DNA of 64,000 nt from Neoaquamicrobium microcysteis (GTDB lineage: Bacteria > Pseudomonadota > Alphaproteobacteria > Rhizobiales > Rhizobiaceae): positions 124,001-188,000 of the forward strand of contig NZ_VSZS01000066.1 in assembly GCF_008180155.1 (NCBI RefSeq), given 5' to 3'. Shown piece after piece: positions 1 through 64,000 of the stretch (the stretch's first letter is position 1; each line of letters begins with the position of its first letter). A program made the position numbers and the translations under genes. Below the pieces are notes generated by a model. That model was not told where the DNA came from, did no database searches, and worked only from the letters and a program-made list of their open reading frames with translations.

Positions 1-1567
1 CGCGGATCGTGTCGAGATGCAGGGTGCTGGTTTCGAGGCTCTTCTTGGCGCCTTCGCGCAGCCGCTCGAAATGGCGCTGGCTCGTTTCGCGTTCGATGTC
101 GCGCATCCTGTCCTTCTCGCGAACCAGTTGCAACGCGGTGGACGAATCGCGCGAGATCAGCACGTTGAAGGCCAGCCTTGCATTGGACAGCACGGATGCG
201 TGCAGGTTCGACAGTTCGCGCCAGCCCTCCGGGGTAAAGGTCAGCCCGCGGTCGAGCTTCTTCTTCACGTGCACCAGCATGTTGCGCACGATGATGTCGC
301 CCACCTGCTCCAGCTTGACGCAGGCGTCCAGCAGTTCGCCGGTGCGGCGCTCCTCGTCCTCGCTCATGTCGTCGGTGGTGATGCGCGCCAGGTAGAGCTT
401 GATGGCCGCGTGCTTTCGGTCCACCCGGTCGTCGAGCGCGGCCAGCGCATCCATGCGCGCCCGGTCCGGCTCCTCATAGAGTTCCATGATGTTCTTGAGC
501 ATCACTTCGACGGTCTCGCACACGCCCACGACGGCGCGGGTGACGTTGGCGAGCGCGCGCGAGGGCGTGCCCAGCGCTTCGGGGTCCAGCGCGCTTGCTT
601 CCTTGTCTTCCAGCGTCACGGGGGCTGCCGGCGCCGCATAGGACGCCCATCGCTCGACGCCGCGCGTCACGAGGCCGGCGAAGGGCAGGCCGAGGATCAC
701 CAGCGCGAGGTTGAAGGCGATGTGGGCGTGCACCAGTTGCAGCGGCGCGCTTGCGCCCAGCATGTCCAGCGGCGGTGCGAACCACACCAGCCCGGTCAGT
801 GCCAGCATCGCGCCGATGCCGCGGATAACGAGGTTGCCCAGCGGCACGGTACGGCTTGCCGGCGGCATGGCGCGCGACAGCATGGCGGCAATCAGCCCGC
901 CACCGAGGTTTGCGCCCAGCACCATCACGACGCCCAGCTCGGCCGGCACGAGGCCGCGCGCGGCCAGCGCGACCACCAGCAGGATGAACGCGACGCTCGA
1001 GTGGAACAGCCATGTCGCCAGTGCGGCGATCAGGAAGGCGGTGATCGGGTCGCCCGACAGGTAGTTGATGATGACGGGCAGGATGCGGCTTTCGCGCAGC
1101 GGCTCCGATGCATCGCCAATCAGTTGCAGCGACAGGATCAGCAGGCCGACGCCCACCAGAATGCGCCCGAACTGTCGCCACGCCCTGCGCTCGGTCGCCA
1201 GGAAGATCGCGGTTCCGGTGAACAGCGCCGCCGGCACCAGCAGCGACAGGTCGAAGGTCAGAAGCTTGACCACGAAGGCGGAACCGAGATCGGCCCCCAG
1301 CACGGCGACGAGGCCGGCGGCGCTGGAAACGATGCCCGATCCCGCGAACGACCCCACCAGCAGCGACACGGCCGTCGCGCTCTGAAAGGCGATGGCCAGC
1401 GCGCCGCCGGCCGCCACCGCCAGAAGCGGGTTCTTCAGCGTGCCGCGAAGCTTGCGGCGAAGCACGTCGCCATAGGCGCGCTCGACGCCGGTGCGCACCA
1501 TGCGCGTGGCCCACAACAGCAGGGCGACGGCGCCTGCCAGATGTACGAGAACGACGGAGCCGGTCAT
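1..1567 (-). CDS. Na/Pi cotransporter family protein with PhoU tail (partial, 3' end outside window)
   Basis: Inner-membrane sodium-dependent phosphate transporter of the NptA/PNaS family. About 522 codons are visible, from ATG at 1567 (MTGSVVLVHLAGAVALLLW); the stop lies left of the window. The N-terminal two thirds is a run of hydrophobic helices holding the two inverted Na/Pi repeats. The first has the QSATA signature (AIAFQSATAVSLLVG); the second has HSSVA (WLFHSSVAFILLVV). From about residue 340 the protein is soluble and helical and resembles PhoU (MELYEEPDRARMDALAALD), as usual in bacterial members. Function is inferred from family features; phosphate export or another anion is possible. 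Confidence 0.85.
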   Translation of the reverse strand, partial: MTGSVVLVHLAGAVALLLWATRMVRTGVERAYGDVLRRKLRGTLKNPLLAVAAGGALAIAFQSATAVSLLVGSFAGSGIVSSAAGLVAVLGADLGSAFVVKLLTFDLSLLVPAALFTGTAIFLATERRAWRQFGRILVGVGLLILSLQLIGDASEPLRESRILPVIINYLSGDPITAFLIAALATWLFHSSVAFILLVVALAARGLVPAELGVVMVLGANLGGGLIAAMLSRAMPPASRTVPLGNLVIRGIGAMLALTGLVWFAPPLDMLGASAPLQLVHAHIAFNLALVILGLPFAGLVTRGVERWASYAAPAAPVTLEDKEASALDPEALGTPSRALANVTRAVVGVCETVEVMLKNIMELYEEPDRARMDALAALDDRVDRKHAAIKLYLARITTDDMSEDEERRTGELLDACVKLEQVGDIIVRNMLVHVKKKLDRGLTFTPEGWRELSNLHASVLSNARLAFNVLISRDSSTALQLVREKDRMRDIERETSQRHFERLREGAKKSLETSTLHLDTIR

Positions 1568-1651
1568 GACGCGGCGCTGGCGCGCGCGGCGCGGAATGCG
1601 GATCGGGAGAGGAGAATCATGGTGTGCAAATCACGGAAAAGCGTTTTGGTT

Positions 1652-1675
1652 CCCGGCTATTATATCTTAGCCGGG
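1652..1675. repeat. Perfect 8-bp inverted repeat between the cyclic-di-GMP enzyme and the Na/Pi transporter
   Basis: CCCGGCTA (1652-1659) and TAGCCGGG (1668-1675) form a perfect stem with an 8-nt AT-only-but-one loop. It lies in the 176-bp gap downstream of the 1744-4122 gene and 85 bp upstream of the transporter start. There is no T-tract on either side, so it is a weak terminator at best. On the minus strand the loop reads TATAAT, so an operator overlapping a -10 element is an alternative. Confidence 0.4.
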
Positions 1676-1743
1676 TAAGCTTTGCATGACTTATTTTGCG
1701 GCCATGAGGCACTGCGCACAGCTATGCGCAGCGCTTTCGTCCG

Positions 1744-4122
1744 TCAGGCAGCGGAAGCGGTCTCCACCTTCGGCATGTTCTGCGCGGTCTGGTCCGCGAA
1801 CCGGTCGATCGGTCCCGGCCTGCCCAGCAGATAGCCCTGACCGATCTGGCACAGCTCCTTCGACAGGAACTCGAGCTCGGCCGAGGTTTCCACGCCCTCG
1901 GCAAGCACTGGCAGGCCGAGGCCCCGGCCGATGCCCAGCACGGCCTTGACGATGGTGGCGGCCTGCGGGTTGGTGTCGACCGAGCGGATGAAGGAGCCGT
2001 CGATCTTGATCTTGTCGAACGGGAAGGCGCGCAGGTTGGACAGCGACGAGTAGCCGGTGCCGAAGTCGTCCATCGCGACCTTCACGCCCAGTGCCTTTAT
2101 CTGGCGCAGCGTGGTGAGCGCACGGTTCATGTCGCGCACCAGCGCCGTCTCGGTGATCTCGATCTCCAGCCGGTGCGGCGCAAGCCCGGTGCGCACCAGT
2201 ATCTCGTGGACGGTGCGGGTGAAGTCCGGGCTGTGAAGCTGCACTGCCGAGACGTTGACGGCCACGGTGATGTTGTCTGCCCAGCTTGCGGCGTCCGCGC
2301 AGGCGCGCTCCAGCACCCATTCGCCGATGGTGACGATGCTGCCGCTCTCCTCGGCGACGGGGATGAAGACGGCCGGCGAAACGTTGCCGCGCTGCGGGTG
2401 TGACCAGCGCAGCAGCGCCTCGAAACCGATGGTTTCGCCGGTGTCGAGCTTCTTTTGCGGCTGGTAGGCGAGGCTCAGCTCCTCGCGCGGAATGGCGTAT
2501 CGAAGCTCGTGCTCCATCATCCGGCGCGAGCGGACTTCCTGGCCCATGCTCTTTTCAAAGTGACGCCACGTGTCGCGGCCGTCAGACTTGGCGCAGTAGA
2601 GTGCGGTGTCGGCATGGCTCACCAGCGTCTCGGCATCCGTCGCATCGCCGGGGCACAGCGCGATGCCGATGCTGGTCGACATCAGCCCTTCGTTGGCGGC
2701 GTTGCGGTTCGCCTCGCGGAACGCCTGCAGGATCGCCTGTGCGACCTTCTGCCCGCCGGAAGGCTCCGAAAGGTCGGGAACGATGACGGCGAACTCGTCG
2801 CCGCCGAGGCGCGCCAGCATCTGGTTATCTTTCAGCACGGACGAGGCGCATTCGGCCACGCGCTGCAGCATGGCATCGCCGGCCGCGTGGCCGAACAGGT
2901 CGTTGACCTCCTTGAAGCGGTCGAGGTCGAGGCACAGCAGGGCCAGGTACCGGTCGCTGGCGTTCCAGTGCGCCTTGATCTCGCGCTCCAGCCTTTCGTT
3001 GAAGGCGCGGCGGTTGGGCAGGCCGGTCAGCGTGTCGTGCATGGCGAGATGGCGGATGTCGGCCTCGGCCTTGCGGCGCTCGCGCAGGTCGCGCAGCGCG
3101 AACACCGTGTGCGGCGTGCCGTCATAGTCGATCTCGCGCTGGATGACTTCGACCGGCAGGCGGTCGCCGTTCGCATGTACGATTGCGGTTTCCTGCCCGG
3201 TGTCGGTTGCCTTGGCGCTGTCCACGAGCACGAGCGAGGAAAAGGCGGCGTCGAGCATATCGCCCATCGTGCGGCCGGTCATGGCGAGGAAGCTCGCATT
3301 GGCGGTGACGATCCGCCCTTCGCGGCATACGACGAGGCCTTCCACGGCGGCGTTCACGAGGTCGCGCATGCGCTGTTCTTCCGCGCGCGAGCGGCTCACG
3401 TCACGGATATCGACCCACAGAGCGATGGCGGAGAACAGCAGGATGGAGAAGGCGGCGGCAGCCACGCCGGCGGCCAGCCAGGTCGCGGAAATCGACGATG
3501 CCGGGATCTCGACGGACACATCGGGCTGGATGGTCACGGCTGCCATGGCGATGAAATGAAGCCCGCAGATGCCGACCGTCAGCGTCAGGGCCGCGCCGAC
3601 CTGGCGCCAGCCGCGCTGGCCCGAAAGGGCGATCTGCATGGAAAGCGCTCCGAGCGCGACTGCGACCACGAGGGCTGCCGCGACGAAGCGCTGGTCCCAG
3701 ACAAGGAAACCCTGCACCTCGAAGGCCGACATGCCGGTGAAGTGCATCGCCGCGATGCCGCCGCCCAGGATCGAGCCGCCGACAAGCCGATGGTCGAGCG
3801 TGTCGCGCGCCGTGGCGACGCCGATGCCAAGGCCAGTCACGGCAACTGCGATTACCAGAGAAAGCACTGTCAGTTCGGCGTCGTAGGCAGTTGGCATCGC
3901 CGGCGAGAAGGCCAGCATGGCCACGAAATGCGTGGCCCATATGCCGAAGCCTATCGAAGCGGCCGAAAGGGCGATCCAGGCCTTGCGGCCGCTCCGCTCG
4001 TCTCCGCGCACGTGATCGAGCAGCTTGACCGCGGTCAGCGCCGAGATGGCGCAGATGACCGCCGCTAGAACAACGAGCCTGAGATCGTGCTCGTTGACGA
4101 TGCAGTTATAGACAGTAAGCAT
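1744..4122 (-). CDS. MHYT-PAS-GGDEF-EAL bifunctional cyclic-di-GMP synthase/phosphodiesterase
   Basis: A 792-residue membrane sensor that makes and/or degrades cyclic di-GMP. The N-terminus is an integral MHYT sensor with seven likely helices and three H-F variants of the motif (ATHFVAM, AAMHFTGM, GLHFIAM); MHYT domains are thought to sense a diatomic gas through copper. A PAS domain follows (about 250-360), then GGDEF with an intact RLGGDEFA motif (about 440). The EAL domain has all key residues: EALLRW, AVNVSAVQL, EITET, DDFGTGYSS, AEGVE. The RxxD product-inhibition site expected just before GGDEF is absent (KDNQ there). Start ATG at 4122 follows a G-rich leader. The next gene upstream is a giant surface protein, a plausible output of cyclic-di-GMP control. 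Confidence 0.93.
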   Translation of the reverse strand: MLTVYNCIVNEHDLRLVVLAAVICAISALTAVKLLDHVRGDERSGRKAWIALSAASIGFGIWATHFVAMLAFSPAMPTAYDAELTVLSLVIAVAVTGLGIGVATARDTLDHRLVGGSILGGGIAAMHFTGMSAFEVQGFLVWDQRFVAAALVVAVALGALSMQIALSGQRGWRQVGAALTLTVGICGLHFIAMAAVTIQPDVSVEIPASSISATWLAAGVAAAAFSILLFSAIALWVDIRDVSRSRAEEQRMRDLVNAAVEGLVVCREGRIVTANASFLAMTGRTMGDMLDAAFSSLVLVDSAKATDTGQETAIVHANGDRLPVEVIQREIDYDGTPHTVFALRDLRERRKAEADIRHLAMHDTLTGLPNRRAFNERLEREIKAHWNASDRYLALLCLDLDRFKEVNDLFGHAAGDAMLQRVAECASSVLKDNQMLARLGGDEFAVIVPDLSEPSGGQKVAQAILQAFREANRNAANEGLMSTSIGIALCPGDATDAETLVSHADTALYCAKSDGRDTWRHFEKSMGQEVRSRRMMEHELRYAIPREELSLAYQPQKKLDTGETIGFEALLRWSHPQRGNVSPAVFIPVAEESGSIVTIGEWVLERACADAASWADNITVAVNVSAVQLHSPDFTRTVHEILVRTGLAPHRLEIEITETALVRDMNRALTTLRQIKALGVKVAMDDFGTGYSSLSNLRAFPFDKIKIDGSFIRSVDTNPQAATIVKAVLGIGRGLGLPVLAEGVETSAELEFLSKELCQIGQGYLLGRPGPIDRFADQTAQNMPKVETASAA

Positions 4123-4263
4123 GCCCTGATCGCCCCCGCGAAAAACCCTTACGCCTGAATCGGTTATCTCCCTTATTTGAAGCAGATTGAAAATCTCTTT
4201 AAATGCGGGGGGCTATACTGCGTGAATGACGGTTTTTTGCCGCGATTCGGGCAAAGCGTGATG

Positions 4264-4284
4264 CTCTTCGGCAGATGCGAAGAG
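4264..4284 (-). terminator. Hairpin after the autotransporter stop codon
   Basis: CTCTTCG (4264-4270) and CGAAGAG (4278-4284) make a perfect 7-bp stem with a 7-nt loop, just beyond the stop of the surface-protein gene (TAA, 4291-4293). A second short stem (TTTGCC/GGCAAA) lies near 4240-4260. Neither is followed by a U-tract on the minus strand, so this is a terminator-like or mRNA-protecting structure, not a clear intrinsic terminator. The rest of 4123-4290 holds only the leader of the 1744-4122 gene. Confidence 0.35.
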
Positions 4285-4290
4285 GCGCCG

Positions 4291-7200
4291 TTACTGCAAC
4301 GGGACGGAAACCCTCAGCCTGGCACCGTAGCTTTTTGTATCGCCGCCGATACCGGAATAGTTGAGCGACAGTCCAACGGCCGCGCCGGCGGGCAAGCGTA
4401 CATCGGTCCCGGCATTGATGCGGCCATAGAAGTCGGTAGTGTTTTCGCTTGCATCGCTGCGTCGAAATTCGCTTACCGCTTCCAGCCGAAGATTGGGTTC
4501 GATAACCGTCCCGCCCTCCAGCATGTGGCGATAGGCGATGCCGGGGCCGAATGCGAACTGTCCGATGCCGACGTCGAGCGTCGGAACCGCGACGCCGAGG
4601 CTGTCGATATAGGCGCGGGACTGTTCGGAGAACCACGAGAACCCTGCCTGTGGCGTGAACGTCCACGCGCCATGCGTCCAGTGGCCCGTGAGCCTGGCGC
4701 TGGCCAGCCAGCGGAAGGTGTCGAAGCCGTCGACATAGGTGCCGAACGGGCTGATGTCGTTGTCCGACGTACCGGCGGCGGCCACCAGATCGAGGAACAG
4801 GTGCTCGGAGAGGCGGGAGGTCGCGTATGGTCCGGCCAGCCAGCCGGTACCGCGGACGAAGCTTCCATCGAGAGCGGGCGACTGCCTCAAATGATCGACC
4901 TGCAGGAACGCGCCTACCAGCAGGTTGCGGTTGACAAGATAGTCGGCGCCGAGTGCCGCAATGGCGAACCGGCCGTCCTCGCCAGACGTGTCGAAGCGGC
5001 CATAGGTGGCATCGAACCACACGTCGAAGCGGGAAGGCTGTTCATTGCCGGCCAGCCGGTCGATCTGGGCCAGGCTCGTCGACATGGATAATGCGCCACC
5101 GTCGATCATGCCCGGCAGGTAGGAACTGAGCATCGACACGGGATTGCCCATCGAAGGTGCTACGCCGTTGAGGCGGTCGATCCGACGCTGCATGTCCGTC
5201 TGGTGCGACATGATGATGCCGCCGCGCGCTTCGAGTAACGCGCCGATCATCTGCGTGGTCTGCTCTGCGGAGTTCAGCGACGCGAAGGTGCAGGTCACCG
5301 CTTCGCCTGCCGCCAGAGTGATGGAGGCCGTGCGGGCCTCGACGTTGCCGAGGCTGTCCGGATCACTGCAGGTAATGGCAACCAGCGCGAAGCCGTCGGT
5401 TTCTTGCGCCGTAACGCTGTAGACGCCTGCCGGAAGCTGTATGGGCACACTTTGGGCCTGGCCTCCGCTCGTCGCAAGCGAGAGGTTGAGGCCGGCGGTG
5501 GGCGACGTGAAGGCAAACGTGCCATCCGATCCGCTCGCGGTCTGGCGGATCACCACGGTGCCCAGCGACCTGACCCGTTGGACGAGTTGCGGCGAAGCGC
5601 TTCCTGTGTGGCTGGCAGTGCCGACATATGTAGCCGTGACACTAAAGTCGCCGCCAGAGTGCGGGACGGTGGTGAACGACGCCAGTCCTCCGGATAACTC
5701 TACGGGAGGCTTGTCTGAACCATCGATGGTAAAGGTGACCGCTCCGTCGGGTTCGTTGCCTGGCAGAGAGGATACAACCGTTGCTGTGAAGGTCACGGGT
5801 TGGCCCGGATCGCTCGGGTTGGCGCTGGAAACCAGGGTAGTGGTGGTGGCGATCTGCCCGACGGTTTGTGTCAGTGTACCGCTAGAGCCCAAGTGGTTTT
5901 GGTCACCGGAATATTGAGCCGTGACCAGATTGGCGCCTGGAACGAACCGGTTGGTTGAGAAGGTCGCCACCCCTCCGGAACCCAGCGAGGCCGATGTCTG
6001 TGAAGAGCCATCAATGAAGAAGGTAACGAAACCCGTTGGTATGCCGCTCCCGGATTGTGCTGTAACGGTAGCCGTGAACTCTACACTGTCGCCTGCGCCG
6101 GAGGGGTTCTGACTGGAAACGATTGTGGTCGTGGTCCCGTCCTGCATGACGACCTGCACCAGCGAGTCGGATGATGCGGTGAAATTTGTATCGCCTGAAT
6201 AGTCGGCGGCGACGTTAGTCAGGCCATCGGGCAATTCTGCCGTCGAGAAGATTGCCTGACCGGCGTTGTTCAGGGCAACCGGAGCTTGCGGAACGCCATC
6301 GATTGAGAACTTCATGGTGCCGGTCGGCGTACTCGCCCCCGACGTCGTCGTAACCGTCGCCGTAAACGTAACGTTTTCTCCTGCGTTGGACGGGTTCTGG
6401 CTGGAAACAAGCGTGGTGGTCGTGCCAAGCACTTCCACGAACTGCAACAGCAGCGCCTCCGAAATGGTGTAATCTGCATCGCCGGAGTACCTGGCAACGA
6501 TTGTATGCGGTCCTGGCGCGAGCGTGTCGGCGGAAAACGATGCACGGCCGTTGACGTCTAAAGGCACCGCCGGTTGCGACAAGCCGTCGATTTCGAAAAC
6601 AACCGAACCGGTCGGCGTGCCGCCGCCGGGGCCCCCGGTCACGGTCGCCGTGAAAACTACGGGCTCACCCGCATTGGACGGATTCTGGCTGGATACAAGC
6701 GCGGTGGTTGTTCCGATCTGGTCGACGGTCTGCGTGAACGCGGTTGATGAGTGCCAGTGCATATCGTCGCCATCGTAATCGGCGATAATTCCGTTCGTTC
6801 CTATTGGAAGTTGGTCGGTTGTGAAGGTCGCTTCGCCGTTCGCGTCCAACAGAACGCTTGGCTCTGTGACTCCGTTGACGGTGAACGATACCGAACCTGT
6901 CGGCACGAAGGCGGAGGCAGCGGACGAGACGGTAGCAGTGAATGTAATGCTATCTCCGACAATGGAAGGGTTCTGGCTGGAGACAAGTCCCACCGTCGAA
7001 GCGATCCAGTCGACTGTCTGAGTCAGCGATTCATCGGAGGCGAGATAGTTAGCGTCGCCGGAGTATTCTGCAGTGATCTGGTAGGTTCTCGGCAAGAGGG
7101 TCGATATCGTCAAGGCTGCTGTGCCGCCAGCGTCCAGTGCGACCGGGGGCTGCGGTGCGCCATCGACACCGAAGGTTACCGACCCGGTTGGTACGCCTCC

Positions 7201-8634
7201 GCCTGATGCCGCCGTAACCGTAGCGGTAAAAGTGACGCTGTCACCTGCACTAGACGGATTCAACGAGGACGCGAGAGCCGTGACGGTATCTCCCTCGTCT
7301 ACGACCAGTGTGTAGGAAACACTGCCGGTGTAGTTGGTGTTATCCGTCGCGGTCACCGTGAAAGGATAGGAGCCCGCCATTGTAGGCAAGCCTGAAATCA
7401 GCCCCCCAGCGGAAACGGTAAGCCAAGCGGGCGCGTCCGCACTGCTGAAGCTGTATGGCGCCGTGCCATCGCTGGCGATCAGTTGCGCGAAGTAGACAGC
7501 ACCAACCTCGCCCGCCGAAAGTGTCGCAGGCGCAATCGTGATCGGGGGTCGGGTGAAAACCTGAACGAAGGGCGTGGCGGTAGAGCCCGCGAGGTTGGTG
7601 TCTCCGCCATACTCGGCGGTTATCGTATAGGTTCTCTCTTCGCCGTCACCTATAATGACGCTGGCGTTACCATTCGCATCGATCGGGATGTCGAAAGGGG
7701 TGCTGCCGTCGACTCGGAAACTTACTGTTCCGGTTGCTGTGCCAAGGCCTATGTCGCTCGAAACTGCGGCGGTAATGACCACGCTTTGATTACTGTCGGC
7801 GGGGTTCCGGCTCGAAGTGATGACAGTAGTTGTCGTGGCGCGGTCAACGGTTAGCGTTGCGCCAGACAAACCTATGCTGCCTCCATAATCGCCGTCACCT
7901 TGGTAGGATGCCTGAAAGGAGTGGGTCCCGGCGGGAATGCTGTTCGTCGTGTAGGTCGCGGTGTTGCCTGAAAGCGTTGCGGTGCCTGTAAGAAGGGGCG
8001 AGCCGAATGGGCCTATGGCAAACTCGACGCTTCCTGTCGGCGTTCCGCCTCCATTCGGTGTGACGATGGCGGTGAAGGTCACGTTTTGTCCGTACTGCGA
8101 GGTTGTCGGATTGACGCTGACAGTCGTGTTTGTCCCGCCGCCTCCTGCTCGGGGAACGTCGAAACGCGTCGTCGCGACCGACCAGTTGCCGCCGACGTGC
8201 TGGCCGGAGGCCGAAAGCAACAGCACGATGTTGCCTGCGGCCATGTCCGTTGCAGTGGTCGTGTAGGTCGCCGTGCAGTTGAAGCTGCCGCCAGGAGGGA
8301 CGTTCCCCGGAAAAGCGCAGTTCGGCGTGATCTTTTCGTTTCCGTCCTCGATCCCGTTGAAGGCGATTAGATCGAAGCCGCCCGAATGCACGGTTATGTC
8401 GAAATTGATAAGCTGACCTGCCGTGCTGAAAGTGGCAGGCGTTGCCGTCAATGACATGGTTTGTGCAAGCGCTCCGGTTGCGGAGACAGTCAACAGGCCA
8501 GTTAAGGCCAGGACCTTTTGAAGTGTATATCCGATGGGGTGCCGGCGGCTTGCTAGGCGGAAAGTCTTGAGGCGGAGAGCAGGCATTGCCAACAGAAACA
8601 ATGCCACCACTATCGTGGCGGTGGAAGAAATCAT
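4291..8634 (-). CDS. Giant surface protein: eight bacterial Ig-like repeats plus autotransporter beta-barrel
   Basis: A 1447-residue predicted outer-membrane protein, probably an adhesin. The preferred start is ATG at 8634 after GGGG; a TTG four codons upstream also opens the frame. An N-terminal hydrophobic stretch and a long signal region end in ATGALAQ. About eight repeats of about 95 residues follow, in the pattern TTTxVSSQNPSxAGxxVxFTATVT...PTGxVxFxIDG...YSGDxxxxxS. A putative-Ig (He_PIG-like) domain sits between repeats 2 and 3. After the repeats come a SDGTFAFTSP-type domain and a linker rich in Gln and Met, then about 230 residues resembling the autotransporter barrel (FDVWFDATYGRFD to LRVSVPLQ). 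It ends in Gln, not the usual aromatic residue. The passenger presumably stays exposed on the surface. Its role in adhesion is inferred from architecture. Confidence 0.88.
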   Translation of the reverse strand: MISSTATIVVALFLLAMPALRLKTFRLASRRHPIGYTLQKVLALTGLLTVSATGALAQTMSLTATPATFSTAGQLINFDITVHSGGFDLIAFNGIEDGNEKITPNCAFPGNVPPGGSFNCTATYTTTATDMAAGNIVLLLSASGQHVGGNWSVATTRFDVPRAGGGGTNTTVSVNPTTSQYGQNVTFTAIVTPNGGGTPTGSVEFAIGPFGSPLLTGTATLSGNTATYTTNSIPAGTHSFQASYQGDGDYGGSIGLSGATLTVDRATTTTVITSSRNPADSNQSVVITAAVSSDIGLGTATGTVSFRVDGSTPFDIPIDANGNASVIIGDGEERTYTITAEYGGDTNLAGSTATPFVQVFTRPPITIAPATLSAGEVGAVYFAQLIASDGTAPYSFSSADAPAWLTVSAGGLISGLPTMAGSYPFTVTATDNTNYTGSVSYTLVVDEGDTVTALASSLNPSSAGDSVTFTATVTAASGGGVPTGSVTFGVDGAPQPPVALDAGGTAALTISTLLPRTYQITAEYSGDANYLASDESLTQTVDWIASTVGLVSSQNPSIVGDSITFTATVSSAASAFVPTGSVSFTVNGVTEPSVLLDANGEATFTTDQLPIGTNGIIADYDGDDMHWHSSTAFTQTVDQIGTTTALVSSQNPSNAGEPVVFTATVTGGPGGGTPTGSVVFEIDGLSQPAVPLDVNGRASFSADTLAPGPHTIVARYSGDADYTISEALLLQFVEVLGTTTTLVSSQNPSNAGENVTFTATVTTTSGASTPTGTMKFSIDGVPQAPVALNNAGQAIFSTAELPDGLTNVAADYSGDTNFTASSDSLVQVVMQDGTTTTIVSSQNPSGAGDSVEFTATVTAQSGSGIPTGFVTFFIDGSSQTSASLGSGGVATFSTNRFVPGANLVTAQYSGDQNHLGSSGTLTQTVGQIATTTTLVSSANPSDPGQPVTFTATVVSSLPGNEPDGAVTFTIDGSDKPPVELSGGLASFTTVPHSGGDFSVTATYVGTASHTGSASPQLVQRVRSLGTVVIRQTASGSDGTFAFTSPTAGLNLSLATSGGQAQSVPIQLPAGVYSVTAQETDGFALVAITCSDPDSLGNVEARTASITLAAGEAVTCTFASLNSAEQTTQMIGALLEARGGIIMSHQTDMQRRIDRLNGVAPSMGNPVSMLSSYLPGMIDGGALSMSTSLAQIDRLAGNEQPSRFDVWFDATYGRFDTSGEDGRFAIAALGADYLVNRNLLVGAFLQVDHLRQSPALDGSFVRGTGWLAGPYATSRLSEHLFLDLVAAAGTSDNDISPFGTYVDGFDTFRWLASARLTGHWTHGAWTFTPQAGFSWFSEQSRAYIDSLGVAVPTLDVGIGQFAFGPGIAYRHMLEGGTVIEPNLRLEAVSEFRRSDASENTTDFYGRINAGTDVRLPAGAAVGLSLNYSGIGGDTKSYGARLRVSVPLQ

Positions 8635-8846
8635 CACTTGCCCCAACCCTTACGCTTGCTTGGCGTACATCGATGCCCTGCTGAACGAATTTTGATAGTT
8701 CCGTTGCGGTGTCGGAGTCAATCTGCGCGTGCATCTTTTCATTAGGTGTCGCATACGTTGCGCTTGTGAAAAGCGGGCAAGACCCGGCCGGGGGAGTCGC
8801 GTTGTGGGGGCGGAACGCCTATATCGGGGAAAAGAGAATTCCCCCG
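8635..8846. promoter_or_regulatory. Divergent promoter region between the surface-protein gene and dnaG
   Basis: A 212-bp gap that should carry start signals for both directions. The word AACCCTTACGC at 8645-8655 lies 11 bases from the surface-protein ATG. The same 11-mer occurs at 4144-4154 in front of the cyclic-di-GMP enzyme. No convincing -35/-10 pair could be picked by eye. Confidence 0.4.
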
Positions 8847-10787
8847 ATGCGCTTTTCACCTTCCTTTCTCGACGAGATACGCGACCGCGTGCCGATTTCA
8901 TCGGTGATCGGCCAGCGCGTGACGTGGGATCGGCGCAAGACCAATGCGCAGCGCGGCGACTACTGGGCCTGCTGTCCGTTCCATGGAGAGAAGTCTCCCT
9001 CCTTCCACTGCGAGGACCGCAAGGGCCGCTATCACTGCTTCGGCTGCGGCGTATCCGGCGACCATTTCAAGTTCCTGACCGAGCTAGACGGCATGGGTTT
9101 CCCCGAGGCGGTCGAGCGTATCGCCGAGATGGCGGGCGTGCCCATGCCTGCCCGCGACGAGCAGGCCGAGCGCCGCGAGCGCGAGCGCACCACGCTGACC
9201 GACGTGATGGAGCTTGCGACGAAGTTCTTTCAGGACAAGCTCCAGAGCGCCGAGGGCGCGAAGGCGCGTGCCTATCTGCGCGAGCGCGGACTCACCTCGG
9301 TGACCCAGCAGGCCTTCCGGCTTGGCTACTCGCCCGACAGCCGCAACGCGCTCAAGGAGCATCTGGCCGCCAAGGGCGCGACGAAGGAGCAGATCGAGGC
9401 GTGCGGGCTGGTCGTCCACGGGCCCGACATTCCCGTATCCTACGATCGCTTCCGCGACCGGGTGATGTTCCCGATAGAAGACAGCCGGGGCAGGGTGATC
9501 GCGTTTGGCGGGCGCGCACTGTCGGCCGACGTGCCTGCCAAGTACCTCAATTCCAACGACACGGAGCTCTTTCACAAGGGCAACGTGCTCTACAATTTCT
9601 CCCGTGCGCGGCGTGCGCAGACAAAAGCCGGAACCGTGATCGCGGTCGAAGGCTATATGGACGTGATCGCCCTGGCGCAGGCGGGGTTCGAGAATGCGGT
9701 GGCCCCGCTCGGCACCGCGCTGACCGAAAACCAGCTCGACCTCTTGTGGCGCATGACGGGCGAGCCGGTGCTGTGCTTCGACGGCGACCAGGCGGGGCTC
9801 AAGGCGGCATGGCGGGCGGCCGACCTCGCTCTGCCTCTGGTGCAGGCGGGCCGCACCGTGCGTTTCGCGCTGCTGCCTGAAGGGCAGGACCCCGACGATC
9901 TGGTCAAGGCGAACGGTCCCGAAGCGTTCCGCGAGGTGTTGGCTCAGGCGCGGCCGCTGGCCGAGATGCTGTGGTTGCGCGAAACGTCGGGCGGCGTGTT
10001 CGATACGCCCGAGCGGCGGGCGGAACTGGAGCGCACGCTGCGCGAGCTCACCTCGCGAATCAAGGACGAGAGCGTTCGCCGTCACTACAGCCAGGACATG
10101 CGCGAGCGCGTTCAGGCCTTCTTCGGGCGCGAGCGGCCTCGTGACAACCGCTTCGGCGGGCAGGACCGGACAGGCGGCGGGCGCGGGCGTCCGGGGCAGG
10201 CTGCGGGGCGAACGCCCATGACGGACAGTCTGGCGCGCTCCGCTCTCGTCAAGGGAAACAGCGGCCCGCTGCCGCTGCGCGACACCGCGATGCTGGTGGC
10301 CATGGTCAACCACCCGACACTGATGGACGATTATTTCGACGCCTTCGAGCACATGGATTTGCCGCATCCGGAACTCAAGCGTCTCCACGCGGCGCTGCTC
10401 GACGCGGTTGCCCACGGCATCGAACACGAGCGTGCGGCGCTGATCGGTGTGCTGGAGATGGCGGGACTGGCCGGATCGTGGCAGGCGGCCGTGGCGCTGG
10501 TTCGCCGCGCGCGGCTGTGGCCGGCGCTGGAGGATGCCGCGCTCGACGATGCCCGCGAGGCGTTCAACCAGCTCGCCGCCCTTCATTCGCGCACGAGGGA
10601 ACTGCGCAGGCAGCGCTCCAGCGTCGAGGCGGCACTGGCCGAAGCGGTGGAAAGTGGCGAGGAGCAGTCGTGCCAGCACCTCCTGCACGTCCTCAACGCC
10701 ATCAGCATGGACATCGCCAACCTCGAAAGGCTGGAGGCGTTGGTCGATGGGTTCGGCGTGTCGTCCGGGCGTGCCCAGGGCGCCTGA
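8847..10787 (+). CDS. dnaG: DNA primase DnaG
   Basis: Synthesises RNA primers at the replication fork with DnaB helicase. 646 residues from ATG at 8847 (MRFSPSFLDEIRDRVPISSVIGQRV), the normal DnaG N-terminus; an open extension of 46 codons upstream has no family resemblance. The CHC2 zinc finger is intact: CPFH near residue 42, then CFGC near 63. The catalytic core holds the Toprim motifs VIAVEGYMDVI (about 264) and LCFDGDQAG (about 309). The C-terminal helicase-binding domain is divergent, as usual. It lies directly upstream of rpoD, the common dnaG-rpoD arrangement, with 405 bp between. Confidence 0.98.
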   Translation: MRFSPSFLDEIRDRVPISSVIGQRVTWDRRKTNAQRGDYWACCPFHGEKSPSFHCEDRKGRYHCFGCGVSGDHFKFLTELDGMGFPEAVERIAEMAGVPMPARDEQAERRERERTTLTDVMELATKFFQDKLQSAEGAKARAYLRERGLTSVTQQAFRLGYSPDSRNALKEHLAAKGATKEQIEACGLVVHGPDIPVSYDRFRDRVMFPIEDSRGRVIAFGGRALSADVPAKYLNSNDTELFHKGNVLYNFSRARRAQTKAGTVIAVEGYMDVIALAQAGFENAVAPLGTALTENQLDLLWRMTGEPVLCFDGDQAGLKAAWRAADLALPLVQAGRTVRFALLPEGQDPDDLVKANGPEAFREVLAQARPLAEMLWLRETSGGVFDTPERRAELERTLRELTSRIKDESVRRHYSQDMRERVQAFFGRERPRDNRFGGQDRTGGGRGRPGQAAGRTPMTDSLARSALVKGNSGPLPLRDTAMLVAMVNHPTLMDDYFDAFEHMDLPHPELKRLHAALLDAVAHGIEHERAALIGVLEMAGLAGSWQAAVALVRRARLWPALEDAALDDAREAFNQLAALHSRTRELRRQRSSVEAALAEAVESGEEQSCQHLLHVLNAISMDIANLERLEALVDGFGVSSGRAQGA

Positions 10788-11192
10788 GGCGAGGGGCACT
10801 TGTCGAAACCGGGCACGCTCTCTACATAGGCGCTGCGAGGCTGGTGGCCTCGCGGCATGATCTTGCCATCTGGATGGCAAGATGCCGGCTTACACGCAAT
10901 TGATTCGCTTTTTTTGCCCGAATCAGCTCTAGCCGCTTGACCTTCCGCGTGAATGACGGAATCAGGACGATCGCAATCGATAAATGCGGGCAGGACCCGT
11001 ATTTGACCGAATTAAAGGCGCGGCTGGTTGGACGGGCAAGGGTGTGCGCCATATATGCCGGATACCAGGGTTAATCGGGAATTAAGGCAAACGCAGCTAT
11101 CGCCGTCTACGCGCGAACGACACCCGTCCTGACGCGTATGCAGGGGCTTTGACCGCCCCGACGAAGCTTCCGCCGCTTGGAGAAAGAACAAT
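10788..11192 (+). promoter_or_regulatory. dnaG-rpoD intergenic region with candidate rpoD promoter
   Basis: 405 bp without a supported gene. A long hairpin sits at 10860-10883 (listed separately). Further on, TTGGAC (11028-11033) and ATATAT (11051-11056) are separated by 17 bp, a plausible housekeeping-type promoter for rpoD. The rpoD Shine-Dalgarno sequence is GGAGA at about 11179. The promoter was picked by eye only. Confidence 0.35.
10860..10883. repeat. Perfect 11-bp inverted repeat downstream of dnaG
   Basis: ATCTTGCCATC (10860-10870) and GATGGCAAGAT (10873-10883) form a perfect stem with a 2-nt centre. Four more G:C pairs (CGGC/GCCG) can form beyond a 3-nt bulge. It lies 73 bp past the dnaG stop. 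The nearest T-run is about 24 bp further on, so it does not look like a standard intrinsic terminator. Transcript-end protection or a protein-binding site are alternatives. Confidence 0.5.
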
Positions 11193-13208
<2,016 letters not shown>

Positions 13209-13232
13209 CGCTTCGGCCCTCAGCGACATTTC

Positions 13233-13274
13233 GAGCCGGTGCCATCGAAAGGTGGTGCCGGCTCATTCGTTTTG
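13233..13274 (+). terminator. Intrinsic terminator of rpoD
   Basis: GAGCCGGTGCCATC and GGTGGTGCCGGCTC (13233-13264) pair over 14 positions, with three G-U wobbles, around a GAAA tetraloop. ATTCGTTTTG follows. It lies 25 bp after the rpoD stop. One of the clearest intrinsic terminators in the window. Confidence 0.85.
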
Positions 13275-13421
13275 AGGGGTGGCAACGCCATTTGGGCCGT
13301 CGGATCGGCTCTCGTCGGGCTTTGCCGCCTTGCCGGTGAAGCGCATGCTGCGAGCAGGGCGAAGGAGCGAAAACCGGCGCCGCGCGCCAACCCGTGCCAC
13401 GGCGGCCGAGGGAGGTGTGAC

Positions 13422-13715
13422 ATGTCCACTTACATCGTGCTCGTGAACTGGACCGACCAGGGCATGAAGGCCGTGAGCGATTCTCCGAAGCGGCTCGACG
13501 CGGCCAGGAAGCTTCTGGCCGACATGGGCGGCACGTTCCGGGAGTTTTACCTGACCATGGGCGATGCCGACATGGTGGCCGTCTGCGAAGCGCCCGACGA
13601 CGCGGTGATGGCGCGCTTCGGGCTCAAGCTCGCCATGGGCGGAAATGTGCGGACGAGGACGCTGAAGGCCTTCCCCGAAGCCGCCTACCGCGAAATCATC
13701 AACTCGCTGGGCTGA
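13422..13715 (+). CDS. GYD domain-containing protein
   Basis: A 97-residue protein of the GYD family (MSTYIVLVNWTDQGMKAVSDSPKRLDAARKL). The ferredoxin-like fold is seen in the conserved core (MGGTFREFYLTMGDADMVAVCEAPDDAVMARF). Members are small cytoplasmic proteins without an established biochemical role. The start at 13422 follows a good GGAGG site. It stands alone: the rpoD terminator lies upstream and a hairpin terminator follows its stop. Confidence 0.85.
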   Translation: MSTYIVLVNWTDQGMKAVSDSPKRLDAARKLLADMGGTFREFYLTMGDADMVAVCEAPDDAVMARFGLKLAMGGNVRTRTLKAFPEAAYREIINSLG

Positions 13716-13738
13716 TCGTTTGCCGGCCGAAAGCCGCG

Positions 13739-13768
13739 AGGGCGGCCATGAGGGGCCGCCCTATTTCG
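13739..13768 (+). terminator. Terminator after the GYD-domain gene
   Basis: AGGGCGGCC (13739-13747) and GGCCGCCCT (13754-13762) form a perfect 9-bp G:C-rich stem with a 6-nt loop, followed by ATTTCG. It lies between two convergent genes and mainly fits the plus-strand transcript, which has the short T-run. Confidence 0.7.
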
Positions 13769-13780
13769 TTGCGCGATGCT

Positions 13781-14128
13781 CTAGCCATCGACCAGGATGT
13801 CGAAACCGCCATAAATCATGCGCTTGCCGTCGAAGGGCATGTCCATCGACATCATGCGCTCGTCCTGCATCAGCTTTTCCCACGCGTCGTCACGAACCGC
13901 CTTGCTCGGCCACATGATCCAGGACAGCACGATGGTCTCGTCTTCCTTGGCCTGCACGGAGCGGTGAAAATCCGTAACTTCGCCCCTGGGCACCTCGTTG
14001 CCCCATGCCTCGACGCAGGCGGTGGCACCATGTTCCTTGAAAAGGGCAGAAGTTTCCGCTGCGTGCTTGAGATATTCGGCCTTGTTTGCCGTCGGCACTG
14101 CGGCCACCATTCCGTCGATGTAACTCAT
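13781..14128 (-). CDS. DUF1428 domain-containing protein
   Basis: A 115-residue dimeric alpha/beta-barrel-fold protein of the DUF1428 family (MSYIDGMVAAVPTANKAEYLKHAAETSALF; C-terminal GKRMIYGGFDILVDG is characteristic). Its biochemical role is not established. The start at 14128 is preferred over the in-frame ATG at 14134 because AGGAGA then sits 6 nt upstream. It is divergent from the HxlR-type regulator starting 57 bp away, which suggests that the regulator controls it. Confidence 0.85.
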   Translation of the reverse strand: MSYIDGMVAAVPTANKAEYLKHAAETSALFKEHGATACVEAWGNEVPRGEVTDFHRSVQAKEDETIVLSWIMWPSKAVRDDAWEKLMQDERMMSMDMPFDGKRMIYGGFDILVDG

Positions 14129-14185
14129 GACCATTCTCCTCTGTTGGCTTGAGAATGATGGCAGCATAGGTTATAAAATACAAGT

Positions 14186-14866
14186 ATGAAGTTAGAAAAA
14201 ATAACTAGCAAGCCGCGCCGCTATGATGACGCATGCGGAACCGCCCACGCGCTCGATCTCGTCGGCGAGCGCTGGGCGCTTCTGGTGATGCGCGAGCTGA
14301 TGCTGGGGCCGCGCCGGTTCGGCGACCTCAAGGCCGACCTGCCGGGCATCAGCGCCAACGTGCTGACGCAGCGGCTGGAGGGGCTGGAGGCAGCAGGCGT
14401 GGCGCGGCGGCGCAAGCTGCCGCCGCCTGCATCCGTACAGGTCTATGAGCTGACCGATTGGGGGCGCGAAAGCGAACCCGTCATCCTCGGCCTTGGGCGG
14501 TGGGGTGCGCGCTCGCCGTTGCTGGACCCCAAAATGCCGTTGAGCGCCGTTTCGATGATGCTGTCGCTGCGCGCGATGTTCGATCCGGCGCGCGCGGGCG
14601 ATATCGACGTCACCATTGCGTTTCGCTGCGGCGACGGCGCCTACTGGGCCACGGTAAGGGATGGCCAACTGACCGGCGAACGGGGCGAGGCGCGCGATGC
14701 CGACGTGACCATAACCGGTACACCGGGCTCGATCGTCGGCTCGATCTACGGCTTCACCGATCTGGCCGTGCTGGAGAGGGAAGGAGCCGTCACGGTCGAA
14801 GGCGACCGGCAGGCGCTCGCCGCCTTTTCCGCCATCTTCGAGCTGCCGGAAAAGGCGGCGGGTTGA
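14186..14866 (+). CDS. HxlR-family transcriptional regulator with C-terminal SCP2-like domain
   Basis: A 226-residue regulator. Residues ~15-110 form the winged helix of the HxlR family (CGTAHALDLVGERWALLVMRELMLGPRRFGDL and LPGISANVLTQRLEGLEAAGV), with the single N-terminal cysteine (C17) often used for redox or electrophile sensing in this family. Residues ~120-220 resemble a sterol-carrier-protein-2-like pocket (VTIAFRCGDGAYWATVRDGQL). It is divergent from the DUF1428 gene with a 57-bp gap. Regulation of that gene, and the nature of any ligand, are inferences. Confidence 0.88.
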   Translation: MKLEKITSKPRRYDDACGTAHALDLVGERWALLVMRELMLGPRRFGDLKADLPGISANVLTQRLEGLEAAGVARRRKLPPPASVQVYELTDWGRESEPVILGLGRWGARSPLLDPKMPLSAVSMMLSLRAMFDPARAGDIDVTIAFRCGDGAYWATVRDGQLTGERGEARDADVTITGTPGSIVGSIYGFTDLAVLEREGAVTVEGDRQALAAFSAIFELPEKAAG

Positions 14867-14872
14867 GCCGGC

Positions 14873-15319
14873 CTATTCCGGGACACCCTCCCGTCCGGAC
14901 GTCGTCTCGATGTGGATACGGAAGAAGACGTGCCTTGATTGATCTGAAATGGGCGGCCGGACGGGTTTGAGCGCACCGGGCTCCCACCAGTCGGCGTGCC
15001 GGCTCAGAAGCGCCCAGGCATGCTCCCGCTGGTGCTTGAAGCCGATGCGGTCGGGTAGTTCCTCGAATGGGCCTTCCGCGACGACGCTTCTCCAGCCCCC
15101 TGCCGTTGCCTCCTCCACCAGCAGGGCCACGGCCGGGTTCGTGCGCATCGTGTCCAGCTTGCGGCCTGGCATCGTGAAGGCATATGCCCAGCCATCGGCA
15201 TAGGCATAGAACAGCGGCACGACATAGGGCCGGTTATCGCGTGCGCAAGCGAGTTTGGCGACGCGGTTTGCTGACAGTGCTGCGAGGCACTCCGCCTTCG
15301 AAAGCTCTCGGACGATCAT
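14873..15319 (-). CDS. Pyridoxamine 5'-phosphate oxidase family (flavin-binding) protein
   Basis: A 148-residue split-barrel protein of the PNPOx-like superfamily, which binds flavin or heme. The core is recognisable: NRVAKLACARDNRPYVVPLFYAYADGWAYAFTMPGRKLDTMRTNPAVALLVEE. The C-terminal part (DQSRHVFFRIHIETTSGREG) matches small general-stress members, not true PdxH. Start ATG at 15319 follows AGGAGG with a 7-nt spacer, so an upstream open extension is rejected. Its 3' end nearly touches the regulator gene, in convergent orientation. Substrate unknown. Confidence 0.85.
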   Translation of the reverse strand: MIVRELSKAECLAALSANRVAKLACARDNRPYVVPLFYAYADGWAYAFTMPGRKLDTMRTNPAVALLVEEATAGGWRSVVAEGPFEELPDRIGFKHQREHAWALLSRHADWWEPGALKPVRPPISDQSRHVFFRIHIETTSGREGVPE

Positions 15320-15394
15320 GCGCGGCCTCCTTTCGGCCACGCATGATGCCCCCAAATCCGGCAAGCGTCCTTGTCCCGGATCAATGCCGGCAGG

Positions 15395-16480
<1,086 letters not shown>

Positions 16481-16490
16481 TGCGAGTTTC

Positions 16491-17318
16491 CTATTTGACC
16501 GCGCCTTCGGTGAGACCGCTGACGAAGCCACGGCCGATGAGGGCGAAGATCGCGACCACCGGAACGATGGCGACGGTCGCACCTGCGAGCAGAAGGCCCC
16601 AGTCGATCTGGTACTGGCCGATGATGCCCGAGAAGCCGACCGGCAGCGTCCGCTTGGCGTCCGAGAGGATGAGGACCGAGGCGAAGACATATTCGGTCCA
16701 GGCGGTCACGAAGGCGTAGATGCCAACCGATGCGATGCCCGGCGCGATGAGCGGGATCATGATCCGGCGCAGGATGGTCAGCGTCGGCGCACCGTCCATG
16801 ACGGCGGCTTCCTCGATCTCCTTGGGCACGCCGGCGAGGAACGAGCGCAGCATCCAGATGGAGAATGGCAGGGCGAAGGCGACGTTGACGATGATGAGCG
16901 CCGGCAGCCGGTCCACCAGCCCGACCTTGGCGAAAAGTCCGAACAGCGGGATCAGCACCACGATGGATGGGAAGGCGTATGCCAGCAGGATCGTGCGGTA
17001 GAGCACGCCCCGCGCCGGAAAGACGAGCCGGAAGAAGGCGTAGGCCGCCGGGATCGCCAGCAGCAGCGTCAGCACCGTGGAAGACGCCGCCACGATCAGG
17101 CTGTTGACGAGGTAGACCGGGTATGCGGACGCGTCGAAAAGCTTCTGGTAGTGCTGCAGCGTGAAGCTCTGCGGAAACATCGTCGGCGTGCGCGCGATGA
17201 TTTCCTGCGGGATCTTGATCGACCCCGACACCACCCACCAGAAAGGCAGACCCACCAGCGTCACGAAGAAGGCGATGCAGGCGACGAGCGCCGCGTTGAG
17301 GCCGAGCGAGCGGTTCAT
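16491..17318 (-). CDS. Sugar ABC transporter permease (MalG type)
   Basis: Inner-membrane permease of a CUT1 importer. 275 residues with six predicted helices from MNRSLGLNAALVACIAFFV. The EAA loop that docks on the ATPase is visible (GVPKEIEEAAVMDGAPTLTILRRIMIPL). The ATG at 17318 overlaps the stop of the partner permease (ATGA), so the two are translationally coupled; a longer open frame upstream is a shadow of the partner gene. Confidence 0.94.
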   Translation of the reverse strand: MNRSLGLNAALVACIAFFVTLVGLPFWWVVSGSIKIPQEIIARTPTMFPQSFTLQHYQKLFDASAYPVYLVNSLIVAASSTVLTLLLAIPAAYAFFRLVFPARGVLYRTILLAYAFPSIVVLIPLFGLFAKVGLVDRLPALIIVNVAFALPFSIWMLRSFLAGVPKEIEEAAVMDGAPTLTILRRIMIPLIAPGIASVGIYAFVTAWTEYVFASVLILSDAKRTLPVGFSGIIGQYQIDWGLLLAGATVAIVPVVAIFALIGRGFVSGLTEGAVK

Positions 17319-18187
17319 CGGTCGTCGCTCCTGTCGAGCGCGCGGGTGGCGACGATGGCGAACGCCATCAGCATCAGGGTCGCCAGCACCGAGATGGTCG
17401 CCGCCTCCGAAAGCCGGTAGCCCTTGAAGGCGGTCTCGTAGATCAGCACCGGCAGCGTGCGCGAGCCGCCCGCCGGGCCGCCGCTGGTCAGAAGCCAGAT
17501 GATGTCGAACACGTTGAACGAGAGCAGGGTGCCTATCACCGCCAGCACGCCCAGCGTCGGCGCCAGCAGCGGCCAGGTAATGCGGCGGAAACGCTGCCAC
17601 GGGCTGGCGCCGTCGATGCGCGCGGCTTCATAGAGCTCGTCGGGAATGCGCGTCAGGCCGGCCAGCATCATCAGCGCGATAAAGGGAAACCAGCGCCAGG
17701 AATTGATGAAGACGAGCGTGGCGAGCGCCGTCCACGGCGTCGCGAAGAACCCCACCGGCCGCTCCACGATGCCGGCCTGTATCAGCAGCGGGTTTATCAT
17801 GCCGCCCGAAGTCGAGAACAGCCATCGCCAGATCACCACGACCACGACGGTCGGCACGATCCATGTGAGGATCACCCATGTGCGCGCGATGCGCACGCCG
17901 GGGAATTTTTCGTTGAGCACCAGTGCGACGGCCAGCGCCAGCGCGGTCTGGAGAACGGCGTTGGCCACCACCCACACGAGGCTCAGCCGGGCGGCGCTCC
18001 AGAATGCCGGGTTGGCCAGCACGCGCTCGTAGTTGTCGAGACCGACGAAGTTGCCGGGCGCGCCGATGACGCGCACGTCCTGCAACGAGAGCTGTACCGC
18101 CTGTACCAGCGGCCACCCGAGAGTGGCCGCCAGAAAGAGGAGTGCCGGCGCGACGAGTGCGAAGGCGAGCGCTTTCGACTGTGGCAT
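17315..18187 (-). CDS. Sugar ABC transporter permease (MalF/UgpA type)
   Basis: Partner permease of 290 residues, with an N-terminal helix (ALAFALVAPALLFLAATLGWPLV) and five further helices. The EAA motif is IPDELYEAARIDGASPWQRFRRITWPLL. It is the first of the two permeases, 21 bp downstream of the binding-protein gene, in the standard CUT1 order binding protein - permease - permease - ATPase. The substrate is inferred from the locus to be an amino sugar or short amino-sugar oligomer. Confidence 0.94.
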   Translation of the reverse strand: MPQSKALAFALVAPALLFLAATLGWPLVQAVQLSLQDVRVIGAPGNFVGLDNYERVLANPAFWSAARLSLVWVVANAVLQTALALAVALVLNEKFPGVRIARTWVILTWIVPTVVVVVIWRWLFSTSGGMINPLLIQAGIVERPVGFFATPWTALATLVFINSWRWFPFIALMMLAGLTRIPDELYEAARIDGASPWQRFRRITWPLLAPTLGVLAVIGTLLSFNVFDIIWLLTSGGPAGGSRTLPVLIYETAFKGYRLSEAATISVLATLMLMAFAIVATRALDRSDDR

Positions 18188-18208
18188 CCGGCTTTCTCCG
18201 TTAAGCGC

Positions 18209-19486
18209 CTACTGCGCCACTTCTTCCATGCGCGCCTGACCGGCCGCAACGGCTTCAGCCGCTGACTGGCCCGACACGACGATCGACTGCAGCGTCTCGG
18301 CGATGATGTTCTGTGCCGAAATCGCGGCGATCGACGGGAAGGTGCGGCCGCTGGTAAAGCCGAACAGGCGGCCGTTCTGCGAGTTCTCGATCACGGTCTC
18401 GATCTGCTCGCGGTACTTCTCCACCATCGGGTCGGACCAGAAGGTCTCAGCCTCCGCGCCGTCCGCCGTCACCGGCATGAACAGGCCCGGCTCCATGTTG
18501 AGGAAGCGGCCGTAGTTCTCCGGCTCCAGCAGGAACGAGACGAACTTCTTGGAGGCCTCCATCTTCGCCTCGTCGGTCGACAGCAGCATCACGGCGTTGG
18601 CGTAGGAGATGGTGTTGTGCTCGCCGCCGTCCTTGCTGGGGATCGCCGCCACGCCCAGGTCGGACGCGTCGCCTTCTGCCTGCGTGTCGTAGGTGGCGAT
18701 GACGGAGAACTGCATCACCATCGCGCAGGTCTGCGAGGAGAAGCAGGCTTCCGCCTCGCCCCATGTCCACGAGGTCGAGTCGGCCGGCGAGAACTGGTGC
18801 AGGTCGGTGTAGAACTCGTAGGCGCCGACGGTCTCCGGGTTGTCGAAGCGCAGCGTGCCGTCCTCGTTGTAAATTTCGGTCGCCCCGCCATTGACCATCA
18901 CCGAATAGACGGTCTGGTCGGTGTAGAGCTGCTTGTTGGCCGGCAGGCCCATGCCCGACACGCCGTCTACCGACAATTTCTCGGCCGCCGCGCGCCACTC
19001 GTCCCAGGTGGTCGGAACCTCGACGCCCGCGGCCTCCAGCACGCTCTTCCGGTACCACAGGTTCATGGCCATGTTGTACAGAGGCACGGCCCACACGCCG
19101 CCGTCATAGGAATAGGCCTCGACGGTGGAGTCGACGAAATCGTGCTTCTCGTCCAGTTCCTTGACGAAGTCCTCGACCGAAGTCAGCGCGCCGATGTCCT
19201 TGAGGATCGGCGTGAAGTCGGGGATGGCGAACAGCATGTCCGGGCCCTGTCCGGCGGCCAGCGCGGCGGGTGTCTTGGCGTAGACCTCGCCCCAGTTCTG
19301 CGGCTCCTGCTTCACGACGATGCCGGGGTTGGCGGCATTGAACGCGTCGATCAGCTCCTGCACGCGGGCAACGCGGTGCGGCGGCTGCTCCATGTGCCAC
19401 AGCGTGACCTCGACCGCGTCCTGCGCGAGTGCGGCGGCAGGCATGAGCATTGTGGTGGCAAGCGCAAGTTTCAGTATGTTTTTCAT
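18209..19486 (-). CDS. Extracellular sugar-binding protein of a CUT1 ABC transporter
   Basis: Periplasmic solute-binding protein, 425 residues. The signal peptide MKNILKLALATTMLMPAAALAQ is followed by the mature N-terminus DAVEVTLWHMEQPPHRVARVQELIDAFNA, typical of family 1 (UgpB/MalE-like) sugar-binding proteins. The start at 19486 is preferred because it puts the signal peptide at the N-terminus. The neighbours (SIS isomerase and GntR repressor upstream, nagA beyond) suggest N-acetylglucosamine or a related amino sugar. Confidence 0.93.
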   Translation of the reverse strand: MKNILKLALATTMLMPAAALAQDAVEVTLWHMEQPPHRVARVQELIDAFNAANPGIVVKQEPQNWGEVYAKTPAALAAGQGPDMLFAIPDFTPILKDIGALTSVEDFVKELDEKHDFVDSTVEAYSYDGGVWAVPLYNMAMNLWYRKSVLEAAGVEVPTTWDEWRAAAEKLSVDGVSGMGLPANKQLYTDQTVYSVMVNGGATEIYNEDGTLRFDNPETVGAYEFYTDLHQFSPADSTSWTWGEAEACFSSQTCAMVMQFSVIATYDTQAEGDASDLGVAAIPSKDGGEHNTISYANAVMLLSTDEAKMEASKKFVSFLLEPENYGRFLNMEPGLFMPVTADGAEAETFWSDPMVEKYREQIETVIENSQNGRLFGFTSGRTFPSIAAISAQNIIAETLQSIVVSGQSAAEAVAAGQARMEEVAQ

Positions 19487-19530
19487 CTCGGTGTTCCCTT
19501 TCCTCACTCCACTAAGCCCCGGAAGCACTT

Positions 19531-20259
19531 TCAAAGATGCGGGTTTCGGGGCCGAAACCGCGCGATCAGTTTCTGGTTGATGTCCTTTGCGCCCGGCATG
19601 TTGGCGCTCAGATAGATCGGCGGGTCGCCGTCGCCGGCCAGTTCGGCCGCGACACCGGCCATGATGGCGTTGATGATCGTGACGCCGATGGCGGTCGAAA
19701 CGGGCCCGACCTTCAACTCGCTGCCCGGCACGGAAATCACCGCGTCTCCGGGGGGCGAGCCGTTGTCGAGCACGATGTCGGCAAGGTCTGCCAGCCGCTC
19801 GCGCCCATTGGCGGTTGCCGTCGAATAGGCCACCGACGTGATGGCGATCACCGTCGCCCCGCGCTCGCGCCCGATGCGGGCCGCTTCCAGCGGTGCGGCG
19901 TTGACGCCCGAGTTGGACGAGACGAACAGCACGTCGTCCGGCCCGATCGGATAGCGCTCGAAGATCGGCCGCACGATGCCGTCCATGCGCTCGTAGGCGG
20001 TACCTGCCACCGCGCCCTCGTGCAGCATGGTCGGCCCTGCGAGGATCGGCACGGTCAGCGCCAGACCGCCGGCGCGGAAATGCACTTCCTCGGAAAGCAT
20101 GTGCGAGTGCCCGGTGCCGAACACGTAGACGAGGCCGTCGCGGCGCGCGGTTTCGACGATTGCCGCCTGCGCGCGCGCCATGGGTTCGGCCAGCGCGGTG
20201 CGCAGTGCCGTCAGCCTTGCGATCAGATCGCCGAAATACGCGTCTTCTACGGTGCTCAT
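19531..20259 (-). CDS. SIS-domain sugar-phosphate isomerase
   Basis: A 242-residue single-SIS protein. The phosphosugar-binding motifs are [19 protein letters not shown] (about 50-68) and [22 protein letters not shown] with TVIAITSV. It resembles the phosphoheptose-isomerase/UPF0309-like group and differs from the double-SIS protein at 23716-24747. The ATG at 20259 overlaps the stop of the upstream GntR gene (ATGA). It probably isomerises a phosphorylated amino sugar or sugar acid delivered by the adjacent transporter; the exact reaction cannot be read from the sequence. Confidence 0.85.
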
Positions 20260-20990
20260 GCGGCGGTTCCGTCTCCCAGCGACAGGTTGACTTTCATGAC
20301 GAAGAAATCGCCGCGATAGGTGGAGCGCACGAACTCGAATGCGTTGCCGTTCTGGTCGCGGGTCAGTCGGGTTAGGTTGAGCACCGGCGAGCCGGGCTCG
20401 GCGTGCAGCGTGCGCGCCACATGGGCGTCGGCTAGCCCGGCCATCAGCGTCTGCTCGGCGCGGGTCGGCACGATGCCGAACTGCGCGCCCAGCGTGGCGT
20501 AGAGCGAGCTGGTGCGGAAGTCGGCTAGCTCCAGCAGGCCGGGCGCGCGGTCTGCGACGACGTCGGTGGTTTCCAGCGCCACGGGCAAGCCGTCGACGAA
20601 ACGCACGCGGGTCAGGCTGTGAACCTGCGCGGCGGCGGAAAGCGAAAGCGCGCGCGCGGTAACCTCGTCGGCCCTGCGCGTGGCGGACGCCACGATCACG
20701 CTCGATGTCTGGCGGCCCTGCCGCCTGATTTCCTCGGTAAAGCCGCTCAGCGTCTCCAGCCGCTGCTCCATGATCCGGCTGCCGACGAAGGTGCCTTGCC
20801 CGGTGCGGGTCTCGACCAGCCCCTTCGACAGCAGATGGCGCAGCGCCTGCCGCGCGGTCATGCGGCTCACGCCCATGCGTTCTGAAAGTGCGCGCTCGGA
20901 TTCGATCTTCTCGCCGGCCTTCAGCGAGCCGGCCTCGATCTCGGCCTCGAGATCGGTCGCGATCCTCAGATAGAGCGGCGCATTGTCCAT
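20256..20990 (-). CDS. GntR family repressor, HutC/UTRA type (first of two)
   Basis: A 244-residue regulator. The N-terminal winged helix ([25 protein letters not shown], then [20 protein letters not shown]) is followed by a UTRA effector domain (about 95-235), which binds phosphorylated sugars in NagR/DasR-like members. A perfect 16-bp palindrome lies 36 bp upstream of its start, so it probably controls its own operon (repressor - SIS - binding protein - permeases - ATPase). Confidence 0.92.
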
Positions 20991-21025
20991 TCACGCTTCC
21001 CCGAGCTGGTATAGTCCAGCTTCAT

Positions 21026-21041
21026 AGTGGTATATACCACT
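21026..21041. promoter_or_regulatory. Perfect 16-bp palindromic GntR/UTRA operator
   Basis: AGTGGTATATACCACT reads the same on both strands. The core TGGT-N4-ACCA matches the operator form known for NagR/DasR-like GntR repressors (TGGTCTAGACCA in the DasR case). It lies between the FGGY kinase stop (21081) and the GntR start (20990), where it can control the transporter block. Assignment to the adjacent repressor is inferred. Confidence 0.8.
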
Positions 21042-21080
21042 TACTGTTGCGCTATCCCGTGGGCGAGTCAAGCGTGTTGT

Positions 21081-22574
21081 TCAGCCGAGAAGACGGTCGC
21101 GCGCGGTGCGGTAGCGGTCGAGGGCAGGGGCCAGGGCGCGGGCGGATGCGGCGTCCGGTTCGTAGCGCCGTCCGCTTCCCGCGATGGCGGCGGAGGCATC
21201 GTTGATGCTGGCGAAATCGCCCGCCGCCGTCGCGGCGAGAAGGGCCGCGCCCCGCGCACCGAACTGCGAACCTTCCGGCACTTCGACGGGCTTGCCTATC
21301 AGGTCGCTTATCATCTGCACCCAGTCGGGGTTCTGCGCGCCGCCGCCCGTCAGCAGCACGCGGTCGCCGTCGAAGCCCAGCGCGTCGAACAGGTCGCGCA
21401 TGGCGAAGGCGACGCCTTCCAGAACGGCGCGGAACAGGCTGGCGCGGTCGTGACGCGGCGACAGGCCGGCAAACTGAGCGCGGGCTGCATGGTCCACCTT
21501 CGGCGCGATGATGCCGCTCTCCGACAGGTAGGGCAGGTAGACGAGGCCGTTTGCGCCGGGCGGCACGGAGCGGAGCATCTCGTCGAGCAGGGCGAAACGG
21601 TCCTGCCGGGCGGCGAGATCGGGCGCGAGCGCGTCGAACGCCCAGTCGAGGTTCAGCGTGCCGGCAACGTTGACCATGGCGCGATACCAGCGATGGCCGG
21701 GCAGGGTGAACAGCAGGCCGAGATCGGCGGGCTCGAACACCGGCCGCTCGTGCACCACCCCCACCATGCAGGTCGTGCCGAGCACGGCGGTCGCCGTTCC
21801 GGCCTTGAGGCCGCCGGCCCCGATGACTGTCGCCGCCACGTCACCCGCGCCCACCGCCACAGGCAGGCCTTCCGGCAGCCCGATCGCGCGTGCTGCTTCC
21901 GGCGTCAGCCCGCCGGCAAAGCTCTCCGAATCCATTACCGGCGGCAGTAGGTCTCGATAGGCTTCGAGCCCGAACAGCCCGATCATCGCGTCGCTGCGCG
22001 TGCGCCTCTCTGCCGAGCCGGGAATGACGGAGGCTTCCGTGCGATCCGTGGCGACCTTGCCGGTCAGGCGAAGCCGCAGGAAATCCTTGTAGCTCAGCAC
22101 ATGCGACGTGCGGGCAACCGTCGCCGCCTCGTTTTCTGCGAGCCACGCCAGTACCGGCAGCGTGCATCCCTGCTGCATGACCGAGCCGGAAGACGCAAAG
22201 ATCGTGCGCAGAAATTCCGGATTGCGCCCCCTATGCGCCTCGATCAGCGGTTGCGCCCGACTGTCTTCCCAGGTGATGCCGGGCCGTGTTGGCTTGCCGT
22301 TTCCGTCCGTCAGCCACGCGCCTACCATCGCGGCGGTGATGCCGATGCCGCGTATGCGTGAAGCGTCCTTGCGGATCTCGCGCACCGCCCGCGCCATCAC
22401 ATCCACGGCGGCGGCCCACGCTTCCTCGGGGTCCAATTCGCTCCAGCCGGTATGCGGCCGGCGCAGCGTCGTTCGATGCCGGGCCTCCGCGAGCTGGTTG
22501 CCGGCCAGGTCGAAGATCGCTGCCTTGGTAAGCGAGGTACCGGCGTCGAGGCCGAGATAGAGGCTGTCGCTCAC
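21081..22574 (-). CDS. FGGY-family carbohydrate kinase
   Basis: A 497-residue sugar kinase with the two-lobed actin-like fold. N-terminal phosphate loop: LYLGLDAGTSLTKAAIFDLAGN. The C-terminal FGGY region is visible as FAMRDLFDALGFDGDRVLLTGGGAQNPDWVQMISDLIGKPV followed by GARGAALLAA. The start is GTG at 22574, overlapping the nagA stop (GTGA). Amino-sugar loci usually carry a ROK or BadF-type kinase, so an FGGY member here is unusual. It presumably phosphorylates the imported sugar; the substrate is not determinable by eye. Confidence 0.9.
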   Translation of the reverse strand: MSDSLYLGLDAGTSLTKAAIFDLAGNQLAEARHRTTLRRPHTGWSELDPEEAWAAAVDVMARAVREIRKDASRIRGIGITAAMVGAWLTDGNGKPTRPGITWEDSRAQPLIEAHRGRNPEFLRTIFASSGSVMQQGCTLPVLAWLAENEAATVARTSHVLSYKDFLRLRLTGKVATDRTEASVIPGSAERRTRSDAMIGLFGLEAYRDLLPPVMDSESFAGGLTPEAARAIGLPEGLPVAVGAGDVAATVIGAGGLKAGTATAVLGTTCMVGVVHERPVFEPADLGLLFTLPGHRWYRAMVNVAGTLNLDWAFDALAPDLAARQDRFALLDEMLRSVPPGANGLVYLPYLSESGIIAPKVDHAARAQFAGLSPRHDRASLFRAVLEGVAFAMRDLFDALGFDGDRVLLTGGGAQNPDWVQMISDLIGKPVEVPEGSQFGARGAALLAATAAGDFASINDASAAIAGSGRRYEPDAASARALAPALDRYRTARDRLLG

Positions 22575-23716
22575 AGTTCCTCCGCCAGCCAGACGGATTT
22601 GACGTTCAGATCGTCGTCGAGATGGACGAGGTCGGCGCGCGCGCCTGGCACGAGCCGGCCTCGCACATCGCCGATGCGCAGGAAGTCGGCAGGATCGGCC
22701 GTGGCGCGGCGCAGCGTGTCCTCCACGCTCATGCCGGTCTTCGCCACCAGAAAGCGCAACGACGAGGCCATGTCGATGTCGGAGCCGGCCAGCGTGCCGT
22801 CCTCCAGCGTCAGGCGCGGGCAGAAGTCTCCGCGATGGCGGCGCACCGTCCGCCCGTTCAGTTGGAACTCGTCCTCGTCACTGCCCACGAGCGACATGGC
22901 GTCGGTAACGAGGAATATCCGCGCTGGGCCGGCCTTGGCCGCGAAGGCGACCTCGAGCGCGCGGGGGTCGACATGGTGGCCATCGGCGATAATGCCGGTC
23001 CACACGTCGCCTCGCGTCAGCACTGCGCCGACAAGGCCGGGCTCGCGGTGCGTCAGCGGGCTCATCGCGTTGTAGAGATGCGTCGCGCCGCGCGCGCCGG
23101 CATCGAAAAGCGCTTCGGCCTCGTCGGCCGTGCATTCGGCATGGCCGAGCGAAACGATGACGCCTGCCTTTGCCAGCCTGGCGACGGCTTCCGGTGTGGC
23201 GTTCCGAGGGGCGAGTGTCACCATCAGAGAGCCCAGCTTTTCGGCGGCGCTCGCATAAAGCGCGATGTCGTCGTCCTTCAGCGGTCGCATCAGTTCGGCC
23301 AGATGCGCGCCCTTGCGCGCCGGGTCGAGATGCGGCCCTTCGAGGTGCAGGCCGATGACGCCCGGAACCTGCGCGGCAATGGCGGCCTCGATCGTGGCTG
23401 CCGTGCGCTCGCGCGTGTCGGTTATCAGCGTCGGCAGCAGGGCCGTCGTGCCGTAGCGGCGGTGCGCCGCGGCAATCGCACCCATGCCTTCGGCGGTCGG
23501 GTTTTCGTTCAGCAGCACGCCGCCGCCGCCATTCACCTGCACGTCGATGAAGCCGGGCGAAAGGATGCCGCCAGCAAGGTCGGTGACACTCAGGCCGGCG
23601 GGTGCTGCGCCTCGCGCCAGCGCGATGATGCGGCCGTCTTCCACGATCAGGTGGCTGTCGTCATGGCAGCGCTCCCCGTCGAAGATGCGGGCTCCCGTGA
23701 TCGCTGTGCGGCTCAT
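22571..23716 (-). CDS. nagA: N-acetylglucosamine-6-phosphate deacetylase
   Basis: Removes acetate from N-acetylglucosamine-6-phosphate to give glucosamine-6-phosphate. 381 residues of the amidohydrolase superfamily. Family motifs: PGFIDVQVNGGGGV, GLHLEGPHLDPARKGAH (metal-binding Glu and substrate loop), SLGHAECTADEAEALFDAG, GATHLYNAMSPLTHREPG and LVTDAMSLVGS (catalytic Asp). Start ATG at 23716 overlaps the stop of the SIS gene by one base, and its own stop overlaps the kinase start. It anchors the locus as amino-sugar catabolism. Confidence 0.95.
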   Translation of the reverse strand: MSRTAITGARIFDGERCHDDSHLIVEDGRIIALARGAAPAGLSVTDLAGGILSPGFIDVQVNGGGGVLLNENPTAEGMGAIAAAHRRYGTTALLPTLITDTRERTAATIEAAIAAQVPGVIGLHLEGPHLDPARKGAHLAELMRPLKDDDIALYASAAEKLGSLMVTLAPRNATPEAVARLAKAGVIVSLGHAECTADEAEALFDAGARGATHLYNAMSPLTHREPGLVGAVLTRGDVWTGIIADGHHVDPRALEVAFAAKAGPARIFLVTDAMSLVGSDEDEFQLNGRTVRRHRGDFCPRLTLEDGTLAGSDIDMASSLRFLVAKTGMSVEDTLRRATADPADFLRIGDVRGRLVPGARADLVHLDDDLNVKSVWLAEEL

Positions 23717-24747
23717 CACATCGTCTCCGTAACCTTGCGCAGGTTCACCGGCCGGTCGGGGTCGAGCCCGCGCAGGCGCGTCGTGGTCTCCACGATCCTG
23801 TACCATGCCAGCGCGAATACCAGCGCGTCGGTGGCATAGTGGCCCGTCGTGGGCGTGCGCAGGCTGCCCGCGTCCGTCTCAAGCAGCTCCCGCGTCGAGA
23901 TGACGGTGACGCGACCACCCAGTTCGCGCAGGCGGGCAAGGCCGTCCAGCGTGCCTGAGGCTGCGGCGTCGTCGGCCACGAAGGCCACGACCGGAAACCC
24001 CGGCTGCACCAGTTGCAGCGGGCCGTGCATCAGTTCCGCCGTAGAGAACGCCTCGGCATGGATGCCCGCCGTCTCCTTTGCCTTGAGGGCTGCTTCCAGT
24101 GCGATGCCGAAGGCCGGGCCGCGTCCGGTCACGTAGAGCGAGTCCGCATCGGCAAGCTCCTCTGCGATCCGCTGGCCCGCATCGTCGGGCAGTTGCGCCA
24201 GCGCGTCCGGCAGCGCGTCCAGCCCGGCAAGCAACGCTTCGTCCTTCGCTGCTTTCGCGACGATTGCCAGCAGCGCGGCGCAGGAAGCCAGATAGCTCTT
24301 GGTCGCCGCCACGCTCCGTTCCTCGCCGGCATGGATCGGCAGGACGAGGTCGGCGGCATGCGCCAGCGGGCTGTCGGCGGTGTTGACGATGGCCAGCGTG
24401 CGCGCGCCGCCCCGTGCGGCTGCGGCCTGCAAGGCGACGATGTCGGGACTCGCGCCCGACTGCGAAACCGTCATGTGCAGCCCGCCATCGAGCCTTAGCC
24501 TCGCGCCGTAGACGGACGCGACGGAGGGGCCGATGGATGCGACCGGCCGGCCCGTCAGGATTTCGCAGGCATATTTGAATGCGGTAACGGCGTGATCCGA
24601 AGAGCCGCGTGCCGCCGTGGTGAGCGGTCCGGACCCATCTGCCAGAAGGGCAGCCGCCTCTTCTATCGTCCGGGCCTCGTCGGTCAGGAGACGGCGTATC
24701 GCGGCGGCGGCCTCGCCGGCTTCGCGACGCATCAGGGTCTCGGTCAT
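23716..24747 (-). CDS. Double-SIS glucosamine-6-phosphate deaminase/isomerase (NagB-II type)
   Basis: A 343-residue protein with two SIS domains and no glutaminase domain, the architecture of the NagB-II/AgaS-like deaminases that replace classical NagB in many proteobacteria. Signature stretches are TAARGSSDHAVTAFKYACEILTG (about 45-67), VSQSGASPDIVALQAAA (about 94-110), GEERSVAATKSYLASCAALLA, and the catalytic-site region ALKAKETAGIHAEAFSTAELMHGPLQLV (about 213). It would convert glucosamine-6-phosphate to fructose-6-phosphate and ammonia. First enzyme gene after the repressor; the 4-bp overlap indicates an operon. Confidence 0.92.
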   Translation of the reverse strand: MTETLMRREAGEAAAAIRRLLTDEARTIEEAAALLADGSGPLTTAARGSSDHAVTAFKYACEILTGRPVASIGPSVASVYGARLRLDGGLHMTVSQSGASPDIVALQAAAARGGARTLAIVNTADSPLAHAADLVLPIHAGEERSVAATKSYLASCAALLAIVAKAAKDEALLAGLDALPDALAQLPDDAGQRIAEELADADSLYVTGRGPAFGIALEAALKAKETAGIHAEAFSTAELMHGPLQLVQPGFPVVAFVADDAAASGTLDGLARLRELGGRVTVISTRELLETDAGSLRTPTTGHYATDALVFALAWYRIVETTTRLRGLDPDRPVNLRKVTETM

Positions 24748-25499
24748 GTGAGGTCTCCGCCGTCCAGCTTCGCCACGAAGCCGTAGGCGTCGCCGCGATA
24801 ATGCGATTTCGTGTATTCGATGGGCGTGTCGTCTGACAGAAACGAGACGCGCTCGAGAAGCATGGCCGCTGACCCCGGCGGAACCGCGAGCAGCCCGGCA
24901 ACATCCTCGTCCAGCGACACGGCGCGCATGCGTTGGATGCCGCGTGCGGGCGAAAGGTCTTGTGCGGAAAGCGCTGCGTAGAGCGAGCCTTCGCCAAGCT
25001 GTACGGCCTGCGTCAACGCTTCGGGCAGGCTTGCCACCTCGATGCCCAGCGGCTCGCCATCGACCAGCCGAAGGCGGCTCAGGCGAACCACCCTGTCGCC
25101 GCCCTTCAGCGTCAGTGCCGCCAGTTCCTCATCCGTCGCCTCGCCGTGCGCCAGATCCAGCAGCCTGCTCGTCGCGTTGCGGCCTCTGCGCGCCATGTCT
25201 TCCGAAAAAGACGAGAGGTGCCACAAGGGCTGCTCGAAAGCCGGGGTCGCGCCGCGCACGTAATTGCCACTGCCGGCCCGTGCCTCGATCAGTCCGTCCT
25301 CTGCCAGCGCGCGGTAGGCGGCGCGAACCGTAACCCTCGACAGGCCCAGATCTTCCGCCAGCCCGCGTTCGGTCGGTAGCGCCGTACCCGCAGCCAGATC
25401 ACCTCGGGCTATGGCTTCGCCGATCGATCGCGCCAGCTGCCGGTAGGCAGGACCGGACGCTGCGGGATCGTACAGGACACGTGAAGAAGACTGTCGCAT
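24744..25499 (-). CDS. GntR family repressor, HutC/UTRA type (second of two)
   Basis: A 251-residue regulator heading the SIS - nagA - kinase block. The winged helix (YRQLARSIGEAIARGDLAAGTALPTERGLAEDLGLSRVTVRAAYRALAEDG) is followed by a UTRA domain (about 85-245; SHYRGDAYGFVAKLDGG at the end). TGGTAT half-sites repeated at one helical turn lie 12-28 bp upstream of its start. Two related UTRA regulators in one locus suggest split control of uptake and catabolism. Confidence 0.92.
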   Translation of the reverse strand: MRQSSSRVLYDPAASGPAYRQLARSIGEAIARGDLAAGTALPTERGLAEDLGLSRVTVRAAYRALAEDGLIEARAGSGNYVRGATPAFEQPLWHLSSFSEDMARRGRNATSRLLDLAHGEATDEELAALTLKGGDRVVRLSRLRLVDGEPLGIEVASLPEALTQAVQLGEGSLYAALSAQDLSPARGIQRMRAVSLDEDVAGLLAVPPGSAAMLLERVSFLSDDTPIEYTKSHYRGDAYGFVAKLDGGDLT

Positions 25500-25506
25500 G
25501 GCTGCC

Positions 25507-25575
25507 GGTAATACCAGAAAGATACCAAAATAAAAATGGCTTACTGGGGATCATCCGACCCTACCATTTGGTAGG
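25507..25575. promoter_or_regulatory. Cluster of TGGTA half-sites upstream of the second GntR gene
   Basis: ATACCA (TGGTAT on the minus strand) occurs at 25511-25516 and 25522-25527, exactly 11 bp apart. The first also forms GGTA-A-TACC (25507-25515). Further up, CCTACCA-TT-TGGTAGG (25560-25575) is a perfect 7-bp inverted repeat. The half-sites resemble those of the palindrome at 21026-21041. Probable operators for one or both GntR proteins. Confidence 0.55.
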
Positions 25576-25623
25576 TCCGCGAAGGGCAAAACCGGGTCGA
25601 CGAAAGGAGGGCTTGCGACGCCC

Positions 25624-26712
25624 CTAGCGGGCTGCGCTGCGCGTCAGTTTTGGCGGCTCGTGGGAGTAGAGCTGGTCGCCCGCATCGGCCGTGGCAGGTA
25701 TTCCGCCGCCGTCCGAAAGCTCCGCGATCAGCCGTTTGCGGGCGGCGACGAACGCTCGAAACTCGTCGGTCGGCCTGCCGGCCGTGGCGATCAGCAGGCC
25801 GCGCAACGCCAGCTCCGCCTTCTGGCGAAGGCTGAGCAGTCTGCCGACATTCAACGAAATCAATGATTTGACTATGCCGGCGGCGCGCAGGCGCTTGTCG
25901 TAGGCGAAGGCATCGCTGTGCAGGAAGTCGCGCCGGGCGTCCTTCGGCGCGAGCTTCCACGCTTCGCGCTGAAGCAGCTGGACCGCCCGCTTCAGGTCCA
26001 GTTCGCGGCGCAGCCATGTCGCCTTGCCGCCCAGATCGCGCGTCGTCTGCTCGCCATTCTCCGCCCACACCGCCTTGGGCTCCATGGCCACATAGATCGG
26101 CTCCACGACCGAGAAGGTCCGCATGTACTCCTGCAATGTGGCAGTGCATTCGTAACCGATTTCTAGTGGGCTTTTCGAGCGGGCCGACCAGAAGACTCCG
26201 CCGTTCGAAATGCCGATTCCGGGGAGCAGTGAAAGCCGAAATATTTCAGGCTGATAGATGCCTTCCAGGAACATCCTGTCGAGGAGGCCGAACTCGCTCA
26301 GCCGGGCCTGCGGCGTGCCGCTCGCAAACTCCACGAACTGGTTGCGGAAGACCAGCTCCACGCCGTGGCGCCGGCTGATCGCGACGTTGTCCTCGATGAA
26401 ATCCTTCAGGATGAGATTGTCGTCCTCCACCACGCAGAAATAGGCTGCGCCGTGTGGGTCGGCCCGGCTGAAGCACTTGTCGATGTTCCTGGACGCGTAT
26501 CGCTGCGGATCATTACGGTGGTAGCGGATGCGGGGGTCGGCGAGCTCCCGGCACACCGCCCTGGCGGACCCGTCCGGATCGTCGTCGAACACGTCGCAGA
26601 CCCAGTTTGCCCATGTCTGGTCGCGCATCGACTGAAGGCAGCGCCGCAGTGCATCCGGCCGCCGGTAGGTCGGCGTGCGGATGCTGACCAGCGGCCTTGA
26701 AGCCTTGCTCAC
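25624..26712 (-). CDS. Glycosyltransferase family 2 protein
   Basis: A 362-residue cytoplasmic GT-A glycosyltransferase. N-terminal nucleotide-sugar-binding motif VSIRTPTYRRPDALRRCLQSM; the DxD-like acidic motif is CVVEDDNLIL. The start is GTG at 26712, overlapping the stop of the next glycosyltransferase gene upstream (GTGA). It should add one sugar of the exopolysaccharide unit or a side chain; donor and acceptor are unknown. It ends the minus-strand pair at the left edge of the polysaccharide region. Confidence 0.85.
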   Translation of the reverse strand: MSKASRPLVSIRTPTYRRPDALRRCLQSMRDQTWANWVCDVFDDDPDGSARAVCRELADPRIRYHRNDPQRYASRNIDKCFSRADPHGAAYFCVVEDDNLILKDFIEDNVAISRRHGVELVFRNQFVEFASGTPQARLSEFGLLDRMFLEGIYQPEIFRLSLLPGIGISNGGVFWSARSKSPLEIGYECTATLQEYMRTFSVVEPIYVAMEPKAVWAENGEQTTRDLGGKATWLRRELDLKRAVQLLQREAWKLAPKDARRDFLHSDAFAYDKRLRAAGIVKSLISLNVGRLLSLRQKAELALRGLLIATAGRPTDEFRAFVAARKRLIAELSDGGGIPATADAGDQLYSHEPPKLTRSAAR

Positions 26713-28061
26713 AGCGCGCCTCCCGCATCGGCCAGCAGAGGCGGGGCTGGGGATACGTTGCCGGCCAGGGCCGCCTCTTCGGGCAATTCGGCGTCGTCGG
26801 AGACGATCACCGCGTGCTCGAATTCGATGACGAAGGGCAGGGCGAACTGTCCCGCCTTGCCTATGGCTATGACGCTGGTTTGGTTCTGCAATCCCAGCCG
26901 CGCGAGGTCGGCCAGTTGTGCGATGTCTTCCGCGCCGGGCGGGGCCGTATCGGTTCGTTCCCGATAGGCCGGGACGACGAAGGGCCGGGCATCCGCGCCG
27001 ATGCCGGCTGCATGCATGAGGGCCGTCGCGCGCTGCGGCTCTATGTCCGGACCGTGCAGCAGCAGCGTCGTCCTAGACGGGCCGCCGGTCGCGCCATGGC
27101 CGCGGCTGCGCGACATGTGCTCGCGAGCCGACTGGAACAGCGGAGACAGCAGCCATGGGTCCGTCACGAGTTGAAGTCCCGCGCCGACAAGCGCGCGACG
27201 CTTGATGTGGCTGACGAGCTTTTCGAAGGAGAGCGCCCGGCAGAGCGAAGCCCGGCGCGCGTCCAGAAGTGCGCGTATCTCCGGCTGCATCCTGCGATGG
27301 TCTTTCACCAGCCGGTCATGCGCCCCGATCATCGCCGTCACATGGGTTTCCGACAGGCGATGGGAGAGCGATGTCGAATGTCGGCGGTAGAAATAAAGCG
27401 GCGTGCGGTGCAGGACGAGCTTCGCGCCGGCCAGCAGGCAGCGGAGCAGAAAATCGTAGTCCTCTCCGATCCACGCCGTCTCGTCATAGGCGATGCCGGC
27501 AATCGCCTTGCGGCGGAACAGGGGTTTCAGGTAGCCCAGCGCGGGAAGCTGCGAGCCGAGCGAGTTGCTGAGCACGAACAGTTCGGGAGTGATCGTATCG
27601 GGTACGGCCCGCCGCGCGGAGCCGATGAGAGTGTGGCCGGCGGTGCGATCGGCCTGCGAAAAGTAGAGCAGGTCGTCGGCCACGATGTCGGCATCGCGTG
27701 CCTCGGCCAGAAGAAGCAACCTCTCCAGCCGCTGTGGGTGCAGCAGATCGTCGGAATCGACGATGGCGATCCAGTCGCCCCTCGCTGCGGCGATGGCCGC
27801 ATTGCGTGCCGCGCCGGGACCGCGGTTGCTTGCGCCGGCTATCACCTTCACGCGGGGATCGGTCGCTGCATAGCCTTGCGCCACCGCGACGCTACCGTCG
27901 GATGACGCGTCGTCGTAGATCACGAGTTCCATGTCGCGCAGGGTCTGGCCGAGAACCGACTGGATTGCCGCGGGCAGATGAACTGCGCCGTTATGGTTGG
28001 CCATGATAACGGACACGCCCACCGGCTGTCCCTCGGAGGGCTTTCGCGAAGCCGCCGTCAT
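26709..28061 (-). CDS. Glycosyltransferase family 2 protein (ExoO-like)
   Basis: A 450-residue GT2 enzyme. The A-fold motif is VSVIMANHNGAVHLPAAIQSVLGQTLRDMELVIYDDAS split by the usual spacing, followed by NRGPGAARNAAIAAARGDWIAIVDSDD (DxD). The long C-terminal part after about 260 is unique and includes a segment about hydrophobic pockets (LQNQTSVIAIGKAGQFALPFVIEFEHAVIVSDD). Overall it resembles succinoglycan ExoO-type transferases, but that assignment is tentative. It is transcribed away from the GH16 gene across a 416-bp AT-rich gap. Confidence 0.82.
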   Translation of the reverse strand: MTAASRKPSEGQPVGVSVIMANHNGAVHLPAAIQSVLGQTLRDMELVIYDDASSDGSVAVAQGYAATDPRVKVIAGASNRGPGAARNAAIAAARGDWIAIVDSDDLLHPQRLERLLLLAEARDADIVADDLLYFSQADRTAGHTLIGSARRAVPDTITPELFVLSNSLGSQLPALGYLKPLFRRKAIAGIAYDETAWIGEDYDFLLRCLLAGAKLVLHRTPLYFYRRHSTSLSHRLSETHVTAMIGAHDRLVKDHRRMQPEIRALLDARRASLCRALSFEKLVSHIKRRALVGAGLQLVTDPWLLSPLFQSAREHMSRSRGHGATGGPSRTTLLLHGPDIEPQRATALMHAAGIGADARPFVVPAYRERTDTAPPGAEDIAQLADLARLGLQNQTSVIAIGKAGQFALPFVIEFEHAVIVSDDAELPEEAALAGNVSPAPPLLADAGGAL

Positions 28062-28477
28062 GGGCGCACTATCCCGACGAAGCCGGTAATCGCATCAAAA
28101 CTGAAGCCGAAATAGCGCATGCGCCGCCCGTTCGAGTTGGCACTCCGGCGTGACGATAGCACTGCATTGCTGCATTGCAACAATAAACACACAGATTCGC
28201 CTTGTGCCTTATCTGGCTAAATATTCAGCGCCTGAATGGTTGGTTTTGTAGGCGCGTGCCTAAAACATATGCAAAATTGGCATCTATTGCTCAATTTTGC
28301 TGCAACATGGGGAGAATTTGACCCGACGATTTACGGAGATTAGCCATTTTATATTTAATCAACTTTCATTTCAGCAGATTTTGTCGATCACCGTAGGCAT
28401 ATTTGCTGCTTTATGGGCTTGCCTCACCGCTGGAATGGTGGCAGCCTCTGCTGCAATGCAACATACGGAATTGACCG
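28062..28477. promoter_or_regulatory. AT-rich divergent control region in front of exoK and the GT2 pair
   Basis: 416 bp, clearly more AT-rich than its flanks. It holds an 8-bp tandem repeat CTGCATTG (28162-28177), two copies of the word TGCTGCAWTGCAAC (28168-28181; 28449-28462, 15 bp before the exoK start), and a perfect 9-bp inverted repeat GCAAAATTG / CAATTTTGC (28271-28279; 28292-28300). A 70-codon frame opening with TTG at 28297 crosses the second word and is not supported as a gene. Confidence 0.6.
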
Positions 28478-29266
28478 ATGTTTCATCAGGCAGTCGCTCG
28501 CTTTTTTAAGAGTTCATTTTTCGCCGCGCTGGCCGCGGTCGCCAGCGCCGTTGACGCCGGTGCACAGACGAATGTTTCTTTCGTCGACGATTTCAATCGT
28601 TTCGATCTGGGACGCTGGTACGTCGCAGACGGGTGGGCGAATGGCGACTGGCAGAACTGCACATGGTCGAAGCGCCAGATCGCCCTGTCGGAAGGCGTGC
28701 TCAGCCTTTCCTTCGAGAAGCGGCCGTACGGGCTGCGCAACTATGTGTGCGGCGAAATCCAGACGCATCACAGTTTCCACTACGGCACCTACGAAGCCCG
28801 GATGAAGACGGATACGGGCTCGGGCATCAATGCCGCGTTCTTCACCTATATCGGACCTGTCCATAACAAGCCGCACGACGAGATCGACTTCGAGGTGCTG
28901 ACGAAAGATACCTCGACCGTCAGCGTCAACACCTATGTCTCCGGGCAACCGAAGAATGGCGGCGTGGTGCCGGTGGAGGGCGGCACCGATGCAGGCTTCA
29001 ACGACTACGCCTTCGTATGGGAGCCGGACCGGCTGCGGTGGTACGTCAACGGGGAGCTGATGCATGAGGCGGAGAACACGGCAGAACTGCCGACCAACGC
29101 GCAGAAGATCTATTTCAGCATCTGGGGGACGGAAACGCTGAACGACTGGATGGGGCCGTTCGAGGATCCCGGCCGCAAGCTGTTCCTCTACCTCGATCGG
29201 GTGGCTTTCACGGTGCTGGGCGAGGAGTGCCAGTTTCCCGAATCCATAGTCTGCACGCTGGACTGA
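28478..29266 (+). CDS. exoK: GH16 beta-glycanase, ExoK-like
   Basis: Secreted endo-beta-1,3-1,4-glycanase, which in succinoglycan producers cuts nascent polymer to control chain length. 262 residues: signal peptide with cleavage near residue 29-30 (VDAGAQ), then a family 16 jelly-roll domain. The catalytic motif is EIDFE (135-139). Other family stretches are GEIQTHHSFHYGTYEARMKT and YAFVWEPDRLRWYVNGELMHE. First gene of the plus-strand block flippase - GT32 - pyruvyltransferase - GT25 - pyruvyltransferase. Confidence 0.9.
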   Translation: MFHQAVARFFKSSFFAALAAVASAVDAGAQTNVSFVDDFNRFDLGRWYVADGWANGDWQNCTWSKRQIALSEGVLSLSFEKRPYGLRNYVCGEIQTHHSFHYGTYEARMKTDTGSGINAAFFTYIGPVHNKPHDEIDFEVLTKDTSTVSVNTYVSGQPKNGGVVPVEGGTDAGFNDYAFVWEPDRLRWYVNGELMHEAENTAELPTNAQKIYFSIWGTETLNDWMGPFEDPGRKLFLYLDRVAFTVLGEECQFPESIVCTLD

Positions 29267-29309
29267 GCATGGCTACAGGTCGCCAGTTCCGTAAGAGAGG
29301 CGTTTCGCG

Positions 29310-30827
29310 ATGAGCGACATACGCGGCCGGCTGGCGCAGGGCTCGATCTGGATTCTGCTTGCGCGGGTGGCGACGAACGGGTCCGCCTTCGTCGGTACGC
29401 TGGTGCTGGCAAGGCTGCTGACGCCCGACGATTTCGGCCTCGTCGCAATAGCCGCCACCATCGCCTTCATCATCGCGTCGATCACCGAGCTGTCGCTGTC
29501 GTCGGCGCTGATCCACCTCAAGGAGATCGACGACGATCACCTGAGCACGGCCTTCACGCTCAACATGCTTCGCAGCGGCATCCTCGGCGCGCTGATCGCG
29601 GCGCTTGCGTCGCCCGTCGCATGGCTCTACGGCGAGCCGCGACTGGTCGCCGTCATGATCGCGGTCAGCGCGGTGATCCTTGTCTCGGGCCTGTCCAATC
29701 CGCGCATGGTCGTCTTCGCCAGAAACCTGTCCTTCCGGCAGGAAGCGCTGGTTCTGGGCGCAAACAAGGTGCTGGGGGTCATCGCCTCAATCACGGTCGC
29801 CCTCGTGTTCCGGTCGTACTGGGCCATCGTCGCCGGCCTTGCCGTCGCGCAACTCGTTTCAATCCTGCTGTCCTACGTGATGGTGCCTTTCAGGCCCCGC
29901 CTTACGTTGCGGCGCGCCAGGGGGTTGTTGTCTTATTCGGTGTGGCTGTCGCTGGGGCAGGCGATCAACACGCTGAACTGGAAATCCGACCATCTGTTCA
30001 TCGGCTACATGGCGGGCAACTCGGCGCTCGGCTTCTATACGCTGGGCGACAATCTCGCCCAGTTGCCGACTCGCGAGGCGACCGCACCGCTTTCGCAGAC
30101 GCTTTTTCCGGGCTTTGCCAAACTGCGTGACGAGACCGAACGTCTGCGCAGGGCTTATCGGCGCGCCCAGGCGCTGCTGTGCATGATCGCATTGCCGGCA
30201 GGGTTCGGGCTGGCGATGGTGGCCGAGCCGATGGTGCTGTTCGCCATCGGGGAGAAGTGGGCGCCGGTCATCCCGATCATCCAGCTTCTAGGCGGCATCT
30301 TCGCCATCCAGACATTGGCGAGCGCCGTCCAGCCGATGGCGCTGGCCATGGGCGTGACACGTACGCTGTTCAATCGCGATGCGCTGAATTTCGGCATCCG
30401 GATGCCGCTCATCATCGGCGGGCTGCTGACCGGCGGGTTGATGGGCGCGGTCTATGCGCGCTGCGTCAGCGGCGTCGTATCGACCTTCATCAACATGCTT
30501 CTGGCCCGGCGGCTGCTGGACCTGCCGCTGCGTACCCAGATCACCGACAATGCGAGGACGATCGCGGCAACGGCGGTGATGGTGGGTGGCTTGTCGCTGC
30601 TGTTCGACAGCATGCCTTCCGACCCGGCCGCCTTCATCGCCGTGAAGCATCTGGTCGGCATGGTGGTCACCGGGGCGGGGCTCTACATCGTCGCACTCGC
30701 CATAGCGTGGCTGGCTTGTGGCAGGCCCGAAGGACCGGAGCGCGAACTGGTCCAGATCGTCACCAAGCTTGCCTCCCCCATCGCCAACCTGGTCGCCCGT
30801 CGACCCGGGCCGGCTTCTTCGGAGTAG
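29310..30827 (+). CDS. Lipopolysaccharide/exopolysaccharide flippase (Wzx/ExoT-like, MOP superfamily)
   Basis: A 505-residue inner-membrane protein with about 14 predicted helices (from GSIWILLARVATNGSAFVGTLVLA). The conserved N-terminal ARLLTPDDFGLVAIA and central SHLFIG/YTLGDNLAQLP-like stretches are typical of polysaccharide transporters related to WzxC and ExoT. It should move lipid-linked repeat units across the inner membrane for polymerisation by the ExoQ-like protein at 35729. 43 bp after exoK. Confidence 0.88.
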   Translation: MSDIRGRLAQGSIWILLARVATNGSAFVGTLVLARLLTPDDFGLVAIAATIAFIIASITELSLSSALIHLKEIDDDHLSTAFTLNMLRSGILGALIAALASPVAWLYGEPRLVAVMIAVSAVILVSGLSNPRMVVFARNLSFRQEALVLGANKVLGVIASITVALVFRSYWAIVAGLAVAQLVSILLSYVMVPFRPRLTLRRARGLLSYSVWLSLGQAINTLNWKSDHLFIGYMAGNSALGFYTLGDNLAQLPTREATAPLSQTLFPGFAKLRDETERLRRAYRRAQALLCMIALPAGFGLAMVAEPMVLFAIGEKWAPVIPIIQLLGGIFAIQTLASAVQPMALAMGVTRTLFNRDALNFGIRMPLIIGGLLTGGLMGAVYARCVSGVVSTFINMLLARRLLDLPLRTQITDNARTIAATAVMVGGLSLLFDSMPSDPAAFIAVKHLVGMVVTGAGLYIVALAIAWLACGRPEGPERELVQIVTKLASPIANLVARRPGPASSE

Positions 30828-30830
30828 CGA

Positions 30831-31658
30831 ATGCAGAGTTCTGGAACCGCCGCAATCATGGAGACGCAATCGGCCTCGGGCGCCGTTGCTGCGGATGGGA
30901 CGCAGGGCATACCCAAGATCGTCCATTATGTCTGGGTGGGCACGCGGGCACTGCCAGACGAAGATCGCAGGCGTGTCGATGCGTGGCAGAAGATCATGCC
31001 CGACTGGGAGTTTCGCCGGTGGGGCAACGACGATGTGGATTTCTCCAGCCCTTTCATCCGTGGCGCTTTCTCGGTGCGCGCATGGAACCGCGTGTCGGAC
31101 TACACGCGGATGGACGCGCTTGCGCGGATAGGCGGCGTCTACCTCGATACCGACGTCGATATCGTCCGGCCATTCGATCCGCTTCTGTCCAACCGGGCGT
31201 TTCTAGGGTTTCAGACGGGCGACGAAAATCCGTCGGAGATGGTCAATGGCGCGGTGTTCGGCAGCGTTGCCGGACACTGGCTGCCCACGGCCATCCGCGA
31301 CCATTTCAACACGAAGGTGAAGGGCCATCTGGATATCGGCTCGTTTGCCGGACCGGGTCTTCTCACGCACATGCTGCGTGAGAAAGGGCTTCAAAGCTAC
31401 CGCGACGAGCCCTTCACCGTCGCCGACGTGACGCTGTACCCCAGGCGCTATTTCTACCCCTACTGGTGGGCCGACGAGTTCCACCCCGACTGCATCGTCG
31501 AGGACACGTTCGCGGTTCACCGATGGGCCGAGACCTGGGTGGCCAAGCCGGGCCTCAAGGCCAGATGGAAACGCAAATTCTTCAACCGGTTCGGCAGGCA
31601 TATGCCGGAGCTGGCGCTTTACGTAACCCGTGCCGTCGCCCGTCGGGCGGCGAGCTAA
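30831..31658 (+). CDS. GT32-type glycosyltransferase (OCH1/TcdA-TcdB DXD sugar-binding)
   Basis: A 275-residue enzyme. The N-terminus GIPKIVHYVWVG and the DxD block YTRMDALARIGGVYLDTDVDIV are diagnostic of the DXD-containing capsular and mannosyl transferases (GT32). The C-terminal region has the usual aromatic-rich HRWAETWV. ATG at 30831 follows GGAG that lies within the end of the flippase gene (4-bp gap), so translation is likely coupled. Sugar specificity is unknown. Confidence 0.9.
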   Translation: MQSSGTAAIMETQSASGAVAADGTQGIPKIVHYVWVGTRALPDEDRRRVDAWQKIMPDWEFRRWGNDDVDFSSPFIRGAFSVRAWNRVSDYTRMDALARIGGVYLDTDVDIVRPFDPLLSNRAFLGFQTGDENPSEMVNGAVFGSVAGHWLPTAIRDHFNTKVKGHLDIGSFAGPGLLTHMLREKGLQSYRDEPFTVADVTLYPRRYFYPYWWADEFHPDCIVEDTFAVHRWAETWVAKPGLKARWKRKFFNRFGRHMPELALYVTRAVARRAAS

Positions 31659-31671
31659 AAGAGGAAATCAC

Positions 31672-32733
31672 ATGCAGACTATCGCAATCGTCGATACGTC
31701 GATCTGCACCGACAATCTCGGTGACGAGATCATCATGGACGCGGTCAACGCCGTGGTTTGGGAGCTGTTCCCCAAGGCCTACATCTTCCGCGTGCCCAGC
31801 CACGAAGCGCTTTCGGACCGGACTCTCGGCTTCATCGGCAAGGCGGACTTCTGCTTCATCGGCGGGACGAACCTTCTCTCCTCCGACATCAGGCCGGACG
31901 GCCTGTGGCGGCTGAAGGCGACGGATGCGCCGCACTATGGCGCGGCACAGACCGTGTGCCTCGGCACCGGCTGGAACGACTACATGCCGGAGCCCACCGC
32001 GGAGACGCGATCCATCCTCAAGCAGGCGCTGTCCGCCGACCTGACCCACGCAGTCAGGGACAACTACACGCGGGCGCATCTCGAGCGAGCCGGCTTGCAG
32101 ACGACCTCGACCTGCTGCCCCACGACATGGTCGCTGACGCCGGAGCATTGCGCGACGATACCGACGAAGCGTGCGCCGTCGGCGGTCTTCACCCTGACCG
32201 CGTGGCGGCCGGACCCGGCTGCGGACAGGGCGTTCGTCGAACTGCTGCGACAACGCTACTCGAAGGTTCACTTCTTCCCGCAGATGCAGGACGACTGGGA
32301 ATATTTCCGCTCGTTCGGGTGGGAGGATATCGAAGTGGTTACACCGACCACCGAAGGGTACACGCGCTTTCTGGAAAGCGAGGATGTCGACTTCATCGGC
32401 ACGCGCCTGCACGGCGGCATACGCGCCCTGCAGAAGGGCCGGCGCGCACTCATCCTTGCGATCGACAATCGGGCGGCCGAGATCGGAAAGGACGTGGCCC
32501 TGCCCGTCGTGGACCGGACGGCGACGGACGAGATCGCCAACTGGATCGACGGCGGGGCGGCGACCGCCATCACGATACCGCAGGCCGCGATCGACCGCTG
32601 GAAGGCGCAGTTCACAGGCGAGGGGCGCGTACCGGCAACTGCAAGGCTCCGTCCGCCACCGGTGCAGGCGGGGGCAGGCAGCAGGCTTGTTCGGCGCGCC
32701 AAGCACGCGCTGGGAAGGGCGTTGCGAAATTGA
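31672..32733 (+). CDS. Polysaccharide pyruvyl transferase family protein (first)
   Basis: A 353-residue member of the pyruvyltransferase family (TSICTDNLGDEIIMDAVNAVVWELFP at the N-terminus, FIGGTNLLSS near 60, and C-terminal FLESEDVDFIGTRLHGGIRALQKGRRALIL with the conserved H-G). These enzymes add pyruvate ketals from phosphoenolpyruvate to sugar residues; some family members have other activities. Start ATG at 31672 has GAGGA upstream; a 14-codon upstream extension is rejected. Its stop overlaps the next start. Confidence 0.88.
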   Translation: MQTIAIVDTSICTDNLGDEIIMDAVNAVVWELFPKAYIFRVPSHEALSDRTLGFIGKADFCFIGGTNLLSSDIRPDGLWRLKATDAPHYGAAQTVCLGTGWNDYMPEPTAETRSILKQALSADLTHAVRDNYTRAHLERAGLQTTSTCCPTTWSLTPEHCATIPTKRAPSAVFTLTAWRPDPAADRAFVELLRQRYSKVHFFPQMQDDWEYFRSFGWEDIEVVTPTTEGYTRFLESEDVDFIGTRLHGGIRALQKGRRALILAIDNRAAEIGKDVALPVVDRTATDEIANWIDGGAATAITIPQAAIDRWKAQFTGEGRVPATARLRPPPVQAGAGSRLVRRAKHALGRALRN

Positions 32734-33614
32734 CGATCGACGAAGCCCTACGCCCTGTCGAGGGTAGCAAACCGGGATCGAGCCCGTTCCCGGACATGCC
32801 GACCTTCCAGCTCGACATATTGAGCCTGCCATCCTCGACGCAGCGGCGCGAGCGCATGGCGGCGATGCTTGATGGCGCGGGTATCGAAAACTGGCGGTTC
32901 TTCGACGCCGTTCCGCCCGAAGAATGCCTGTTGCCCTACGATGAAGCGGCGGCTTTCAAGGCTTATGGATCGACGCTTTCGCGCGCCGAAATAAGCTGTG
33001 CCGCCAGCCATATCGGCATCATCGAGCGTTTCGTGCGGGAGGGCGACGCCGACTATCTGGTGGTGTTCGAAGACGACATAGTCATCGACCCGACGCTGAA
33101 CATCGCCGGCTATCTGCAGATCATGCAGCTTGCGGGCATCGAGTACATGAAGATGTACGCGCGGTTCTTCGTTCCGGCACGGTTCATCACGTCGTTCAAT
33201 CGCTTCGTGCTCTACCGGTTCCTGTTTCCGCCGCTGGGAACGCAGGCCTACATCCTGTCGCGCAAGGGTGCGCGGGCGATGCTGGACGGTTTCGTCAGAC
33301 ACGGCAGCATCGACATGCCGATCGACCAGCTGATGGACTGTCACGAGCGTGCGGTGCTGCCGATCTACACGATCTATCCGTTTCAGGTGATGGAGCTGAA
33401 CGTGCCCACCACCATTCACGACGCCGCGAATGTGGAGAGCAAGGAAGCGCGCAACCGGATGCTGATGGCCAGCGGGCCATCCGCGCCGCGACGGTTCGAA
33501 CTTCTGGAAAAGTTTGTCCGCAAGTATCGCAACATGCGTATGGAGCGGATCGACAGGCAGACGCGGGATGCCATCAAGCAGATGCTGACGGATCTCGGGT
33601 CCATCCGGCTTTGA
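32730..33614 (+). CDS. Glycosyltransferase family 25 protein
   Basis: A 294-residue GT25 enzyme if started at TTG 32730, which overlaps the preceding stop (TTGA); ATG at 32796 would give 272 residues and begins nearer the family's normal N-terminus (MPTFQLDILSLPSSTQRRERM). Family features: LSRAEISCAASHIGIIERFV, the acidic DYLVVFEDDIVI, and GTQAYILSRKGARAML. GT25 proteins are typically LOS galactosyltransferases. Here it probably decorates the exopolysaccharide. Confidence 0.87.
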   Translation: MTIDEALRPVEGSKPGSSPFPDMPTFQLDILSLPSSTQRRERMAAMLDGAGIENWRFFDAVPPEECLLPYDEAAAFKAYGSTLSRAEISCAASHIGIIERFVREGDADYLVVFEDDIVIDPTLNIAGYLQIMQLAGIEYMKMYARFFVPARFITSFNRFVLYRFLFPPLGTQAYILSRKGARAMLDGFVRHGSIDMPIDQLMDCHERAVLPIYTIYPFQVMELNVPTTIHDAANVESKEARNRMLMASGPSAPRRFELLEKFVRKYRNMRMERIDRQTRDAIKQMLTDLGSIRL

Positions 33615-33682
33615 TTTAGGCAACGCTGCAATAGCAGATCAAGGAGACAAGAGGCATCAACTAGCGGGCGGGGGTAAGGATC

Positions 33683-34573
33683 ATGATGAGACTTACCTAT
33701 TTTCAGGGCCATGTGCCCAATTTCGGCGACGAACTGAACCCCTACGTGTTCGACCGGCTGCTGCCGGAGGGGTTTCTGGACGACAATGACGACGAGCTGC
33801 TGCTCGGAATCGGCTCGATCATCCTCGACAGCATGCCCAGGGAACCCCTCAAGCATGTGGTGGGGTCCGGTCACGCCTACCTCGATCCGCCGGACGTGGC
33901 GGATGGAAACTGGAACATCGTCTTCGTTCGCGGGCCGCGCACCGCGTCGAACCTCGGCCTTCCTCCGTCGAAGGCGATCTGCGACGGTGCGGTCCTACTT
34001 CGCGCGCTGGACGACCTGCCCTCGCCGGACGAGAGCGATGAGATCGCCTTTATGCCGCATTATGAAAGCCTCGATCGCGGCTTCTGGCAGGCGGCTTGCG
34101 ACCTTGCCGGCATCACGATGATCGACCCGAGGGACGACATAGAATCCATCATATCGCGCATCCGCGGGCTGCGGGTTCTCGTGACCGAGGCGATGCACGG
34201 GGCGATCGTCGCCGACGCGGTGCGAACGCCATGGGTGGCGGTGCGCAACCTCAACAAGCATCACCGGCACAAGTGGGACGACTGGGCCGACGCGCTCGAC
34301 ATCGACCTGCGCCGTCATCCGCTCGGCCCATCCAGCACGATGGAGCTTTACGTGACGCTGTCGGGCGGGCGAGGGCAGGTGAACGGCCGGGCCGGGAGAT
34401 GGAGCCGGTCGCGTCTGGCAAGGCCGCTGGACAAGGCGCTGCTGCACAATGCCGCGCGCAACCTGCTGCGGCTGGCAAAATGCGAACCCCAGCTCAGCGA
34501 CGATGTCGCCATCGAACGCGCGACCGACAGGGCAGTGACTGCGGTGTCGGACTTCGTCAGCAGCCGGAGCTAG
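33683..34573 (+). CDS. exoV: Polysaccharide pyruvyl transferase family protein, ExoV-like (second)
   Basis: A 296-residue protein with the short ExoV-like architecture: MRLTYFQGHVPNFGDELNPYVFDRLLPEGF at the N-terminus and LVTEAMHGAIVADAVRTPWVAV, the conserved family block, at about 168-190. In succinoglycan synthesis ExoV adds the terminal pyruvate ketal. Start 33683 or the next ATG at 33686; AAGG lies just upstream. Last gene of the plus-strand block, followed by the palindromic element at 34574. Confidence 0.8.
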   Translation: MMRLTYFQGHVPNFGDELNPYVFDRLLPEGFLDDNDDELLLGIGSIILDSMPREPLKHVVGSGHAYLDPPDVADGNWNIVFVRGPRTASNLGLPPSKAICDGAVLLRALDDLPSPDESDEIAFMPHYESLDRGFWQAACDLAGITMIDPRDDIESIISRIRGLRVLVTEAMHGAIVADAVRTPWVAVRNLNKHHRHKWDDWADALDIDLRRHPLGPSSTMELYVTLSGGRGQVNGRAGRWSRSRLARPLDKALLHNAARNLLRLAKCEPQLSDDVAIERATDRAVTAVSDFVSSRS

Positions 34574-34673
34574 AGCGCGTCGCGATCTTTCAGATTCGCT
34601 CCATGTGCTTTAGCTGCCTGTTTTGAGGCATGTCTTCGTGCCGAAACCGATTCCCACTTTCGGGAGACATGCC
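34574..34673. repeat. Rhizobial-type palindromic intergenic element
   Basis: About 100 bp between two convergent genes. The right half is a hairpin GGCATGTCT (34627-34635) / AGACATGCC (34665-34673), with an inner CCGAAA / TTTCGG stem. The left half (GAGCGCGTCGCGATC...GATTCGCTC) forms another imperfect hairpin. From memory, near-identical elements (GCATGTCTT...CCGAAAACCGGTTCCCAC...) are dispersed in many rhizobial intergenic regions. It may act as a bidirectional transcript end here. Confidence 0.7.
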
Positions 34674-35729
34674 TTAGCAGGTGACGGCGAGCGACGAATA
34701 GAGCGCGAGGTAGTCGGTCGCCGCGCGTTCCATGGACAGCCGCTCGTTCATGTAGGCGCGCGGCTCGAAGGACCCGAGCCGCGACCAGAACAGCGGCAGC
34801 ACGTCCTCGAAATCGTCAATCCTGAACGTCATGCCGCATCGCTCATCGAAATAGGGCACGCTGGAAACGGTGAGTTTGGGGCTGGCGAACCGTCTCAGGA
34901 TCGGATCGACAAGCTCGCCCTCGTCCCATGCCAGTACCGGCACGTTGGCGGCCATGGCTTCCTGATAGGCAAGGCCCTGCGTCTCATGCTCGCACAAGAA
35001 CAGCAGCGCTCGGCATTCCTTCAGCGCGCTGTCGTAGTCCGACCGGATATGTCCGCCGTAGCGCAGGACCCTGTGCGAGCGCCCGGCCTTGTCCAGGCGC
35101 TCCGTGACGCGGTCGAGCACCTCAGGAACGCGCTGGTCGCGGTGCCAGCGGATCTTGTCGTAGATTAGGAAATCCACCGGCTTGTCGGCCAGCGCCATTT
35201 GCGGGCCAGTGTATCTGTCGACGCCCGCGGGCCAGACGCGCAGCTTGTCGCCACAATAGGGGCGGTTGTAGTCGACCGCCCACTGGCACGGCTGGATGAG
35301 GATGCGCATTCTTTCCTGCCCGGCGATCTGCACCGTCCTGTCCGGCAGGCCGAGATCGCCATGGCCGAACACGACGGGATTGGGCAGGTCGACGGCTTCG
35401 ATGACGCCGGGATAGCCGGCCAGCCCGATCGGATAGTGGGGACGGGCCCTTGCCGCGGCGAAATCATTTATCCGGACGTTGCACCCGGCCGCCCGCAGTG
35501 ACCGCACCAGTGACAGGAAGGCTGTGTAGAAGCCCGTGTGAACCTGCCGGCGTCGCAGGGAACGCCAGGCGTAGCGCGCTATGCGGCGACCGTTGGAATA
35601 GAGGCTGCCGCCGACACCGGGCAGGGCGTAGCGCTCGTAGCCGTGATAGAACAGGAGAACCAGCGGTGCGCCCGAAACGTCGGTTTCAAGTGCGGGAAAC
35701 GGCATGGTTTCGCGTTCGGCCAACGCCAT
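34674..35729 (-). CDS. Glycosyltransferase, GT4-like (GT-B fold)
   Basis: A 351-residue protein. The C-terminal half shows the retaining GT-B pattern: HRVLRYGGHIRSDYDSALKECRALLFLCEHETQGLAYQEAMAANVPVLAWDEG, where E..GLAYQEAMA is the donor-binding E-x7-E region. The N-terminal half is unusual, with VLLFYHGYERYALPGVGGSLY. Start ATG at 35729 overlaps the exoQ stop (ATGA); an in-frame TTG just before it is ignored. Last gene of the exoY-exoF-exoQ operon. Confidence 0.82.
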   Translation of the reverse strand: MALAERETMPFPALETDVSGAPLVLLFYHGYERYALPGVGGSLYSNGRRIARYAWRSLRRRQVHTGFYTAFLSLVRSLRAAGCNVRINDFAAARARPHYPIGLAGYPGVIEAVDLPNPVVFGHGDLGLPDRTVQIAGQERMRILIQPCQWAVDYNRPYCGDKLRVWPAGVDRYTGPQMALADKPVDFLIYDKIRWHRDQRVPEVLDRVTERLDKAGRSHRVLRYGGHIRSDYDSALKECRALLFLCEHETQGLAYQEAMAANVPVLAWDEGELVDPILRRFASPKLTVSSVPYFDERCGMTFRIDDFEDVLPLFWSRLGSFEPRAYMNERLSMERAATDYLALYSSLAVTC

Positions 35730-37033
35730 CAACGCAACCTCCGGGGCAGGGCATAGATGGGTTGGGCAACCAGCTGATGCGGGCTTCGCTCTGCGTCCCG
35801 TCGGGCCTGCCTGCGATGATGCCGCCTGTGCTGCATCGCGTATACCAGCGCGCAGATGGCGATGATGGTGACGATGCTGAACTGGAAGTAGGTGGTCACT
35901 TCGAGAAAGCTGGTGCAGATGACCTGGGTCATGAAAGCGGCAAAGAAAGCGCTTTCGGGCGAGGGTGAACGAAGAGCCCAGACGAGTACGCCGAAGAACG
36001 CGCCGTAGAGCATCAGAACCTGAATGCCGACGCCGATAATGCCGATCTCGACCGCGTTGGAAAGATAGGTGTTATGGAAGTTGAAGCCGCTGCGGCTGGC
36101 GATGCCGAACAAATCCCATAGCACCTCGGCCGGGATGTTGCCATGAACCCAGAACGCCTGGTAGCCGACGCCGAGCCATGGCCGGTCGGCAATCATCATC
36201 ATCGCGACTTCCCACAGGTCGGTGCGTCCGGTGAGCGTGTCGTCCTTGCCCGACAGGTTGAGGAAGCCGGACATGAGGGTCTCGCCATAGATCACGAGAA
36301 AGGCTGCTGCGATGATGCCGATGCAGACTGTGAAGCCGCCGGCAAGAAGGAGCAGGAGAGGTGGAAGCCTGCGCAGCAGCAGGACGGTGATTCCGACGCC
36401 GAGCGCTGGAACGATGAGGGTCATCGCGCCGGTCGATTGAGCGAGTATGAGCAGCGGGCCGCAGACCAGCAGCCCGCCCGCGGCCCCCCACCTGATGGGC
36501 CAGGGGCTTCCCCGGTCGAAAACGATGGCGAGCGCCGCCAATGCGAAGCCGGTGATGACGCCGGCAAAGGCGTTCTTGCTGCCGAAAATGCCGATCCAGG
36601 CTCCGATATCGTCGCGCACACGCCCGAACAGCAGGCTGCCGACGACGCCGAAGCCGTAAATCCAGAACAGGCAGCGCACGAATGCGATGGGGGCTACGCG
36701 ACCCGCAATGACGATTGCAACGGCGATGGTGAGCGCAAGCTGGATCGAATGACGCAGCGAGTTCGACGGATAGTCGGACCACAGAACGGAAAGCGCGCAG
36801 AAAGCCGGCAATGCGAACAGATACCAGTGGCGCACCAGCACCTGCATGCTTGCGAAGGGTTTGGATATCACCAGCAGCGAACCGGCGAGCAGGAACAGAA
36901 GCGCCGCGCGAGAGCCGAAGAGAGGATTGAGGATGAGCGCGGCAAGCGCGACGATCGTCAGGCTGACGGCGACATGGATGCGCAGAGGTCGCCGCGAGAC
37001 GTGGTCGAGCGTCTCGTAGGTCGCGAAGGTCAA
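35729..37033 (-). CDS. exoQ: Exopolysaccharide polymerase, ExoQ-like (O-antigen ligase/Wzy_C family)
   Basis: Inner-membrane polymerase that joins lipid-linked repeat units in the periplasm. 434 residues with about 11 helices and the Wzy_C signature in the periplasmic loop (FGSKNAFAG near 155; DTLTGRTDLWEVAMMMIADRPWLGVGYQAFW about 270-300). The only available start is TTG at 37033, which overlaps the exoF stop (TTGA), indicating coupled translation. The order exoY-exoF-exoQ is the same as in succinoglycan loci. Confidence 0.9.
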   Translation of the reverse strand: MTFATYETLDHVSRRPLRIHVAVSLTIVALAALILNPLFGSRAALLFLLAGSLLVISKPFASMQVLVRHWYLFALPAFCALSVLWSDYPSNSLRHSIQLALTIAVAIVIAGRVAPIAFVRCLFWIYGFGVVGSLLFGRVRDDIGAWIGIFGSKNAFAGVITGFALAALAIVFDRGSPWPIRWGAAGGLLVCGPLLILAQSTGAMTLIVPALGVGITVLLLRRLPPLLLLLAGGFTVCIGIIAAAFLVIYGETLMSGFLNLSGKDDTLTGRTDLWEVAMMMIADRPWLGVGYQAFWVHGNIPAEVLWDLFGIASRSGFNFHNTYLSNAVEIGIIGVGIQVLMLYGAFFGVLVWALRSPSPESAFFAAFMTQVICTSFLEVTTYFQFSIVTIIAICALVYAMQHRRHHRRQARRDAERSPHQLVAQPIYALPRRLR

Positions 37034-38280
37034 CCGGGCAGCCCCGGTGCGGTCTTCAGCGTGGTGCGGACCGAGATGATGTCGCCCGGCAGAACAGGAG
37101 TGTTCTCGCCCGCCGAAATCTGCTGCGTCACGCCATCGACCACACGCGTCAGCTCGAACGTCGTGTCCGGCTCGCCGCCCAGCACGCCGGGCAGGGTGCT
37201 GGCGAAGGAAACCGCCTCGGACAGGAGCCCGGCGTACATTTCCTGCCGCAGGGTGGCCTCGTCCAGCTCGGCTTCGGTCTTCTGGCGCTCCTGCGCAACC
37301 TCCGCCTCGATGTTGTTGCGCAGCCCGATGATCTCCTGCTCGGTCTTGCTGATTTCCTGCCGGGCGCGGAGCATGGATGTTTCCAGGTCAAGCTGCTTGC
37401 CTTCCATGTCGGCGATGGTGCGCTCTATGCCGAGCACGCGCGTGTTGACGACCAGCCCCTTCTGGGCGAGCGAGTCGACATCCGAAAGCTCGCGCCTTGC
37501 CAAGTCGATCTGGCGCTGCTGGGTGACGGACTTCTGCTCCAGCGCGGTGACCTCCCGTTGCAGCAGGTCGCGGAGGTCGTTGAGCACGTCGAGTTGCAGC
37601 GTCAGCTTGCGGTTGCGCGCAGTAAGGATCGACATTTCGTCGGCCATGATCGAACTGACGCGGGCGAGGCCCTCGAGCTCTTCGGCAACGGCGAAGCCTT
37701 CCTCGCCCTTCGCTTCGGCCTCAAGGCGGGCGCGGCGGACAAGAAGGCGCACCCGGTCCTGCGATGCGATGGCATGCTGGCCGCGGGCATTGATGAAGTC
37801 GCGTTCAATACGTGCGCCTTCAAGCCGGCGCTGGCCGCCGGCAAGGCTGACCGCCTTCAGCACCGTTATGCCGGGAACGAAGGCGTACTGGCCCGGCGCC
37901 TGAACGTCACCGTTGATGTAGAACGGGCGGTAGGTGGCGATCTCGACCGATGCCTGCGGCTTGTCTGACAGGCCGAAGCTCTGCTGGAGCGTATCGGAAA
38001 TCGCCTTCGAGATTTCAGCGGTGGTGAGGCCGCCTGCTTCCATCTCGCCCACGAAGGGCACAGACAGCCTGCCTGCCGAGTCGATCATGTATTCGCCGCT
38101 GATCGCGGTCCATTCGCGAAATGCGCCTTCGACGGTCTGCCACTCGACCACGCGAATGCGAAGCTTGTCCTGGCTGCCGAGCAGATAATCGTCCGCCTTT
38201 GCAGGCATCAGCGAAGCAAGCACGATGGCGATTGCAAACGCGGTGCGCGCGCCAAGTGTGCCGAGCGTGTTACGCATCAT
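37030..38280 (-). CDS. exoF: Polysaccharide export protein ExoF (Wza-like N-terminus, long coiled coil)
   Basis: A 416-residue exported protein. Signal peptide (ARTAFAIAIVLASLMPAKA), then the polysaccharide export (Wza/SLBB) domain: DDYLLGSQDKLRIRVVEWQ, GRLSVPFVGEMEAGGLT, and FYINGDVQAPGQYAFVPGITVLKAVSLAGG. Residues ~170-370 form a long coiled coil unlike Wza, as in ExoF. ATG at 38280 has AGGAG upstream. It works with ExoP and ExoQ in export. Confidence 0.92.
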   Translation of the reverse strand: MMRNTLGTLGARTAFAIAIVLASLMPAKADDYLLGSQDKLRIRVVEWQTVEGAFREWTAISGEYMIDSAGRLSVPFVGEMEAGGLTTAEISKAISDTLQQSFGLSDKPQASVEIATYRPFYINGDVQAPGQYAFVPGITVLKAVSLAGGQRRLEGARIERDFINARGQHAIASQDRVRLLVRRARLEAEAKGEEGFAVAEELEGLARVSSIMADEMSILTARNRKLTLQLDVLNDLRDLLQREVTALEQKSVTQQRQIDLARRELSDVDSLAQKGLVVNTRVLGIERTIADMEGKQLDLETSMLRARQEISKTEQEIIGLRNNIEAEVAQERQKTEAELDEATLRQEMYAGLLSEAVSFASTLPGVLGGEPDTTFELTRVVDGVTQQISAGENTPVLPGDIISVRTTLKTAPGLPG

Positions 38281-38316
38281 GGAAACTCCTGCGTTGCGCG
38301 CCTTTAGCGGCGCGCC

Positions 38317-38994
38317 TCAGTAACTGCCCCGCGAGAGACAGACGGCCGGTACGGTAAGGAGAATGATCCGCAGGTCGCCTGCAAGCGACCAGTTCTCGAT
38401 GTACTGGCGGTCGAAGGCGACGCGCGCCTCGTAGGACACGTCGCTGCGGCCGCTGACCTGCCACAGGCCGGTGAGGCCGGGACGGGACTTGAGGTAGCAA
38501 TCGGCGAACGGGCCGTAATGCTCGAGCTCGGCGTGAACCACGGGCCGCGGGCCCACGATGCTCATATCGCCCTGCAGGATGTTGAGAAGCTGTGGCAGCT
38601 CGTCGAGGCTGAGCTTGCGAAGCACGTGACCGACGCGGGTGACGCGCGGATCGTTCCGGAGCTTGCGCGTCGCGAGCCATTCATCGCGTGCGGCGGGGTT
38701 GTCACGCAGATGGGCCGCGAGAACTTCGTCGCCGTTTACCATCATGGTGCGGAACTTCAGGCAGGCAAAGCTGCGGCCGCCGCGCCCGATGCGGGCGTGA
38801 CCGTAGAAGGCCGGGCCGGGGTCCGTGATCTTCACCAGCGCGACCAGGAAGAGAAACAGCGGCAGCAGGGCGACGATGCCAAGGGAAGCGGCAACCACGT
38901 CGAACGCCCGCTTGAGCGTTCCACCCACCGGCGGCGTCCCATAGGACAACACCCTGGGGGAATCGAGATGTGCCGACTTCGCGAGATCACGCAT
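38317..38994 (-). CDS. exoY: Undecaprenyl-phosphate sugar phosphotransferase ExoY
   Basis: Starts the repeat unit by transferring galactose-1-phosphate (in succinoglycan) to undecaprenyl phosphate. 225 residues from ATG at 38994 (MRDLAKSAHL), almost the same length as ExoY of Sinorhizobium. One membrane anchor (AFDVVAASLGIVALLPLFLFLVALV), then the sugar-transferase domain: FYGHARIGRGGRSFACLKFRTM, RKLSLDELPQLLNILQGDMS, IVGPRPVV, SRPGLTGLWQVSGR. The C-terminus CLSRGSY is identical to ExoY as I remember it. An open upstream extension (ATG 39060) is less likely. Confidence 0.94.
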   Translation of the reverse strand: MRDLAKSAHLDSPRVLSYGTPPVGGTLKRAFDVVAASLGIVALLPLFLFLVALVKITDPGPAFYGHARIGRGGRSFACLKFRTMMVNGDEVLAAHLRDNPAARDEWLATRKLRNDPRVTRVGHVLRKLSLDELPQLLNILQGDMSIVGPRPVVHAELEHYGPFADCYLKSRPGLTGLWQVSGRSDVSYEARVAFDRQYIENWSLAGDLRIILLTVPAVCLSRGSY

Positions 38995-39590
38995 TGAACG
39001 ACCTATCCGAAGAACAATCCAATACGGCGACGATAGCATTCTAATGGTGCGTTGCAACATAATATTATCAAAAAATCATGAAAGATTTTTTCTTACCGTG
39101 ATCGAAACAATACTGTGATATTGCGCAATACATGTGCAAATTGACCAATTATTGTACATCGACTGTGTGTCATGTGAGTGACGGCCGTGGATGTGCTCAA
39201 TTTTCGATCTCCGCTGCCTTCATCGTTTCTCAAGAGCTCGCTGCTATGAGGGGCGGGCGAGGGGAATTTGCGTAGCATGCGTAACGGGTTATCCCATTGT
39301 CGGGCGGGCCGATGGACGGTGGCGAAAGCGCAGGCAGATGCGCCTGAAGCCGCAGTCGCGACAGCGTTCTGGTTGCATTGCAGCAAAGTGCCGCCGTGTG
39401 GGGCTGAGAGCCGGCACGTCTTGCGGGAAACCGCCGCTGGATTTATCCTACCTTTTGCCGGCATAGCGCGCAGTGCGGCGCGACGCGGGCGAGGAGGTCT
39501 GGTTTCGCAAACGCGTTCACGCGCGCTGCGATGCCGGGGAGGAAGTGAATTGATCGCAGGAGCCTGGGTCACCTCTGAGGAGCGGGTCGC
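38995..39590. promoter_or_regulatory. Divergent control region between exoY and exoX
   Basis: 596 bp. The exoY-proximal 250 bp are AT-rich and hold the perfect palindrome TATTGCGCAATA (39119-39130), with TGTGCAAATTG directly beyond. GTTGCATTGCAGCA (39372-39385) is the reverse complement of the 14-bp word found before exoK. The exoX-proximal part is GC-rich. A frame ending at 39594 overlaps the exoX start but resembles nothing I know and is not called. Confidence 0.55.
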
Positions 39591-39851
39591 ATGAGCCTGC
39601 CCAAATTCATAGTGGGATCGCTGCTGGCGATCGCCATCGTTCTGGTGTGGTCGCTGGCAGACGGGGCCGGCATCGGAACCATCCTGCTGCGCCTGGTCGT
39701 CAGTGTCGTGCTGGTGCAGGTGGGCTATGCGATCTTCATCCTCGCGCTGGTAGCGATGCGCCCCGGCAATACGCCGCGCAAGAAAGAGGCGAAGGAAACC
39801 GTCAGCGGGCCGACGATCAGCCATGGCAAGCAAAGACCGTCGTCGCATTAG
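39591..39851 (+). CDS. exoX: ExoX-like exopolysaccharide production repressor
   Basis: An 86-residue membrane protein with two hydrophobic helices (KFIVGSLLAIAIVLVWSLAD and LLRLVVSVVLVQVGYAIFILALVAM) and a basic tail. It matches the small ExoX/Psi family, which lowers exopolysaccharide synthesis post-translationally, apparently by acting on ExoY. It lies divergent from exoY, as in Sinorhizobium. ATG at 39591 is preceded by GAGGAG with an 8-nt spacer. Converges with the lasso exporter gene, 23 bp away. Confidence 0.85.
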   Translation: MSLPKFIVGSLLAIAIVLVWSLADGAGIGTILLRLVVSVVLVQVGYAIFILALVAMRPGNTPRKKEAKETVSGPTISHGKQRPSSH

Positions 39852-39874
39852 AGCCGGCATAGCATCCCAACCGC

Positions 39875-41740
39875 TCACGTCGAGGCCTGTTCTCCCGCCA
39901 GCAGCCGTGAAAGCTGGCTGTGGGGATCCTTGCTGAGCTTGTCGAAGCGTCCCGACTCCACAACGCGTCCATTCTCAATGGCGATCACCCGGTCGGCGAA
40001 CGAAATCATCGAGGGGCGGTGCGCGATGGTAAGGATCGTCATCCGGCCGCGCAGCGCCTTGATGGATTGCGCTATAACCGTCTGGTTCTGCCAGTCGATC
40101 GCGCTCGTCGCCTCGTCGAGGATGAGCAGCGCGGGCTTGCGCAGCAACGCGCGGGCAAGCGCGATGCGCTGACGCTCGCCACCCGAGAGCCGCGCACCCC
40201 GATCGCCGATCACGGTTTGCAGACCTTTGTCGAGACGCTCGACGAACGGTGCAGCCATCGCCAAGCGCAAGGCCTCCCACATCTCGTCCTCGCCTGCCTC
40301 GGGCGCAGCCAAACGAAGGTTTGCGGCGATTGTGTCGTGCAGCAGAAAAACGTCCTGCGACACGTAGGCGACATGCGCGCGCCACGCGCGCATCAAGGAC
40401 TGATCGAGCGGCCGGCCGTCGATCTCGATCGCCCCCGAGGCCGGCTCGATCAGCCCCATGAGCAGGTCGGCTATGGTGCTCTTGCCGGAACCGGAGGGCC
40501 CGATAAGGGCAGTGATGCCGTTAGCCGGCATCGAGAAGGTGACGCCCTCGATAGCAGGACGTCTTGCGGAGGCGTCGTAACCGAAAGTCAGGTCGCGGAC
40601 CTTGATTTCCTTCTTAGGGTCGAAGCGGGCGGCTTCATCGACGCCCGGCCGTCCTGCCGGCTCACGCGCGGCATCGAATTTAGCGCGGACGGCTTCGGTT
40701 GCGTGGAAGGCCGGCAGGTTCATGACGATCTGCTGCACATAGGTCTGCGTTTCCATGAAGCGCGGCGCGATACGCATGAAGACCAGCAGCAGGACGACGG
40801 TCTCGGCCAGCGATAGCCGGTAGATCATAAGCGCGACATAGACGACGATGCAGACGCTGACCGCGCTGGCGATCTGGAACAGGGCCGTCGCCACCGTGCT
40901 AAGCCCGACATAGCGAGCATTGTCGTTTCTGATGCGCGTCAGCGTGTTGCGCAGGCGATCGAAATAGAGTTCCTCGGCGTTCATGCTCTTGGCGAGCTTC
41001 AGGCCGTGCAGGAACTCCGAGACGATGCGGAACTGGTCCTTGCGGTTGGTCGTGATCGTGTGGCCGTGAAGCGCGGCGCGCCTGCGGAAGGGTCGCAGGG
41101 TTACGAAGATCACGCATCCTACGGCCATGGCGACAAGTGTCATCGGGACGGATATCAGCAGCGATATCAGGAGATATGCCGAGAGCAGGACGCCCACCTG
41201 TGCGAGCAGGATGAGATAGTAGGCTGCGCCCTGCACGCGCTCGATATCGCTGTTGAGAGCGTGCTCGACATCGGCCGAACGCATCGTGCCGAACACGCCC
41301 CATCGCGCGCGCCCGATGCTTTCGAACAGGCGCATGCGCACGCCGTTGACGAAGTCGTCCAGCAAGGCCGCCATGTAGACCGACTTGACGCGGTTGAAGC
41401 CAGCCTGGGCGATGACCAGCAGCAGGAGCGCGGCGAGCGCCACACCCAGCGGAAATTCCAGCGCCGGCGTGGTCCAGCCTGGGAGGTGGATCGACGGGAT
41501 ACGGACGGCGAAATCCGCCCCGCTGCCGGCGGCGGAATGCAGGATCGGGATCAACAGCAGGATGGAAAAGCCCTCGGTCAGGCTTGCCAGCACGAGGAAG
41601 GCGATGGCTATGGCGATGCGCCGCCTGCCGTCGGCCAGCACGAAGCGGGCGAAGGCCGCGATGTCCCGCACCGAATAGGTCCCGGGCGGCGAGCTCTCGG
41701 TCGCCAGGGGCGGGGCTTCAGCGAGAGCTGCCTTGCCCAT
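39875..41740 (-). CDS. Lasso peptide ABC exporter (D protein; permease-ATPase fusion)
   Basis: A 621-residue half-transporter that should pump the finished lasso peptide out and give self-immunity. Six membrane helices (about 40-320) precede the ATPase domain: Walker A GPSGSGKST (414-422), Q-loop YVSQDVF, signature LSGGERQ (518-524), Walker B LLILDEA (538-544), H-loop AHRPS. No N-terminal C39 peptidase, consistent with a separate B2 leader protease. ATG at 41740 is 1 bp after the stop of the kinase gene. Last gene of the A-B1-B2-C-K-D operon. Confidence 0.92.
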   Translation of the reverse strand: MGKAALAEAPPLATESSPPGTYSVRDIAAFARFVLADGRRRIAIAIAFLVLASLTEGFSILLLIPILHSAAGSGADFAVRIPSIHLPGWTTPALEFPLGVALAALLLLVIAQAGFNRVKSVYMAALLDDFVNGVRMRLFESIGRARWGVFGTMRSADVEHALNSDIERVQGAAYYLILLAQVGVLLSAYLLISLLISVPMTLVAMAVGCVIFVTLRPFRRRAALHGHTITTNRKDQFRIVSEFLHGLKLAKSMNAEELYFDRLRNTLTRIRNDNARYVGLSTVATALFQIASAVSVCIVVYVALMIYRLSLAETVVLLLVFMRIAPRFMETQTYVQQIVMNLPAFHATEAVRAKFDAAREPAGRPGVDEAARFDPKKEIKVRDLTFGYDASARRPAIEGVTFSMPANGITALIGPSGSGKSTIADLLMGLIEPASGAIEIDGRPLDQSLMRAWRAHVAYVSQDVFLLHDTIAANLRLAAPEAGEDEMWEALRLAMAAPFVERLDKGLQTVIGDRGARLSGGERQRIALARALLRKPALLILDEATSAIDWQNQTVIAQSIKALRGRMTILTIAHRPSMISFADRVIAIENGRVVESGRFDKLSKDPHSQLSRLLAGEQAST

Positions 41741-41741
41741 C

Positions 41742-42722
41742 TCAGCTATCCGAGGCCAGGTCTTCGCGCACGAGCGCTGCGATTTCCGGCAGCCTGTCGA
41801 GGCCGTTCGGCACTGTCAGGCGGCGCATGCCGACAAGACCGGCGAGCCGGGCGCACTGGTCGAGGTGACGTGTCGCTTCGCTTCCCTGAAGCGCGTCACG
41901 ACCGAAGCGCGTCACATAGGAAAACTGCATCAGGCCGAGCAGGGACGCCTTTGCCGAAAGTGGCTCGACGGCCGCGGCCTCGCCGCGCTGAAGCAGATAA
42001 ATCCGACGGGCCGGAATGGGGGTCGTCGCGAAGGAAGACGGCACGCGATGCTGCCGCTTGAGGATTGCGGGATGCACCGACGGCTCCACGAACGCATCCG
42101 CGATGCGCACGGCCTGGGCGGCGTTCTCCGACAGCTTGAGCTGGGGAAAGCCGAGTTCGACGCGTGCGGCATTCCCCATATCTCTGGAGAGGACGACCAG
42201 ATCGTCGGTCAGCAGTGCGTGTCCAGCTTCGAGAAGAGCTGCCGCCGTGGTCGATTTGCCCGCGCCCTTGTCGCCGACGAAGATGGCGCAGCGGCCGCCG
42301 AGCGTCGTTGCGCTGGCGTGCAGGATCAGATGGCCACGTCGGTGAAGGAGCATGCCCAGGACCGGCCCGAGCAGCGGCAGCGCCAACAGCCGCTCATCGA
42401 CGCCGGGGGCGGGGTCGATCTCGATCAGTCCCGTTCCCACCACCCGGAAACGGCCGACCTGCTGCCACGAGAAATAGAGCTCTTCTTCCGAGAAGATGTG
42501 CATGTAGGAGACGGGATGCGGTTCGCGAGAGGGGATCGAGGCAAGCCTGATTTCGACGTCGGCTGCGGTGGCCGCGTTGCCCGAGGCCAGCATCAGTTCG
42601 GGCAGGGCGACCTGCGAAGCGATGTCGAGCCCGAAGGCGCGATAGCGCGCATGCGCCTCGAGTGTCTCATCGTATCGAGGCGGGCAGGCTTCGCCGCAGG
42701 CGGCTGTCGTGTGGATCGTCAT
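41742..42722 (-). CDS. HPr-kinase-like lasso peptide kinase (K protein)
   Basis: A 326-residue protein with the HPr kinase/phosphorylase core: HASATT (His135), Walker A GDKGAGKST (150-158), and the acidic LTDDLVVL (172-179). No HPr or PTS gene is near. Homologues in lasso clusters (the paeninodin kinase, as I recall) phosphorylate the side chain of the precursor's C-terminal serine. The precursor here does end in Ser. ATG at 42722 overlaps the stop of the C gene (ATGA), so it is part of the operon. Confidence 0.88.
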   Translation of the reverse strand: MTIHTTAACGEACPPRYDETLEAHARYRAFGLDIASQVALPELMLASGNAATAADVEIRLASIPSREPHPVSYMHIFSEEELYFSWQQVGRFRVVGTGLIEIDPAPGVDERLLALPLLGPVLGMLLHRRGHLILHASATTLGGRCAIFVGDKGAGKSTTAAALLEAGHALLTDDLVVLSRDMGNAARVELGFPQLKLSENAAQAVRIADAFVEPSVHPAILKRQHRVPSSFATTPIPARRIYLLQRGEAAAVEPLSAKASLLGLMQFSYVTRFGRDALQGSEATRHLDQCARLAGLVGMRRLTVPNGLDRLPEIAALVREDLASDS

Positions 42723-44602
42723 GCCATGACTCCCTGGCGGCGCAGCAGGCCAAGCCACATCGACAGGGATGCGGCGCGCCATACTGCCTGAACCTCGTCA
42801 AAGGGGGCGTTGTCTGGGTCGCGCAGCAGCCTTTCGCATGCAGCGCGGGCTGCGCCGATGTTGACGAACGGTGCGATGCTTTCGCTGTCGGCCCCGAATG
42901 TGCGCTCCAGCAGGGCGCGATGGTTGCGCACCATGCCGCCGGTGAGGTTCGGGCCGAAATTGACCTTGCTGTGCCGCCACTGCACCGCGGACGGCAGGAT
43001 GCCGCCCATCGCCTGTCGCAGGACGTAGCGCGTCCAACCGTCGTTCAGCTTGGCTTCGGCCGGCAGCGACAGGCAGAATTCGGCCAGCCGCTTGTCCCAG
43101 AAAGGATAGCGTTGCTCGATGCCGAAATGCGCGGCCGATTTGTCCAGCACCTCGAAGGCATGGGAGATGAGACCGCTGGTGAGTTTCCACCGGTGGGACA
43201 GCATCTCGCTTGAAAGCGCCACGCCCGGCATCCGCGCGAAGCGATGGGCGCGCTCGGCGAGGTTGGTCCTGCGGGCAAGGTCCGGATTGACGAGGCCGAG
43301 CGGGTCGGCCGTCTGCCGGCTGAGGCGGGAGACGAGGCGGCGTCGAGCGCGCTCCAGCCGCGCAACCGGGCCGTAGATCGTGAGCAGCCCCAGATATGTC
43401 TGGGTGGCGCTGGTGGCGTGAACCCGCGCGACGCCGCGCAATTCGCGCCATAGCGCCAGCCACCGGCCTTCTGCTGCAAGTTCGTGCAGCCGGCCGTAGC
43501 CATGGGAGACCACCTCGTCGCCGCCATGACCGTCCAGGAGGACGCGGACGCCATCGTTGCGCGCGGCCGAAAGAAGCTGGCGCGTTGCCGACAGGCCGGG
43601 GGCAAGGAAGGTGCTTTCCTGCTCATCCAGGATCGTCTCGAACTCGCGAAAGGGAGCATGCTCGACAAGCGGAATGAAGTTGGCAGCAAAACCACCCTGC
43701 GCCAGCACCGCGTCGATATAGGGACGCTCGTCCATCGACGAGCCGCGCTCGAAGACCATCGAATAGGACGGCAGCGCCTTCTGAGAGCCGACTGCCCGGA
43801 GATCGCGCGCGACACAGGCGATAGACGAGGAATCGAGACCGCCGCTGAGCATCGTCCCCAGCGCCTGGGTGCCGCGCATGCGCACCCGTACGGCTTCCGT
43901 GAAGAGATGCCTGAACTGTTCGATCGCGTCGGGGCCGGGGTTCGGCCGAGGCTCGATGCGATAGTATTGCCGGACGGCGAGGGTGCGGCCGTCCGTCGAA
44001 AGACAATGCCCCGCTGGAAGACGACGAAGCTGGGAATAGACGGTTGCCGCGCTGTCGTCCGGCATGCCAGCCAGCATCCCCGCCACATGGTCCTGGTCGA
44101 GGGTTGCGGTCACGCCCGTTGCCAGAAGCGACTTCATTTCGGACGCGAATACAAAACCGGACGGGCCGAGGTGGTAGTAGAAGGGCTTCACGCCGAATTG
44201 GTCGCGCGCGCAATAAAACTCGCGGCGGTCGCCGTCCCAAATGGCAAAGGCGAAATCGCCTTCCAGCCTTTCGGCGCAAGCCCTCTCCCAGCGCAGATAG
44301 GCGTAAAGTATCATCTCCGCGTCGCTCGCTTCGCGATCACGCATGCCCAGACGCGCCAACAATTCGTCGCGGTTGTCGAGCCGGCAGTCCGCCACCACGA
44401 CATAACGACCGGCGAAACGGACAAGCGGTCCGCCGGTCGTCTCAGCCGTGGTGTTGAGCCAGCAATGGCCGAGATGCGCCGCGCCTGACGACCAGGTTGC
44501 ACTGCCGTCGCGCGCGCGGTGCTTCATCGCCGCGACCATGCGATCGATGAGGGGGGCCGTCGTGGGCGCATTTGCTGGGAAAATGCCGGCGATCCCGCTC
44601 AT
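42719..44602 (-). CDS. Lasso macrolactam synthetase (C protein, asparagine synthetase-like)
   Basis: A 627-residue asparagine-synthetase homologue. In lasso synthesis it adenylates an Asp/Glu side chain and lets the core's N-terminal amine attack, closing the ring. The N-terminal Ntn domain starts MSGIAGIF: the catalytic Cys2 of true AsnB is Ser, so glutaminase activity should be lost, as expected when no ammonia is needed. The ATP-pyrophosphatase motif SGGLDSSS (253-260) and LLDGHGGDEV are intact. ATG at 44602, 8 bp after the B2 stop. Confidence 0.93.
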   Translation of the reverse strand: MSGIAGIFPANAPTTAPLIDRMVAAMKHRARDGSATWSSGAAHLGHCWLNTTAETTGGPLVRFAGRYVVVADCRLDNRDELLARLGMRDREASDAEMILYAYLRWERACAERLEGDFAFAIWDGDRREFYCARDQFGVKPFYYHLGPSGFVFASEMKSLLATGVTATLDQDHVAGMLAGMPDDSAATVYSQLRRLPAGHCLSTDGRTLAVRQYYRIEPRPNPGPDAIEQFRHLFTEAVRVRMRGTQALGTMLSGGLDSSSIACVARDLRAVGSQKALPSYSMVFERGSSMDERPYIDAVLAQGGFAANFIPLVEHAPFREFETILDEQESTFLAPGLSATRQLLSAARNDGVRVLLDGHGGDEVVSHGYGRLHELAAEGRWLALWRELRGVARVHATSATQTYLGLLTIYGPVARLERARRRLVSRLSRQTADPLGLVNPDLARRTNLAERAHRFARMPGVALSSEMLSHRWKLTSGLISHAFEVLDKSAAHFGIEQRYPFWDKRLAEFCLSLPAEAKLNDGWTRYVLRQAMGGILPSAVQWRHSKVNFGPNLTGGMVRNHRALLERTFGADSESIAPFVNIGAARAACERLLRDPDNAPFDEVQAVWRAASLSMWLGLLRRQGVMA

Positions 44603-44610
44603 GGTGCGTC

Positions 44611-45024
44611 TCAGCCGATGACGTGAAGCTGGTTGTAGCCGGCAAGCGAGCTAGCGCTGCCGCCCAGGACGATGCAGTCGCCGCTGACAAGCCAGGCGTG
44701 GGCGCGGATGCGGGCCAGCGAGCCGCGCTCCACGCCCAGATGAATCTGAGCCTTGTAGCCGTGGCGGGCCAGCAGATACTGGCCCGCCAGCGCCTGTGTC
44801 AGGCAGGTGGCTCCCGGAACGAGCCGCGCCGTCGCCGCGACGCCCCATGATACACGGCGAAGGATTTGCACGGGGGCAGGCCCGCCGACAGGCATAGCCG
44901 CGATGTGGTCGCTGACCACACGAAACCGGCCGAGGGTAAGGCCGCCGCGAATGACCGCCACGACTGCCAGGCAGTGGAGCAGGAAGAGGCGACGCCTGAA
45001 AGGGGGGATGCCCTCATCCTGCAT
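44611..45024 (-). CDS. Lasso leader peptidase B2 (transglutaminase-like cysteine protease)
   Basis: A 137-residue protein that removes the precursor's leader. It shows the B2 family core PGATCLTQALAGQYLLARHGYKAQ split by usual spacing, then ARIRAHAWLVSGDCIVLGG. The presumed catalytic residues are Cys74, His109 and probably Asp116. The size fits a stand-alone B2 paired with a separate B1. Start ATG at 45024 overlaps the 3' end of B1 by 11 bp; a longer upstream frame is a shadow of B1. Confidence 0.92.
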   Translation of the reverse strand: MQDEGIPPFRRRLFLLHCLAVVAVIRGGLTLGRFRVVSDHIAAMPVGGPAPVQILRRVSWGVAATARLVPGATCLTQALAGQYLLARHGYKAQIHLGVERGSLARIRAHAWLVSGDCIVLGGSASSLAGYNQLHVIG

Positions 45025-45310
45025 GTTCGGCCTGCTCCCAACGGATGAGACCGGCGGTCTCCAGCCTCGAAAGCAGGGTCTGCACGTCGCTAACGCAGCG
45101 CGCCGGCTCCACATCGTAAGTCGCCGTTACCCGATCGACTATTTCCGAAACGGGCAAAGGCGTCCTTATCTGTTCCCAGATGAAGGCGCCAACATCGTTC
45201 AGGCTGAAATAGGTGTTTCCTGCGAGATCGAGCAGCGCAACGCCGCTTCCGAACTCGCATGCGACCACCTGAGGTGAAGAAACAACGGCATTCTTACTGG
45301 TACTCATCAT
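45014..45310 (-). CDS. Lasso B1 protein (PqqD-like RiPP recognition element)
   Basis: A 98-residue winged-helix PqqD-family protein that binds the leader peptide and presents it to B2 and C. Typical features: VALLDLAGNTYFSLNDVGAFIWEQI, then the helical tail IVDRVTATYDVEPARCVSDVQTLLSRLETAGLI. Two successive ATGs (45310 and 45307) can start it. It is separated from the precursor gene by 172 bp that hold a long perfect stem-loop. Confidence 0.92.
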   Translation of the reverse strand: MMSTSKNAVVSSPQVVACEFGSGVALLDLAGNTYFSLNDVGAFIWEQIRTPLPVSEIVDRVTATYDVEPARCVSDVQTLLSRLETAGLIRWEQAEHAG

Positions 45311-45381
45311 TTACATCACCAGGAACACGTTGCGCAGCGGTCAATGCCCACATCATCTTTTCTTCTTTTGCAGGCGATGGT

Positions 45382-45441
45382 GGGTGACGGAGATTTCGGG
45401 TTCAGTATTTCAGGAGAATTTCCGGATAAGCTCCGTCACCC
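45382..45441 (-). promoter_or_regulatory. Stem-loop between the lasso precursor and B1 genes
   Basis: GGGTGACGGAG (45382-45392) and CTCCGTCACCC (45431-45441) form a perfect 11-bp stem with a 38-nt loop, in the 172-bp gap between precursor A and B1. There is no U-tract after it on the minus strand, so it is probably an mRNA 3'-end stabiliser or attenuator that keeps precursor mRNA above enzyme mRNA. That role is inferred from the operon layout. Confidence 0.7.
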
Positions 45442-45482
45442 CTTAGGTTCGCCCCCTATTGATGGGAGCGGTCCCTGTCAGA

Positions 45483-45635
45483 TCACGAGAAGGTCAGATC
45501 GCCGAAAGGCGTACCCGTCGGGAAAGTCGCGTCGAGCGCAGTACCGGTCGAAGCGCCCTGAGTAATCTGCTCGATCGAACCATGAGCTTCGAGGTTCGGA
45601 GTCTCGTATTCTCTTTTCGGGGTGCTGGTTTTCAT
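45483..45635 (-). CDS. Lasso peptide precursor (A)
   Basis: A 50-residue precursor. Leader 1-26 carries the signature YxxPxLxxxGxxxxxTx exactly: Tyr10, Pro13, Leu15, Gly19, Thr25 (the -2 residue). Core 27-50 (24 residues) begins GASTGTALD, so Gly27 would be joined to the side chain of Asp35 in a 9-residue ring. The 15-residue tail starts ATFPTGTPF and ends GDLTFS. There is no cysteine, so a class II lasso peptide. The C-terminal Ser50 suits the nearby kinase. ATG at 45635 has GGAG 7 nt upstream; a longer upstream frame is rejected. No close relative of the core is known to me. Confidence 0.93.
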   Translation of the reverse strand: MKTSTPKREYETPNLEAHGSIEQITQGASTGTALDATFPTGTPFGDLTFS

Positions 45636-46082
45636 TTGCTCACTCCATTGTGTGGTGGGGCTACGGCAAGTTGTCTGCCGGCAGGCAATGCTGCGCTGCA
45701 ATAGCTGCATGGCCGCATTTAGCTGTCAAGCACCATTTACGTTTCGTTATCCATCTTGTACTTCATTTTGCGTGATTTCATCATGCGAGAATGAATAAAA
45801 TTCGATGTAAGACTCTTTCTTGGCTAAGGAGATGAAATTGCTTGTGGGCGCTAACTAACTGATTTTCCTAATATGAGGAAAAATTGTGCAGCGCAAAAAT
45901 TATGCACATGATGTACATTTGCGCATCATGCATAGTTTGCAGGCTAATGTTGAAGAAAAGACAAGTCATAAATGGTGTTCATCCTGTCGTTTATTGTATA
46001 GGCTGCAATTGTGGGTATCCGTTGCAGCGACCCTGCGCGGGAGCCGGGCGGCCGACGATCGGAGGCGAACAGGAAGAGCGAG
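45636..46082. promoter_or_regulatory. Divergent control region of the lasso operon and the nucleotidyltransferase-exoU pair
   Basis: 447 bp, AT-rich. For the minus strand, TTGACA (plus 45724-45729 as TGTCAA) and GCTATT (45700-45705) lie 18 bp apart, a plausible lasso-operon promoter. GCTGCA-type words overlap its -10 (45689-45710). On the plus-strand side, AATTGTGCAGCGC and TTATGCACATG (45893-45910) and CATGATG/CATCATG (45907-45930) form TGCA-rich inverted repeats. No supported gene lies inside. Confidence 0.5.
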
Positions 46083-47276
46083 ATGCAGGAAACGGGTGTT
46101 GCGATGCGCGAGACGAGCGAGGGGCTGGCGATGCCGGCAACGTGCGTCCGTGCCGCCGCCGCCCCGGATTTTCGACAGCGCCTACCCGCGACGGAAGGGG
46201 AACTGGCGGGCGAGATCGCACTGGTGCGCGCCGCCTTGGCGCGTTTCCTGAAACTGCAGCATGATGGCATTGCCGAGCCGATCTCGCAGGAGCGCGAGTT
46301 GCTGACACTCGTGCGCCTCAACAAGATCGGGAACGTGCTGCGGTTCGAGCGAGACGATTTCGTATCGAATGATGCCTGGAGCCGCACCGGCGGCTTTCTC
46401 GATGCCTACCGCCGCAAGACGAACGCGATCAATTCGGCAACGCTTTCCGCTACGCTGCACGCAGCGGCCGGCCTTAGGGAGGAGAAGGTCGATTTCGTCC
46501 TGTTCAAAGGGCCGCTGCAGCAGAAAGAGCTTTACGGCAACTATTACGCGAAGCCTTCCGGAGACGTGGACATTCTGGTGCATCCAGGGGACTTCGCCAG
46601 CGCGCGCGCCTGCCTGATGCGTCATGGTTACGGTGTCGAACGGCGTGCGAATTCGCTATGGTGGTCTCATTTTCTCGGCGAGCAGCATATGGTGCGCGAC
46701 GGCGGAGCTGCCGGAGTGATCGACCTTCATCACCGGTTGCAGCAGCCGGGCATGCCGCGCCCGCGTGACAGCGCGCTTTTCATGGCCCGCGCCGCCACGA
46801 TTGATTTGGCCGGAACCGCCCTGCCGTTTCTGGACCCGGCGGACACGGTTCTGCTTTCCTCTATCAGCATCGCGAAGGCGTTCTTCAATCGCGAGCCCTG
46901 CGCGTCGCATGTGTGCGACCTCCATGCCGGCCTGCGCCGCATGGATACTGACGGTCGGCAGGCATTGGTCGCAAGGGCGCGGGACGAGGGCCTGCACGGC
47001 ACGCTGATGCTGGGGGTGAGAACCTGCTGGAGCCTTCTGGGCGTATGGCATGACGGACTGTCGGGACAATCGGGCGAGGTTCTGCCCGCGACGGGCGACG
47101 ATGAACTGCGTCTCATGATCCTGGCTCCATGGCTTAACGCCATCGATTGGCCCAAGCGCCGCGACATCCTGTGGAACCTCTGCGACCGGCGCTACCGGCG
47201 CTTCATGGTCGAGGCAGCATGGGCGGCTTCGTCGGAGGTCGGTCGCCGGCTGTGGGCGGAGCGCGGCAATGCATAG
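46083..47276 (+). CDS. Nucleotidyltransferase family protein (lasso-associated NTase)
   Basis: A 397-residue protein with the NTP_transf_5 fold: FVLFKGPLQQKELYGNYYAKPSGDVDILV, where KG (142-143) and DVD (161-163) are the catalytic motifs. Such NTases recur in lasso clusters that also carry an HPr-like kinase, where (as I recall for pseudomycoidin) the phosphorylated C-terminus is modified further. ATG at 46083 follows AGGAAG. Divergent from the lasso operon; its stop overlaps the exoU start by 8 bp, so it is cotranscribed with a glycosyltransferase. Alternatively it belongs to the polysaccharide pathway. Confidence 0.85.
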   Translation: MQETGVAMRETSEGLAMPATCVRAAAAPDFRQRLPATEGELAGEIALVRAALARFLKLQHDGIAEPISQERELLTLVRLNKIGNVLRFERDDFVSNDAWSRTGGFLDAYRRKTNAINSATLSATLHAAAGLREEKVDFVLFKGPLQQKELYGNYYAKPSGDVDILVHPGDFASARACLMRHGYGVERRANSLWWSHFLGEQHMVRDGGAAGVIDLHHRLQQPGMPRPRDSALFMARAATIDLAGTALPFLDPADTVLLSSISIAKAFFNREPCASHVCDLHAGLRRMDTDGRQALVARARDEGLHGTLMLGVRTCWSLLGVWHDGLSGQSGEVLPATGDDELRLMILAPWLNAIDWPKRRDILWNLCDRRYRRFMVEAAWAASSEVGRRLWAERGNA

Positions 47277-48306
47277 CGCGAGCGTTTCGACAGCGATCGA
47301 GGTCGCAATCATCATTGCGGCGAAGGATGCGGCAGCAACCATCGGCGAGGCGGTGGTTTCGGCGCTGGCGGAAACGGAAACGCGCGAGGTGATCGTGGTC
47401 GATGACGGTTCCTCCGACGGGACATCACCGGCGGCCTGGGCCGCCGATGATGGCAGCGGGCGGCTGAGCGTCATCAGGCTCGATGCCAATCGCGGCCCTT
47501 CCCATGCGCGAAACCTCGCCATCGAGCGGTCGACATCGCCTTTCATTGCGATACTGGATGCCGACGACAGGATCTTGAAGGGCCGCTTCCGCACATTCGA
47601 CGCCACCGCGCGATGGGATATCGCGGCAGACAACATCCTGTTCGTGGACGAGCGGGCTGCCCTTTCACTTGCGGACATCGCGATGCCGGCGGCGTGCAGC
47701 GCCCCGCGTTTGTTGAGCCTGGACGATTTCATCGACGGCAACATCTCGCGGCGTGGGATGAATCGCGGAGAATTCGGCTTCCTCAAGCCGGTCATCCGGC
47801 GCAGCTTTCTCGATGCGCACGGGCTGCGCTATTCGCGGCATCTGAGGCTGGGCGAGGACTACGACCTTTACGCCCGCGCACTGATCTGCGGAGCCGTATT
47901 CGAACTGCTGCCGAGCTGCGGGTATCTCGCGCGGGTGCGCGCCAACTCGCTGAGCGGAAGACATCGGACGGAGGATTTGCGCCGGCTGGCGGCTGCGTCG
48001 CGGGCGCTGCTGCGCGCCGACGGGCTGGCCGACAGTTCGCGGCAGCGGCTGCAGGTGCATGCGCGGCAGGTGCGCGACAAGTACAGGCTACGGCGGTTCC
48101 TCGATCTCAAGCGCCGCTCGCCGTTGGCGGCGGCAGGCTTCCTGCTGTCGAGCGCGCAGGGGGCGCGCGCGGTCATCCGCGGCGTGCTTGCCGACAAAGT
48201 TGCCGCGGCGCGAAGGGCGTTGGCACCAATGAATGCCCGGCAGAATCGCGAGCCGTTCCGGTTCCTGTTTCCCGTAAGGCCGGTGGAAGCGAATGTGGAA
48301 AAATGA
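47269..48306 (+). CDS. exoU: Glycosyltransferase family 2, ExoU-like
   Basis: A 345-residue GT2 enzyme. The N-terminus EVAIIIAAKDAAATIGEAVVSAL and ANRGPSHARNLAIERSTSPFIAILDADD (DxD) closely resemble ExoU, the sixth-step glucosyltransferase of succinoglycan synthesis, as I remember it. Start ATG at 47269 lies inside the end of the nucleotidyltransferase gene. The coupling leaves open that it glycosylates the lasso peptide, but its resemblance to ExoU makes an exopolysaccharide role more likely. Confidence 0.82.
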   Translation: MHSASVSTAIEVAIIIAAKDAAATIGEAVVSALAETETREVIVVDDGSSDGTSPAAWAADDGSGRLSVIRLDANRGPSHARNLAIERSTSPFIAILDADDRILKGRFRTFDATARWDIAADNILFVDERAALSLADIAMPAACSAPRLLSLDDFIDGNISRRGMNRGEFGFLKPVIRRSFLDAHGLRYSRHLRLGEDYDLYARALICGAVFELLPSCGYLARVRANSLSGRHRTEDLRRLAAASRALLRADGLADSSRQRLQVHARQVRDKYRLRRFLDLKRRSPLAAAGFLLSSAQGARAVIRGVLADKVAAARRALAPMNARQNREPFRFLFPVRPVEANVEK

Positions 48307-48415
48307 AAATGGACCAGCGCGAGGCGTCGCCGCAGCGCATCCACACCCGAAGATGAATGTCGCGGCGAACCGCGCTATGAATGGAGGCAGGCGATGGAAT
48401 CGGAGAATTGCGCGA

Positions 48416-48760
48416 ATGGCCTCGATGTTTTCCTTCAGAACCCGTAGCTCGGATCGCGATCGGAACACGGATATGCAACGCATGAACAGGCTTTGCACAC
48501 TCGCCAGGGAGATTGCAGCCGAAGTCTCCAAAGAGCGGGAAGGCCTGAAAGGCCGTCGCCAGCGGGAGGCCGACAGCGCGGCTTTCCTGATGGAGGCGAC
48601 CGCGAACGGCGACGCCGGCTCGGCCAGCCGGCTCGACACGCTCTCGGCGTCCATCATGCAGGCGGAGGACCGCCTCGCGATGCTGGATAGGCAACTGGAA
48701 TGGCTGGGCAGCCTGGATGAGACGATGGGGGGATACCCGGCGGCACCGGAGAACGCGTGA
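48416..48760 (+). CDS. Small coiled-coil hypothetical protein
   Basis: Not recognised. About 114 residues from ATG at 48416 (MASMFSFRTRSS); a longer frame opens at 48293. The C-terminal two thirds is strongly helical and charged, with heptad-like spacing (MNRLCTLAREIAAEVSKEREGLKGRRQREAD, then LSASIMQAEDRLAMLDRQLEWL), suggesting a dimeric coiled coil. No signal peptide or membrane segment. It follows exoU by 109 bp and precedes a hairpin terminator, so it may be in the same transcript. The opposite strand is also open here, so coding is not certain. Confidence 0.5.
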   Translation: MASMFSFRTRSSDRDRNTDMQRMNRLCTLAREIAAEVSKEREGLKGRRQREADSAAFLMEATANGDAGSASRLDTLSASIMQAEDRLAMLDRQLEWLGSLDETMGGYPAAPENA

Positions 48761-49061
48761 CCGGGGAAACCGGCCAGCGCCTTCGACATCGTCGCGAATG
48801 CCGGCGGCTCGGCCGTTCCGAAAGAATATTTCTTTCGGCATTTAATATTTATGTCATACCGGTAATGTAACGTGAGATTGGAGCAGAATCACGATAGTTG
48901 GATTCTGCCTTTGCCGTAATCACGGCGTGATTAAATTTCGAATTTTGTGCAGAAATTTTGTGCAACGCGGCAAAATATAGCTGCAGTGCAACAAGTCTTC
49001 TTGCGGTGCAAAAAATTGTCCTTTAGGCTTAGTGCATCGGGGCAATTGTTGGTGTCGCCTG
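48761..49061 (+). promoter_or_regulatory. AT-rich control region in front of the exoL-exoP block
   Basis: 301 bp. After the terminator at 48818 comes an AT-rich stretch with an 11-bp direct repeat AATTTTGTGCA at 48941-48951 and 48954-48964 (13-bp period), AGCTGCAGTGCAAC (48979-48992; 12 of 14 bases of the word before exoK), and GTGCAAAAAATTG near 49006. These TGCA-rich words look like binding sites of a regulator. Confidence 0.5.
48818..48846 (+). terminator. Terminator after the exoU transcript
   Basis: CCGAAAGAA (48818-48826) and TTCTTTCGG (48830-48838) form a perfect 9-bp stem with a 3-nt loop, followed by CATTTAATATTTATG. It ends the transcript carrying the nucleotidyltransferase, exoU and the small coiled-coil frame, and separates it from the exoL block. 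Confidence 0.65.
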
Positions 49062-50225
49062 ATGCTGCGGGTTCTCTATCTCGTTCATGACATTTGTGAG
49101 CCTGCCGTGCGTCGGCGGGTCATGATGCTGAAGGCTGGAGGCGCGCGAGTGACGCTGGCCGGGTTTCGCCGGTCGTCCGCTTCGCCCGCCGATCTCGGCG
49201 ACGTGGTGCCAGTCGATCTGGGTACGACGAAAGACGCCGGCTTTGGGCAAAGGATCGCGGCTGTCGCGCGGGTGGCGATGACCATTCAGGGCCGCCTTGG
49301 CGGGGATGGCGTGCCAGACGTGATCGTCTGCCGCAATCTGGAGATGCTGGCGCTGGCCGCCCGCCTGCGAGCGCTTTACGCCTGGGCGCGGGTGCCCGTT
49401 GCCTACGAATGCCTGGACATCCACCGGCTTATGCTGCGGGAGGACGCTTTGGGTGCGGCCATGCGCGCCCTCGAGCGGTATCTGGCGCGCGACGTGAGCC
49501 TGCTGATGACGAGCTCACCAGCCTTCGTGCGGCACTATTTTCGTGCACGAAACCAGGTTTCGTCTCCTGTGGAACTGCTTGAAAACAAGCATTTCGAACC
49601 GATGGAGACCGGAGGCAACGCGTTGCACCGGCTGGAGCGCGCGCCCTGGCGGATCGGTTGGTTCGGCGCGCTGCGCTGCCGCCGCTCGCTGTTGACGCTG
49701 GCCGATTTCGTACGCGCCATGGATGGGCGTTTCGAGGTGGTATTGCGGGGGAAGCCGGCGCTGACCGCCATTCCCGACTTCCACGACATCGTCGCGGCGG
49801 AGCCGCATCTGCGCTTCGAGGGACCGTACCGCAACCCCGAAGACATCGCGGACATATACCGAGAGGTGCACTTCTCGTGGGTCGTCGACTATTTCGAGGC
49901 GGGACTGAATTCGTCCTGGCTTCTGCCGAACCGTCTCTATGAAGGGTGCCGCTTCGGCGCGATCCCCATCGCGGTTGCGGGTACGGAGACGGCGCTGTTC
50001 CTGCGCCATCGCGGCATAGGCGTGCAATTGCCCGACCTGTCGACCGACCAGCTGGTGGAAATGCTGGGCGATATGGATACCACGACCGTCGAACAGCTCC
50101 GGGGCAAGGTTCTGGAGCAGGATCGCAAGACCTGGACCTTCGACGGCGAAGACTGCCGAAAGCTCGTGACGCTGCTGAGCCGACTGAACCTGCATCCCCC
50201 CGAAGCTTCGATGAAACCGGCCTGA
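49062..50225 (+). CDS. exoL: Glycosyltransferase, ExoL-like
   Basis: A 387-residue GT-B-type enzyme from ATG at 49062 (MLRVLYLVHDICEPAVRRRVMMLKAGGARVTLAGFRR). This N-terminus is characteristic of ExoL, which adds the third sugar (glucose) of succinoglycan. C-terminal donor region: YFEAGLNSSWLLPNRLYEGCRFGAIPIAVAG. First gene of the block exoL-exoA-exoM-exoN-exoP, which resembles the succinoglycan order. Confidence 0.85.
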   Translation: MLRVLYLVHDICEPAVRRRVMMLKAGGARVTLAGFRRSSASPADLGDVVPVDLGTTKDAGFGQRIAAVARVAMTIQGRLGGDGVPDVIVCRNLEMLALAARLRALYAWARVPVAYECLDIHRLMLREDALGAAMRALERYLARDVSLLMTSSPAFVRHYFRARNQVSSPVELLENKHFEPMETGGNALHRLERAPWRIGWFGALRCRRSLLTLADFVRAMDGRFEVVLRGKPALTAIPDFHDIVAAEPHLRFEGPYRNPEDIADIYREVHFSWVVDYFEAGLNSSWLLPNRLYEGCRFGAIPIAVAGTETALFLRHRGIGVQLPDLSTDQLVEMLGDMDTTTVEQLRGKVLEQDRKTWTFDGEDCRKLVTLLSRLNLHPPEASMKPA

Positions 50226-50246
50226 AGGCCTGCCGCGAGAGTGCTC

Positions 50247-51254
50247 ATGACGGATCCTTCTTCTCATTTCCCCCGGGTTCTCATCGTCATCCCCTGCCTC
50301 AACGAGGTGGCGCACATCGAAAGCGTTCTCGATCAGTTGACAGGTTCGGTCGAGAGGCTGGGCGCGACAGTAGCGGTTGCCGACGGCGCCAGCCGCGACG
50401 GGACGCGGGAGCTGGTGGCAGAGCTGGCGCATAGCAGCCAATGGCTGCATCTCGTCGACAATCCCGGACGGCTGCAAAGCGCAGGCATCAACAAGGTCGT
50501 GCGCGAACACGGCGACGCGTTCGATTTCCTCATCCGTGTGGATGCCCATGGCATCTACCCGGAAGACTATTGCGATCGGCTGGTGGAGGAGGCGTTTGCG
50601 ACGGGAGCCGACGCTGTCGTGGTATCCATGCTGACCTCCGGTTCCGGCCTGTTCCAGAGTGCGGCAGCCATCGCGCAGAACTCCAAACTCGGGAACGGCG
50701 GCTCAGCCCATCGATCTGCGACGATGGGGCAGTGGGTGGAGCACGGCCACCATGCGCTGATGAGCGTGAGGTCCTTCCTCGCCGTCGGCGGCTACGACGA
50801 GACGTTCTCTCACAATGAGGATGCGGAGTTCGATTTTCGCCTGCGGCAGGCCGGCGGCCGCATCTGGCTGACAAGCGCCACGCAGATGACCTATCTGCCA
50901 CGCGCTACACTGCCGACGCTTTTCGCACAATATCTAAAATATGGGCGTGGACGCGCGCGTAACGTGCTCAAGCATCGCATCGTACCGCGCGTCCGGCAGA
51001 TGATCCCGCTACTGGTCGCACCGAGCGTGCTGTTGGCAGCCCTGAGCCCGATACACTGGGCGGCTGCGGTGCCGATGCTGCTGTGGATGCTGGTGTGCCT
51101 CGGGTTCGGCACGGCTGCGGGCATCGCGGCGAAACGGCCAGAGCATTTCCTCGCCGGCGTCTCAGTCATGGTCATGCACCTCGCCTGGTCGCTTGGCTTC
51201 TGGCAGCAGCTGCTCGCATCGACGATGGTTCCGACGAGGCCGAGTCATGGATAG
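50247..51254 (+). CDS. exoA: Succinoglycan glucosyltransferase ExoA-like (GT2)
   Basis: A 335-residue GT2 enzyme with C-terminal membrane helices. N-terminal motif VLIVIPCLNEVAHIESVLDQL; acidic DxD-like motif IRVDAHGIYPEDYC; GHHALMSVRSFLAVGGYDETFSHNEDAEFDFRL is the GT2 C-terminal block. In succinoglycan ExoA adds the first beta-1,3-linked glucose. ATG at 50247 is preferred over GTG at 50241. 21 bp after exoL; its stop overlaps the exoM start. Confidence 0.88.
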   Translation: MTDPSSHFPRVLIVIPCLNEVAHIESVLDQLTGSVERLGATVAVADGASRDGTRELVAELAHSSQWLHLVDNPGRLQSAGINKVVREHGDAFDFLIRVDAHGIYPEDYCDRLVEEAFATGADAVVVSMLTSGSGLFQSAAAIAQNSKLGNGGSAHRSATMGQWVEHGHHALMSVRSFLAVGGYDETFSHNEDAEFDFRLRQAGGRIWLTSATQMTYLPRATLPTLFAQYLKYGRGRARNVLKHRIVPRVRQMIPLLVAPSVLLAALSPIHWAAAVPMLLWMLVCLGFGTAAGIAAKRPEHFLAGVSVMVMHLAWSLGFWQQLLASTMVPTRPSHG

Positions 51255-52197
51255 CGACGGCAGCCCGATCCAGATCGACGTCTGCGTCTGCACGTTCCGG
51301 CGGGCGGAACTGGAGGCGACCCTGCGCTCGCTGGCTGCGATGAATGTGCCGGACAGATACCGGATGCGCGTCATCGTCGCCGACAATGACGATGTCCGCA
51401 GCGCCGAGCAGCTGGTGCGTCGACTTGCGGACGAGCTGCGGTTGCCGTTTCACTACATCCATTGTCCCGCGCGCAACATTTCCATTGCGCGCAACGCTTG
51501 CCTCGATGCGGCCGATGCCGATTTCGTCGCGTTCATCGACGATGACGAGACGGCGACGCCGGAATGGGTCGCGCAGCTCATTGACGAGGCCGACGCAACC
51601 GACGCTTCGGTGATCCTTGGGCCTGTTAGCGTGCATTATGCGCCGGACGCGCCACGGTGGATGCGCGAGGGAGACTTCCATTCCACCCGTCCGGTGTGGG
51701 TCGCCGGCAAAATCCGCACCGGCTACACCTGCAATGTCCTGTTGCGGATGGACGATACCAGCATTCGCGGTCGCCGCTTCAGCCTGGCGCGCGGCCAGAC
51801 CGGAGGCGAGGATACCGAGTTCTTCGCGGGGGTCGTGGATGCAGGGGGCTCCATCGCCTATGCCCCCGATGCACTCGTCGAAGAACGCGTGCCGGCTGCA
51901 CGGGCCACGATGAGCTGGCTGGTCAGGCGCAGGTTCCGTTTCGGCCAAACCCACGGCGCGTTGCTGCGCAGTCGCCAGCCCGCCGCCAGCATGCCCGTGC
52001 AGGTCACGATTGCCGCCGCCAAGTTCTTCTACTGCCTGGCGGCGACAGCACTGACGGCACCGAGCCCCGTGCGCCGGAATACGAATCTGCTGCGCGGAAT
52101 CCTGCACGCCGGCACCGTCAGCGGTTTGGCCGGCCTCCGCGAACTGCGCCAGTACGGAGGGCCAACCGTGGCGCGGGCGGAGGGGCAAAGCACATGA
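51247..52197 (+). CDS. exoM: Succinoglycan glucosyltransferase ExoM-like (GT2)
   Basis: A 316-residue GT2 enzyme. Motifs: IDVCVCTFRRAELEATLRSL, CPARNISIARNACLDAADADFVAFIDDDE (DxD), and RGQTGGEDTEFFAGVVDAGG. The C-terminus holds hydrophobic segments that may anchor it to the membrane. ExoM adds the fourth sugar in succinoglycan. ATG at 51247 overlaps exoA by 8 bp, indicating coupled translation. Confidence 0.88.
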   Translation: MDSDGSPIQIDVCVCTFRRAELEATLRSLAAMNVPDRYRMRVIVADNDDVRSAEQLVRRLADELRLPFHYIHCPARNISIARNACLDAADADFVAFIDDDETATPEWVAQLIDEADATDASVILGPVSVHYAPDAPRWMREGDFHSTRPVWVAGKIRTGYTCNVLLRMDDTSIRGRRFSLARGQTGGEDTEFFAGVVDAGGSIAYAPDALVEERVPAARATMSWLVRRRFRFGQTHGALLRSRQPAASMPVQVTIAAAKFFYCLAATALTAPSPVRRNTNLLRGILHAGTVSGLAGLRELRQYGGPTVARAEGQST

Positions 52198-52260
52198 AAC
52201 GACCGTCGTCTACAGCCGTCGAAAAACCATACCCAACCCGTTCCGCTTCAAGGGGATGTC

Positions 52261-53157
52261 ATGACCAGTGTTCGTAAAGCGATAATTCCTGTTGCCGGCC
52301 TGGGCACACGAATGCTTCCGGCGACCAAGGCGGTGCCGAAGGAGATGCTGCCCATCGTCGATCGACCGGTGATCCAGTATGCGGTGGACGAGGCGAGGGA
52401 AGCAGGCATCGAGCACATCGTGTTCGTGACCGGGCGCAACAAATCGGCCATCGAGGACTATTTCGACCAGATGCCCGAGCTGTCGGACACGCTTGGCAAA
52501 GCAGGCAAGCACGAACAGCTTCGTTCGCTCGAACAGCTGTTGCCGCAGGCCGGTGCAACCACCTTCACACGCCAGCAGGCGCCGCTCGGTCTCGGCCATG
52601 CGGTGTGGTGCGCCCGCGAGGTCGTCGGCAACGAGCCCTTCGCACTGATCCTGCCGGACATGGTGGGCTTCGGCGACAAGGGTTGCCTTGCGGAAATCAT
52701 GGAACTCTTTTCGGTGACCGGCGGCAACGTTATCTCGGTCGAGGCGTGCGATCCGAACATGACCCACAAATACGGCATCGTCGGCAAGGGTGCGCCGATC
52801 GCCGACGGCTTTCAGGTCACCGCCATGGTCGAGAAGCCTGCACCAGCCGAAGCGCCGTCGAACCTCTACATCAACGGCCGCTATATCCTCCAGCCGGAAA
52901 TATTCGGGCTGCTGGCCAACCAGCAAAGAGGCGCTGGCGGCGAAATCCAGCTGACGGACTCGATGGAAAGGCTGGCCGAGACGCAGGCATTCTATGCGAG
53001 GCCTTTCACGGGGCGCATGTACGATTGCGGCTCCAAAGAGGGCTTCGTGGAAGCAAACGTCGCCTTCGCGCTGAAGCGGCATGACACCCGACATTCCATC
53101 ATCGGCAATATCGACGCGCTGGTGCGCGAGCACGCACCTCTGGTCGAGGCCGCATAG
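52261..53157 (+). CDS. exoN: UTP-glucose-1-phosphate uridylyltransferase (ExoN/GalU)
   Basis: Makes UDP-glucose from UTP and glucose-1-phosphate, supplying the glucosyltransferases of this locus. 298 residues. Nucleotide-binding motif [21 protein letters not shown]; other family blocks are [37 protein letters not shown] and [16 protein letters not shown] at 52261 follows AAGGGG. Located as exoN between exoM and exoP; a second, housekeeping galU may exist elsewhere. Confidence 0.95.
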
Positions 53158-53206
53158 CCATCGGCAACGCAATCACGTCCGCATCCGCGCGACAGACGAG
53201 AAGCGA

Positions 53207-55654
53207 ATGACATATCCAACCTTTCCACTGGACAACAGGATGAACCCCAAGCAGCCCGAAAGTGGCGGCAACGAGTTCATCGACGTCGAGAACCTGCTGC
53301 GGATGGCATTGCGCCAGACCAAGGTTGTCGCCGTCTCGGCGGTCATCGCGCTTCTGCTGGGTATCGTCTATCTCCAGACGACACCGCCGACCTATGTGGC
53401 AACGTCGCGCATCCTCGTGGATGAAAACCTTAGCAAGGTGATCGACGAGGTATCTCCGATCGCTTCCAGCATGCAGACCGAAGCCGCCATGCTGAGCCAG
53501 ATCGAGGTGCTGCGTTCGGCGCGGCTTGCCGCCGTGGTGGCCGACAAGCTGAACCTGCATCGCAACGAAGACTTCATGAGCCCGCCGACCTCGCTGGTGC
53601 AGCGAACCATCGGGCAGGTGCGTATGTCGCTTTCCTACATGCTCTCGCTGGTGCGGCCGGCAGATCCGGCGACGCAGGCGCGGAGACAGGAGTTCGAGGA
53701 ACTGGACGAGGCGACGCGCGACGCGCTCATGTCCTCGTCGCGCCGGCGCGCGGCCGTCGGACGCCTGCAAGCCAACCTGCTTGCCCAGCGAGTGGGGCGC
53801 AGCCTCGTCATCGTGATCGGCTTCCAGTCGCACGACCCGAACCTCGCAGCCGCGATCACCCGAGCCTATGCGGAGGCGTATCTGGGCGACCAGCTCAACG
53901 CCAGCTTTGAAGCGACGGAGCAGGCGGCGGTCTGGCTCGAAGGCCGCCTGACCGAGCTGCGCGAAAGCTCGCAGGCAGCCGCGCTGGAGGTCGAGCGTTA
54001 CCGGGCGGAAAACGGACTGGCAGAAACGCAGGGCCAGCTTGTGAGTGAGCAGCAGCTTTCGGAGCTTTCCGCCCAGCTTATCAGTGCGCAGGCGGACGCC
54101 GCCCGAGCGCTGGCGCGCTTCGAGCAGTTCGAGGTCATGACGAGCGCGGCTTCGTCGCCGGATATTTCGCAGATGGTCGCGCCGGTAGGCGTCGAGGTGG
54201 GGCCGGCCTTCGGAGAGTTGCGGACGCGCCATCAGAACCTCTCGCGGCGCAAGGCCGACATCGAAGCCAATTTCGGTGCCGAGCATCCGCAGGCCGTGGC
54301 GCTGGGACGCGAGATAGCGCAGATCACCCGACTGATGGTCGAGGAGATTGCGCAGATCACGGAAAGCTACCGCAACGAATATCGAGTGGCGCTGGCCCGC
54401 GAGCGCACGCTGCGCCAGAGCGTGGCAGACGCGACCGGCCGCAGCGCGCAGGCCAACCAGTCGCAGGTGCGGCTTCGAGAACTGGAGCAGCAGGCGACGG
54501 CTCTGAGGGCGTTGTATCAGTCGTTCCTGGATCGATACGAGCAGACGACGCAGCAGCAGTCGTTTCCAGTGGCCAAGGTTCGCGTCATCTCCGAGGCAAC
54601 GCCTCCGGGCGGCGCGTCGAGCCCGCGCTCAATCATGGTGCTCGGGCTTTCCCTTGTGCTGGGCCTCATGATGGGCGGAGCGCTCGGCGCTCTCAACGAG
54701 TTCAACGAACGCTTCTTCCGCGTCGGCAAGGATGTGAGCGAAGGTCTCGGCTTCCGCTTCCTCGGTTACCTGCCGCTGCTCTCGGCCCACGGGGCGAAGC
54801 ACGGCAAGAAGCGCGGCAAGGACGGCCGAACCTATCTTGCAGGTGACGAGCCGCTGGCGCTTGCCGCCACGGATCACCGGCGGCGGATGCGGGTCAGCGT
54901 GGATGCGCCGCTGTCGATGTTTGCCGAAACATTCCGCAGTGCCAAGATCGCGTGCGACGTGGTGCTTCAGGCAAACTCGAGCAAGGTCATCGGCATGATC
55001 TCGGTGCTGCCGGGCGAGGGCAAATCTACGGTTGCCGCCAACCTCGCCGAGCTGCTGGCCGCCAGCGGCGCACGCACGCTGCTGATAGATGGCGACCTGC
55101 GAAACCCCGGTCTTACAAGGCATCTGGGCATACAGGTGCAGACCGGCGTGATCGACGCGGTGGTCAATCCGGACAACTGGCGCTCCGCTATCAAATACAA
55201 CCGGCAGACCGGGCTGGCGATCCTGCCCGGGCTGGTGCGCGGGCGGTTCTCCCACACGAGCGAGGCTCTTTCCTCAGCCGGCATGCGACGGCTGATCGAG
55301 GATGCGCGGACGAGTTTCGACTACGTCATCGTCGACCTGCCTCCGGTCGGGCCGGTGGTCGATGCAAAGGCTTTCTCACCGCTGGTCGACGGGTTCATTG
55401 CCGTCGTCGAATGGGGCAAGACGCCGCGCGCCATCGTCCACTCCGCCATCCGGAACGAGCCGCTGATCGCTTCCAAGGTGCTGGGCGTGGTGCTGAACAA
55501 GGTGCGACTCGACAAGCTGCCGCGCTACGGCTCGTTCGGCGGCTCGGAACAGTTCATCAAGAGGTATTCAAGCTACTATCTGGATGATCCGGAGCAGCAG
55601 GCGTCTTCCGGGAAGGCCCAAGCTCGCGCGAAAACAGAAACTGAACGCGCGTAG
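53207..55654 (+). CDS. exoP: ExoP: polysaccharide co-polymerase with BY-kinase domain
   Basis: Inner-membrane chain-length regulator and autophosphorylating tyrosine kinase, 815 residues from ATG at 53207. Wzz domain: helix 1 at about 40-58 (VVAVSAVIALLLGIVYL), a periplasmic coiled coil, helix 2 at about 474-496. BY-kinase: Walker A GEGKST (about 603-608), Walker A' LLIDGDLR (about 625), Walker B FDYVIVDLPP. The C-terminal tyrosine cluster (RYSSYYLDD, about 785) is the likely phosphorylation site. An N-terminal extension to 53081 is a shadow of exoN. Its last 98 bp overlap the phosphatase gene on the other strand. Confidence 0.94.
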   Translation: MTYPTFPLDNRMNPKQPESGGNEFIDVENLLRMALRQTKVVAVSAVIALLLGIVYLQTTPPTYVATSRILVDENLSKVIDEVSPIASSMQTEAAMLSQIEVLRSARLAAVVADKLNLHRNEDFMSPPTSLVQRTIGQVRMSLSYMLSLVRPADPATQARRQEFEELDEATRDALMSSSRRRAAVGRLQANLLAQRVGRSLVIVIGFQSHDPNLAAAITRAYAEAYLGDQLNASFEATEQAAVWLEGRLTELRESSQAAALEVERYRAENGLAETQGQLVSEQQLSELSAQLISAQADAARALARFEQFEVMTSAASSPDISQMVAPVGVEVGPAFGELRTRHQNLSRRKADIEANFGAEHPQAVALGREIAQITRLMVEEIAQITESYRNEYRVALARERTLRQSVADATGRSAQANQSQVRLRELEQQATALRALYQSFLDRYEQTTQQQSFPVAKVRVISEATPPGGASSPRSIMVLGLSLVLGLMMGGALGALNEFNERFFRVGKDVSEGLGFRFLGYLPLLSAHGAKHGKKRGKDGRTYLAGDEPLALAATDHRRRMRVSVDAPLSMFAETFRSAKIACDVVLQANSSKVIGMISVLPGEGKSTVAANLAELLAASGARTLLIDGDLRNPGLTRHLGIQVQTGVIDAVVNPDNWRSAIKYNRQTGLAILPGLVRGRFSHTSEALSSAGMRRLIEDARTSFDYVIVDLPPVGPVVDAKAFSPLVDGFIAVVEWGKTPRAIVHSAIRNEPLIASKVLGVVLNKVRLDKLPRYGSFGGSEQFIKRYSSYYLDDPEQQASSGKAQARAKTETERA

Positions 55655-56393
55655 CCCTGATGCGGACGGCAGTCAGCACGCCGGTCGCATAGCAGGCTGT
55701 GTCGATGCCGATACGACGGCTGGCGAGCTGCGGTTGGCGCACGCGGGTGTGGCCATGCACGACCCATCGATCCGGAAGGTCGAGGCTTTCGAGAAATCCG
55801 GCCCCGATCATGAGGAGGTCGTCCTCCTTCTGCTCGGCAAGCGGGACTTCTGGACGGATGCCGGCATGCACAAAGACGAGCTTGTCGGAATGGGCAAGCA
55901 CGGGCAGCGAGCGCAGGAACGCGACATGCGCTTCGGGAAAGCTTTGCCTGATGAAGGCGTCCAGCTGCGCCGGGCGGCGGTAAATCTCGTCCAGATAGGC
56001 GACGTCGATGCCGTAGGAGGCAAGCGTCTTCTCCGCGCCCAGCGTCATCCAGTCGCCCAGGTCCAGCCTTCCCTCGATGAAATCGAGCATGGCGACGTCG
56101 TGATTGCCGGCCAGGCAGATGCGATCAAAGCCTTCCGGGGGAGGCTGCAGCAGGTGCTCCACGACCTGCCGCGACGCCGGCCCGCGATCGACGTAGTCGC
56201 CAAGGCACACGATCAGCTTGGGTCCATCCAACGCGGCTGCGTCACGAACTATCCTGCGCTCGAGCGCCAGCAGTTCGTCGTAGCATCCATGGATGTCGCC
56301 AATGGCGTAGACCGTAGTGCCTTCGAGGTCGAGGTGGAGGCGTTCCCGGCGCGGCTGACGCCGCCATGGCCAGATCCTCCGGGTAATTCGCAT
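55557..56393 (-). CDS. PPP-family metallophosphoesterase (serine/threonine-type protein phosphatase)
   Basis: A 278-residue phosphatase. Metal-binding motifs in order: VYAIGDIHGCYDEL, CLGDYVDRGP, LAGNHDVAM, VHAGIRPEVPL and VVHGHTRVRQP. This is the bacterial PPP pattern (as in lambda phosphatase and rhizobial homologues). Start ATG 56393 (MRITRRIWPW) is preferred; ATG 56432 is possible. It converges on exoP, and the reading frames overlap by 98 bp. Action on ExoP phosphotyrosine is conceivable but only inferred from position. Confidence 0.88.
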   Translation of the reverse strand: MRITRRIWPWRRQPRRERLHLDLEGTTVYAIGDIHGCYDELLALERRIVRDAAALDGPKLIVCLGDYVDRGPASRQVVEHLLQPPPEGFDRICLAGNHDVAMLDFIEGRLDLGDWMTLGAEKTLASYGIDVAYLDEIYRRPAQLDAFIRQSFPEAHVAFLRSLPVLAHSDKLVFVHAGIRPEVPLAEQKEDDLLMIGAGFLESLDLPDRWVVHGHTRVRQPQLASRRIGIDTACYATGVLTAVRIRATRVQFLFSRELGPSRKTPAAPDHPDSSLNTS

Positions 56394-56518
56394 TGGCAAG
56401 GCTGTCCGTCGCGTATCGTGTTTCTGTTGCATCCTAGCTGGTTGAGGCGAAGGCTGCGATGGCGTTTTCGCATCGCGCTGACTATGTTTCCCGCCGTTCA
56501 ACGATTCCCCGGCAGGAC

Positions 56519-58840
56519 ATGGCCAAAGACATCAAAGACCTCGCCCCGCGCATCGCCGAAGAGATCGGTGCAAAGCCCCATCAGGCGCAAGCCGCGATCG
56601 CGCTTCTGGACGAAGGCGCGACGGTGCCGTTCATCGCCCGCTACCGCAAGGAAGTGACCGGCGGGCTGGATGACACGCAGTTGCGCCTGCTGGCGGAGCG
56701 GCTGGTCTATCTGCGCGAGCTGGAAGCACGGCGCGAAGCGATCCTCAATTCGATCCGCGAGCAGGGCAAGCTTACGCCGGAACTGGAGGCGGGCATCGCG
56801 GCCGCGCCGACAAAGGCCGAGCTGGAAGATATCTACCTGCCCTACAAGCCCAAGCGCCGCACCAAGGCGGAAATCGCGCGCGAACGCGGCCTCGGGCCGC
56901 TGGCCGAAGCGATACTGGCGGATCGCGCGGCCGTGCCTGCAGACCTTGCGGCGGGATATGTCAGCGATGAGGTGCCGGACGCCAAGGCGGCGCTTGAAGG
57001 CGCGCGCGATATTCTCGCAGAGCAGTTCGCCGAGAACGCGGAGCTGGTCGGACGCCTGCGCGGCTACATGAAGGAGCGCGCCGTCCTGCGGGCGCGGGTG
57101 CTGGACGGCAAGCAGGAAGCGGGCGCGAAATTCTCCGACTATTTCGACCACTCCGAGCGCTGGGCGGGCGTGCCGAGCCATCGTGCGCTGGCCATGCTGC
57201 GCGGGCGCAACGAGGACGTGTTGAGCCTCGACCTCGAGGTCGATGCCGACGACCCTTCACCGGTGAAGCCTGCCGTGCGCATGATTGCGGCCGCCTTTGG
57301 CATTGGGGGTACCGCGCCGGGCAATGTGTGGCTGATGGAGGTTGCGGGCTGGACATGGCGGGTGAAGCTGTCTTTGCACCTCTCGCTCGACCTGATGCGC
57401 GATCTGCGCGAACGGGCGGATGAGGAGGCGATCAACGTCTTCGCGCGCAACCTGAAGGATCTGCTGCTGGCAGCGCCGGCGGGCTCGCGCGCTACGATGG
57501 GCCTCGACCCCGGCATTCGCACGGGCGTCAAGGTTGCGATCGTGGACGGCACCGGAAAGCTGCTCGCTACCACCACCGTCTATCCGTTCCCGCCGAAGAA
57601 CGATGTGCGCGGGGCGCAGGCCGAGCTTGCGGCGCTCATCCGCCGGCACGATGTGGAGCTTGTCGCCATCGGCAACGGCACAGGCAGCCGCGAGACGGAG
57701 AGGCTGGTCGCCGACTTGCTGGGTGACATGCCGGCGCCCAAGCCGCTGAAGGTCATCGTGTCGGAAGCAGGCGCGTCGGTCTATTCCGCCTCCGAAACGG
57801 CTGCGGCCGAATTTCCGAGCCTCGACGTGTCGTTGCGCGGTGCGGTTTCCATCGCGCGCCGCCTTCAGGACCCGCTCGCAGAACTGGTCAAGATCGAGCC
57901 GAAATCCATCGGCGTCGGGCAGTACCAGCACGACGTCGACCAGTACCGGCTGGCGCGCTCGCTCGACGCCGTGGTCGAGGACGCCGTGAACGCCGTCGGC
58001 GTCGATCTCAATACGGCATCCGCGCCGCTGCTTTCGCGCGTTTCGGGGCTCGGTGCGTCGCTGGCAGAGGCGATCGTCGCGCATCGAGATACCAACGGAC
58101 CGTTCCGCAGCCGCGAGCAGCTACTCGATGTGGCGCGGCTGGGCCAGCGCACGTTCGAGCAGAGCGCCGGCTTCCTGCGCATCCGCGACGGCGACGAGCC
58201 GCTGGATGCGTCCTCAGTTCACCCCGAAGCCTACGGCGTGGCGCGAAAGATCATTCAGGCCTGCGGCCGCGACGTTCGCGCGCTGATGGCCGATGGCGCT
58301 TCGCTCAAGGCGCTCGATCCACGCGTGTTCGTGGACGAGCGGTTCGGCCTGCCGACAGTGCGCGACATCATGGCGGAGCTGGAAAAGCCCGGCCGCGACC
58401 CCCGCCCGGCGTTCAAGACAGCGATGTTTGCCGATGGCATCGACGACATCAAAGACCTGAAGCCGGGCATGCTGCTGGAGGGAACCGTTACCAACGTCGC
58501 AGCCTTCGGCGCGTTCGTGGATATCGGCGTGCATCAGGACGGGCTGGTCCACGTCTCGCAACTGGCTGACCGTTTCGTCAAGGACCCGCATGAGGTGGTC
58601 AAGGCCGGTGACGTGGTCAAGGTCCGCGTGGTGGAGGTCGACGTCAAGCGCAAGCGCATAGGCCTTTCTATGCGCAAGGACGGTAGGGATGCGTCGAGGC
58701 CCGCCGGTCGCGGCGGCGACAGGCCGTCACCAGACGGACGCCCGCGCGATCAGGATCGACGCGACAAGCCGAAAGCGCCGCCGCAGCAGGGCGGGCTCGG
58801 CGCGGCGCTGGCAGAGGCGATGAACCGACGCAAGACCTGA
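56519..58840 (+). CDS. tex: Tex family RNA-binding transcriptional accessory protein
   Basis: A 773-residue cytoplasmic nucleic-acid-binding protein. Order of domains: Tex N-terminal helical region ([24 protein letters not shown]), YqgF-like RNase H fold ([20 protein letters not shown], about 323), two helix-hairpin-helix motifs ([17 protein letters not shown]), and a C-terminal S1 domain ([33 protein letters not shown], about 645). A basic, low-complexity tail follows. Start ATG at 56519; the 20-codon extension upstream is rejected. Confidence 0.96.
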
Positions 58841-58867
58841 CGGCGCGGACTGGACCGGAGGCTCTCG

Positions 58868-59755
58868 TCAGGCCAGATGCCGGCGGAACCACTCCAGCGT
58901 TCGCTCCCAGGCAAGCTTTGCCGCTTCCTCGTCGTAGCGCGGGGTCGAATCGTTGTGGAAACCGTGGTTTGTGCCGGGATAGATGTGCGCCTCGTACGTC
59001 TTTCCCTGTTCCTGCAAGGCCGCCTCATAGGCCGGCCACCCGGCGTTCACGTTGGCGTCGTTCTCCGCAAAGTGGAGAAGGAGGGGGGCGTTGATACGCG
59101 GCACCTCTTCCACCGGCGCCTGCCGCCCGTAGAATGGCACGGCTGCCGCGAGGTCTGCAAATGCTACTGCTGCGGCGTTGGAAACACCGCCGCCGTAACA
59201 GAAGCCGGTGATGCCGACCTTGTCCGTCGTGGCCTCATGGGCGGTGAGGAAATCTATCGCGGCGAAGAAGTCGTTCATCAGCTTTTCGGGATCGACCGAT
59301 TGCTGCAACTCACGGCCTTTCTCGTCATTGCCGGGATATCCGCCGACCGAGGTGAGGCCGTCGGGCGCGAGCGCCGCGAAGCCCGCCTTGCCAAGGCGAC
59401 GCGCAACGTCCTCGATATACGGGTTGAGCCCGCGGTTCTCGTGCACCACGACAACGCCCGCGACCGGGCCTTCCGCATTGGCGGGCAGGACAAGATAGCC
59501 GCGCACCTCGCCATGACCGTCGGGCGAAGGGTAGGTGATGTATTCGGCGACGATGTCGGGGTCAGTGAACTGAACCTGCTGGGCGAGCGCATAGTTTGGG
59601 CTCAGCGTCGCAAGCAGTGTCGCGGCGGTCATGCCGCCAACGGTGAACCGCGCTGCCCTGTCGAGAAACTCGCGCTTCGTAATCCTGCCGTGGGCGTAGA
59701 AATCGTAGAGCTTCAGAAGCTCCTGCGGAAAATCCTTTGCGGTCAGACGTGTCAT
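58868..59755 (-). CDS. Dienelactone hydrolase family protein, exported
   Basis: A 295-residue alpha/beta hydrolase. The N-terminus has a Tat-like signal region (TKREFLDRAARFTVGGMTAATLLATL), ending at ALAQ; the twin basic pair is KR, not RR. The hydrolase domain carries VVVVHENRGLNPYIEDVARRL, the nucleophile motif GFCYGGG (Cys), ENDANVNAG (Asp) and GTNHGFHND (His), the Cys-Asp-His triad of dienelactone hydrolases. Start at 59755 follows GGAGG. Converges with tex. Substrate unknown; it lies next to the rhamnose operon but has no clear link to it. Confidence 0.9.
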   Translation of the reverse strand: MTRLTAKDFPQELLKLYDFYAHGRITKREFLDRAARFTVGGMTAATLLATLSPNYALAQQVQFTDPDIVAEYITYPSPDGHGEVRGYLVLPANAEGPVAGVVVVHENRGLNPYIEDVARRLGKAGFAALAPDGLTSVGGYPGNDEKGRELQQSVDPEKLMNDFFAAIDFLTAHEATTDKVGITGFCYGGGVSNAAAVAFADLAAAVPFYGRQAPVEEVPRINAPLLLHFAENDANVNAGWPAYEAALQEQGKTYEAHIYPGTNHGFHNDSTPRYDEEAAKLAWERTLEWFRRHLA

Positions 59756-59829
59756 GCCGGCTCCTCCTCTTTCTGGCCGGCGCATTATGGCGCGTATCGC
59801 ACTGTCTACAGATCACAATCGCGAAATCG

Positions 59830-60513
59830 CTAGGCCTTTCTGGGCCGGGCGATGTCGTTCGAGCCTTCGGCTTCGGGGCCGAAGCCGTAGCTCATGCGCT
59901 TCATCTGGGCGATTACGCGCTCCATTTCGTCGTCTGGCAGCACCGGTGGTTCGCCAAGGGTTAGCGCCTGCACATACATGCGCGAAAGAGTCTCAACCTC
60001 GATGGCCAGCCACAACGCCGCCTCCAGGCTCTTGCCCAGCGAGATTTGCCCATGCTGGCCAAGCAGGCAGGCAAGCCTCCCTTCGAGCGCTTCGAGCGCT
60101 GCATCCGACAGCGCCTGCGTGCCGAAAGTCGCGTAGCGCGCGCAGCGGATCGTGGCGCCGCCGGCAACGCCCGTCATGTAGTGGAAGGAGGGGATGGTCT
60201 TGTGGTGGCAGGCAAGCGTGGTCGCATAGACCGAGTGGCAATGCAGCACGACGTCGATGTCTTCGCGGGCCTTTAGGATGTCGCGGTGGAAGCGCCACTC
60301 GGACGACGGGCGGCGGCCGACATAGGTGCCGTCGAAGTCCATCTCGACTATGTCCTCCGGCGTCATCGTGTCGTAGGGCAGGCCTGACGGCGTAATCAGG
60401 AAGCCGCTGCCGGCGCGGACGGACAGATTGCCCGCAGTGCCCTGATTGATGCCGCTGGTGTTCATGCGGCGGCAGATCGACACCATCTCGTCGCGCAGTT
60501 GTTTGTGTTCCAT
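59830..60513 (-). CDS. Class II aldolase (rhamnulose/fuculose-1-phosphate aldolase type)
   Basis: Cleaves a ketose-1-phosphate to dihydroxyacetone phosphate and lactaldehyde. 227 residues. Family motifs: GINQGTAGNLSVRAGSGFLITPSG (phosphate site) and VLHCHSVYATTLAC (zinc-binding HxH). LLGQHGQISLGKSLEAALWLAIEVE provides the third zinc histidine region. Last gene of the rhamnose operon, 12 bp downstream of the mutarotase. With the isomerase and kinase it completes the rhamnose pathway. Confidence 0.92.
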   Translation of the reverse strand: MEHKQLRDEMVSICRRMNTSGINQGTAGNLSVRAGSGFLITPSGLPYDTMTPEDIVEMDFDGTYVGRRPSSEWRFHRDILKAREDIDVVLHCHSVYATTLACHHKTIPSFHYMTGVAGGATIRCARYATFGTQALSDAALEALEGRLACLLGQHGQISLGKSLEAALWLAIEVETLSRMYVQALTLGEPPVLPDDEMERVIAQMKRMSYGFGPEAEGSNDIARPRKA

Positions 60514-60525
60514 TGCCCTGTCCTG

Positions 60526-60843
60526 TCAGTCCATTTGAAAGACGCGTTCGAGTTGCACCGTCACCGGTCGGTTGAGCTCGTCCACCTGCATGATGTCGGC
60601 CATAAAATCCCACCAGCGACGGTTGATCTCCGTATTCGGCAAATCGTCCATCGTGTGGTCGTCTGCCCGCACGAGCGTGGCGAAGAGGTGATTGGTCTCT
60701 GGGTCCAGCCAGATCGAATAGTCGGATATGCCAGCCTCGCGCAAAGCGGCCTTCATCTGCGGCCAAAGCTCGTCATGCCGCCCGCGGTATTCGAGTGCCT
60801 GGCCCGGGTTGAGCGTCATCCGGAAGGCTATGCGTTCAGGCAT
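60526..60843 (-). CDS. rhaM: L-rhamnose mutarotase
   Basis: A 105-residue dimeric ferredoxin-fold protein that equilibrates the alpha and beta anomers of rhamnose. Family-typical MPERIAFRMTLNPGQALEYRGRHDELWPQM, SIWLDPETNHLFATL and the Trp pair INRRWWDFMADIM. Start ATG at 60843 with GGAGG 5-6 nt upstream; a GTG two codons earlier also opens the frame. Called rhaU in Rhizobium. 9 bp after the rhamnose isomerase gene. Confidence 0.93.
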   Translation of the reverse strand: MPERIAFRMTLNPGQALEYRGRHDELWPQMKAALREAGISDYSIWLDPETNHLFATLVRADDHTMDDLPNTEINRRWWDFMADIMQVDELNRPVTVQLERVFQMD

Positions 60844-60852
60844 TGCCACCTC

Positions 60853-62142
60853 CTAGACTATGCCGCCGCCGCCCGATGCGACGGCGGGGCGGTCGTGCGC
60901 CACCTTCTGCCGGTATCCCGCGCGCCTGTAAGCCGCCACCGGGTCGATTGCGCCGCCGCTCTCCAGGCGTGCCATGGCGAGGATGGGCTCGACATCGGTG
61001 CGGTAGGCCGCCTTGAGCGTCTGGGTCGCCATCAGCGCGTCGTTGTCGTCCTGAAAAGTCGCCAGGGCGTCGCGATCCACCAGCAGCGCCTGCGCATAGG
61101 CACGCTGCACCTCCACCGCCGACAGCATCAGGCTCTCGATGGGGTCGGTGACGTTGTGGCTCTGATCGAGCATATGGGCTGGTTCGAAGCCCTTCGCGCC
61201 CGAAATCTCTGCATCGGCCAGTTCATTGAACACAAGGAACAGCCGATAAGGGTCGATGGAGCCCGCATCCAGATCGTCGTCGCCATACTTGCTGTCATTG
61301 AAGTGGAAGCCGCCCAGCTTGCCGAACTGGATCAGCCGCGAGACGATCATCTCTATGTTGACGTTGGGCGCATGGTGGCCGAGGTCCACGAGGCAGAAGG
61401 CCTTGGGTCCGAGTTCCTTCGCGATGATGTAGTTGGTGCCCCAGTCCTGCACGACGGTGGAGTAGAAGGCCGGCTCGTACATCTTGTGCTCTGTGAAGAG
61501 GCGCCAGTCATCGGGCAAGCCGGCATAGATGTCGGCCATCGCATCCAGATAGCGCGAGAAGGCGCGGGCGAAGTTCACCTGACCGGGGAAGTTCGAGCCA
61601 TCGCCGATCCACACCGTCAGGGCTTTCGAGCCGAGGGTGCGGCCGATCTCGATGCATTCCAGATTGTGCTCGACCGCCTGCCGGCGCACGGCCGCATCGG
61701 CATGGGAGAGCGAGCCGTATTTGTAGGAAAGTTTCTGGTCCTGCGCATCCGAAAAGGTGTTGGAGTTCATCGCGTCGAAGCTAAGGCCGAAGCGCGCGGC
61801 CGCCTGCTTCAGCCGCTTCGGGTCGGCCTTGTCCCATGGGATATGCAGGGAGACCGATGGCGTGGCGCGGGTAAGCTGTTGGATGACGGCACAATCCTCG
61901 ATCTTGTCGAAGATGTCGCGCGGCTCGCCCACGCCGGGAAACCGGGCAAACCGTGTACCGCCCGTGCCGACACCCCATGAGGGGATGGCGACGCCGAACG
62001 CGCGCACCCTGGCGAGTATGTCGTCGATGGCGATGCCGCGCCGCGAAAGCTGTTCGCCAAGCGCGGCGTAGTCTGCCTTCAGCGCCTTCTCGCGCGCCTC
62101 GTTGTCCTGCGAGACGATATCGGCCTCAATGATCGTTTCCAT
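60853..62142 (-). CDS. rhaI: L-rhamnose isomerase
   Basis: Converts L-rhamnose to L-rhamnulose. 429 residues of the Pseudomonas/rhizobial RhaI type (a TIM barrel with metal site). Recognisable stretches: VAIPSWGVGTGGTRFARFPGVGEPRDIFDKIEDCA split by usual loops, LTVWIGDGSNFPGQVNFARAF, EHKMYEPAFYSTVVQDWGTNY, CLVDLGHHAPNVNIEMIVSRLI and GGFHFNDSKYGDDDLDAGSIDPYRLFLVFNEL. ATG at 62142 follows GGGAGGA. 18 bp after the HAD gene. Confidence 0.95.
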   Translation of the reverse strand: METIIEADIVSQDNEAREKALKADYAALGEQLSRRGIAIDDILARVRAFGVAIPSWGVGTGGTRFARFPGVGEPRDIFDKIEDCAVIQQLTRATPSVSLHIPWDKADPKRLKQAAARFGLSFDAMNSNTFSDAQDQKLSYKYGSLSHADAAVRRQAVEHNLECIEIGRTLGSKALTVWIGDGSNFPGQVNFARAFSRYLDAMADIYAGLPDDWRLFTEHKMYEPAFYSTVVQDWGTNYIIAKELGPKAFCLVDLGHHAPNVNIEMIVSRLIQFGKLGGFHFNDSKYGDDDLDAGSIDPYRLFLVFNELADAEISGAKGFEPAHMLDQSHNVTDPIESLMLSAVEVQRAYAQALLVDRDALATFQDDNDALMATQTLKAAYRTDVEPILAMARLESGGAIDPVAAYRRAGYRQKVAHDRPAVASGGGGIV

Positions 62143-62160
62143 CTTAACGTCCTCCCGTGC

Positions 62161-63000
62161 CTACCACCGGAATGCCGGCAGCAGGAAATCCGGCGCAGCG
62201 CCGTGTTCGGCGAACAGCGCCGCGCGGTCCCGGTCGCTGGCGGCCTCCAGAATGCCCGTTGTCACCAGTGCGGTGTTCAGCCCCGCAGCCCGCCCGCCCG
62301 CTATGTCGTGCTCGACGCTGTCGCCGACGCAGACGACGGCTGCGGGATCTGGGTTGCGCAGCATCTCCAGCGCGGTCGTGTAGATCTGTGCGAAGGGCTT
62401 GCCGATCCACGTCACTTTTCCACCAAGCTCCTCATACAGTTCGGCAATCCGACCGGCTCCGAAGCGGGGGCCACCTGGTGTCAGCATGATCTTGTCGGGA
62501 TTGGTGCAAAGACAGGCCACGCCGCGGGCCGCGGCGGGCTCCAGCAGACGGCGATAGTGCTCGAGATCGTAGCGGTCGCCTTCGCTGGCCGACAGGAGGA
62601 CTATATCGGCCGCAGCGCCATCCTGCGTGAGCGTAAGCGGCAGGCCATCGACCGCGGAGCGGTCGCCGTCGCGGGCGATGAGCAGGCAGCGCAGGGTCGA
62701 TGACTGACGCAGGTCGGCTTCGAGCATCCGCCAGGCGACCTCGCCCGACGACAGAAAATAATCCCAGCTTCCCGGCGCAAAGCCGAGCCGCACCAGTCGC
62801 GTCTCGTTGGGCGCCGAGCGCTTCCCCGAATTTGACAGCAGGAGCGTGCGCTTGCCTGCGGCCTTGAGTTGCAGCAGCGCATCGATCGCACCGGGGTAGG
62901 GCGCAACGCCGTCATGCAGCACGCCGAACTGGTCGAGCAGAAAAATATCGAACCGCTCTGCGAGCTCACGTATGCCGGCAAGATGGAGAATGGCGCTCAT
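62161..63000 (-). CDS. HAD-superfamily class IIA hydrolase (NagD-like)
   Basis: A 279-residue phosphatase. Motif I DIFLLDQFGVLHDGVAPYPGA (DxF variant: D-Q-F-G-V), motif II TLLLSNSGKR, the IIA cap, motif III GKPFAQIY, motif IV VVCVGDSVEHDIAGGRAAGL. It belongs to the TIGR01459-like group common in rhizobia. ATG at 63000 overlaps the stop of the kinase gene (ATGA), placing it inside the rhamnose operon. It might remove a toxic sugar phosphate, but that role is inferred. Confidence 0.88.
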   Translation of the reverse strand: MSAILHLAGIRELAERFDIFLLDQFGVLHDGVAPYPGAIDALLQLKAAGKRTLLLSNSGKRSAPNETRLVRLGFAPGSWDYFLSSGEVAWRMLEADLRQSSTLRCLLIARDGDRSAVDGLPLTLTQDGAAADIVLLSASEGDRYDLEHYRRLLEPAAARGVACLCTNPDKIMLTPGGPRFGAGRIAELYEELGGKVTWIGKPFAQIYTTALEMLRNPDPAAVVCVGDSVEHDIAGGRAAGLNTALVTTGILEAASDRDRAALFAEHGAAPDFLLPAFRW

Positions 63001-64000
63001 GCGCGTGCCGCCTGCGTGGCCATCAGCGCCAACCGTGCCGTGCCTGCGGCCGCCTTTTCTGAGTGCGCGGGCAGGAAGGGTACGCCGAGCAGTTTTTGCC
63101 GCATGGCCGTCCATGCGGGATTGGCCGCACCGCCACCTACGCTGCGGATGGAGCGCAGTGCGGGTGCGCCAAGCTCGGCCAGCCGCGCGTAGCCCTGCCT
63201 TTCGATTTCCGCCATGCCCTCCAGCATGGCCTTGAGGAACTCCGCGTCGTCGGCAGGGCGCGGGGTTAGCCGGGGTGCGTATGCGCCGTCATTGACGGGA
63301 AAGCGCTCGCCGGGTTTCAGCAGTGGATAGTAGTCGAGACCGGTTTGCGTGTCGGGGTCGATCCCGGCGGACAGGCGCTCGATTTCTTCGCTGCCGAAGA
63401 ACTGTGCCAGCACGGCACCGCCGCTGTTGGAGGCTCCGCCGGCAAGCCAAAGGCCGGCGATCCGATGGCTGTAGACGCCGTATGCCGGCGCGAATACGGG
63501 CCGGTCACACAGAAACTTGAGCGTCAGCGTGGAGCCGAGCGCCGTCACGCCATCGCCCGGCCTGTCGGCCCCGGTCGAAAGGAAGGACGCGCAGCCGTCT
63601 GTCGTGCCGGCGACTACAATGACACCGGCGTCGAGGCCGAAAGCCTGTGCGGCGTTCGCGGTGATCCGTCCAATGGGCTCTCCCGGCGTGACCACGCGCG
63701 GCAGCAGATCGATGCGCAGTCCGGTCTCGGCCAGCCATTGCGGCCATGCGCCCGAGACCGGATCGTACCCGGTTTTGAGCGCATTGTTCTCGTCGGTGGT
63801 GTCGAAGCGGCCCGCCAGTTTCCCGGCCATCCAGTCTGCCTGATGGAGGATTTTTGCAGCACCGGGCACAGCCTGGAACATCAGTGCCTTGGCGAGCCCT
63901 GAGGTCGGGCCGTGAGCGGCGCTGTCGGGCCCGATCAGCGGCGCAATGCGGGCAAGGAGTGCCGTATCCTCGACCGCGTCGTTGTACATCAGCGGCCGGG
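62997..64000 (-). CDS. rhaK: FGGY-family kinase, probable rhamnulokinase (partial, 5' end outside window)
   Basis: At least 334 codons; the frame is open to the right edge, and RPLMYNDAVEDT at the edge is an internal FGGY motif, so the start lies beyond 64000. Other features: WMAGKLAGRFDTTDENNALKTGYDP, VVAGTTDGCASFLSTGADRPGDGVTALGSTLTLKFL and SVGGGAANPAWTAMRQKLLGVPFLP (the FGGY C-terminal block). In rhizobial rhamnose loci the FGGY kinase RhaK phosphorylates rhamnulose, which fits the operon. Confidence 0.87.
   Translation of the reverse strand, partial: RPLMYNDAVEDTALLARIAPLIGPDSAAHGPTSGLAKALMFQAVPGAAKILHQADWMAGKLAGRFDTTDENNALKTGYDPVSGAWPQWLAETGLRIDLLPRVVTPGEPIGRITANAAQAFGLDAGVIVVAGTTDGCASFLSTGADRPGDGVTALGSTLTLKFLCDRPVFAPAYGVYSHRIAGLWLAGGASNSGGAVLAQFFGSEEIERLSAGIDPDTQTGLDYYPLLKPGERFPVNDGAYAPRLTPRPADDAEFLKAMLEGMAEIERQGYARLAELGAPALRSIRSVGGGAANPAWTAMRQKLLGVPFLPAHSEKAAAGTARLALMATQAARA

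Follow-up and report, generated by a model that had tools for sequence, protein, structure and literature searches.

The window, the whole 64,000-nucleotide stretch of DNA that was analysed from Neoaquamicrobium microcysteis, a relative of Mesorhizobium, carries a lasso peptide gene cluster within an exopolysaccharide (EPS) locus. The first-pass annotation had described a complete A-B1-B2-C-K-D set with a divergent nucleotidyltransferase, and translation together with Pfam and NCBIfam searches recovered every one of these genes at 39875-47276. The EPS setting was borne out as well, with Poly_export, Bac_transf, Wzy_C, Wzz, Polysacc_synt and GH16 families and several glycosyltransferases (GTs) detected by Pfam. 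The features are as follows.

28478..39060, strand not assigned: D-side EPS genes, comprising GH16, Polysacc_synt, GTs, pyruvyl transferase, Wzy_C, Poly_export (Wza) and Bac_transf (Pfam)
39875..41740, minus strand: D, ABC exporter (ABC_tran PF00005 and ABC_membrane PF00664)
41742..42722, minus strand: K, predicted HPr-kinase-like peptide kinase (Hpr_kinase_C PF07475, 1.3e-5)
42719..44602, minus strand: C, lasso macrolactam synthetase with an asparagine-synthetase fold (Asn_synthase, 2e-58; NF033535)
44611..45024, minus strand: B2, leader peptidase (Transglut_core3, 1.6e-19; lasso_biosyn_B2 NF033537, 62.3 bits against a cut-off of 33)
45014..45310, minus strand: B1, PqqD-like leader-recognition protein (RRE; PqqD PF05402, 3.9e-19)
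45382..45441, minus strand: stem-loop between A and B1 (inverted repeat of 14 nt, 93%)
45483..45635, minus strand: A, lasso precursor (50 aa, from translation)
46011..47276, plus strand: N, predicted NTP_transf_5 nucleotidyltransferase-fold tailoring enzyme, start codon uncertain (PF14907, 8.8e-27)
47269..48306, plus strand: GT2 glycosyltransferase (PF00535, 9e-20)
49032..55654, plus strand: N-side EPS genes, comprising GTs, an NTP_transferase (sugar nucleotide) and a Wzz/GNVR protein (Pfam)

From B1 through D the genes have the overlapping or abutting ends originally reported, with gaps or overlaps of 1-11 bp: B1 and B2 overlap by 11 bp, B2 and C are 8 bp apart, C and K overlap by 4 bp, and K is separated from D by 1 bp. 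The lasso enzymes B1, B2 and C are all present. C scores 666 bits with the NCBIfam lasso cyclase model NF033535 (cut-off 525), the PDB matches of B1 are lasso B1 proteins (9x90, TbiB1 and TfuB1), and Cys74 and His109 of B2 are invariant among 13 sequences. The Pfam domains of D are a membrane and an ATPase domain, with no peptidase domain among them. An open reading frame at 39093-39878 on the minus strand was rejected as an extra cassette gene, having no Pfam family and a translation unlike a real protein.

The precursor and its relatives

Lasso precursors are marked by a YxxPxL leader with Thr at position -2, followed by a core that opens with a small residue and has Asp or Glu at positions 7-9; cores without Cys belong to class II. 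In translation, precursor A consists of a 26-residue leader and the 24-residue core GASTGTALDATFPTGTPFGDLTFS, with Gly1, Asp9 and Ser24. Its leader matches YxxPxLxxxGxxxxxTx exactly, as had been claimed along with Gly1 and Asp9; Thr occupies position -2, and the core contains no Cys. Three NCBIfam lasso models match the precursor, all below cut-off (29.4 bits against 33, 18.3 against 19 and 12.1 against 30). A GGAG lies a little 5' of its ATG. A longer in-frame alternative opens at 45710, without comparable support as the start of A. The earlier description of the peptide as apparently undescribed is good for the core strings, which are absent from the literature searched, most subscription journals falling outside it.

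The stem-loop between A and B1 folds at -41.4 kcal/mol (z -3.6, or -2.7 in another computation), and the stretch following A has a z better than -2 in 13 of 19 loci folded. This element possibly protects or attenuates the A transcript. A scan of 45300-46150 found no consensus promoters.

The comparison set comprises 84 distinct loci: 80 from a B2-pattern scan (the best 80 of 121 relatives, chosen by B2), the window and six others, minus three duplicates (L139, L166 and L169). The precursor motif occurs together with B1, B2, C and K in all 84, which are not independent, since most stem from a single scan, in which 67 of the 80 loci are assigned to Mesorhizobium. Asp9 is likewise kept throughout (84/84), and a single core is common to 24 of the 84. 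Across 68 Mesorhizobium-type precursors, dN/dS over the core is 0.19, indicating strong purifying selection. Because the motif recurs with all four genes in every locus and the core changes under such constraint, chance is not a reasonable explanation. Core position 1 is more variable: it is Gln in L075, Ala in L165 and, if the register holds, Thr in a relative on a Sulfitobacter plasmid. Gene content and related precursors thus both back the predicted class II peptide, its ring closed between Gly1 and Asp9 and its tail 15 residues long.

In a midpoint-rooted tree of C, from which controls whose C was weak or short were omitted and in which Sulfitobacter forms a long branch, the 21 family cyclases tested make up one branch (support 100/99). 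The 24 other cyclases and a single Bacilli sequence fall outside it. The Bacilli sequence comes from a Priestia match used solely as a reference. The family has sphingomonad members (L168, L170 and L171). A precursor match on a Nostoc plasmid was set aside, as the nearby annotation, an incomplete gene table, holds no lasso enzymes.

A removable cassette in an exopolysaccharide locus

Of 12 family lineages, 8 have a gene for Wza or a sugar transferase no more than 10 kb away; among 32 genomes carrying other lasso-type B2 loci, just 1 does. On the family side of this count, distances for L165, L172, L173 and L174 were calculated manually from the coordinates of the loci, and a score of 'none' was given to L167, L168 and L171, no match being placeable on their contig. 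The 32 control genomes were counted singly rather than as lineages, several have a B2-like match with no cyclase in the fetched stretch, and short contigs may conceal neighbours; three more of them (G783, G1147 and G1040) have a marker at about 8.7-13.8 kb. With queries drawn from the window itself, among them general GT2s, EPS homologues were absent from L168, L171 and L172 (18 kb each), and L170 had just a GT2 and a weak GH16. Elsewhere the linkage is retained under differing gene orders across several orders and on two plasmids. The EPS location is therefore conserved in most related lineages, though not obligatory.

Two Mesorhizobium genomes retain the EPS locus without the cassette. At these empty sites, where frames were taken stop-to-stop, N and D are missing and the GT2 is still there; one of the two (L221) has, at its far end, a weak match to an ABC transporter (54 bits). 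Within the window's own genus, B2 is absent from seven of eight genomes. A-B1-B2-C-K-D-N is a cassette between the divergent halves of the EPS locus, and in relatives a removable one.

The kinase, the nucleotidyltransferase and the C-terminal serine

K matches Hpr_kinase_C at 25 bits, under the Pfam gathering cut-off of 33. Its AlphaFold model (pLDDT 90) finds PEPCK and HPr kinase in Foldseek, and the His-Lys-Asp-Asp kinase motif (His135, Lys156, Asp173 and Asp174) is invariant in 27 sequences. K is present and a C-terminal Ser ends the precursor in 84/84 distinct loci, and Ser is position 24 in 36/36 distinct unambiguous 24-residue cores. The first-pass annotation did not mention this residue. 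The window precursor thus ends as do those phosphorylated in the paeninodin and pseudomycoidin manner. In the excerpted literature, PadeK, ThcoK, SyanK and PsmK phosphorylate the C-terminal Ser, and PsmN adds hexoses (PMC9266682, PMC8498205). Since a kinase occurs with an invariant C-terminal Ser, the cluster product is probably a phosphorylated lasso peptide. The first-pass annotation did not go as far as this reading, nor did it count N among the cassette genes or note that the EPS setting recurs in related lineages.

K could instead act on a ring residue such as Ser3, with the C-terminal Ser kept for threading or recognition. BsfK provides a precedent for Ser3 phosphorylation (PMC10368454, in part), and the window core bears a Ser at position 3 that is a possible target. 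However, position 3 varies among Ala, Ser, Gly and Gln, with Ser in just 13 of the 36 distinct cores, against an invariant Ser24. Moreover, SyanK of Sphingobium yanoikuyae, an alphaproteobacterial kinase like that of the window, polyphosphorylates the C-terminal Ser (PMC9266682, in part; the SyanA/SyanK cluster is likened by description only). A ring target is therefore very improbable.

N has no NCBIfam match, and its one PDB match by sequence (E 0.31) is not meaningful. Its structural model (pLDDT 83.8) is closest to MenT1 in Foldseek (8e-5), followed by LnuA, FKRP and ANT(2'') at 2e-3 to 4e-3; only three matches fall below E 0.001. Its neighbours by fold transfer nucleotidyl or ribitol-phosphate groups. 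Lys166-Gly167 and Asp185-x-Asp187 are invariant in 26 sequences. N is found in 81 of the 84 loci, the exceptions being L086 and L129, both at contig ends, and the Paracoccus locus L173.

The N and GT2 reading frames overlap by 8 bp, a point on which the earlier annotation was silent. A GT2 lies directly 3' of N on the same strand, with no more than 96 bp between the open frames, in 71/84 loci, and N is fused to a GT2 homologue in two genomes (L088 and L089), which suggests glycosylation. In eight loci from six lineages, no GT2 homologue adjoins N (L083, L093, L165, L167, L168/170/171 and L172). As it is missing there and stays at the empty sites, the GT2 at 47269 was rejected as an obligatory lasso gene.

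In the window, N diverges from A and reads into the GT2, an arrangement that would suit a pair serving EPS synthesis only, with N leaving the peptide untouched. Yet N is absent from both empty EPS loci, it follows the lasso genes on the same strand in sphingomonads and Caulobacter, and published lasso clusters pair K with nucleotidyltransferase genes. A purely polysaccharide role is accordingly quite unlikely. Judged by gene content and order, N belongs to the cassette, which in this respect resembles the pseudomycoidin type as described in print, and the GT2 possibly works together with N.

Comparison with known systems and possible roles

Lasso peptides with a kinase and nucleotidyltransferase (paeninodin, pseudomycoidin and Bsf) are already published, as is the co-location of paeninodin clusters with capsule genes in Bacilli. 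The pseudomycoidin (psm) cluster of Bacillus pseudomycoides resembles that of the window in combining lasso genes with K and N, and its C-terminal Ser carries phosphate and hexose (PMC9266682, PMC8498205). Its host is a Firmicute, unlike that of the window, the likeness is drawn from published descriptions, and the excerpts of those two papers mention no EPS locus. The paeninodin family shares a kinase for the C-terminal Ser and split B1/B2, and its clusters are often located within loci for capsular polysaccharide (PMC13381572). In contrast, paeninodins have Trp-type leaders and a Bacillota-only B1 clade (PMC13381572), whereas the window leader has Tyr. Membership of the paeninodin clade was rejected on the Tyr leader and on the C tree, where the Priestia C (L228), the sole Bacilli sequence tested, falls outside the window's branch. 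The Bsf cluster of Bradymonas sediminis has A, B1, B2, C, D, K and N, as in the window, but differs in its phosphate on Ser3, a C-terminal Asp in the core and Ile at -2 (PMC10368454). LPP RiPPs of Bacilli share an RRE, HprK-like kinase, NTP transferase and exporter and also occur in capsule loci, but lack a cyclase and have leaders cut by a signal-peptidase-like enzyme (PMC13381572). No description of the alphaproteobacterial family was found in literature on lasso peptides with Mesorhizobium, rhizobia or exopolysaccharide, or in that on syanodin.

The pathway can be pieced together from enzyme families and published relatives. B1 would bind the YxxPxL leader, and K would phosphorylate Ser24 of the linear precursor. 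B2 would then cleave after Thr(-2)-Gln(-1), and C would close the ring around the tail by joining the side chain of Asp9 to the amine of Gly1. N, possibly with the adjoining GT2, would add a further group on phospho-Ser24, most likely a hexose, and D would export the product. As the cassette lies between divergent EPS halves, peptide and polysaccharide are probably made together, and the peptide would probably act on the cell surface or within the matrix. Taken as a whole, this predicted account of a class II lasso peptide, phosphorylated on Ser24, modified by N, exported by D and probably made alongside EPS, is likely to be correct.

The biosynthetic part of this account is also compatible with an ordinary antagonistic lasso peptide, for which the EPS locus is merely a variable island. 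The cassette does come and go, being present in one of eight genomes of the genus and missing from two Mesorhizobium sites, and two family lineages have no clear EPS neighbours. In Bacilli, the patchy gain and loss of paeninodins has been taken as a sign of conflict genes, their biological roles being stated as unknown (PMC13381572). Nevertheless, the EPS linkage persists through varied gene orders in several orders and on two plasmids, N is joined to an EPS-type GT2 in two genomes, and cores change slowly, as the dN/dS and the sharing of one core by 24 of 84 loci attest. Antagonism is therefore possible, if somewhat doubtful.

Beyond co-production with EPS, the lasso peptide may itself be a matrix component: once K has phosphorylated Ser24, N and the GT2 would assemble a sugar there from EPS-type donors, so that the peptide bears an EPS unit or is joined to one covalently. 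This is unlikely; if true, a lasso-capped polysaccharide would serve surface structure or signalling in alphaproteobacteria, many Mesorhizobium species included. The family offers a tractable test of a peptide-matrix role, combining a peptide that changes slowly and occurs in many Mesorhizobium species with a defined cassette, and natural genomes that have the same EPS locus but no cassette, together with the N-GT2 fusion, should aid such work. The link between this family and EPS is thus testable, and is a hint that the peptide may function in the cell's sugar coat.

Gene content and setting of the cluster

The window's lasso genes, in a genome of 4.84 Mb, form a full A-B1-B2-C set (precursor, PqqD-like protein, leader peptidase and cyclase) with an HPr-kinase-like gene (K), an ABC exporter gene (D) and a divergent nucleotidyltransferase gene (N). 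All had been claimed in the first-pass annotation, and all are present.

39875-47276, A to D on the minus strand, N on the plus strand: lasso cluster A, B1, B2, C, K, D plus N
45483-45635, minus strand: precursor A, 50 aa
Plus strand, diverging from the precursor: N, an NTP_transf_5 nucleotidyltransferase
45382-45441: strong stem-loop from RNA folding, 3' of the precursor stop and before B1

B2 and C exceeded the cut-offs of the NCBIfam lasso models (62 versus 33 bits and 666 versus 525 bits, respectively), and B1 matched solved lasso B1 proteins. The precursor scored below the cut-off of each of three NCBIfam lasso leader models. Its leader fits the motif YxxPxLxxxGxxxxxTx exactly, as claimed, and the core, GASTGTALDATFPTGTPFGDLTFS, has the reported Gly1 and Asp9, lacks Cys and ends in Ser. 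The description of the genes as mostly overlapping or abutting also holds: B1/B2 and C/K overlap, and the B2-C and K-D gaps are 8 bp and 1 bp. The region after A folded with a z-score better than -2 in 13 of 19 loci, the sequences differing between loci, and the stem-loop between A and B1 may set an excess of precursor.

The cluster was further said to lie inside an exopolysaccharide (EPS) locus, and EPS-type Pfam families do flank it on both sides. One flank carries Poly_export, Bac_transf, Wzy_C, Polysacc_synt, GH16, pyruvyl transferase and glycosyltransferases, the other glycosyltransferases, a sugar-nucleotide NTP_transferase and a Wzz/GNVR protein. The lasso cluster is therefore placed in an EPS locus, between its divergent halves.

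A conserved alphaproteobacterial family

With a family model, B2 was detected in 1/8 genomes of the genus, 30/394 of the family and 33/385 of the class; the window's own B2 as query found it in 22/397 genomes of the order. Named genomes were scanned with a 13-sequence B2 alignment, and the best 80 of 121 relatives were used. Among these 80, 67 titles name Mesorhizobium, and the others include Caulobacter, Pseudaestuariivita, Rhizorhabdus, Sphingomonas, Salinarimonas, Paracoccus and Luteovulum. After removal of three duplicates, 84 distinct loci were read, the window among them; because they are mostly congeneric, they are not independent observations.

A leader-motif precursor, B1, B2, C and K occur in all 84 loci, D in 83 and N in 81. 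The core has 24 residues in 83 loci, Asp9 and a final Ser in all 84, and Gly1 in 82 (Gln in L075, Ala in the Caulobacter locus L165); it ends in TFS in 82 loci, in TLS in one and in IFS in one. Of the 38 distinct cores, the most frequent occurs in 24 loci. Across the 36 distinct unambiguous 24-mers, positions 9, 12, 22 and 24 are invariant and ring positions 2-7 are variable. Among 68 Mesorhizobium-type precursors, dN/dS was 0.009 for the leader (from Tyr) and 0.19 for the core, with 0.32 in the ring and 0.09 in the last five residues. The Caulobacter core, of 29 residues, has an insertion ahead of IFS, which shows that the tail can differ in length without loss of Asp9 or the final Ser. N was not detected in the 18 kb read at the Paracoccus chinensis locus (L173), though K and the Ser tail are retained. 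On a plasmid related to it (L227, Paracoccus sp. MC1862), an annotated nucleotidyltransferase gene and the lasso genes are some 4.5 kb apart.

In a midpoint-rooted tree of 46 C sequences, the 21 family proteins form one branch (support 100/99). Outside it fall 24 other alphaproteobacterial lasso-type C proteins and one paeninodin-type C (Priestia), the single sequence representing Bacilli. The family branch includes two plasmid-borne relatives, from Paracoccus sp. MC1862 and Sulfitobacter indolifex.

L227:1395-18620: compact EPS-plus-lasso locus of Paracoccus sp. MC1862, much of a 42-kb plasmid

The Paracoccus precursor has Gly1, Asp9 and a TFS end, and its cassette is annotated together with a nucleotidyltransferase, GT2 glycosyltransferase, GH16, O-antigen ligase, sugar transferase and GNVR protein; this plasmid is a possible vehicle for spread of the EPS-plus-lasso locus. 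The Sulfitobacter precursor (L226:13980-14168) has Asp9 and ends in TLS, among glycosyltransferase, polysaccharide, sugar-transferase and Wzz genes as well as transposases. If the register holds, its position 1 is Thr, an unusual ring donor compared with Gly.

Other B2-like loci were also seen. Eight family- or order-level relatives (L056, L057, L060, L061, L073, L074, L090, L092) combine a lasso-B2-like match with B1-, HPrK- or N-like genes, and no C homologue was found in their 11-17 kb stretches. Each encodes one to seven tiny peptides (seven in L090) resembling MKKxYxKPxLxKRxKLxxVTA plus a short tail. These loci may encode cyclase-less RiPPs, perhaps analogues of the LPP class of Bacilli. 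In five genomes of the Mesorhizobium-type genus, a second B2-like match lies 12-29 kb away from the lasso cassette. Three of these loci were read (L077, L079, L081); they show weak matches to K, B1 or N and lie within the same EPS region.

EPS proximity, empty sites and the N-GT2 pair

Outside the window, 81 of 86 loci carry homologues of its EPS proteins, a count that includes the three duplicates and, among the misses, one genome with a 4.5-kb contig counted twice. When whole genomes were searched with Pfam models, a Poly_export or Bac_transf gene lay within 10 kb in 8/12 family lineages, compared with 1/32 of the genomes that carry other lasso-type B2 loci (Fisher p = 2e-5); at 15 kb the counts were 9/12 and 3/32 (p = 5e-5). 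Weighing against the link, no EPS homologue was detected in the 18 kb of the sphingomonad loci L168 and L171 and of Salinarimonas L172, and sphingomonad L170 had just GT2 and a weak GH16 match.

Two Mesorhizobium genomes with no B2 match (G353, G382) retain the orthologous EPS locus. There, Wzy, Wza and Bac_transf face the same GT2, with the Bac_transf and GT2 frames about 0.85-0.93 kb apart; nothing in that interval matched N, A, B1, B2, C, K or D. Thus N and D travel with the lasso cassette, GT2 remains with the EPS locus, and the EPS genes are kept even where the peptide is lacking.

In the window, N and the first GT2 downstream overlap by 8 bp, and in 71/84 loci a GT2 homologue immediately follows N in the same orientation, with no more than 96 bp between the open frames; eight loci from six lineages have N without an adjoining GT2 homologue. 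L088 and L089, from two genomes of a single genus, encode N and GT2 as one 743-aa protein; its glycosyltransferase half, tested in L088, shares 45% identity with the GT2 of the window. This arrangement suggests that N and GT2 may act together. For Firmicutes, a fusion of N to B2 has been mentioned (PMC8498205).

Proposed product and role

The K model (pLDDT 90) resembles PEPCK and HPr kinase. In the published accounts of HprK-like lasso kinases, PadeK, ThcoK, SyanK and PsmK phosphorylate the C-terminal Ser, BsfK phosphorylates Ser3 instead, and PsmN puts hexoses on the phosphate (PMC9266682, PMC8498205, PMC10368454). The invariance of Ser24 and the variability of position 3 argue for Ser24 as the target here, and we infer a threaded product phosphorylated at that residue. 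N would modify the peptide as well. Its model (pLDDT 83.8) is most like MenT1, with weaker resemblance to LnuA, ANT(2'') and FKRP; the transfer may thus be nucleotidyl, alditol-phosphate or, on the precedent of PsmN, hexosyl.

Bacilli paeninodins and LPPs are described as frequently co-localising with capsular polysaccharide loci, their role being stated as unknown and a biofilm role offered as speculation only (PMC13381572). In a rumen survey, kinase, nucleotidyltransferase, GT2 and EpsH genes are noted beside Butyrivibrio lasso genes (PMC7533575). Given the published kinase/nucleotidyltransferase lasso clusters and capsule-locus paeninodins, the window's cluster belongs to an already known kind; a literature search did not find the alphaproteobacterial clade, its measured EPS link, the empty sites or the N-GT2 fusion in print. 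The lasso peptide would function together with the EPS; this is the weakest link in the reasoning, and co-function of peptide and EPS is the proposal worth testing.
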